Source: Gemmatimonadaceae bacterium (GTDB taxonomy: Bacteria > Gemmatimonadota > Gemmatimonadetes > Gemmatimonadales > Gemmatimonadaceae). From it: a stretch of 39,896 bases of DNA. The stretch is taken from contig JACVCT010000007.1 in the NCBI GenBank assembly GCA_016741895.1, positions 1 through 39,896 of the forward strand, written 5' to 3'. Of this stretch, positions 1 through 39,896 are shown in pieces (position 1 is the stretch's first letter; every line of letters starts with the position of its first letter). The notes beneath the pieces were generated by a model that was not told the origin of the DNA, searched no databases, and saw only the letters and a list, made by a program, of their open reading frames with translations. A program made the translations under genes and the position numbers.

Positions 1-34
1 GCTGAATCCTGCGGCCTGGCAATCGCCCCACCTG

Positions 35-1030
35 ATGCGAGAGGCCGTGCACGCAGCCGTGGCCGCACATCGAGTGCAGGTGGTCCTGCCAGTCACCGAC
101 CGGGCCTCACGGGCTCTGCTTGGAGAGGCATTCCACGGTGCTCTCGTGGCCGGCCCCACGGTGGCGGCCTACGAGGTGGCCAGTGACAAGGCCCTGCTCA
201 TGCAGCGGGCGCCCGAGCTCGGCATTCGCGTGCCGGGGCAGGTTGTGCTGGAGCAGCCATCCGATCTCACCGCGGTATCGCCACGGACCGGGGTCTGGGT
301 CATCAAGCCCGCGCGCTCCGTGGTGGAACACGATGGCCAGAGCCTGTCACTGAGCGTGCGCTTTGCCGCTGACTGGGCCGGCGTGGTGCAGGCTGCCGCA
401 GCATATCCGCTCGCCGCCTATCCGCTCATGATTCAGGAGCGGGTGTTCGGTCAGGGGCTCGGCGTGTTCTTGCTGCGACGCGCTGGCCAGACCCTGCTGA
501 GTTTTGGTCACCGCCGTCTGCGCGAAAAACCGCCGGCCGGTGGTGTCAGCACCTATCGTGAGGCCGTGGCCCCTCCCATCGACCTGCTGCAGCGATGTGA
601 AGCGCTGCTGGACAGTCTGGGCTACGAGGGGCCGGCCATGATCGAGTTCAAGGAGGACGCCGCCACCGGCCAGCCGGTCCTCATGGAGATCAACGCGCGG
701 CTTTGGGGATCGGTGCAACTGGCCATCGATGCCGGGGTGGATTTCCCTGCCGCCTTGGTAGCCGCCACCTTGGGTCAGCCGATACCTGAGGCCCCGGTGG
801 TGCGTCTTGGGACACGGACGTACTGGGAGCTGGGGGAACTGGACCATGCTCTGGCCATCTGGCGAAAGTCCGCCGAGCAGCTGGCCGCGCCACCCGATCT
901 GCAGCTTGGCGCGCGGGCTGCACTGCGCGCGCTGATCGACAGACGCTGGGGTGATCGCCCCGAGGTGTTCCGCTGGTCTGACCCCATGCCTTTTGCGGTA
1001 GAACTTCTGCGATGGATACGACGACAGTGA
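35..1030 (+). CDS. ATP-grasp domain protein (carbamoyl-phosphate-synthase-like), possibly 5'-extended beyond window
   Basis: 331 aa ORF; ATP-grasp-like motifs (GVWVIKPARS, IQERVFGQGLGVFLL, GPAMIEFKED, LMEINARLWGS). Confidence 0.75.
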   Translation: MREAVHAAVAAHRVQVVLPVTDRASRALLGEAFHGALVAGPTVAAYEVASDKALLMQRAPELGIRVPGQVVLEQPSDLTAVSPRTGVWVIKPARSVVEHDGQSLSLSVRFAADWAGVVQAAAAYPLAAYPLMIQERVFGQGLGVFLLRRAGQTLLSFGHRRLREKPPAGGVSTYREAVAPPIDLLQRCEALLDSLGYEGPAMIEFKEDAATGQPVLMEINARLWGSVQLAIDAGVDFPAALVAATLGQPIPEAPVVRLGTRTYWELGELDHALAIWRKSAEQLAAPPDLQLGARAALRALIDRRWGDRPEVFRWSDPMPFAVELLRWIRRQ

Positions 1031-2256
1031 CGGCGTCTCTGACGGCTTCTTTCGGTGCCGCCGAGTGGATTGGCTGGACCCTGGTGGCCTTGCCGCTGCT
1101 GCTGGGTGGCTATGCCTTTGTGCTGTACCCGGCGCTGGTATGGGCGCTGGCCCGCGTGCGCAGGCCCTTTGCCATGCCGCCGGAGCCTGCGCGCGACGAG
1201 GACTGGCCGGAGCTTTCCATTCTCATTGTGGCCTACAATGAGGAGAAGCGACTGCGCAAAACGCTGGACCACGCGCTGGCCACCGACTATCCGGCGCAGA
1301 AGCTCAACGTGCTGGTGGTGAGTGACTGCTCCAGTGATGGCACCGATGACCTCGTGCGGAACTACGGCGATTCGCGGGTGCGCCTCTTCCGTATGCCCGA
1401 GCGCAGTGGCAAGCCGGCCGGCGAGAACGCGGCCGGCCCGCATCTCAAGGGCGACATCGTGGTGTCCATCGACGCGTCCATTCTCATTCCGCGCGACTCA
1501 CTCAAGCCGCTGGTGCGGGCCCTGCTCGATCCCAGTGTTGGGCTGGCCTCAGGTCGTGACATCTCCATCGGTGACGAGGCCCGTGAGGGCAACAAGGCCG
1601 AGTCAAGCTACGTGGGCATAGAAATGACCCTGCGCTCGTGGGAGACGCAGGTGCACAGCATCGTGGGCGCGAGTGGCTGTTTCTACGCCAATCGGCGTCA
1701 CCTGCAGATGGTGCAGTTGCCGCCCGAACTGGCGCGTGACTTTGCCGCGGCCAGTGTGGCGCGGGCGCATGGCTATCGAGCGGTGAGTGTCGATGCGGCC
1801 ACCTGTCTCGTGCCGCGCACACCAACCCTCAAGGCGGAACTGCGGCGCAAGAGCCGCACCATGGGGCGTGGTCTGGCCACCCTGCTGTATCTGCGCGACA
1901 TGATGAACCCGTTCAAGTACGGCAGCTATGCGTGGATGATGTTCTCGCACAAGCTTGTGCGCTGGATGCTCTTCCCCTCGCTGCTGGGCTGGGTGTTCGG
2001 CCCGCTGTTCCTGTGGCGCTCGGCGCCCTACACGCTCGTGCTCACCCTGGGCATGCTGGTGGGCCTCGCCCTGGCGCGTCTGGTGATTGTCTGGCCTGAC
2101 AACAAGCGTCTGCCAAAGCTGGTGGCATTCCCGGGCTACATCTTCATCAGCATCGTGGCGGGATGGCGCGCCTGGTTGCATCTGCTGCGCAACGAAAAGG
2201 CGGCGGTGTGGGAGCCCACGCAGCGGCCGGTGTCTGACATGCCCTCGGCGGGATGA
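1012..2256 (+). CDS. Family 2 glycosyltransferase, membrane-anchored
   Basis: PELSILIVAYNEEKRLRKTLDHAL, DCSSDGTDD, VSIDASI plus C-terminal TM segments; overlaps upstream ORF. Confidence 0.85.
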   Translation: MDTTTVTASLTASFGAAEWIGWTLVALPLLLGGYAFVLYPALVWALARVRRPFAMPPEPARDEDWPELSILIVAYNEEKRLRKTLDHALATDYPAQKLNVLVVSDCSSDGTDDLVRNYGDSRVRLFRMPERSGKPAGENAAGPHLKGDIVVSIDASILIPRDSLKPLVRALLDPSVGLASGRDISIGDEAREGNKAESSYVGIEMTLRSWETQVHSIVGASGCFYANRRHLQMVQLPPELARDFAAASVARAHGYRAVSVDAATCLVPRTPTLKAELRRKSRTMGRGLATLLYLRDMMNPFKYGSYAWMMFSHKLVRWMLFPSLLGWVFGPLFLWRSAPYTLVLTLGMLVGLALARLVIVWPDNKRLPKLVAFPGYIFISIVAGWRAWLHLLRNEKAAVWEPTQRPVSDMPSAG

Positions 2257-3374
2257 GCCACAGCGCACTCCGTGTGCTGCAGGTGGCAGCACCGGCGCGA
2301 TCAGGCGGTCTTGAAACCGTACTGGCGCAGTTGTCTTGTGGGCTACGTTCGCGAGACCACGAGGTGCAGGTCGCGCTGGTGCTCACTCCCGGCGCCGAAG
2401 GGGGACACCCCCTGGTTGCCGTGCTTCAGCAGGCGGGAGTGCCGGTGCACGTCCTCACGATTGGTGCACGGCAGTATCTGGCCGAGCGGGAAGCGGTGGC
2501 ACAGTGCGCAGCGGTCATGCAGGCCCATATCGTGCACACACACGGCTATCGTGCGGACATCCTGCACGGCGGCCCGGCGCAGGCCGCAGGCCGGGCACAT
2601 GTCATGACTTTGCATGGCTTCGTATCCGGCAACTGGCGTGATCGGCTCTACGAATGGTTGCAGTTGCGCGCCGCCGGCGGTGCCAATGCGGTGGTGGCGG
2701 TGTCGGCTCCCATCGCCGAGCGCCTGCACGCAGCTGGCCTGCGGCGTGGTGTGCACCTGCTGCGCAACGCCATTGCCGCGCCGCTCGCGCCGCTGTCACG
2801 AACGGAGGCCCGCGCCTCGTTGGGCCTGCCGATCAATGGGCCGCTGGTTGGATGGGTAGGCCGACTGAGTCACGAGAAGGGCCCCGACCTCTTCCTCGAT
2901 GCCCTGGAGCAGACCGCGCCAGAGTTGCAAGCGGCAATTCTGGGTGAGGGGCCGATGGCCGAAAGCCTGCGCGAACGCGTGCGCTCCGGTCCCCTGTCCG
3001 GCCGGGTGCATTTCTGTGGTGGAGTGCCAGGTGCCAATCGCTACCTGACAGCCTTCGACGCGCTCGCACTCAGCTCACGTACTGAGGGCACACCCATGAT
3101 CTTGCTTGAGGCCATGATCAGTCAGGTCCCGATCGTGTCCGCGATGGTCGGCGGTGTGCCCGATGTGCTGAGTGCCAGTGAAGCATGGTGCTGCCCGCCC
3201 GGTGACCTGCGCGCCATGGCCGAGGGCATGCAGCAGGTGGCATCGCGCCCGGAGGAGGCCATGGAGAGGGCGGAACGGGCTGCTGCACGTGTGCAGCGTG
3301 AGTTTTCACTGGGAGCCTGGCTCGACAGGCATGAGCAGATCTATCGTGACGCCTTCGGCAGCAGGGCGAGATAG
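2253..3374 (+). CDS. Family 4-type glycosyltransferase
   Basis: VGRLSHEKGPDLFLDAL, SSRTEGTPMILLEAM, MVGGVPDVL motifs; ATGA-type overlap with previous gene. Confidence 0.85.
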   Translation: MSHSALRVLQVAAPARSGGLETVLAQLSCGLRSRDHEVQVALVLTPGAEGGHPLVAVLQQAGVPVHVLTIGARQYLAEREAVAQCAAVMQAHIVHTHGYRADILHGGPAQAAGRAHVMTLHGFVSGNWRDRLYEWLQLRAAGGANAVVAVSAPIAERLHAAGLRRGVHLLRNAIAAPLAPLSRTEARASLGLPINGPLVGWVGRLSHEKGPDLFLDALEQTAPELQAAILGEGPMAESLRERVRSGPLSGRVHFCGGVPGANRYLTAFDALALSSRTEGTPMILLEAMISQVPIVSAMVGGVPDVLSASEAWCCPPGDLRAMAEGMQQVASRPEEAMERAERAAARVQREFSLGAWLDRHEQIYRDAFGSRAR

Positions 3375-4567
3375 TGTCGGTTCATGTCGGCGGTGATCAC
3401 ATCCCAGTCGTAGCGCGATTGCGCAAGCCGCCGTCCGGCGGCAGCCAACTGCTGCCGCCGATCGGGTCGCGTGAGCACGTCCACCACGGCGTCGGCAAAC
3501 GCCTCCGGCGTATCTCGAATGAGGATATCCTGGCCATCGTGCCCATCGAGCCCTTCGCAGCCAATGGATGTGGACACAATGGCACGCTGCATCGACCAGG
3601 CGTACAGAATCTTGAGGCGTGTGCCACCTCCCACGCGTAGGGGCACCACAAAGCACCCGGCCTGCTGCACCCAGGGTTCGATGCGGTCCACGTACCCCGT
3701 CAGCGTGATGCCATGCGTCGTGGCATAGTGTGCACGGTCGGCGGCTGATGCCTGGCCAACCCAGGTTACCGGAACATCCGGCAGGCGCGAACGGATACGC
3801 GGCAGGATCTCTGCTGCGAAGTACTCCAGCGCATCGCGATTGGGAAACCAGCTGGCCCCGCCCACAAACACGATGCCGGCGTCGGCATCCGGCAGCGGCG
3901 AGATCTCCGTGGTGTCCACCCCATTGGGGATCGTGAGATACGCCGCCGTGGCAACGAGCTGTCTCAATAGTTGCTGGTCCGGGTCGGACACAGCCACGTT
4001 GAGCGCCACCTGTGGCAGGTAACGCCGCTCCTCCTTCATGGTGAGGCGAGCCTGCAGGCCAAAGTACCAGCGCTTGAAACCCCTGGCCGATTGTGCGCGC
4101 CGTGCCAACAATGCCGATTCCACGTTGTGGTGCACACAGACCACCGGCAGTCCGCGCGGGATGGCCGGCAGGTAGCCCGACAGATCGAGACTGTCCATGT
4201 GCACGATGTCCGGCCGGAACGTATCGAGAGCCTGTTGCAGATCGCGGCGAAAGCTGGCCGATTCGTAGGCAAAGACGGTGAACACGCGCTGCTGCAGCAC
4301 GCTGCGCGTGTGATCGATGAGAAGCCGAAGGCGCGACGTCTCCTGCGGGATGGCATGGGCGGAGACTGTGGCATACTGGCTGAGGGCCTGCACCGCGGCC
4401 TCAACCTGCTCGGGGCTGTGATGCGCAGCCCTGCGAAAGAAGCACAGTGCCCGCACCTCAAAATCCTGCGCCAGACGCTTGAGGATGTTGAACGTGCGGA
4501 TCTTCACGCCTTCATCACCCGGGTAGGGCAGGCACTGACACAGAAACAGCAGACGGGGTTTGGACAC
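3341..4567 (-). CDS. Glycosyltransferase resembling the PEP-CTERM/EpsH1-associated sugar transferase family
   Basis: N-terminus MSKPRLLFLCQCLPYPGDEGVKIRTFNILKRLAQDFEVRALCFFRR and C-terminal GT motif; family recalled, not searched. Confidence 0.75.
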   Translation of the reverse strand: MSKPRLLFLCQCLPYPGDEGVKIRTFNILKRLAQDFEVRALCFFRRAAHHSPEQVEAAVQALSQYATVSAHAIPQETSRLRLLIDHTRSVLQQRVFTVFAYESASFRRDLQQALDTFRPDIVHMDSLDLSGYLPAIPRGLPVVCVHHNVESALLARRAQSARGFKRWYFGLQARLTMKEERRYLPQVALNVAVSDPDQQLLRQLVATAAYLTIPNGVDTTEISPLPDADAGIVFVGGASWFPNRDALEYFAAEILPRIRSRLPDVPVTWVGQASAADRAHYATTHGITLTGYVDRIEPWVQQAGCFVVPLRVGGGTRLKILYAWSMQRAIVSTSIGCEGLDGHDGQDILIRDTPEAFADAVVDVLTRPDRRQQLAAAGRRLAQSRYDWDVITADMNRHYLALLPKASR

Positions 4568-4585
4568 GCAGCGTGAAATGAAAGG

Positions 4586-6526
4586 TCAGGGCATCCAGCG
4601 CGCGCGCCAGCTCTCGAACATCAGCGACGTCCACACCGAGGCCGCGTAGCCATCGTGGCCTCGCTGAAACTGCGTCCAGGTCTCGCGCACTGCGGCCCCG
4701 TTCAACGGCGAGCCCTCCATGGCACTCGGCTGAAACAGCTCCTCGGCCCACGGCCGCAGGGGCCCACGCAGCCACGCCACCAGCGGCACCGAAAAGCCCG
4801 TCTTCGGGCGTTCAATCAGGTTGCGCGGCACCATGGTGTACAACAGGCGACGCAGCGGGGCCTTGGACTGTCCGTCGGCCAGCAGGCTGGCCACCGGGAA
4901 CCGCCAGGAATGCTCAATCACCCGGTGGTCCAGCAGCGGAACACGCGCCTCGAGACTGGCGGCCATGCTGGCGCGGTCCACCTTGGTCATCTGATTGTCG
5001 GGCAGGTACGACAACTGATCCGCCAGGAGCATGCGATCCAGCAATGTAGCGTTACCGGACTGCGAGAACGCCTGGGCGATGGCCTCGGGCATGGACGTGT
5101 CACCCACGCCTGCCACCCGTTCGGTTTCCACGAGCAGTCGATAGCGGGCGTCATCGTTTACGGCGGACATCAGTCGCCCAAGCTTGCGCAGCTTGTCCGC
5201 CACCAGGCGCTCCCTGGGCACGCCGAGCGGCAGGGCCGACGCCGCACGGTAGGCCGCATTCAGCATGCCGGCGGGCAGTCCGCGGAGCAGCGCTCCGCCA
5301 CTCGCGCGCAATGCCGACGGGACACGGTCCAGACGCGGGAAGAGCTGCGCACCGTAGCGGTAGCGATTGTAACCCGCAAAGAGTTCATCACCCCCGTCGC
5401 CGGTCAGCACCACCGTCACATGACGTCGCGCCGCGCGACATACCAGCAGTGAGGGCAACTGCGAGGAGTCGGCGAAGGGCTCGTCGTAGGACTCCACCAG
5501 ACCCTTCACCTCGTCGAGTGCCGTGGTGCCTCGCAGCGGAATGGTCTGGTGATCGGTTTTGAGGTGACGGGCCACTGCCTCGGCATGAGCAGACTCGTCG
5601 TGCTCGTCGCTGTCGAAGGCAATGGTGAAGGTGCGCACGGGATTACGGCTCACGCGCGTCATGAGCCCCACCACCAGCGACGAGTCGATGCCTCCCGACA
5701 GGAAGGCGCCAAGCGGCACATCCGATTCGAGATGCTCCTCCGTCACGCGCAGCAGCAATGACTCGAGTGCGTCTTGCGCCTCGGCGTCCGGCACCACGTG
5801 TCCGCCAAGGCGCCCCGCCTGCGCCACACCGCGCAGCGACCAGTAGTACTCAGGCTCGGGCAGCGGCGCGTTGGGATTGCGTATGGTGAGCAGGCTGCCC
5901 GGCGGCAGTTTGCGCGCCTCATTGAACACGGTGGCTGGGCCCGGCACGTAGAGCAGTGCGGAATAGGAGGCGATGGCGGCTTCGTTCATCGTGCCGCGGA
6001 ACCCCGGTGCCGCCATGATGCTCTTGAGCTCCGACCCATAGGCAACCAGCCCATTCTGCTGCGCAACATGTACCGGCTTGATGCCGATGCGATCACGCAC
6101 CAGCGTCAGGCTGCGGTCTTGCGTGTCCCAGATGGCAACACCGAACATGCCGGCAGCGCGCGCGAACGTTTCGCGAATACCCCACACTTCGAGACCGGCG
6201 CAGAGCACCTCGGTGTCCGAGCGGCCCCGGAACTGCACACCTGCCGCCTGCAGCTCACGGCGCAATGCATGGTGATTGTAGATCTCACCGTTGAATGTCA
6301 GCCAGTACCGGCCGGCCGGGCTCTGCATGGGCTGATGCCCCAGCGGCGTGAGATCGATAATCGCCAAACGCCGGAAACCCAGGCCCACGCCGGCTTCGTG
6401 ATCGATGAACGCGCCGTCGTCGTCCGGGCCGCGGTGGGCGATGCATGAGGTCATGGCGTGCAAGGTTTCCTGCGCCTCGTCCGCCGTCATGCCGCCCGCT
6501 CGCCAGAAGCCCGCTATGCCACACAT
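4586..6526 (-). CDS. asnB: Asparagine synthase (glutamine-hydrolysing)-like amidotransferase
   Basis: MCGIAGFW (Cys2), IAHRGPDDDG, FLSGGIDSS, LTGDGGDELFAGYNRY; start placed at MCGIAG rather than the upstream ORF Met. Confidence 0.9.
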   Translation of the reverse strand: MCGIAGFWRAGGMTADEAQETLHAMTSCIAHRGPDDDGAFIDHEAGVGLGFRRLAIIDLTPLGHQPMQSPAGRYWLTFNGEIYNHHALRRELQAAGVQFRGRSDTEVLCAGLEVWGIRETFARAAGMFGVAIWDTQDRSLTLVRDRIGIKPVHVAQQNGLVAYGSELKSIMAAPGFRGTMNEAAIASYSALLYVPGPATVFNEARKLPPGSLLTIRNPNAPLPEPEYYWSLRGVAQAGRLGGHVVPDAEAQDALESLLLRVTEEHLESDVPLGAFLSGGIDSSLVVGLMTRVSRNPVRTFTIAFDSDEHDESAHAEAVARHLKTDHQTIPLRGTTALDEVKGLVESYDEPFADSSQLPSLLVCRAARRHVTVVLTGDGGDELFAGYNRYRYGAQLFPRLDRVPSALRASGGALLRGLPAGMLNAAYRAASALPLGVPRERLVADKLRKLGRLMSAVNDDARYRLLVETERVAGVGDTSMPEAIAQAFSQSGNATLLDRMLLADQLSYLPDNQMTKVDRASMAASLEARVPLLDHRVIEHSWRFPVASLLADGQSKAPLRRLLYTMVPRNLIERPKTGFSVPLVAWLRGPLRPWAEELFQPSAMEGSPLNGAAVRETWTQFQRGHDGYAASVWTSLMFESWRARWMP

Positions 6527-6557
6527 GTGCGTTGGAAGAGGAACGCCAAATGACTGG

Positions 6558-9500
6558 TCATGATTGTTGAATGGCGAGCGACTGTGCGCGCCGGCTCTGA
6601 TAGTCGCGTTGCTGATCCTCCCCCACCGTCCCAACGCCGAAATACCGACTTTCGGGCCGCCAGAAGTACCAGCCGCTCACTGCGGCTGCCGGGGTCATGG
6701 CAAAGCTCTCCGTTAGACGAATGCCGGCGCGTTCCGGCACATCCAGCAGGCGGAACAGCGTGGCCTTTTCGCTATGGTCCGGACAGGCCGGATAGCCGGG
6801 CGCCGGCCGGATGCCCTGGTAGCGCTCCTTGATCAGCCCCTCGTTGTCCAGCGACTCACCCGCCGCATAGCCCCAGAACTCCGTGCGCACCCGCTGGTGC
6901 AGCCGCTCGGCAAAGGCCTCGGCCAAGCGGTCGGCGAGAGCTTGCACGAGAATGGCACTGTAGTCGTCGTGCGCCGCACGGTACTCGGCCGCCAGCGCTT
7001 CCACGCCGTGGCCCGTGGTCACGGCAAAGGCCCCCATGTAGTCCATCACCCCACTGCCCACGGGGGCCACATAGTCGGCCAGACAGGAGTTGGGGCGGCC
7101 GTCGCCCTTCTTGTCCAACTGCTGCCGCAGCATGTGCAGCGTGGCCACGCGCTCCGTGGCCGAGGGGTCGGTCCAGAGCACGATGTCATCGCCACTGGCA
7201 TTGGCCGGCCAGAAGCCAAAGGCGGCCCGCGCTTCAATGCGGCCCTCGCTCACCAGCTTGTGCAGCATGGCCTGGGCATCGGCATAGAGCGTGCGCGCCG
7301 CCTCACCCACCACCGGATCCTGCAGAATGGCGGGATAGTGGCCCGCCAGCTCCCAGGTCTGGAAGAACGGCGTCCAGTCGATGTACGGCACCAGGTCTTC
7401 CAGCGGATAGGGCGCCAGCGTGCGTGCACCCGTGAACGTGGGCACGGGCACGGGTACGCTCAGGTCAATGCGTACCGGGTTGGCCCGCGCTGCCTCAATG
7501 GAGATGAGACGCTCGCTGCTTCCGCGCGCTTCACGGGCTTCACGAATGCCGGCGTATTCCCGGCGCAGGTCGGCCACAAAACCATCGCGTCGCTCGTCGC
7601 TCAGCAACTGACTGGTCACACCCACCGCGCGCGAGGCATCGAGCACATGAACCACCGGGCCGCTGTACACCGGCTCGATCTTGAGCGCGGTGTGCACCTT
7701 GCTGGTGGTGGCGCCGCCAATGAGCAGCGGCAGCTCAAAGCCCTGACGCTGCATCTCGCTGGCCACAAAGGTCATCTCCTCGAGACTGGGTGTGATGAGC
7801 CCCGAAAGACCAATGGCGTCCACGTTGTGCTCGCGCGCCTTGTCCAGAATGGTGGCGCAGCTTTGCATCACACCCAGGTCGATGACCTCGTAGCCGTTGC
7901 ACTGCAGCACCACGCCCACGATGTTCTTGCCGATGTCGTGCACATCGCCCTTGACCGTGGCCATGAGCACACGACCGGCGGGCTTGCTGGTGGCCGTCTT
8001 GCGCGCCTCAATGTACGGAATGAGATGCGCCACGGCCTTCTTCATGACACGTGCGCTCTTGACCACCTGCGGCAGGAACAGCTTGCCCGCTCCAAACAGG
8101 TCCCCCACCACGTTCATGCCCTGCATGAGTGGGCCTTCAATGACCTCAATGGGGTGGTCCACCTGCTGCCGAGCCTCTTCGGTGTCTTCCACCACCCAGG
8201 CATCGATGCCGTGCACCAGAGCGTGGGCCAGCCGCTCACTCACAGGCAGCGCGCGCCAGGCGGCGTCTTCCACCACCTTGGCCGTACGGCCCTTGACCTG
8301 CTCGGCCACCTCCATGAGGCGCTCGGTGGCGTCGGGCCGGCGGTTGAGCACCAGGTCTTCGACCCGCTCGCGCAGATCGGCCGGGATGTCTTCGTAGGGC
8401 ACGAGCTGTCCGGCATTCACGATGCCCATGTCCATGCCGGCAGCAATGGCATGGTAGAGAAACACGGCATGAATGGCCTCGCGCAGCGGATTGTTGCCGC
8501 GGAAGGCGAAGCTCACGTTGCTTACGCCGCCGCTCACCCGCGCGCCAGGCAGCGTGGCCTTGATGCGCCGCGTGGCCTCGAAGTACGCCACCGCGTAGTC
8601 GGCGTGCTCCTCGATGCCTGTACCGATGGCAAAGATGTTGGGGTCGAAGATGATGTCCTGCGCCGGCATCCCGGCCTGCTCGGTAAGCAGGTGGTAGGCG
8701 CGTGTGCAGATGGCCACCTTGCGCTCCACCGTGTCGGCCTGGCCTTCTTCGTCGAAGGCCATGACGATGACCGCCGCGCCGTACTGCCGCACAAGACGCG
8801 CCTGCCGCAGAAACTCCGCCTCGCCCTCCTTGAGCGAGATGGAGTTCACAATGCCCTTGCCCTGCAGGCACTGCAGCCCCGCCTCAATCACACTCCACTT
8901 GCTGGAGTCCACCATGATGGGCACACGGGCAATATCAGGCTCGCTGGCCACCAGGTTCAAGAAGGTGACCATGGCATGCTGGGCATCCAGCAGACCCTCG
9001 TCCATGTTCACGTCAATGACCTGCGCGCCGCTCTCCACCTGCTGTCGCGCCACCGCGAGGGCTTCGGCGTAGTTGCCCTCGAGAATGAGCTTGGCAAAGC
9101 GCGCCGAGCCGGTCACGTTGGTGCGCTCACCCACGTTCACGAAGTTCGTGGTGGGGCCCACCACGAAGGGCTCGAGGCCGCTCAGCCTGAGCCGCGGCTC
9201 GGGCGTGACGACGGCGCGTGGCGCGACGCCCTGCACGGCCGCGGCAATGGCGGCAATGTGCTCGGGGGTGGTGCCGCAACAGCCGCCCACCATGTTCACG
9301 AGGCCGCTCCGCGCCCACTCGCCAATCTGCTCGGCCATGCGCTCAGGCGACTCGTCATAGCCACCCAGCGCGTTGGGCAGCCCCGCGTTGGGGTGCGCGC
9401 TCACGTGGCAGTCGGCAATGCGCGCGAGTTCCTGCACATACTGGCGCAGCTGATCGGCACCCAGCGCGCAATTGAGACCAATGCTAAGCGGCTTGACGTG

Positions 9501-10250
9501 CGACACCGAGTACCAGAAGGCCTCGGCGGTCTGGCCGGACAGCGTGCGCCCCGAGGCATCGGTGATGGTGCCGGAAATCATGACCGGCAGCGACAGGCCC
9601 GTACGCTCGGTGTACTGCGCAATGGCGAACAGTGCCGCCTTGGCGTTCAGCGTGTCGAAGATGGTCTCCACCATCAGCAGGTCGGCGCCGCCGTCCACCA
9701 GGCCACGAATGGCCTCGGTATAGGCCTCAACCAGGGCTGTCCAGGTCACGTTGCGCGCGCCGGGGTTCTCCACCTCGGGAGAGATGGACGCCGTGCGATT
9801 GGTGGGGCCCAGCACTCCGGCCACAAAGCGGGGGCGCTCCGGGGTGTCGAACTCGTCGGCCACCTGACGCGCCAGGGCGGCGCCGGCCACGTTCAGCTCG
9901 TAGGCAAGGGTCTCCATGCCATAGTCGGCCATGGACACCGCATTGGCATTGAAGGTGTTGGTTTCGAGGATGTCAGCCCCGGCAGCCAGATACTGCCGGT
10001 GCACGTCGGCCACCAGCGCCGGTTGCGTGAGCACGAGCAGATCGTTGTTGCCCTTGAGGTCCGTTGGCCAGTCGGCAAAGCGGCCCGTGCCCCGGTAGTC
10101 GGCCTCGGTGAGGCGATGACGCTGGAGCATGGTGCCCATGGCGCCGTCGATCACGAGGATGCGTGAAGCCAGGGCATGGGGCAGGGCCGCCAGACGGCGG
10201 GATCGGGCCTCGATATTCACGGCCCGCTCGGCAACAAGGGTTTCGCGCAT
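6558..10250 (-). CDS. metH: Cobalamin-dependent methionine synthase
   Basis: 1230 aa; Hcy-binding ([12 protein letters not shown]), pterin-binding, B12-binding ([28 protein letters not shown]) and AdoMet-activation domains. Confidence 0.97.
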
Positions 10251-10265
10251 ATCTTCAAACTACCT

Positions 10266-12170
10266 ATGACCACAGCCGCCGAGCAGCACCCCGTCTCGCC
10301 TTCCGTTCCGAGCCCCTCGCCACGTACCGAGCAGCTGTCACGCCTCCTCGATCCCGAACAGGTCGTGGTATTCGACGGCGCCATGGGCACCATGCTCTAC
10401 AACCGCGGGGTGTTCATCAATCAGTGCTACGATGAACTCGTGCTGCGCAGCCCGGATCTTGTGCGCGCCGTGCATGCGGAGTACGTGAAGGCGGGTGCGG
10501 AGGTGGTGGAGACCAATACCTTCGGGGCCAACCGTCTCAAGCTGGCCCAATACGGGCTGGACACGCAGGTCACGCAGATCAACCGCAAGGCGGCCGAGCT
10601 GGCGCGCGAGGCGGCCGGGGAGCATCGCCTCGTGGCCGGAGCCGTTGGGCCATTGGGGGTGCGGCTTGAGCCCTATGGGCCCACCAGCCGCGAGGAGGCG
10701 CGCGGAATCTTCGCCGAGCAGATGCGCGCCCTGCTGGAGGGGGGCGCCGACTGCTTTGTGCTGGAAACCTTTGGTGATCTGGAAGAACTGCAGCAGGCCG
10801 TGCTGGCGGCCCGTGAGGTGCAGGCCACGGTGCCGATCATCGCCCAGGCCACCATTGGTCCGGACCTGCGCACCGCCTATGGCGCGACGCCCGAGGATGT
10901 GGCCCGAGTGCTGGAGCGCTGGGGCGTGGACATCATCGGACTCAATTGCTCGGTGGGGCCGCAGACCATTCTCGAGGCCATCGAGCGCATGGCGGCCGTG
11001 ACAGACTGCAAGCTGTCGGCTCAACCCAACGCCGGCATGCCACGTGACGTGGGTGGGCGCAGCATGTACATGGCCAGCCCTGAGTACATGGCCACCTATG
11101 CCCGGCACCTGGTTCAGGCGGGGGCCAAGGTGGTGGGGGGCTGCTGCGGCACCACGCCCGAGCACATCAAGGCCATGGTGGAGGGCATACGCCCCCTCGC
11201 TCCGCGCAGCCGTGTGAGTGTGGGCGCCACGCGAGAGATGCTGGCGGCCGGTCAGTCGGCGCAAGGTCGTGAGCCCGTTCCCCTGGCCGAGCGCTCACGA
11301 CTGGGTGCCAAGCTGGCCGCGGGGGCTTTCGTGACCAGTGTGGAAATTGTGCCGCCACGCGGCATTGACACGGTCAAGCTGGAACAGGACGCGGCCATGC
11401 TGGCGGCGGCCGGCGTGGATGCCATCAACGTGCCCGACGGGCCGCGCGCGCAGAGCCGCATGGGGGCCATAGCCACCAGTCTCATCATCGAGCGGCACGG
11501 CATTGAAGCCGTGACGCACTACGCCTGTCGTGACCGCAACCTGCTGGGCATGCTGAGCGACCTGCTGGGTGCGGGGGCGCTTGGCTTGCGCAACATGCTG
11601 CTCATTACGGGTGATCCACCCAAGATGGGCCCCTATCCCGATGCGACGGCGGTGTTCGACATCGATGCCATTGGTCTCACCAACCTGGTGGCCAAGCTCA
11701 ATCGTGGACTCGACCCGGGTCGCAACCCCATTGGCGAGCCCACGCGCTTCGTGATTGGCGTGGGGGTGAATCCGGTGGCCATCGACCCCGAGCACGAGCT
11801 GCGGCGATTCCACTGGAAGGTAGAGGCCGGGGCCGAGTATGCCATTACACAGCCCGTATTCGACCCGGCGCAGCTGGAGGCGTTTGTTGCGAGTATAGAC
11901 GATGTGCGTATTCCCATCATTGCCGGCATCTGGCCGCTGGTGAGTGCACGCAACGCGGAGTTCCTGGCCAACGAGGTGCCGGGAGTCACGGTGCCGCAGG
12001 AGGTATTGGACCGTATGCGACGGGCAAACGAGAAGAGCAAGGAACATGCAGTGGCTGAAGGCATTGCCATTGCGCGCGAGGCTCTGGAGCGGGTGCGCGG
12101 GGTGGTGCAGGGCGTGCAGGTGAGTGCGCCGTTTGGCAAGGCGGAGTTGGCGCTGCAGGTGTTTGGCTGA
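10266..12170 (+). CDS. Bifunctional homocysteine S-methyltransferase / methylenetetrahydrofolate reductase
   Basis: N-terminal [18 protein letters not shown] Hcy-methyltransferase domain with [12 protein letters not shown]-terminal MTHFR domain (FVTSVEIVPPRGID, YAITQPVFD). Start at ATG 10266. Confidence 0.93.
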   Translation: MTTAAEQHPVSPSVPSPSPRTEQLSRLLDPEQVVVFDGAMGTMLYNRGVFINQCYDELVLRSPDLVRAVHAEYVKAGAEVVETNTFGANRLKLAQYGLDTQVTQINRKAAELAREAAGEHRLVAGAVGPLGVRLEPYGPTSREEARGIFAEQMRALLEGGADCFVLETFGDLEELQQAVLAAREVQATVPIIAQATIGPDLRTAYGATPEDVARVLERWGVDIIGLNCSVGPQTILEAIERMAAVTDCKLSAQPNAGMPRDVGGRSMYMASPEYMATYARHLVQAGAKVVGGCCGTTPEHIKAMVEGIRPLAPRSRVSVGATREMLAAGQSAQGREPVPLAERSRLGAKLAAGAFVTSVEIVPPRGIDTVKLEQDAAMLAAAGVDAINVPDGPRAQSRMGAIATSLIIERHGIEAVTHYACRDRNLLGMLSDLLGAGALGLRNMLLITGDPPKMGPYPDATAVFDIDAIGLTNLVAKLNRGLDPGRNPIGEPTRFVIGVGVNPVAIDPEHELRRFHWKVEAGAEYAITQPVFDPAQLEAFVASIDDVRIPIIAGIWPLVSARNAEFLANEVPGVTVPQEVLDRMRRANEKSKEHAVAEGIAIAREALERVRGVVQGVQVSAPFGKAELALQVFG

Positions 12171-13615
12171 TGGGTGCCGATTTGATGGGTGCCCGATTGT
12201 CATTGCGCAGCACTGCGGCAGTACTCGGTGTGACCAGCCTGCTGTGGTTCGCACTCAACGTGGATTTTCTCATGCGTGGTGATGCCACCACGTATGCCAA
12301 CTACGCCCTGCTGGGAAAGTTCGACGACATCACGCTGCACAACGGCTACTACTTCGTCGTGTATGCCCTGCAGCACTGGCTGGCCGGTCCGCTCGGCGTT
12401 CCGGTGCACGAAACCATGGCCTGGCTGAATGTGCTGTGCGGTGCGGCGGCCACCGTGCTGGTCCTGCTGTTCACCGAGGCGCTGGTTGGCGATCGGCGAC
12501 TTGGCGTGCTGGCCGCTCTGCTCTTTGTGTTGTCGGGTCGTGTGCTCATGAATGCCACCAGCAGCGAGATCTACATGCTGCAGACGGTGTGCGTGTTGGC
12601 CTCCATGCTGGCGTATGTGAAGAATCGCTTTGTGCTGGCCGGAGTGGCCGCCGGGTGTTCGCTGCTCGTTTCTCCGCTCAGTGCCTTTGCGTTCCTGTTC
12701 TTTCCGGTGTGGGAGGCCACACGAGGCGAAAAAATCCGCTGGAAGGCCTTCGCGCTGTTCGTGGCGGCGGGGACGGTAGTCTACCTGCCCTACCTCGTCA
12801 CCTGCTGGCGCGAGCTGTTCTGGGGCCGCCGGGGACTGCTGGTGGTGCGGGAGGCGGCCAAGCTCGATCTGCCGCTCCTGGCCGTCAACATCTTCAAGTA
12901 CCAGTTCAAGCACTACACACTGCTGTGGGTGTTGCTGCTGCCGGCCCTGTTACAGGTAGCGCGATACCGGCGCGTGGCGTGGCTGACGCTGGCTGTGGCA
13001 TTGCCACATGCCTACATCGTGGCCAAGCTCACCACGGAGGATCACACCTTTCTCCTCAACGTGGACCCATTCATTGTGCTCTGGATGGCCGTTGGGCTGG
13101 GCGTGCTCTTCGACAGGAAGTCGTGGCGTTGGCTGGCACCCCTGCCACTGGCAGCCCATTTGCTGCTGTACGTAAAGTCCGGCATGCTGTTCTCCGGCGA
13201 GTACAACAAGGGGTACGCCACCGAGATGCGGGGGATCGCCGAACAGTACATCAAGGGCAAGCCGGCGGTCCTGATCTCCGATTGGGATGTCGGCATAGCC
13301 ATGGCGCATTTTGGAAGTGACTCCATTACGAGTATTCCGGAGGAGGATCCCGTCTATCGACAGATGTACGATTTCACCGACGACGAGAAGATCCGCCCCA
13401 GTCTCGATGGTGTGACCATCTATCTGCTGGATCCCTGGTCGCCCTCCCCCATCAATCGCCTGCTGCGCAGTGATGCCGCGTTGCAGCAGTTGCGGGAAAC
13501 CATGTCCATCAAAGTGCAGGCAGAGCAGAAACTGGGACTCGTCTGTACCGAGTTGGCGCGGGGCACACACGTCCTGTATCGCTGCGAGCGGCGTGCAGCG
13601 GTCACCCCCGCCTGA
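12170..13615 (+). CDS. Multi-TM GT39-like membrane glycosyltransferase
   Basis: 481 aa, many TM segments, conserved-looking N-terminal loop (GDATTYANYALLGKFDDITLHNGYY); start overlaps upstream stop (TGATG). Confidence 0.65.
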   Translation: MGADLMGARLSLRSTAAVLGVTSLLWFALNVDFLMRGDATTYANYALLGKFDDITLHNGYYFVVYALQHWLAGPLGVPVHETMAWLNVLCGAAATVLVLLFTEALVGDRRLGVLAALLFVLSGRVLMNATSSEIYMLQTVCVLASMLAYVKNRFVLAGVAAGCSLLVSPLSAFAFLFFPVWEATRGEKIRWKAFALFVAAGTVVYLPYLVTCWRELFWGRRGLLVVREAAKLDLPLLAVNIFKYQFKHYTLLWVLLLPALLQVARYRRVAWLTLAVALPHAYIVAKLTTEDHTFLLNVDPFIVLWMAVGLGVLFDRKSWRWLAPLPLAAHLLLYVKSGMLFSGEYNKGYATEMRGIAEQYIKGKPAVLISDWDVGIAMAHFGSDSITSIPEEDPVYRQMYDFTDDEKIRPSLDGVTIYLLDPWSPSPINRLLRSDAALQQLRETMSIKVQAEQKLGLVCTELARGTHVLYRCERRAAVTPA

Positions 13616-13621
13616 CCGTCC

Positions 13622-14980
13622 ATGGCAGCGTCTGCGCAGCGTCCAAACACCTCCGCGTCGCCCATGTCGCTGACCTCGTGGGGGCGTACGCGACACGCCA
13701 TGTCGGTCGTGCACGCAGCAGACAATGTGGAAGCAATCCGCGCCGTCGTCACAGCACAACATCAGGGGGGGCTCGTCGCTCGCGGTCTTGCACGCAGCTA
13801 CGGCGATTGCTGCCTGATCGACGGAGGACGTGTGCTGGATATGACGCGTCTTTCGCGCATCCTTGATGTCGACGTGGAGGCCCGCGCGGTGACCTGCGAG
13901 GCCGGGGTCTCCTTGCGGCAGTTGTCCGCGGCACTTGAGCCGCTTGGCATGGCGCTGCCCGTTTATCCCGGCACGGGCTTTGTCACTGTGGGTGGCGCCA
14001 TTGCCAACGATGTGCACGGCAAGGAACAGCATGTGGCCGGTACCTTCGGGCATCACGTGGAATGGGTCGATCTCGTTACGGCCAACGGTCAACTGCAGCG
14101 GGTTTCGTCAGCCCAGCATCCCGCGTTCTTTCGCGCCACGGTTGGTGGGCTGGGGCTTACGGGCATCATAGTGGCGGCGCGATTGCGGGTCCCCGCTCTG
14201 GTCGGGACCTCGCTCGAAGTTCGTGAGTATCGCACTCGCGATCTCGAGGCAACGGCGCACATGCTGGAGACGCACGCGGCCACAGTGCCCAGCATGGTGG
14301 CCTGGGTGGACCTCATGACCCGATCTGCCGGACGCGGGGTGGTGGAACTGGCGCAGCCGGTGCCTGGCCCGCTCGAGGCTGCGCCTCCGCGGCGTGAGGC
14401 CATGCTTCCCGATGTGTTCCCCGACTTTGCCATCAACCGCTGGAGCATGTCGGCGTTCAATGCGCTGTACTTCAACCGCATTCCCAGATTGGGACGCGCT
14501 CGTGTGCTGCACAGGAGACGCGCTCTGTTCCCGCTTGATGCGCTGGGGGAGTGGCATCGCGCGTACGGACGGCGTGGCCTGTTCCAGTTTCAATGTTGCA
14601 TGCCCACCGCGGTGGCCGTCCCGGTCTTTGAGCGCATCCGCAGCGAGTTGCGTCGTGCCGCCATCGGTTCCACTTTGGCGGTCATGAAGTGGGTGGGGAA
14701 GACCGGTCCCGGGTATCTCTCCTTCACGCGTCCCGGTCTTTCTCTGGCGCTCGACTTCCCCGGTACGGCGGAGGCCGAATCGCTTATTGTCCGACTGTAC
14801 GACATCGTGCTCGAGGAGAACGGAACGGTGTATCTCGCCAAGGACGCCTGCCTCAAGGCCGAGCAGTATCGCGCCATGTTTGCCGAGGCACGGTCGTTTG
14901 CGAACGTGCTGGGCGAGCTTGATCCGGAGCATCGTCTACGGTCAGACATGTCTCGGCGACTCGCGGTGCATTCCGCATGA
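13622..14980 (+). CDS. FAD-binding oxidoreductase, DprE1-like (decaprenylphosphoryl-ribose oxidase-like)
   Basis: VARGLARSYGDCCL, YPGTGFVTVGGAIANDVHGKEQHVAGTFGHHVEW, PGYLSFTRPGLSLALDFP, VYLAKDACL. Confidence 0.8.
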   Translation: MAASAQRPNTSASPMSLTSWGRTRHAMSVVHAADNVEAIRAVVTAQHQGGLVARGLARSYGDCCLIDGGRVLDMTRLSRILDVDVEARAVTCEAGVSLRQLSAALEPLGMALPVYPGTGFVTVGGAIANDVHGKEQHVAGTFGHHVEWVDLVTANGQLQRVSSAQHPAFFRATVGGLGLTGIIVAARLRVPALVGTSLEVREYRTRDLEATAHMLETHAATVPSMVAWVDLMTRSAGRGVVELAQPVPGPLEAAPPRREAMLPDVFPDFAINRWSMSAFNALYFNRIPRLGRARVLHRRRALFPLDALGEWHRAYGRRGLFQFQCCMPTAVAVPVFERIRSELRRAAIGSTLAVMKWVGKTGPGYLSFTRPGLSLALDFPGTAEAESLIVRLYDIVLEENGTVYLAKDACLKAEQYRAMFAEARSFANVLGELDPEHRLRSDMSRRLAVHSA

Positions 14981-16452
14981 ATCACCCGCTGGGTGAGCCC
15001 GTGCCCAACCCGCCAGCGTCGGGAGACGTGCCGCTTGTCGTGGATCTCGATGGCACACTGGTGCTTGCTGACACCTTGCACGAGTCGCTCTGGCGGGCCG
15101 TCCGTCTGCGCCCGGTGCTGCTGTGGCAATTGCCGGGGCTCCTGCTCTCGGGCAAGGCCACGTTCAAGGCCGCCGTGGCGAAGCACGCCTCGCTTGATGC
15201 AGCCACGTTGCCCTACCACGAGCCCCTGCTCGAGCGCCTGCGGTTGGAGGCGGCCAATCGCCCCGTGGTTCTCTGCACGGGAGCCGACGAACAGGTGGCC
15301 CGGGCCGTGGCCGACCATCTCGGGGTGTTCAGCGACGTCATGGCCTCTGACGGACAGCAGAATCTCACGGGGGCAGACAAGGCAACAGCCCTGGTGGCTC
15401 GATTTGGAGAAGCCGGGTTCGACTACGTCGGCAACGATGTGGTGGACCTGCACGTGTTTCCGAGAGCCCGCCGTGCATGGATTGTGAACCCCAGTTCGGC
15501 ACTGAAGCGACGCATCGCCGAAGTGAGCAACGCGGGGGAAATGCACGCGGCCACGGAGTCGGTGGCTCGCGCCCTGTGGCGGGCCATGCGTCCCCATCAG
15601 TGGCTCAAGAATGTGCTGGTGTTCGTGCCGCTGTTGACGGCGACGGACATCGATCATGTGACGGGAGCACTGACCGCGCTGATGGCCTTTCTGGCCTTCT
15701 CCCTCGTGGCGTCGGGCGTGTATCTGGCGAACGATCTGCTGGATCTCGAGGCCGATCGGCGCCATCCGCGAAAACGCAGGCGACCTCTCGCGGCGGGCCA
15801 TCTCCCACTGCCGCTGGCAGTGCTGGCCTCCACGGGATTGTTCGGGACGGGCCTTGTAATCGCCTGGGCGATCTCCGCGATGTTCGGTGCCGCGCTCTGC
15901 GTCTACGTGCTGGTCACCTTGGCCTACATGCTGCGGCTCAAGCGTGTCCCCATTCTTGATTCCATTGTTCTCGCGTCGTTGTACACACTGCGCATCATCG
16001 GTGGAGCCGCCGCCATTGCGGTTGTGCCATCCTTCTGGTTGCTGGCTTTCTCGGTGTTCTTCTTCATGAGTCTCGCGCTTGGCAAGCGCTTCGCGGAACT
16101 CGTGGAGCTGGAGGGAACGGGCAGCCCGTCCGCCATTCCGGGCCGGGAGTATCGTCCCGAGGATCTCCAGACGCTGCTCGCTCAGGGCAATGCCACCGGC
16201 TGCGCGGCGGTGGTGGTCATGGCGCTCTACATCCATAGTGGGCTCGAACCGGGACAATATCGCTTTCCGGAATTGCTCTGGCTCATCTGCCTGGTCCTGC
16301 TCTATTGGGTTAGCAAGTTCTGGCTGAATGCGCAGCGCCGCGAAATTGTCGGAGATCCGGTTATCTGGGCCGCGACCAATCGGGTGAGTCGTGGACTGGC
16401 TGTACTTGCCGTGGTTCTGCTGGTGGCTGCACGTTGGTACCCGTTTGGCTGA
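14977..16452 (+). CDS. HAD phosphatase - UbiA prenyltransferase fusion (decaprenyl-phosphate phosphoribosyltransferase-like)
   Basis: N-terminal VVDLDGTLVLADTLHES (HAD motif I) and GNDVVDLHVFPRA; C-terminal UbiA domain RPHQWLKNVLVFVPLL, ANDLLDLEADRRHPRKRRRPLAAG; ATGA overlap with previous gene. Confidence 0.85.
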   Translation: MNHPLGEPVPNPPASGDVPLVVDLDGTLVLADTLHESLWRAVRLRPVLLWQLPGLLLSGKATFKAAVAKHASLDAATLPYHEPLLERLRLEAANRPVVLCTGADEQVARAVADHLGVFSDVMASDGQQNLTGADKATALVARFGEAGFDYVGNDVVDLHVFPRARRAWIVNPSSALKRRIAEVSNAGEMHAATESVARALWRAMRPHQWLKNVLVFVPLLTATDIDHVTGALTALMAFLAFSLVASGVYLANDLLDLEADRRHPRKRRRPLAAGHLPLPLAVLASTGLFGTGLVIAWAISAMFGAALCVYVLVTLAYMLRLKRVPILDSIVLASLYTLRIIGGAAAIAVVPSFWLLAFSVFFFMSLALGKRFAELVELEGTGSPSAIPGREYRPEDLQTLLAQGNATGCAAVVVMALYIHSGLEPGQYRFPELLWLICLVLLYWVSKFWLNAQRREIVGDPVIWAATNRVSRGLAVLAVVLLVAARWYPFG

Positions 16453-16556
16453 GGGCCCGGTTGCCGGACGGTCACGCGAAGGCAGGCTGTTGACTGGTCT
16501 GTGGGTCGCCTGCGGCAGTCGTCGCATTAACTCGTCGGACTGGCTGGTCCTAGTTC

Positions 16557-16573
16557 GGTGATCCCAGATCACC
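16557..16573. promoter_or_regulatory. Short perfect inverted repeat GGTGATC-CCA-GATCACC upstream of sugar transferase
   Basis: 7-bp arms, 3-nt loop, in the 16453-16726 intergenic region; function unknown. Confidence 0.35.
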
Positions 16574-16726
16574 ATCCCCGAGCTTGCTGACGGAATCTTC
16601 ATTCAAGGCGAGCGATTTTTCCGGCGAGCGGGTTTGGCCGGCTTCTTGCTTCTACTGTGACACCGAACCCCACCGCCGCGTCTTGACGGTAACCCCGGAA
16701 TACGCCACTCTCCGGTTCTCCCTACA

Positions 16727-17512
16727 ATGTCCGGTATCCATTCCATCTCCTCGATCGCAGGCGGCCCGCGCCCCGGCCCGCGCCGCGTGACCCCCAGGTC
16801 ACGGGACGCCGTGCGCCCGCTGGCCGTGGTCCCGACGCCGGGACCCTACGATGACTTCGAACCCCGGCCGCGGTCCGAGCTGGCCACCCGGGTCTTCAAT
16901 GTCATCGTCGCCGGGCTGATGCTCATTCTGGCCTCGCCGGTCATGCTGCTGGCGGCCCTCGCCATTCGCCTCACCTCCCGCGGCCCCATTCTCTACATGC
17001 AGGAGCGGGTGGGCCTCGACCGCCGCTGGAACCGTACGCGCGCACTCAACGAGCGCCGCCGCGAGGATCTGGGCGGAGCCCCCTTCACCATTTTCAAGTT
17101 CCGCTCCATGCGGGTGGACGCCGAGGCCAATGGCCAGGCGGTGTGGGCCAAGAAGAACGACGACCGCGTCACGGCCGTGGGCAAGGTCCTGCGCGCCACG
17201 CGCATCGACGAACTGCCCCAGCTCTTCAACGTGCTGCGCGGCGACATGAACATCGTGGGCCCGCGCCCCGAGCGCCCGTCCATCTTCGTCCGCCTGCGCG
17301 AGCAGATTGACGAGTATCCCGTGCGCCAGCGCGTGCGCCCCGGCATCACCGGTCTCGCCCAGGTGTCCAACCCCTACGACCAGACCATCGACGACGTGCG
17401 TCGCAAGGTGGAGTTCGACATCGCCTACATGCGGCGGCAGTCGCTGGCCGAGGACATTCGCATCATGGCGCGCACCGTGCCGGTCATGCTGCTGCGCATC
17501 GGCGGCTGGTAA
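16727..17512 (+). CDS. Undecaprenyl-phosphate sugar phosphotransferase (bacterial sugar transferase family)
   Basis: PFTIFKFRSMRVDAE, RATRIDELPQLFNVLRGDMNIVGPRPERP, RVRPGITGLAQV. Confidence 0.92.
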   Translation: MSGIHSISSIAGGPRPGPRRVTPRSRDAVRPLAVVPTPGPYDDFEPRPRSELATRVFNVIVAGLMLILASPVMLLAALAIRLTSRGPILYMQERVGLDRRWNRTRALNERRREDLGGAPFTIFKFRSMRVDAEANGQAVWAKKNDDRVTAVGKVLRATRIDELPQLFNVLRGDMNIVGPRPERPSIFVRLREQIDEYPVRQRVRPGITGLAQVSNPYDQTIDDVRRKVEFDIAYMRRQSLAEDIRIMARTVPVMLLRIGGW

Positions 17513-17560
17513 GGCAGACTTGATTTCGCCGCCTCAAGGGCGGCACGACGACATAACGAG

Positions 17561-17601
17561 CGGGTGGGCGGGCCTCAGTGGCCAGCCCACCCGTTTCGTT
17601 T
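17561..17601. terminator. Hairpin terminator between convergent genes
   Basis: CGGGTGGGCGGGCC..GGCCAGCCCACCCG followed by TTTCGTTT. Confidence 0.6.
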
Positions 17602-17623
17602 CCGTCGCCGATTCGCCGACGTG

Positions 17624-18223
17624 TCAGTGCAATGGCGAGCTGGCCGCGCGGCGCCGCGCAGCCGCCAGCAGCAGGACGCCCGGTGCGAGCAGAAGCAGAG
17701 GGTGTGGCTCCGACAACTCCACCTTGCTCCGCACATCGAACATCAGGTCCTCGGTACCGGAACCGCTCGGCACGCCCAGGTACACTTGTCCGCCGGCATA
17801 CAGGTCCTGTGTTCCGCCCACGCCCCAGTATGAATTGGTGGTGGACAGCCACGCCGTGTACACCTCGCCCACATCCAGCGTGATGCCCGAAAAGTCCGCG
17901 TAGGCAAATTCGGCTTCCAAACCGGACGCGGTGGGCGTCGGGTTGATGCTGCGCTGCGCGATGAATGTTCCGCCGGCACCCGCACCGAGATACAGATCGA
18001 TGGTCACCGGCACCGCAGCAAACTGTGCATTCAACGTGCCGAAGGCGAAGCCGATTTCCAGCAGCGACGCATACTCGGCGGTAAAGCTCTGCCCCAGCGG
18101 TTCGAATGATTGAATCTGCAGAACGGAGAATTGCGGACCGAGATTGCTCTGTGCCATTGCCGTGGCCGATGCCGCTGACATCACGGCGGCGAGCATCGTT
18201 GCCATCATCGTCAAACGACGCAT
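17624..18223 (-). CDS. Secreted protein with PEP-CTERM-like sorting tail
   Basis: Signal peptide MRRLTMMATMLAAVMSAASATAMAQ; C-terminus SEPHPLLLLAPGVLLLAAARRRAASSPLH (PEP-like motif, TM, Arg cluster). Confidence 0.7.
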   Translation of the reverse strand: MRRLTMMATMLAAVMSAASATAMAQSNLGPQFSVLQIQSFEPLGQSFTAEYASLLEIGFAFGTLNAQFAAVPVTIDLYLGAGAGGTFIAQRSINPTPTASGLEAEFAYADFSGITLDVGEVYTAWLSTTNSYWGVGGTQDLYAGGQVYLGVPSGSGTEDLMFDVRSKVELSEPHPLLLLAPGVLLLAAARRRAASSPLH

Positions 18224-18320
18224 GTCAACACCTCGTCATGAAAGTGGAAAACGGAATGCGAACGTCGCGAAAGTACGCGCGAATTCCACCGATGACCAGC
18301 TCATGCGAGACGTTGGTGAT

Positions 18321-19595
18321 TCAGCTCACACGCTTCGTCTTCTTCTTGAGGAAGTCCATGAGCACGAACTGGCCGAGGCTCATGGTGTTGGTGAAGTAAG
18401 CCTTGCCACGGCTGATTTCACTCACGCGCCGCACGAACTCCACCAGCGCGCGATCGCGTGCCAGCATGAAGGTGTTGATCATGATGCCGCTCTTGCGGCA
18501 CGCGGCCACCTCACGCAGGGTCTCGGCAATCACATAGCCATCGAGCCCCATGGAGTTCTTGTAGATCTGCCCGTCGGGCATGGTCAGCGCGCTCGGCTTG
18601 CCATCGGTGATCATGATGATCTGCCGCATGTCCTTCTTCTGCGCCATCAGCAGCCGACGCGCGAGCTTGAGACCCTCGGCCGTGTTGGTGTGATACGGGC
18701 CAACCTGACTGCCCGCCAGCGTGGCCAGCGGAATTTCCTCGGCGCTGTCGTGAAACAGCACCACACGAATGGTGTCACCCGGAAACTGCGTGCGAATGAG
18801 ATGCGTAAGCGCGAGCGCCACCTTCTTGGCCGGCGTGAAGCGATCTTCGCCGTACAGAATCATGCTGTGCGAGCAGTCCAGCATGAGCACCGTGGCGCAG
18901 CTGGAGCGATACTCGCTCTGCCGCACCATCAGGTCCTTGTAGTCGAGATCGATGGGCACGTCGAGTGAGCCCGTGCGCCCCAGCGCATTGGCCAGCGTGG
19001 CCGGAACGTCGAGGTTCAGGGTGTCGCCAAACTCGTAGGGCTTGCTCCACGCGTCGCTCTCCACGCCCGTGGCCAGCTGCGGCGTGTCGTGACTGCCCAC
19101 GCTGCCCTTGCCGAAGCTGCCCAGCAGGTGGCGCAGGGTCTTGTAGCCCAGGAAGTCCATGCCCTTGGCCGTGAGCGAGAACTGCACGTCGCGCGCGGCC
19201 GCCTGGCCAATGGATCCCTTGCCGGTGAGCGGGCGGTCGCCACCCTCGCCGTTGGCGTCACCGGAGAGCTTGAGGTAGCCGTCCTGCAGGAGACGCTGCA
19301 CGAGGCCGTCAAGCAGCTGGGCCAATTGCTCCTCGCTGACGGAGTCCCCTTCGCCGCGCAGGGCCTCGAGCATTTCGGGCGTCAGCTGCCCGCTCTCGAT
19401 CAGCGCCCGCAGGATGGCCTCCTTGAGCGCGTCGAGTGACTTGTCGGGCTCCTCGTCGGGTTCGCCCCAGTACGCGCCCTGGCCACCGGCAAAACCCGAC
19501 TGCAGCAGGAAATCCGCCAGCTGGTCGAGCAGCGCCTGCAGGTCCACCGCGTCCGCCCACTGCGGATTGAACTTCGTGTACGTGTGAGACCGCAT
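18321..19595 (-). CDS. von Willebrand factor type A (VWA) domain protein
   Basis: [28 protein letters not shown] (MIDAS DxSxS), [12 protein letters not shown]; start at [13 protein letters not shown] (19595). Confidence 0.85.
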
Positions 19596-19619
19596 ATGCT
19601 CTCCGGTTAACCTTCTCCC

Positions 19620-21131
19620 ATGAGTCTGTACGCTCGGCCCGTCGAAAGCGATCCCACCAAACCGCAGGCGCGGCGCTCGGACCCGTTCCGGGTGCTGCGG
19701 ACCCACCGGAACTTCCGCCTGTTCTGGACAGGGCAGACGGCCTCGCTCATCGGCACCTGGATGCAGACCATGGCCGTGGGCTGGCTGTCGCTCGAGCTCT
19801 CCAACTCGGCCTTCGTGGTGGGACTGGTGGCAAGCATGGGGGCGCTCCCCATCGTGCTCTTCAGCATGCACGCCGGCGCGCTGGTGGACCGGGGCAACAA
19901 GCTGCGCATCGTGCGCATCACGCAGACGCTGTTTCTGCTGCAGGCCCTGGTGCTGTTTGCTGTGACGCTCAGCGGCCATGTGACGGTGGGGCTGCTGCTG
20001 GCGCTGTCGCTGGTGCAGGGCGTATTGAGCGCGGTGGAGATCCCGGCGCGGCAGAGCCTGATCATTCAGCTGGTGGGACGGGAGGACCTGCAGCCGGCCA
20101 TTGCGCTCAACTCCAGCGGGTTCAATCTGGCCCGGGTGGTGGGGCCGGCGGTGGGGGGGGCGGTCATTGGGAAGCTCGGCATCGCATGGTGTTTTGGGTT
20201 CAATGCTTTGAGCTTCGGTTGGGTGTTGTGGGGGCTGGCGCGGATTGGAACGGCAAACGGTGAAACAGCAAACCGCGACAGCGGTGGGTCGGCAGCCGCG
20301 GGGTTCGAAACGGCCAACGGCGATAGCGCGGCGCCGGAAGCCTTTGCGCCGGAAGCCATTGGGGCAGAAGCCTCAACGGCAGGGACTGCGGTTGGGGCGG
20401 CGGTTGGGGCTTCTGGGGTTGAGGCTTCCGAGCATGAAGGCATCCGGCGTGAGGGCTCTCGCGGTTTGCCGTTTCGCAATGCGCTGTCGGCAGATGGCTA
20501 TCGCAGTTTCCAAACCATCCTGCGGCAGACATCGGCAGACGCATGGGACGGTCTTCGGTACCTCTCCCTCCCCGGTCCCGTGCGCGAGCTGCTGCTGCTC
20601 GTCACCATCGGCGCCATACTCGGTGGTCCCTTCATTGCCCTCATGCCCGTGGTTGCGCGGGAGCAGTTGGGGCTCGGGGCAGAGGGCTACGGTGCCCTGC
20701 TGGCCATGGTGGGTATCGGGGGACTGATCGGCGCCCTGCTCGTGGCCGGCCCGGTGTCGCACAAGCCCCACAAGGGCCGCGTGCTCATCGGGGCGGCGCT
20801 GGCCTTTCCGCTGCTTCTGCTTGCCTTTGCCCTCACGCGCACGCCATGGCTGGCCTATGCGCTGCTGCTGCTCACGGGCATGGCCATGATCATGTTCAAC
20901 TCGCTCAGCAACGGTGTGCTGCAGTTGCTGGTGGACGAACGCTACCGCGGCCGCCTCATGGCGTTCTACTCGCTGGTGTTCGTGGGCCTGTCGCAGGCGG
21001 TGGGTGCACTGGCCCTGGGCGCGCTGGCGCGCATGCTGGGCGGAGGACCGGCCATTGCGCTGTGTGCGCTGGTGCTGGCGGTGGCGTCGGGGGCGGCGTG
21101 GAGGAGGGGCATGTTCTGGCGGCAGGTCTGA
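19620..21131 (+). CDS. MFS transporter (EntS/2A0121-like) carrying a repeat-derived insertion in its central loop
   Basis: FRLFWTGQTASLIGTWMQTMAVGWL, LVDRGNKLRIVRITQ, 12-TM pattern; about residues 210-297 are low-complexity and derive from palindrome copy A. Confidence 0.88.
   Translation: MSLYARPVESDPTKPQARRSDPFRVLRTHRNFRLFWTGQTASLIGTWMQTMAVGWLSLELSNSAFVVGLVASMGALPIVLFSMHAGALVDRGNKLRIVRITQTLFLLQALVLFAVTLSGHVTVGLLLALSLVQGVLSAVEIPARQSLIIQLVGREDLQPAIALNSSGFNLARVVGPAVGGAVIGKLGIAWCFGFNALSFGWVLWGLARIGTANGETANRDSGGSAAAGFETANGDSAAPEAFAPEAIGAEASTAGTAVGAAVGASGVEASEHEGIRREGSRGLPFRNALSADGYRSFQTILRQTSADAWDGLRYLSLPGPVRELLLLVTIGAILGGPFIALMPVVAREQLGLGAEGYGALLAMVGIGGLIGALLVAGPVSHKPHKGRVLIGAALAFPLLLLAFALTRTPWLAYALLLLTGMAMIMFNSLSNGVLQLLVDERYRGRLMAFYSLVFVGLSQAVGALALGALARMLGGGPAIALCALVLAVASGAAWRRGMFWRQV
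20249..20510. repeat. Compound palindromic repeat, copy A (inside MFS gene)
   Basis: aacggcaaacggtgaaacagcaaaccgcgacagc .. gccggaagcctttgcgccggaagcc .. ggggcttctggggttgaggcttccg .. ggctatcgcagtttcc; same core as copies B-E. Confidence 0.8.
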
Positions 21132-21408
21132 GAAAAGCAAACGGCGACAGCTGAACAGCAAACGGCGGCACAGCCAACAGCGAAACGGCCAACTGCGGCA
21201 GCCCTATCCGGCAGCCTGCATGCTCGGCAGCCTCAATGGCAGAAGCCCCAACTGCAGGACCTGCGGTTGAGGCTTCTGAGTTGAGGCTTCTGATGTAAAG
21301 GCTCCCGGCGCGACGGCTATCGCCGTTGGCCGTGTCGTGCTGCGGCTGTCGCAGTTGGCTGTTTCGCTGTTGGCTGCTCCGCTGTTGGCTGTCGCTGTTT
21401 GCTGTCGT
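21132..21408. repeat. Compound palindromic repeat, copy B (fills gap between convergent stop codons)
   Basis: agcaaacggcgacagctgaacagcaaacggcggcacagccaac .. gcagaagccccaactgcaggacctgcggttgaggcttctg .. ggctatcgccgttggccgtg .. gctgttggctgtcgctgtttgctgt. Confidence 0.85.
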
Positions 21409-23526
21409 TCAGCCCAGCGTGAGCCCAAACCGCAGCGTCCTTCCCGGCTGCGGCAGCCCGCACTGATCGTACACCGTCGCGTTGCTCACATTGTCCATCG
21501 CCACCAGCGCCGTGAGGCGCTGCAGCAGCCCGCGTCCACGCAGCGTGAATGTGCGCGTGATGGCCGCGTCGCCCACCGTCTGCGCGTCCAGCTTCACCTG
21601 GCGCCCGAGGTCGGGATGCTGGCAGTACTGCGCGCCCGTATGGCGGGTCATCGCGCTCGCGCGGAAGCCTTTCATGAGCGGCGAAATGAACGCCAGCGAC
21701 GCGCGCTGCTCGGGATTGCGTTCCGCGTAGCGGTCGCTGGCGTTGGTGATGCTGCGGTCCTGCACCCGAATGCGCTGCAGCGTCACGTCGCCCGTGATGG
21801 TTGCGCCGCGCAGCGCCGCCGGACTGTAGCTCAGCAGCGCCTCGGCGCCGTGACTACGGATCTCGTCGCGGTTGATGCGACGGAACAGACGGTTGGGCAG
21901 GGTCACGCGCACCACCGCGTCATCAAGGCGGTGAGCAAAGCCCACCAGCTGCAGTTGCAGACCGCGCGCCGCAAAGGCCCCACCGTCGAGCGTCACGCCG
22001 CCCTCAAAGCCCAGCAGGGTCTCGGGGCGCAGGGTGGGATTGGGGTCGAAGCGGTTGAGTGCGCCGCTGTAGAGTTCACGAAGCGCGGCAAAACGCGCGC
22101 GCTCGCTGGCCGAGGCGTGGAGGCGAATGCCGTCGTTGATACGCAGCGTGGTGCCCAGACGCCAACCGGTCTGTGTGAGGGTGCCCAGTGACTCACGCCC
22201 GCCGCTGCGTGGCGTGCTCGCGCGGTCGTGTACCACACCACCACTGAACAGCACGCGCTCGTGCACCGGCACATCGATCTCCGTGCCGACACTCGTGAGA
22301 CGCTGCTCGTAGCGCGTGGCCACTGACGCGGGATTCTCTGCGGCCATGGTCTCGTCGTAACGCACCCGACTGTCGGTGGCGGCCACACGCAGTTGCATGT
22401 TGCCGGGCAGCGAGTGTGTGCCTTCTATGCGCGCGATGTCGGTGGTTTCCGCGCCCAGCTCACGCGTCGTCACCCTGGCGTAGTCACGATTGGCATAGGT
22501 CTCGATTTCGAGATCCTGCGTGGTGCGGCCCGCACTTGCTGACAGCGTGCCATACCCCAGCGGCGTCTGACGCACGCCGCTGCCGGCCGTGAGCAGTCCC
22601 AGCGCGCGCGACTGCGCGGGGTAGCGCCAGTAACGCGGCGACGCGATGTGCTGCTCCGGTGCCACGCCACGCTCGGCGGTGTAGCCGGTGGCCGTGAAGC
22701 CCACATAGGCGCCGGATGGATTGTCCCAGCGCAGCGCGGCAAAGCCGTCGAGCTGTGACTGATCGGTGTTGGTGCGCAGCCGCGTGTTGCGGAGATCACC
22801 CGGATCGGCCGCGCCACCGGTGAGGCCATTGCCCGGATTGCCGCCCGAACGCGCAAACCCGTCACGCGCGCGCGACGACACCCCACCGCGCACACGCAGC
22901 GTACCGCCGCCCAGCGTGAAGGGCTGCGCCACAGCGGCCGAGAGCACGCGGCTGCCGTACTGGTCGATGCCGGTGCCGAGTGTGGCGCTGCGGGAGAGTG
23001 GCGCCATGCCTCCCGCGCGTCTGGGCAGCGGGGCGTTGAGGTCGAGTCGGATGACACCGCCCAGCGTATTGGCGCCGCCCAGCAGCGTGGCGAGGCCGCG
23101 CACCACGGTGATCTGCTCGATGCCGGTGGTGGGCAGAATGGACGGGTCCATGCGCGAATCCCAACCCACCGAGAGCGGCAGGCCGTCGAGCAGCCCGGCC
23201 GCCTGACGCGAGTCGCTGCCGCGCACACTGATTTCCGTTTCGCCGCGCGAGTTCTGCCTGACCAGCACAAAGGCCGTCTGACGCAGCACGTCGGCCAGCG
23301 CCGGCGCGGGCTGCAGCGGCACAGGCAGCGAATCCGGACGGATGACCACGGCCGTGGCACCACCCGTCACCGATGGTGCGCGCGAGCCACGCACGGCCAT
23401 GGGTTCAATACGGCGGGCGGAGGTGTCGGGCGTGCTGCGGGGCTGCGGACTACGCTGCTGCGCGACAAGCGCAGCGGGGACGAGCAGAGCCAGCAGGGTG
23501 GGGAAAGAAACCAGAGGTCTGCGCAT
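21409..23526 (-). CDS. TonB-dependent outer-membrane receptor
   Basis: Signal peptide plus plug domain (VLVRQNSRGETEISVRGSDSRQAAGLLDGLPLS, GIEQITVVRGLATLLGGANTLGGVIRLD) and C-terminal beta-barrel; start likely at MRRPLVSFPTLL. Confidence 0.88.
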   Translation of the reverse strand: MRRPLVSFPTLLALLVPAALVAQQRSPQPRSTPDTSARRIEPMAVRGSRAPSVTGGATAVVIRPDSLPVPLQPAPALADVLRQTAFVLVRQNSRGETEISVRGSDSRQAAGLLDGLPLSVGWDSRMDPSILPTTGIEQITVVRGLATLLGGANTLGGVIRLDLNAPLPRRAGGMAPLSRSATLGTGIDQYGSRVLSAAVAQPFTLGGGTLRVRGGVSSRARDGFARSGGNPGNGLTGGAADPGDLRNTRLRTNTDQSQLDGFAALRWDNPSGAYVGFTATGYTAERGVAPEQHIASPRYWRYPAQSRALGLLTAGSGVRQTPLGYGTLSASAGRTTQDLEIETYANRDYARVTTRELGAETTDIARIEGTHSLPGNMQLRVAATDSRVRYDETMAAENPASVATRYEQRLTSVGTEIDVPVHERVLFSGGVVHDRASTPRSGGRESLGTLTQTGWRLGTTLRINDGIRLHASASERARFAALRELYSGALNRFDPNPTLRPETLLGFEGGVTLDGGAFAARGLQLQLVGFAHRLDDAVVRVTLPNRLFRRINRDEIRSHGAEALLSYSPAALRGATITGDVTLQRIRVQDRSITNASDRYAERNPEQRASLAFISPLMKGFRASAMTRHTGAQYCQHPDLGRQVKLDAQTVGDAAITRTFTLRGRGLLQRLTALVAMDNVSNATVYDQCGLPQPGRTLRFGLTLG

Positions 23527-23615
23527 GCGGCGGGGCTGGGAGTGTGCTGCCTCCAAGCCTAGTGCGCGCACCTAAACGCCCGATTAATGATTCTGCTCGT
23601 TCCTCTGGATCTTCA

Positions 23616-24009
23616 ACTGACTATCACGGATTTCGCGGACAGCCCACGGAAAAAGCAGGACCGCAGCTCCCGAGTCCTGACCCTGCATTAATGAGTGTCG
23701 GTGCAGAAGCCGGATCGTCAACAGCTCACGCAGAGAACTGCAGGAGAACCGCAGAGAGCGCAGAGGAGTCGATCGTCTACGGATTGACTTTCATGTTTAA
23801 TCCGTGTGGTTTCCGCCCAATCCGCGTCATCCGCAACAAGGCAGTTCGACCCAAACGGCTTCTCTCTGCGCCCTCTCTCCCTCCCATTCTCTGCTTGAGC
23901 TGTTAACAATCTCGCTTTAGCAACAAGTGTCGGTGCAGCAGCCGGGTCGTCAACTGCGCAGTTCTCCTGTGGTTTCCTTTGTTGTCCGCGGAATCCGTGG
24001 TAATCAGTC
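23616..24009. repeat. Second-family palindrome (CACGGATTTCGCGGACA) split by a nested repeat-rich insertion
   Basis: Left arm actgactatcacggatttcgcggaca...agcagga (23616-23660); right arm ctcctgtggtttcctttgttgtccgcggaatccgtggtaatcagtc (about 23964-24009); internal imperfect direct repeat gtgtcggtgcagMagccggRtcgtcaac. Confidence 0.75.
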
Positions 24010-24031
24010 CAAGCGATGCCCGCCGAGCGCG

Positions 24032-25477
24032 TCAGTACTCGTCGCGCTTGCGCCGCGATTCGCGCTCGGGCCGCGTGTACATGCCCACGTCGGAGCGCGA
24101 GATGCGCCGACGCGCCACGAGTGCCTCGAGCACCAGTTCGCAGGCCACCACCACCAGTGCATCGTCGTCACGCGGCGCGAGACCCACGGCGGTGACGAGA
24201 TCGACAAGGCCGGGCACGAGATCGAAACCCTTGCGCACCAGATCCACCGCCATGTCGTCGGCGATCTGCAGCAGGTTGCCCTGCTCGAACCAGATCACGA
24301 TGCTGTCGGTGTCGAGATCCCCCGCGCGCGCTTCGAGTGTGGCGTGACAGGCGCGGCGAATGAGTTCGCGCGCGATGGCCGCCGCACCGACGAGTTCACC
24401 CTCGTACTCGAGCTCCATCTTGCCGGTGATGGCCGGCAGTGCGGCATACACGTCGCCCAGACGCGGCACGGCCTCACGGTCGCCCTGACGCAGCGCGCGG
24501 GACTCGGCGTTGGACACCACGTTCTCGAGCGTGGTGATGGGCATGCGCTGCGACACGCCGCTGCGCCTGTCGATGCGCTTGTCCTCGCGCGCCTCGAAGG
24601 CCACGCGCTCCACCACTTCCGACACGAGATCGGGCACGCGGATTTCCACGCTGCCGGTGCGCGCCGTCCACGCTTCCTGCTGCGTGATGGCCACGCCGAG
24701 ATCGACGACTTCCGGATAGTGCGTGATGATCTCGCTGCCGATGCGATCCTTGAGCGGCGTGATGATCTTGCCGCGCGCCGTGTAGTCTTCGGGATTGGCG
24801 GTGAAGCAGAGCAGCACATCGAGGGCGAGGCGCACCGGATAGCCTTTGATCTGCACATCACCTTCCTGCATGATGTTGAACAGACCCACCTGCACCTTGC
24901 CGGCAAGATCGGGCAGCTCATTGAGCGCGAAGATGCCGCGGTTGGCGCGCGGCAGCATGCCGTAGTGAATCGTGAGCTCGTCGCTCAGCAGGTGCCCACC
25001 ACGCGCGGCCTTGATGGGGTCCACGTCGCCGATGATGTCGGCCACCGTCACGTCAGGCGTGGCGAGCTTCTCCACGTAGCGCTGCTCGCGTGCCACCCAG
25101 GCAATGGGGGTGTCGTCGCCATGTTCGTCGATGAGCAGGCGCGCATAGCGGCTGATGGGGCGGAACGGATCGTCGTTGATCTCACTGCCCGCCACCACCG
25201 GCATGGCCTCGTCGAGGAGGGTCATGAGCGCCCGCAGGATGCGCGATTTCGCCTGACCACGCAGGCCGAGCAGGATGAAGTTGTGCCGTGCCAGCAGCGC
25301 ATTGACGATCTGCGGCATGACCGTGTCTTCATATCCAAGCACCCCGCGGAACAGGGGCCCGCCATCCTGCAGGCGCGCGATGAGGTTGCGGCGGATCTCT
25401 TCCTTGACGGATCCGGGCCGGTTGGCAGCGTAGCCGGAACGTTTCAGGGCGCCGAGGGTGTCAGGAAGTCGCGTCAC
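24032..25477 (-). CDS. MoxR / Mg-chelatase ChlI-like AAA+ ATPase
   Basis: NFILLGLRGQAKSRILRAL, GIFALNELPDLAGKVQVGLFNIMQEGDVQIKGYPVRLALDVLLCFTANPEDYTARGKIITPLKDRIG. Confidence 0.88.
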   Translation of the reverse strand: MTRLPDTLGALKRSGYAANRPGSVKEEIRRNLIARLQDGGPLFRGVLGYEDTVMPQIVNALLARHNFILLGLRGQAKSRILRALMTLLDEAMPVVAGSEINDDPFRPISRYARLLIDEHGDDTPIAWVAREQRYVEKLATPDVTVADIIGDVDPIKAARGGHLLSDELTIHYGMLPRANRGIFALNELPDLAGKVQVGLFNIMQEGDVQIKGYPVRLALDVLLCFTANPEDYTARGKIITPLKDRIGSEIITHYPEVVDLGVAITQQEAWTARTGSVEIRVPDLVSEVVERVAFEAREDKRIDRRSGVSQRMPITTLENVVSNAESRALRQGDREAVPRLGDVYAALPAITGKMELEYEGELVGAAAIARELIRRACHATLEARAGDLDTDSIVIWFEQGNLLQIADDMAVDLVRKGFDLVPGLVDLVTAVGLAPRDDDALVVVACELVLEALVARRRISRSDVGMYTRPERESRRKRDEY

Positions 25478-25602
25478 AGGTCCAAAACGGTGAGAAGTGG
25501 AGCGCCGGGCATGGGACCGACGCCTTCCGAAGCTGAGAAAATGCTTGGGGTGTAACGGTTTGCGGATCGCAGGCTGAGGTGATTCTTAGCACCACCTTTC
25601 CC

Positions 25603-25630
25603 TTGACAGGGTGTGACCTGCCCGTAGTTT
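25603..25630 (+). promoter_or_regulatory. Putative sigma70-type promoter for small lipoprotein
   Basis: TTGACA - 16 nt - TAGTTT, about 93 nt upstream of ATG 25723. Confidence 0.5.
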
Positions 25631-25643
25631 GGAGGTGCAAGAT

Positions 25644-25694
25644 CCCCGTCGGCACATCCGCCGAGGGGGCCGTGCGCTTTTCAGGCCGCACGGC
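25644..25694 (+). promoter_or_regulatory. Structured 5' leader: two adjacent hairpins
   Basis: CCCCgTCGGC-acatcc-GCCGAGGGG followed directly by GCCGTGCG-cttttcaggc-CGCACGGC. Confidence 0.5.
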
Positions 25695-25722
25695 GCAAAC
25701 ACCGCCCCGTTGAGGTTACTCC

Positions 25723-25911
25723 ATGAAGCGCATCGCCCTCGTCGCTGCTGCCCTCGTGCTCGCCGCCTGCTCCGCCAAGGAAGAGGCCCCCGCCGCTGAC
25801 TCGGCGATGGCTGCTCCGGCTGCCGCTGCCCCGGCCACGGATTCGGCCATGATGGCTCCGCCGGCCGACTCGATGGCTGACTCCACGGCTGACACGACCA
25901 AGAAGATGTAA
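25723..25911 (+). CDS. Small Ala-rich lipoprotein
   Basis: 62 aa MKRIALVAAALVLAACSAKEE with lipobox LAAC; promoter upstream and terminator downstream. Confidence 0.8.
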   Translation: MKRIALVAAALVLAACSAKEEAPAADSAMAAPAAAAPATDSAMMAPPADSMADSTADTTKKM

Positions 25912-25935
25912 TTCGAGACCCCTCGGGGTCTTGTG

Positions 25936-25974
25936 GTGCGGGCGGGAGCTTCTGGCTTCCGCCCGCACTTTTTT
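25936..25974 (+). terminator. Rho-independent terminator
   Basis: GTGCGGGCGGGAGC-ttct-GGCTTCCGCCCGCAC followed by TTTTTT. Confidence 0.9.
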
Positions 25975-26006
25975 CTGTCCCGCAAAGTCCCGACAGGTCT
26001 CGCCGG

Positions 26007-27122
26007 CTATCCGGCCGTGATCGGCGCGCTCTCGTCGAACGGCAGCGCCACCACGCTGGCTTCGATGCTGCCGTCACTTCCCACCACCTGCACACGGTCG
26101 CCAGGCGCCACCTCGCGGCGAATCATGGCCATGGCAATGGGTCCGAGACGCGGTGAGACCACCGTGCTGCGCACATCACCCACGTCCTTGCCCGTGGCAT
26201 CCAGCACGCGGGCGTGCTGCGGCAACACCTCCTGCGCGGTGAGCCCGCGCAGATGGCGATTGACGTGCCCACGGAAGTGCACACGCGCCACGGTTTCCTG
26301 CCCGGTGTAGCAGCCCTTGGTGAAGGAGATGGCGCCGAGCGTATCGAGATTGGCTTCCTGCGGGATGGTGTTCTCGTCCATGTCCACCCCGTAGGCCGGT
26401 CTGCCACCCTCAATGCGCGCCACGTTCCACACCGCCCGACTGCCGCGACGGTAGCTGGAGGCCTGCACAAAACGTGTCAGCGTCTCACGATCCTCCGCCC
26501 GGGCGAGCATGACGAACCCGGGCAGTGCCCCCATGACCGGCGCGCGAATGAGCCGCACCGTGATGCCATCCACGCTCCACGGCGCGTGCCCCCACACGGG
26601 CCACGCGTCCAGCTTCGCGATACGCTCCTGCAACGCGCCGCCGGGGGCATCCGGTTCCGTGTCTGACATCGGGCCCGCTGCCGCATCGCGGCCCAGGCGC
26701 GCCACGGCGTCGGCCGCCTGGTTGCCGTACACCAGCCAGGTGGCCCAGGACTCGTGATCGTCGTGCACCTTGGCGAGGCGCGGATTGATGTACTTGCGCG
26801 CCATGCTCAGCCAGGCCTCGGCGCAGTCGCGGATGACCGTGCAGAGGAAGGTTTCCTCGTCGAGGCGCGCGACGTACATGTCGCAGACCACCTTGCCCTT
26901 GGGCGTGAGCGCCACGGCGTGCAGCCCGCGGCCCACCTCGAGCGCGGCCACGTCGTTGGTGACCAGCCCGTTCAGCGCCTCGGCGGCCTTGGGGCCGGCA
27001 ATGGTGCTCCAGTGATTCTGCGCCTCGAACCACACGGCGCGGCGACGGAGGTCGTGATAGGCCTCCACGTCGTCGGGGCCGAGCGGCGCCGGATAGAGCA
27101 GGTCGGTCGAGTCGATGGGCAT
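26007..27122 (-). CDS. YgfZ/GcvT-like folate-binding protein
   Basis: LNGLVTNDVAALEVGRGLHAVALTPKGKVVCDMYV and KGCYTGQETVARVHFRGHVNR (YgfZ signature); start at MPIDSTDLLYP (27122). Confidence 0.88.
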   Translation of the reverse strand: MPIDSTDLLYPAPLGPDDVEAYHDLRRRAVWFEAQNHWSTIAGPKAAEALNGLVTNDVAALEVGRGLHAVALTPKGKVVCDMYVARLDEETFLCTVIRDCAEAWLSMARKYINPRLAKVHDDHESWATWLVYGNQAADAVARLGRDAAAGPMSDTEPDAPGGALQERIAKLDAWPVWGHAPWSVDGITVRLIRAPVMGALPGFVMLARAEDRETLTRFVQASSYRRGSRAVWNVARIEGGRPAYGVDMDENTIPQEANLDTLGAISFTKGCYTGQETVARVHFRGHVNRHLRGLTAQEVLPQHARVLDATGKDVGDVRSTVVSPRLGPIAMAMIRREVAPGDRVQVVGSDGSIEASVVALPFDESAPITAG

Positions 27123-27240
27123 GGCTGGAAATCTATCGACATGGGACCACCGTCTGCCCGCAATCTTCCCCACGCCATACTGGCCGCGGCGTGATCTTGA
27201 ACTGCTCGCGACACGCGAACCTTGCAGGTAGATCAGATTA

Positions 27241-27260
27241 TGGTATCGTATATGATACCA
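27241..27260. promoter_or_regulatory. Palindromic operator upstream of toxin-antitoxin genes
   Basis: TGGTATC-GTATAT-GATACCA, 12 nt upstream of the PIN gene start. Confidence 0.65.
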
Positions 27261-27271
27261 CGTGAAATCGC

Positions 27272-27697
27272 ATGAAGCCACACGTCATCCTCGACACCAA
27301 CGTTGTGATCGCGGGCCTTCGCTCTCGGCGCGGGGCCGCGTTTGCGCTGCTCGAGCTGTTGGCAGATGGAGCGTATGAGATAAGTGTTTCCGTGCCACTC
27401 GTCCTGGAGTACGAGGCCGTCGCGAAGAGACAGGCGCGCGAACTGGGACTGACACACTCAGACATCGATGCGGTCGTGGATTTTCTGTGTCAGCAGGCTC
27501 ATCACAGCAAGATCTTCTACCTCTGGCGGCCATTTCTCAGAGATCCGACTGACGACATGGTGCTGGAGGTCGCTGTCGAAGCTCAGTGCCGATATATCGT
27601 CACCTTCAACACTCGGGACTTTGCCGGCGTCGAACAGTTTGGAATTCAAACGTTGACTCCGGGTGAGTTTCTCGCCCTGCTACAGGAGGATACATGA
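27272..27697 (+). CDS. PIN-domain putative toxin
   Basis: VILDTNVVIAGLRSRRGAAF, PTDDMVLEVAVEAQCRYIVTFNTRDF. Confidence 0.88.
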   Translation: MKPHVILDTNVVIAGLRSRRGAAFALLELLADGAYEISVSVPLVLEYEAVAKRQARELGLTHSDIDAVVDFLCQQAHHSKIFYLWRPFLRDPTDDMVLEVAVEAQCRYIVTFNTRDFAGVEQFGIQTLTPGEFLALLQEDT

Positions 27698-27930
27698 GCA
27701 CGATCAGTCTCCGACTCCCTGAGTCCTTGCATGCACAGGCGCGACTCCTGGCAGAGCAGGAAGGCATCTCGATCAACCAGTTGATCACGACATCGTTGGC
27801 GGAAAAAATGTCGGCCCTGCTGACCAGCGAATACCTCGAGGCCCGCGCGGAACGAGGCTCGAAGGCTTCGTTTCATCGCGTGCTTAAGAAGGTCAAGGAT
27901 CGACCGCCTGTAGAGGGTGACGAACGGTAA
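27694..27930 (+). CDS. Ribbon-helix-helix (Arc/HicB-like) putative antitoxin
   Basis: MSTISLRLPESLHAQARLLAEQEGISINQLITTSLAEKM; ATGA overlap with PIN gene. Confidence 0.85.
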   Translation: MSTISLRLPESLHAQARLLAEQEGISINQLITTSLAEKMSALLTSEYLEARAERGSKASFHRVLKKVKDRPPVEGDER

Positions 27931-28458
27931 GCTCGCGTACTTGACGCTGCGTACTGGCAACACCAAGTCGTTCCAACCGCTCGTCGATGTGCTGCCAACT
28001 CCGCGCGAAACTGCTGCCGGCTCCGCGGGGCGGATCGTCGGCGCAGCGCAGCAGACCGACCTGCGTCTCGAGTCCACTCAGCGCCAGCAGGGGTTCCACA
28101 TGACGGCGCTCGCTGTCGCTGCGCAGCACGACCCGATGCCCCGACGCGACGGCGTCGCGCAGCGCCGCGAGTCCCTCGGGCAACAGCGGCACGCCGTGCG
28201 CAATGATGCCGGCGTAGAGGCGCTGCGCGCGCAGCAGCACCAGGTCGTGCCGCGTGGGGTCCTGCGGCGCGGGATCGAGCTGTTGCAGCGCCTCGGCCAT
28301 GGCACGGCCGGGCAGCTCGGCGCGCACGAGGTCCTCGCTGAAATTGAAGCCCTCTGCGACAAGCGCTTCACGCAGTGCCGCTGTGCGCGCGGGCAGGGTG
28401 TCGAAGAGCACCCCGTCAAAGGCGAGAATGAGGGCGTGCTGCAGGGGTGATAAGGCGT

Positions 28459-28462
<4 letters not shown>
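27893..28462 (-). CDS. Degenerate HAD-like hydrolase coupled to glcF
   Basis: VNALSPLQHALILAFDGVLFDTLPARTAAL; GTG start overlaps glcF stop (GTGA); motif I reads AFDGVL instead of DxDGxL. Confidence 0.65.
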
Positions 28463-29871
<1,409 letters not shown>

Positions 29872-29876
29872 GGATT

Positions 29877-29918
29877 GGCCTTCACGGCGTGGCCTTCACG
29901 GTGTGGCCCTCATGGCGT
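29877..29918. repeat. 14-bp tandem repeat x3 at the glcE/glcF junction
   Basis: ggccttcacggcgt ggccttcacggtgt ggccctcatggcgt. Confidence 0.85.
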
Positions 29919-31295
29919 GTGCACCACGGTGTCGTTCAACAACTCGGGCGCCACGCGCCAGGGGCTGCAGAGGCCTGCGGGATCGAAGCGGGCCTTCACC
30001 TGCTGATCGAGCGCGGAACGCGGTGCGGGGACAGCACGACCCTGATCCCATGCCACCGCGATGCGATGCAGTGCGCCCTGGGCGGCCGCGTGGTGATACA
30101 GCAGATCGAGTTGGGTGTCCAGCTCGTTCATGGCATCGTGACTCGGTGCGTGATGCGGTACGTCATGCGGCACGTGGTGCGGTACGTGATGTGGTACGAC
30201 CAGACGCAGGCTGCCGCGTTCCACGTGATACTGCCAGCTGGCATCGGGGAAGGTGCGATGCACGGCCTGCACAAAGGGCAGCGCGTCGCTGCGCGGCGTG
30301 CGAAGTCGCAGCACGGCGGCGTTGACGGGCGTGTGGCGCAATGCATCAAGCGGCGAGGGCACGGCCGCAGCGCTGCCTGCGTGGCCTGACGATTCGCCCA
30401 TCGTTGCACTGGCCGATTCGACGGGTGATTCGACGGGTGATTCGACGGGTGATTCGAAAGGCGTGTCGATGTCACCCAGGTCGTCCACTTCGTGCGCGCC
30501 TGTTCCCGCGAGGGCGGCGAGCTGCGCACGCAGCGCCGCCACGCGGGCCGCATTGCCGCTCACGCGCGCCCAGAGGGTGAGCGGCTGACCCGGCGTGTGA
30601 CTGAGCAGCAGGGGCAGCGGCGCGCGCTGCGCGATGAGTGCCGGCAGACTGCCGGCGAGTGCGTCCGCCACGGGCCGCGGCATGGTCACGCGCATGAGCC
30701 GGTCCAGCGGCGGCCGGGCATGCAGTCGCAGACTGAGCTGCGTGATGATGCCCAAGGTGCCGTGCGCGCCCGTGAAGAGGCGCACGAGATCAAAGCCGGC
30801 CACGTTCTTCACCACGCGGCCACCGGCGCGCAGCACTTCGCCGGTACCGTCCACCACCTCGAGGCCCAGCACGAGATCGCGCATGAGCAGATCTCCGAGG
30901 GCCAGGGGCGCCGCAGCAGCGGTGGAGACCATGGCGCCCAGTGTGCTGTCGTCGCTTCCGTAGGGAGCCAGTGCAAACATCTGCCCGTGCGCGGCCGTGA
31001 TCTGCGACAGCTCGCGCCAGGTCATGCCGGCGCCCACCGTGATGACCAGATCACCGGGTTCGTATTCCACGACCCCGGCGTGGTGGCTGCGCACTGCGAT
31101 GGGCTCCGCGTCGGCAAAGGGCCCGCCGCCGTGCAGCCAGGTCCCGCTGCCCACGGGGCGGAAGCTGCGCCGCGCGGCGAGGTGTTCACGCACGAGGTGT
31201 GCGACGGGAGTTGTTGCGTTGGGCATTCCGCTCGTCGTGGCGCTGATCGCACCGCTCATCGCACCGCTCACTGCGTTGCTCATCGCGTTGCTCAT
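29910..31295 (-). CDS. glcE: Glycolate oxidase FAD-binding subunit
   Basis: FAD-binding (FRPVGSGTWLHGGG, GRVVKNVAGFDLVRLFTGAHGTLGIITQLSLRL); start overlaps glcD stop (ATGA). Confidence 0.88.
   Translation of the reverse strand: MSNAMSNAVSGAMSGAISATTSGMPNATTPVAHLVREHLAARRSFRPVGSGTWLHGGGPFADAEPIAVRSHHAGVVEYEPGDLVITVGAGMTWRELSQITAAHGQMFALAPYGSDDSTLGAMVSTAAAAPLALGDLLMRDLVLGLEVVDGTGEVLRAGGRVVKNVAGFDLVRLFTGAHGTLGIITQLSLRLHARPPLDRLMRVTMPRPVADALAGSLPALIAQRAPLPLLLSHTPGQPLTLWARVSGNAARVAALRAQLAALAGTGAHEVDDLGDIDTPFESPVESPVESPVESASATMGESSGHAGSAAAVPSPLDALRHTPVNAAVLRLRTPRSDALPFVQAVHRTFPDASWQYHVERGSLRLVVPHHVPHHVPHDVPHHAPSHDAMNELDTQLDLLYHHAAAQGALHRIAVAWDQGRAVPAPRSALDQQVKARFDPAGLCSPWRVAPELLNDTVVHTP
30146..30199. 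repeat. 12-bp tandem repeat (about 4.5 units) in glcE, encoding VPHH
   Basis: gtgcgtgatgcg gtacgtcatgcg gcacgtggtgcg gtacgtgatgtg gtacga. Confidence 0.85.
30415..30462. repeat. 12-bp tandem repeat (4 units) in glcE, encoding ESPV
   Basis: gattcgacgggt x3 plus gattcgaaaggc. Confidence 0.9.
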
Positions 31296-31301
31296 CGCAC
31301 C
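31242..31301. repeat. 12-bp tandem repeat (5 units) spanning the glcE start codon
   Basis: gctgatcgcacc gctcatcgcacc gctcactgcgtt gctcatcgcgtt gctcatcgcacc, encoding MSNAMSNAVSGAMSGAIS. Confidence 0.9.
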
Positions 31302-32689
31302 ACGCCCGCCCATTCGCGGCAGCTGTGCACGGGCACCACCTTGCCCGGATTGGCGCGGCGCTCCGGGTCGAAGACGCTGCGCAACCGGCACATGGCGTCG
31401 AGGGTGGGCGCGTCGAAGAGCCGGTCCATGTAGCCGATCTTGTCGAGGCCCACGCCGTGTTCACCCGTAATGGTGCCGCCGGCATCGATGCAGGTCTGCA
31501 TGATGTCCTTCATGGCGGCATGCACGCGTGCGTCCTGTTCCTGGTCGCGCGCGTCGTAGGGAATGTTGGGGTGCAGGTTGCCGTCGCCGGCGTGAAACAC
31601 ATTGCACACGCGCACACCATGCGCGGTGCCAATGGCGTCGATACGCGCGAGCACCTCGGGCAGTCGGGTGCGTGGCACGACGGCGTCCTGCACGACCAGC
31701 GAGGGCGCAATGCGGCCCATGGCGCCAAAGGCCTTCTTGCGGCCCTGCCAGAGTCGCAGTCGGTCGGCGGCTTCGGTGGCCACGCGCACCGCGCGTGCGC
31801 CATTGGCCATGCAGGCCTCACGGATGATGGCCACGTCTTCGTCCAGACCCTCGGCGGGGCCGTCCACTTCACAGAGCAGAATGGCCGCGGCGTCGACGGG
31901 ATAACCGGCGGCGTAGATGCTGGCTTCAACGGCCTGGATGGTGGCGTTGTCCATCATTTCCAGCGCGGCGGGCACGATGCCGCTGGCGATGATGCGCGAG
32001 ACCGCGCGCGCGGCGTCGGTGACCTGTGAAAAATCGGCCAGCAGGGTGTGCACGGCGTCCGGCAGGGGCACGAGACGCACGGTGATCTGTGTGGCAATGC
32101 CGAAGCAGCCCTCACTGCCCACGAAAGGGCCCAACAGGTCGTAGCCCTCGCTTTCGCCGTGGGCGTCGCCAAGTCGCACCAGCGAGCCGTCGGGCAGCAG
32201 CACCTCGCACTCGAGCACGTGATTGAGCGTAACGCCGTACTTGAGGCAGTGCGGCCCGCCGGCGTTTTCCGCGACGTTGCCGCCAATGGTGCACACACTC
32301 TGGCTGCTGGGGTCGGGCGCGTAGTGCAGGCCGTACTTGACGGTCTCGCGCGAAAGCCGCGCGTTGACGACACCCGGCTCCACGCGTGCGAGACGGTTGA
32401 CGGGATCGACGTCGAGGATGCGTGTGAGGCGATTGAGGCCGATGAGCACGACGCCGTCGGCGAGGGCACCACCGGAGAGTCCCGTGCCGGCGCCACGTGG
32501 CACGAAGGGCGTACCGGTGCGGGCGAGTTCACGCACGACGGCGATCAGTTCTTCGCGGGTGTCCGGGAAGACGGCCAGCGAGGGAGTGGCATGGTAGCCG
32601 GGCAGACCATCGGCATCGTAGGGGGCGAGAGCGGAGGGGCGGGACTTGACCCAGCGTTCCCCGACGATGGCGGACAGACGGTCGGACAT
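31292..32689 (-). CDS. glcD: Glycolate oxidase FAD-linked subunit
   Basis: TPFVPRGAGTGLSGGALA, VGGNVAENAGGPHCLKYGVT-type FAD site, GEHGVGLDKIGYM. Confidence 0.93.
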   Translation of the reverse strand: MSDRLSAIVGERWVKSRPSALAPYDADGLPGYHATPSLAVFPDTREELIAVVRELARTGTPFVPRGAGTGLSGGALADGVVLIGLNRLTRILDVDPVNRLARVEPGVVNARLSRETVKYGLHYAPDPSSQSVCTIGGNVAENAGGPHCLKYGVTLNHVLECEVLLPDGSLVRLGDAHGESEGYDLLGPFVGSEGCFGIATQITVRLVPLPDAVHTLLADFSQVTDAARAVSRIIASGIVPAALEMMDNATIQAVEASIYAAGYPVDAAAILLCEVDGPAEGLDEDVAIIREACMANGARAVRVATEAADRLRLWQGRKKAFGAMGRIAPSLVVQDAVVPRTRLPEVLARIDAIGTAHGVRVCNVFHAGDGNLHPNIPYDARDQEQDARVHAAMKDIMQTCIDAGGTITGEHGVGLDKIGYMDRLFDAPTLDAMCRLRSVFDPERRANPGKVVPVHSCREWAGVVR

Positions 32690-32712
32690 TGCCGTAATCT
32701 AGGTGGACGGGT

Positions 32713-32973
32713 GAACGGCAAACAGCGACAGCCAACGGCGGCACAGCAAACTGCGAAAGCCAACGGCGACACGGCCAACTGCGATAGCCGTGGCACGGAA
32801 GCCTGTGCGCCGGAAGCCGTAATGCAGAAGCCCCAACTGCAGGACCTGCAATCGGGGCTTCCGGGGTGTGGCTTCTGAGGTACAGGCTTCCGGCGCAAAG
32901 GCTATCGCCTTTGGCCGTGTCGCAGTTTGCTGTGCCGCCGTTTGCTGTTGCTGTTGCTGTCGCTGTTTGCTGT
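32713..32973. repeat. Compound palindromic repeat, copy C
   Basis: gaacggcaaacagcgacagccaacggcggcacagcaaactgcg .. gatagccgtggcacggaagcctgtgcgccggaagcc .. cttccggggtgtggcttctgaggtacaggcttccggcgcaaaggctatc .. gtttgctgtt; abuts response-regulator stop. Confidence 0.85.
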
Positions 32974-33357
32974 TCAGGTCCCCCGGACCCGCCCCACCAT
33001 CTCCTTCAGCGTTGCCAGGTCAAACGGCTTCTGCAGCACAAAGGCGTGTTCCGCCATCACCGACCCTGCCGGCGCATCCGACACCGCGTCGCCACTGGTC
33101 AGGATGATGCGCTGGGCCAGTGCCGGGCGCTCGCTGCGCAGCAGCCCCAGGATGGCCTCGCCGCTCAGATGCGGCAGGTGAAGGTCGCAGACGACCACTT
33201 CATAGCGCTGGTCATCACTGTCGGGACTTTCACGCAGCATGCGCAGCGCCACCTCTCCGTCGTCGGCCTCGTCCACCTGATACTGCTGGCGTTCGAACCA
33301 CCGCTTGAGGGCGAAGCGAATTCCCGCTTCATCGTCCACGATCAACGCACGAGGCAC
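32974..33357 (-). CDS. Single-domain response regulator receiver (CheY-like)
   Basis: MPRALIVDDEAGIRFALKRWF, VVVCDLHLPHLSG, IILTSGD, LQKPFD. Confidence 0.9.
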   Translation of the reverse strand: MPRALIVDDEAGIRFALKRWFERQQYQVDEADDGEVALRMLRESPDSDDQRYEVVVCDLHLPHLSGEAILGLLRSERPALAQRIILTSGDAVSDAPAGSVMAEHAFVLQKPFDLATLKEMVGRVRGT

Positions 33358-33376
33358 TCAACTACTCCGCTAGAAA

Positions 33377-33420
33377 CAGGAAACGGCGACTGCCCGTTCG
33401 TCCGGGTGCCGCCGTTCCTG
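33377..33420. repeat. Imperfect hairpin between response regulator and sigma factor genes
   Basis: caggaaacggcgactgcccg-ttcgtc-cgggtgccgccgttcctg; second short palindrome TGCGGAAATCCGCA at 33434-33447. Confidence 0.6.
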
Positions 33421-33506
33421 AAAGTTAGGCGAATGCGGAAATCCGCACAACGCAATGACTTAGGATGAGCTCGCTTTAACCGTCGCGCTCGAATAGATGA
33501 GCTCGT

Positions 33507-34415
33507 TCAGGCAGCGCCCCAGAAGCCAGCCAAGGCACGGCCATCGGGGGATTCGCGCAGCTTTTCGAAGGCCCGTTCGCGGATCTGCCGGATGCGCTCG
33601 CGTGTCACGCCCATGAGGGCGCCGATGCGCTCGAGGGTCATGGCTTCCGCCCCCTCGTCGAGTCCGTAGTACAGGTAGAGAATCTTGCGCTCACGCGGCG
33701 TGAGATACTTGCGGAACACCCGGTCGATGAACTCCCGCATGAGGCGGAAGTCGGTGCCCTCTTCGATGTCGGCGTGGGTCTCACCGGCAAAGCGCTCGCC
33801 CAGCGTGGAGGCCTCGCGGTCCTGACGGTCGATGGGCGCGTCGAGGGAGACTTCGGTGCTGGTGATCTGCCGAGCCTGCCGCACCTGTTCGAGTGGCTCA
33901 CCCAGCAGCTTGGCCATCTCCTCGTCGGTGGGCTCGCGGTTGAGCACCTGCGAGAGCACCATCTCGCCGCGCGCGAGACGAATGAGCTGCGAGTTCTGAT
34001 TGAGCGGGATGCGCACGCTGCGCGTCTGTTCGGCGAGGGCCTTGAGCACCGCCTGCCGCACCCACCACACGGCATAGGAGATGAACTTGACGCCCTGATC
34101 CGGATCGAACTTGCGCACCGCCTTGAGCAGTCCCTCGTTGCCGATGGCGACGAGCTCGGACAGGTCGAGGCCGTGTCCCTGATACTTCTTCACGTAGCTG
34201 ATGACGAAGCGCAGGTTGGCCGTCACGAGCCGTTCGGCGGCGGCTTCGTCACCCTTCTGGGCCAGGCGGGCCAGACGCCGCTCTTCGGCGGCGTCGGTGA
34301 TCAGCGGCAGCTTTTGGATGTCGTGGAGGTACTGATCGAAGGCGGTGGAAGGAGCGGAACGGAAGAAGCCCTTGGAGCGAGCTTCGGGTGTCCTGGTCGC
34401 AGCTGCTGCCTGCAT
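33507..34415 (-). CDS. RpoD/SigA-family RNA polymerase sigma factor
   Basis: AFDQYLHDIQKLPLIT, GNEGLLKAVRKFDPDQGVKFISYAVWWVRQAV, LERIGALMGVTRERIRQIRERAFEKLR. Confidence 0.95.
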   Translation of the reverse strand: MQAAAATRTPEARSKGFFRSAPSTAFDQYLHDIQKLPLITDAAEERRLARLAQKGDEAAAERLVTANLRFVISYVKKYQGHGLDLSELVAIGNEGLLKAVRKFDPDQGVKFISYAVWWVRQAVLKALAEQTRSVRIPLNQNSQLIRLARGEMVLSQVLNREPTDEEMAKLLGEPLEQVRQARQITSTEVSLDAPIDRQDREASTLGERFAGETHADIEEGTDFRLMREFIDRVFRKYLTPRERKILYLYYGLDEGAEAMTLERIGALMGVTRERIRQIRERAFEKLRESPDGRALAGFWGAA

Positions 34416-34478
34416 ACGTCCTCGCCGAACGTGTCCAGAGGTCCGGGCTCAGGGGGCCCGGTGGGAGGTGGGAGCGCC

Positions 34479-34507
34479 ACTATACGACACGGTTTCCGGA
34501 CGGTCAA
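34479..34507 (-). promoter_or_regulatory. Putative promoter for sigma factor gene
   Basis: On minus strand TTGACC - 17 nt - TATAGT. Confidence 0.6.
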
Positions 34508-34600
34508 TGAAAATTTTCGCGACGGCGCAAATGGGACAGTCCGGCGCCACCTTTGTGACATTTCCGGTCATTTTAACTTAGCAGTGAGGCATGTTCAGCT

Positions 34601-34714
34601 CCAACTGACTACCACGGATGACGCGGACAACAACGAAAAAGCAGGAAGGGAAATCTCGAAATGCCTTTCCTGTGGTTTCTCTTGTTGTCCGCGGAATCCG
34701 TGGTAATCGGTTGG
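34601..34714. repeat. Second-family palindrome, intact copy downstream of aroB
   Basis: ccaactgactaccacggatgacgcggacaacaacgaaaaagcaggaaggg vs reverse complement of cctttcctgtggtttctcttgttgtccgcggaatccgtggtaatcggttgg: about 50-bp imperfect stem. Confidence 0.85.
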
Positions 34715-34726
34715 TGAGGAACGCCT

Positions 34727-35863
34727 TCAGATCGCGTCGAGCGCCTGACGGACAAGGGCGTCGGCCACCGGGCGCGACCAGCGGCCCTCGGCCGGGTCCA
34801 TCTCGCCAAGGGCGAGGGGCAGGGCGTAGCGGGCGGCACCGGCGCGGGCCTTTTTGTCGCCGAGCGTTTCGCGCAGCACGGCGTCCCGGTCCACGCCGGC
34901 GGGCAGGGTGGTGGGCAGACCCACGGCAGTCAGGGCCTCGCGGATGCGCCGGGCCAGCGGTTCGCGCGCCACACCCGAGAGTTCGGCGAGCTGCGCCTCG
35001 ACGATCATGCCCAGGGCCACCGCGTCGCCATGGGGCAGGCGATAGTCGAGCAGCTTTTCGATGGCGTGGGCAATGGTGTGGCCAAAGTTGAGCACCTGCC
35101 GCTTGCCACCCTCACGGGCGTCATCCGCCACCACGGCGGCCTTGATGCGCACACTGTCCGCCACCAGCGGCGTGAGGGCCGCGGCGCGCGCACGGTCATC
35201 GAGCAGCGCGAGACGGCGACCGGTCTCCTCCACCTGCGCAAAATAGGCGGCGTCGGCCAGCACGCCGTGCTTGAGCATTTCGGCCAGGCCTGTGCGCAGC
35301 ACCGCGGGCGGCAGGGTGTTCAGCAGCGCGGTGTCCATGACCACGGCGGCCGGATCATGAAAGGCACCCACGAGATTCTTGCCTGCGGGCGTGTCGACGG
35401 CAGTCTTGCCACCAACTGCCGCGTCGACCATGGCCAGCAAGGTGGTGGGCAGCTGCACCACCGGAACCCCACGCATGAACGTGGCGGCGACAAAGCCCGC
35501 CAGATCCCCCACCACGCCACCACCCAGCGCGAGAATGCTGGTGTCCCGCCCCGCTCCCCAGGCCAGCAGGGCGTCGCTGAGACGGGCCCACTCGGCGCGG
35601 GTCTTGTGCTCCTCGCCGGCGGGCAGAGTGAACAGCGTGCTGCGCTCAGCCGGCGCGATCTGCTGCAGCGCCGCCATGACGCGCGCCGCGTGCAGCGGTG
35701 CCACGACCTCATCGCTGATGACCACGTAGCGATGGGCCGGCGCGTGCTGCTGCACGATGTGGCCCAGCGCCCCGAGTGCGCCCGGGGCGCAGTACACGGG
35801 GTAGGTGAGTGGCAGGGGCGCGAGCGGCTCGACCTGCACCGGCGTGTCCGGCACGTCCGGCAC
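34727..35863 (-). CDS. aroB: 3-dehydroquinate synthase
   Basis: ILALGGGVVGDLAGFVAATFMRGVPVVQLPTTLLAMVDAAVGGKTAVDTPAGKNLVGAFH; LNFGHTIAHAIE. Confidence 0.96.
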   Translation of the reverse strand: MPDVPDTPVQVEPLAPLPLTYPVYCAPGALGALGHIVQQHAPAHRYVVISDEVVAPLHAARVMAALQQIAPAERSTLFTLPAGEEHKTRAEWARLSDALLAWGAGRDTSILALGGGVVGDLAGFVAATFMRGVPVVQLPTTLLAMVDAAVGGKTAVDTPAGKNLVGAFHDPAAVVMDTALLNTLPPAVLRTGLAEMLKHGVLADAAYFAQVEETGRRLALLDDRARAAALTPLVADSVRIKAAVVADDAREGGKRQVLNFGHTIAHAIEKLLDYRLPHGDAVALGMIVEAQLAELSGVAREPLARRIREALTAVGLPTTLPAGVDRDAVLRETLGDKKARAGAARYALPLALGEMDPAEGRWSRPVADALVRQALDAI

Positions 35864-35868
35864 GTCCG

Positions 35869-36414
35869 TTACCAGGTCACCTCGCCGGCACCGGCCCGCT
35901 TGTTGGCGACGCGGGCCAGCATGAAGAGCAGGTCGGAGAGGCGATTGAGATAGATGATGACGAGATGCGGCAGCTCCACCGTGCTGGCCAGATGCACCAC
36001 GCGCCGTTCGGCACGGCGGCAGACCGTGCGGGCGACATGCAGCGCGGCGGCCTTGGGCGTGCCGCCCGGAATGATGAAGCTGCGCAGCGGCTCGAGCTCG
36101 GCTTCGCAGGCGTCAATGGCGCGCTCGAGCTCCGCAATGCGCGCCTCATCGATGCGCGCCTTGAACAGCTGCTCGCGCATTTTCTCGTGATCGGGCGTGG
36201 CCAGCAGGGCGCCGATGGCAAAAAGGTCGCGCTGGATGGGCACGAGGACTTCGTCGATGCGCGGCATCATGTCGATGCTGCGGGCGAGGCCGAGAGAGGC
36301 ATTGAGCTCGTCGACATCGCCATAGGCTTCCACCCGCGGGTGATCCTTGCCCACGCGGCCGCCGCCGAAGAGGGCGGTACCGCCCTCGTCTCCAGTCCGG
36401 GTATAGATCTTCAT
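35869..36414 (-). CDS. Cob(I)alamin adenosyltransferase, PduO type
   Basis: MKIYTRTGDEGGTALFGGGRVGKDHPRVEAYGDVDELNASLG, CRRAERRVVHL, YLNRLSDLLFMLAR. Confidence 0.93.
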   Translation of the reverse strand: MKIYTRTGDEGGTALFGGGRVGKDHPRVEAYGDVDELNASLGLARSIDMMPRIDEVLVPIQRDLFAIGALLATPDHEKMREQLFKARIDEARIAELERAIDACEAELEPLRSFIIPGGTPKAAALHVARTVCRRAERRVVHLASTVELPHLVIIYLNRLSDLLFMLARVANKRAGAGEVTW

Positions 36415-36438
36415 GCCATGGAACGTAACTGGGGGGGG

Positions 36439-36711
36439 AACGGCCAACCGCGGAACGGCAAACTGCGGAACGGCAAACTGCGACAGCCAACCACGGAACG
36501 GCCAACGGCGATAGCCGTGCGTCGGAAGCCTTTGCGCCGGAAGCCTCAGCGCAGGAGCCTCAACTGCCGGGCTGCGGTTGGGGCTTCTGGTTTATGGCTT
36601 CTGGAGTCATGGCTTCCGGGCATTCCGCTATCGCGGTTGGCCGTTTCGCGATTGGCTATTCCGCCGTTGGCTGTCGCAGTTTGCTGTTTCGGTCCTTGCT
36701 GTTCCGCCGTT
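36439..36711. repeat. Compound palindromic repeat, copy D
   Basis: aacggccaaccgcggaacggcaaactgcggaacggcaaactgcgacagcc .. gcgatagccgtgcgtcggaagcctttgcgccggaagcc .. ggttggggcttctgg .. atggcttccgggcattccgctatcgcggttggccg. Confidence 0.88.
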
Positions 36712-37084
36712 CCTCCTCCTCGTTCGCCTCTCGCTCCTCGATCGCGCGAATGAGGCTCACGAGCATCTTGCACACTGCCACCCGCTTGTTTTCGCAGTGC
36801 CAGATGTGCTGCCGCTGTATGGCGCCGGTGCGCTCGAGTACCCGCAGGTGGCTGCCCGCTTCATTCGCCGACGCCAGGGCGAGCCGCAGCTGCCGCTTGA
36901 AGTTCGGGTCGCTGCCCAGATTGGCCGCTTCCGCGACGTTGGCGGAGATGGCCGTCACGGAGCGGGCCAGCTGGCCGCGCACTCCGGGGGCGCGACGGGC
37001 ATTGACCAGCGGCACGACGGACAGCACGGCCACGGCGAGGTCCTCGGCGGCAGAGAGCACGCGGAGATTGCGGGAGTCGCTCAT
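36656..37084 (-). CDS. Four-helix-bundle protein (23S rRNA IVS-protein / S23 family-like)
   Basis: LRVLSAAEDLAVAVLSVV..RRAPGVRGQLARSVTAISANVAEAANLGSDPNFKRQLRLALASANEAGSHLRVL; C-terminal RRNSKDRNSKLRQPTAE encoded by repeat copy D. Confidence 0.7.
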   Translation of the reverse strand: MSDSRNLRVLSAAEDLAVAVLSVVPLVNARRAPGVRGQLARSVTAISANVAEAANLGSDPNFKRQLRLALASANEAGSHLRVLERTGAIQRQHIWHCENKRVAVCKMLVSLIRAIEEREANEEEERRNSKDRNSKLRQPTAE

Positions 37085-37158
37085 GCCCCAGCATGCGCTG
37101 AGAAATGACATGATGTGACATCAGAATGACGAGAGTTGGGACATGGGAACGCATGGGC

Positions 37159-37355
37159 AACAGCCAACCGCGATAGCCGGGGGCTCGGAAGCCTGTGCGC
37201 CGGAAGCGCTACCGCAGAAGCCCCGACTGCAGGGCTGCGGTCAAGGCTTCTGCCCTGCGGCTTCTGGTGTACAGGCTTCCGAGCCCCCGGCTATCGCGGT
37301 TGGCTGTTTCGCAGTTTGCCGTTCCGCTGTTCGGCAGTCGCTGTTTGCTGTTAAC
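37159..37355. repeat. Compound palindromic repeat, copy E, with perfect 38-bp inverted repeat
   Basis: aacagccaaccgcgatagccgggggctcggaagcctgt at 37159-37196 is the exact reverse complement of 37271-37308. Confidence 0.93.
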
Positions 37356-39602
37356 TTGCCCTGCGACGTGCGCTCTCTTCTCCCGATTCTCCTCCTCGCC
37401 ATCGCCGGTCCCCTCGCCGCTCAGGACCTCTCCTGCGAGCGCGGCGATCGCGAGGTGCGCACCCTGCGATTCGAGGGCAACCGCGAATATCCGGCTTCCG
37501 CGCTCGCTGCCACCGTCGCCACGCTGCCCTCCACCTTGCCCGGTGTGCCCCTCGTCGGGCAGCGGCGCTGCCTCGATCCGGTGGAATTCGCGCGTGATGT
37601 GCAGCGACTCACCTCCCTCTATCGCCGCCGCGGCTATCCTGACGTGCAGGTGGATACGGTGGTGCAGAATGTGAGGCGGCAGGTGATCGACATCACCTTC
37701 GTCATCCGCGAGGGGGAGCCCATGCGCGTGAGCGCGCTGGTGTTGCGCGGCACCAGCGAACACCCCGAGCTGGCCCGGGCCGCACGTGACTTCCCCCTGG
37801 AGGTGGGCGGCCTCTTTGATCGCTCGGCGCTCGAGGCCGGGCGCGACACGCTGGTGCGTCGTCTGCGCAATCGGGGCTGGCCGCAGGCCGAGGCGCTGCT
37901 GGCCTACACCACCAACACCCGGGCGCGCACGGCCGATGTGGAGGTGGCCGTGGTGCCCGGCGCCCGTGCGCGCATTGGCCGTATTGCACTGCAGGTCGAG
38001 TCACCCGACGGCAGTCGTCAGGTGTCCGACGCCATGATCCGCCGCGCCCTCAATGTCTCGTCCGGCGACTGGTACAGTGCGCGCGCCATCATCGATGCGC
38101 AGCGCAATCTCTATCAGACCGACGCCTTTCAGCGGGTGGAGATTCAGCCCGACAGCGTGCAGCCGCCGGGCGATACGCTGGTGAATCTCACCGCGCGGCT
38201 GGTGGCGGGCGATCGCTTCGCGGCACGCGGCGGCATGGGCTGGGCCACACTCGACTGCTTTCGCACGCAGGCTTCGCTCACCGATCGCGATTTCCTGCCT
38301 TACGCGCAGCGCCTCGAACTCACGGCGCGCGTGAGCAAGATCGGCCTCGGGGCGCCGGTGGATGGTTTCCCCGAGCTCTGTCAGGGGCAGGCGCGCTCCG
38401 ATCCGTACTCGCGCACGCTGAACTACTACACGTCCATGACGCTGCGGCAGCCCGTGCGCGCCGAGCAGGCGCGGGTGCCGTCGCTCACGTTGTTCAGTTC
38501 CACGCTCAGTGAGTACCGCGCCTTCCTGCGCCGCACGCCCATTGGTGGCGTGTTCTCGGTGACCGATCCGTTCGCGCGCCGCGCCGCCACGCGCACACCC
38601 AGCACGCTGTCGTATCAACTGGAGCTGGGGCGCACCGAGGCCGAACCGGCCTTCTTCTGCGCGGTGTTCAACGCCTGTGATGCAGAGCTGCGCGGCTTTC
38701 TGCAGCGCAACAACCGCCTGGCCGCGCTTGAGTTCAGCATCTCACGCGAACGGCTCAACGATCCGCTGCGCCCCACGGGTGGCACGCTGGCGCGTTTTTC
38801 GCTGCGCCATGCGAGCACACTCATTGGCAGCGACCGCACGCAGCAGTTCAACCGCGCCACGGCCGACATGTCGTGGTATCACCAATTGGGCAGCGCAACC
38901 GTCACGGCGCATGTGCGCGGCGGGTTGGTGCAGGGGCAGGGCAGCGGCGCGGGTGTGGGCAGCTTCATTCCGCCGCAGGAGCGTCTCTACGCCGGTGGCC
39001 CCACCACCGTGCGCGGCTTCCGGCAGAATGAGCTGGGGCCGGCCGTGTACATCGTGAGCGGCTATCAGGCGGTGCAGGAGAACGGGCGGCAGTTCTTCCG
39101 CGTCGATTCCACCACCGTCACCGAACGTGTGGTGCCCACCGGCGGCAACACGCTGTTCGTGGCCAATCTCGAGGCGCAGTGGCCGAGTCCTGTGCTGCCG
39201 CGTCTTCTGCAACTGGCGGCCTTTGCCGACGCGGGACGATTGTGGAATCGCGGTGATGTGGCGCGTGGTGCGTCGCTGGCCAGCGATGGGCCCATCATCA
39301 AGGTCACGCCCGGCCTGGGCGTGCGTGTGGCCTCGCCCTTTGGCGCCATCCGTGTGGATTTCGGCTACAACCCCTACGCCCTGCCGGCGGGGGCGGCGTA
39401 CTTCAACGCCCCGCTGCAGGCGGGTGTGGCGCCATTGTACTGCGTGAGCCCCGGAAATCAGCTGGCCATCAACGAAAGCATCCAGCCGGGCGCGCCGCCG
39501 GTGCAGGCCTCGGGCTCCTGTCCCTCCACCTTCCGGCCCACGCGGCGCACGGGTCTGCTCGGACGACTGAATCCGAGCATCTGGATCGGGCAGGCCTTCT
39601 AA
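37356..39602 (+). CDS. TamA/BamA-like outer-membrane assembly protein (POTRA + beta-barrel)
   Basis: Signal peptide VRSLLPILLLAIAGPLAAQ (TTG 37356 or GTG 37368 start), POTRA-like repeats, C-terminal surface-antigen domain (YAGGPTTVRGFRQNELGP, FGAIRVDFGYNPY). Confidence 0.85.
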   Translation: MPCDVRSLLPILLLAIAGPLAAQDLSCERGDREVRTLRFEGNREYPASALAATVATLPSTLPGVPLVGQRRCLDPVEFARDVQRLTSLYRRRGYPDVQVDTVVQNVRRQVIDITFVIREGEPMRVSALVLRGTSEHPELARAARDFPLEVGGLFDRSALEAGRDTLVRRLRNRGWPQAEALLAYTTNTRARTADVEVAVVPGARARIGRIALQVESPDGSRQVSDAMIRRALNVSSGDWYSARAIIDAQRNLYQTDAFQRVEIQPDSVQPPGDTLVNLTARLVAGDRFAARGGMGWATLDCFRTQASLTDRDFLPYAQRLELTARVSKIGLGAPVDGFPELCQGQARSDPYSRTLNYYTSMTLRQPVRAEQARVPSLTLFSSTLSEYRAFLRRTPIGGVFSVTDPFARRAATRTPSTLSYQLELGRTEAEPAFFCAVFNACDAELRGFLQRNNRLAALEFSISRERLNDPLRPTGGTLARFSLRHASTLIGSDRTQQFNRATADMSWYHQLGSATVTAHVRGGLVQGQGSGAGVGSFIPPQERLYAGGPTTVRGFRQNELGPAVYIVSGYQAVQENGRQFFRVDSTTVTERVVPTGGNTLFVANLEAQWPSPVLPRLLQLAAFADAGRLWNRGDVARGASLASDGPIIKVTPGLGVRVASPFGAIRVDFGYNPYALPAGAAYFNAPLQAGVAPLYCVSPGNQLAINESIQPGAPPVQASGSCPSTFRPTRRTGLLGRLNPSIWIGQAF

Positions 39603-39896
39603 TGGCACCGCGTCGTCGCACGGTCGTCCTGGGCACCGCCGCGGTGCTGTTGCTGCTGCTGGTGGCAGCGGTGGGCGGCGTGGTGGGCCTCACGCAAACC
39701 GATGCGGGACGCGCGCTGATTCTGCGCACGGCGCTGCCCATTGCGCGCGCGGCCATTCCCGGCCGACTGCATGTGAGTGGGCTGCACGGCACGCTGTTCA
39801 CCGAGCTGGCCGTTGACTCGCTCGACCTGCGCACCGCCGACGGCAAACCGTTCATCACCACGGGACCCATTCGCGTCACCTACGATCCGCGCGATC
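39602..39896 (+). CDS. TamB-like translocation/assembly protein, N-terminal part (runs off window)
   Basis: ATG overlaps upstream stop (TAATG); N-terminal TM anchor then TDAGRALILRTALPIARAAIPGRLHVSGLHGTLFTELAVDSLDLR. Confidence 0.75.
   Translation, partial: MAPRRRTVVLGTAAVLLLLLVAAVGGVVGLTQTDAGRALILRTALPIARAAIPGRLHVSGLHGTLFTELAVDSLDLRTADGKPFITTGPIRVTYDPRD

Follow-up and report, generated by a model that had tools for sequence, protein, structure and literature searches.

The window analysed here is a stretch of 39,896 nucleotides from a Gemmatimonadaceae bacterium, which corresponds to contig C30 of a 4.24-Mb MAG (G000; 426 contigs, 91% complete). It carries an MFS transporter gene, whose reading frame is open from the ATG at 19620 to the stop codon at 21131 and matches the Pfam families MFS_3 and MFS_1. 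A long palindromic element, designated copy A, lies inside this frame, and four further copies of the same repeat family were located in the window (Table 1). The initial annotation had described a palindrome copy placed in frame within an MFS transporter whose frame stays open; the intact frame and the matched family copies bear this out, and its coordinates, 20249-20510, were right to within a few bases.

Table 1. Features of the transporter gene, its palindromic insert and the related copies in the window.
Feature	Position	Strand	Evidence or context
MFS transporter ORF, 503 aa, carrying the insert	19620..21131	+	Pfam; orthologues in 92/100 relatives; flank dN/dS 0.08, 0.11
Copy A, in-frame long palindrome supplying ~80-87 residues of the TM6-TM7 linker	20249..20509	+	Palindrome, family matches, fold, empty orthologues, pLDDT
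Nested core of copy A	20306..20477	+	Matches copy B on both strands, 71-73%; conserved in G001
12-nt tandem duplication at the hairpin tip (GCGGTTGGGGCG/GCGGTTGGGGCT)	20388..20411	+	In G000, not in G001; frame kept
Segment 3' of the conserved core, codons 287-307	20479..20541	+	Almost fully replaced between G000 and G001
Copy B, same family as copy A	21132..21412		Flanked by the stop codons of two convergent genes, the MFS gene and one for a TonB-type receptor (21409-23571, -)
Copy C	32713..32993		3' end of minus-strand gene 32974-33357
Copy D	36436..36711		3' end of minus-strand gene 36656-37111
Copy E	37159..37355		Upstream of plus-strand gene ending at 39602

The sequence of copy A forms a nested imperfect palindrome. 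Its RNA was calculated to fold into one long hairpin of -144.7 kcal/mol (z = -7.3), and none of 200 shuffles was as stable. The left edge of the element lies near 20247-20254, while the right edge is either 20478, the end of the segment conserved in the sister species (G001), or 20509, the end of the outermost arm (GGCTATCGCAGTTT). The claim that the element has the same nested core as the intergenic copies is in accordance with the match of this core to copy B, and the best paralogue obtained with copy A as query had an E value of 2e-32 and 73% identity. The full element amounts to 87 codons and the gain relative to most orthologues is about 75-80 residues. The encoded segment contains the peptide FETANGDSAAPEAFAPEAIGAEASTAGTAVGAAVGASGVEASEHEGIR.

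The AlphaFold model of the transporter (21 sequences) showed a confident MFS fold with a mean pLDDT of 79.9. Values of pLDDT below 50 were confined to the N-terminus and to residues 213-289, which are disordered in the model and occupy the interval between TM6 and TM7 with the helices intact on either side. Both the linker location and the disordered loop that had been proposed for this insert agree with the model. Translation of copy A as part of the transporter frame is predicted to yield a flexible loop some 80 residues long.

The family of copy A was analysed further in the source genome, where seven other strong copies lie nearby at about 70-78% identity. Outside the window, copies F and G were found on contig C390 and copy H on C424, with a match on C179 and weaker pieces elsewhere. 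A single syntenic region spanning about 32 kb accommodates all eight strong copies. On contig C6 of G001 the counterparts of C30, C390 and C424 are consecutive, and G001 has its own eight copies there. The alignment of the eight copies from each species revealed outer arms made of 13-16-bp units resembling AACNGCGAAACAGCC and a conserved inner core (GGAAGCC...CTCAACTGCAGG.CTGCAGTTGGGGCTTC...GGCTATCGC), and the differences in the arms between species come in whole units. The fold of copy B was calculated at -193.8 kcal/mol (z = -14.9). An inversion of the palindrome centre between the species was considered for copies B and G and rejected, same-orientation alignments being at least as good. Copy E was likewise discarded as a second in-frame case, as it is open in frame in G000 yet frameshifted in G001; it probably lies in a 5' UTR. 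No part of the window matched an Rfam family.

The transporter protein was aligned with its G001 orthologue and with 28 orthologues from the genus and family (n = 30). The copy A insert was found only in the G000 and G001 proteins, and the next closest relative, G004, has a different, shorter one. In the other aligned orthologues only a short linker separates TM6 from TM7, so that, in a comparison which the initial annotation had itself proposed, the insert is absent from orthologues without the repeat family. The longer linkers of the G016 and G028 transporters held no repeat recognisable by eye. A search of 30 genus genomes with the insert peptide returned no second convincing in-frame case; the matches in G005 and G016 (36% identity) seem to reflect a composition rich in Ala, Pro and Gly and were set aside.

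The state of the gene was assessed by comparison of G000 with G001. The dN/dS ratio was 0.082 (dS 0.248) for the part before the insert and 0.110 (dS 0.271) for the part after it. Since the insert is present in both species, purifying selection on these flanks acted with the insert in place, and the gene is thus alive with its insert. Every length difference between the two frames is a multiple of three or cancels itself. The G001 frame has an extra 15 nt, which equals one arm unit, the G000 frame has the 12-nt tip duplication, and the segment 20479-20541 holds two mutually cancelling 1-nt indels. Codons 287-307 in this segment, just 3' of the insert, showed a dS of 0.77 and a dN of 0.71, and adjoin the most conserved stretch of the gene. 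A chimeric assembly, or a pseudogene open by chance, is a very improbable explanation of the structure: the window does come from a fragmented MAG, but the same structure stands at the same place in the separately assembled sister species, and the low dN/dS on both sides with no stops and no net frameshift speaks against a dead gene.

The favoured explanation, to which we assign a probability of roughly 0.8, is that copy A belongs to a family of gene-end hairpins and was ancestrally placed in the transporter linker, tolerated there and translated as a disordered loop. Hairpins of this class normally sit directly behind stop codons, where they would either have a function or be carried along at the 3' end of the gene, and most of their spread would be to nearby sites. 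One copy, in the common ancestor of G000 and G001, would have arrived in the stretch that encodes the cytoplasmic TM6-TM7 linker; its length was a multiple of three and, by chance, the required frame was open (roughly one in five frames is free of stops). Among the other seven copies, 8 of 42 frames are stop-free, and an open frame therefore needs no special design; the chance of a landing copy staying in frame may be put very roughly at 6% (open frame multiplied by one third for length). The linker presumably tolerates floppy sequence, so that the transporter would have stayed functional while the element was translated. Later changes in length would have come in frame-keeping units, namely the 15-nt arm unit and the 12-nt tip duplication. 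As a guess, the local families would be explained if templates were switched within one replication fork, from one palindrome to a neighbour.

The rate of evolution of the insert bears directly on this explanation. Over 200 bp the insert is 97.9% identical between G000 and G001, in the top 0.2% of windows from the region (mean 88.5%), and its dS of 0.035 and dN of 0.019 compare with a flank dS of 0.25-0.27. The insert has 2 synonymous differences in 58 sites, compared with 72 in about 327 for its flanks (Fisher p = 4e-4), and inner-core differences numbered 3/131 for copy A against 93/894 in seven intergenic orthologous pairs (p = 0.001; p = 0.008 when the divergent pair B is left out); these comparisons were chosen after the alignment was seen and the p-values are indicative only. 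A passenger is expected to evolve at the neutral rate, yet the insert dS is 0.035, and this low divergence therefore counts against the passenger part of the explanation.

Constraint and short-tract exchange are both possible sources of the slow evolution. It may tentatively be proposed that the insert is no mere passenger and that selection holds its sequence, either for the protein linker or for an RNA or DNA hairpin in the message. Of the eight orthologous copies, copy A has evolved most slowly; at every codon position it also changes less than the synonymous sites of the transporter gene, and it still folds into one long hairpin. On the other hand, its length has changed twice and its hairpin is weaker than that of the intergenic copy B, and with only five substitutions coding and structural constraint are inseparable and the dN/dS of 0.55 within the insert is uninformative. 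A translation pause between the transporter halves would be one role of this kind, itself a speculative suggestion. A rather unlikely alternative is recent exchange after the split of the species, by short-tract recombination between lineages or by conversion from a shared donor. The near-identical tract 20254-20478 stops almost exactly at the element edges, with both flanks about 92% identical, as exchange would leave it; however, so short a tract with such bounds is unusual for homologous recombination, and no near-identical donor copy was found elsewhere in G001 or in the 91% complete G000.

The linker of G004 was examined for its relation to the repeats of that genome. G004 has its own hairpin family, made of GGAAGCG units, behind the transporter gene and at the TonB-receptor gene, and this family is richest in the matching syntenic region (C29:291-308 kb). 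Its transporter linker holds one arm of this family in frame (TVNSGSEGAEAKLRMPTSGSEGGG). A stretch of 54-65 nt of the linker is alike to the G004 hairpin arms with scores of 30-37, which 0 of 1000 shuffles reached, and an independent match to the family had an E value of 6.6e-6 and 81% identity. The likeness to the G000 family is slight, the score for copy A being reached by 14 of 1000 shuffles. The whole syntenic region (window 20249-37355 with C390 and C424; G001:C6:37267-68777; G004:C29:291-308 kb) abounds in hairpins of a single family in each species, that of G004 being different. At G004:C29:306567-307880 (L075) an extra sugar-nucleotide epimerase/dehydratase-like gene, bordered left and right by hairpins of the G004 family, separates the transporter gene from the TonB-receptor gene, where G000 and G001 have a single hairpin; this suggests gene gain or loss between hairpins.

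The in-frame resemblance of the G004 linker to its own hairpins, and hardly to those of G000, favours an insertion older than the split of G004, made in the common ancestor of the three genomes and then replaced by, or converged on, the family of each lineage. We give this somewhat less than an even chance, as the linker in G004 holds one arm only, and two separate insertions into a tolerant linker of a hairpin-rich region would look identical. More doubtful is the fuller proposal that a regional hotspot rewrites the hairpins, and that the family of each lineage was captured in frame by the same linker and then fixed as conserved coding sequence. Because the insert evolves unexpectedly slowly and G004 has another family in this linker, the question of passenger or useful sequence is directly testable.

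The placement of long hairpins was surveyed in 1.34 Mb of sampled stretches from five genus genomes (G000, G001, G004, G021 and G029). The 73 strong hairpins were distributed over convergent gaps (27), co-directional gaps (40), divergent gaps (3), a contig edge (1) and gene interiors (2), the two intragenic ones being copy A and its G001 orthologue. In the same DNA, gaps of at least 100 bp comprised 69 convergent, 175 co-directional and 64 divergent ones; with 3 hairpins for 64 available divergent gaps, divergent gaps are therefore avoided. The median distance to a stop codon was 7-10 bp, the exact distances being approximate since genes were called with a simple codon model. A first-order Markov control gave no such hairpin in 100 kb. 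Long gene-end hairpins of many word families are spread through the genus, at 6-15 per 100 kb, and the sequences differ greatly between species. Long hairpins with other repeated words (CACGGATnnCGCGGA type) lie at 23611-24013 and 34593-34722 of the window, on contig C6 of G001, and in G021 and G029. The end word AACNGC...GCNGTT was present at both ends of 8/12 hairpins in G000, 10/19 in G001, 5/12 in G004, 1/14 in G021 and 7/24 in G029, compared with about 0.2-0.6% of random spots. These ends are common to hairpins with unrelated interiors, hinting at a shared way of making or moving them.

The initial annotation had called the element selfish. The Y1/RAYT transposase (PF01797) was found in none of the five genus genomes, with a positive control in E. 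coli and others, and the model of RAYT-driven REP spread was dropped on this ground; no target-site duplication was seen by eye at copy A, where the site flanks have diverged. The usual place of the family behind stop codons fits a 3'-end hairpin with its own role as well as a parasite, and the description as selfish is therefore not supported.

Several known systems resemble these elements in part. Intrinsic terminators are likewise hairpins just after stop codons, and enriched between convergent genes; the present hairpins differ in their very long stems, their sequence families and the lack of a T-tract at the ends of all 81 hairpins tested. REP, BIME and REPIN elements are also extragenic palindromes that occur in families at gene 3' ends, as observed here, but a REP measures 20-40 bp (PMC3733652) against about 190-310 bp for the present elements, which also differ from the REP/RAYT system in the missing Y1_Tnp gene. 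MITEs such as ERIC, BOX and Correia are small non-coding repeats able to fuse in frame with a gene; the elements here share only the 6-bp ends AACNGC/GCNGTT, and no transposon was found as their parent. A literature search on palindromic repeats in Gemmatimonas found nothing on point.

The closest parallel is offered by the palindromic elements of Rickettsia and Wolbachia, which lie in frame inside ORFs (PMC3767692). Like these RPEs, copy A is a palindromic repeat of more than 100 bp in a preexisting ORF, at a solvent-exposed place, with the frame unbroken, and its presence in a functional ORF is indicated by sequence and model. RPE orthologues may hold a different RPE group at one site, as the linker of G004 does relative to G000 and G001, and the authors of the R. 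japonica study met the same ambiguity (PMC3767692). The habit of the elements is different: RPE-1 to -3 enter ORFs often, whereas frequent insertion into unrelated ORFs was not seen among the 73 hairpins, only the one locus of copy A and its orthologue being intragenic. The phylum is another one, the usual place is right behind stop codons, and the arms consist of 13-16-bp units. The parallel drawn earlier with RPE insertion thus held for the outcome and not for the ORF-entering habit; by analogy, copy A appears to work like an RPE insertion, as a different sort of element with a rarer habit, and neither kinship with nor membership of the RPEs is supported. Most documented cases of in-frame palindrome capture come from Rickettsia and Wolbachia, whose small intracellular genomes make the reasons hard to discern, and a 2024 review considered protein evolution through such repeats conceivable outside Rickettsia (PMC10969869). 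The present case belongs to a free-living phylum of high GC content and combines sites left empty in more than 20 relatives with a living gene and presence in a second species; it indicates that repeats can become protein sequence outside Rickettsiales as well.
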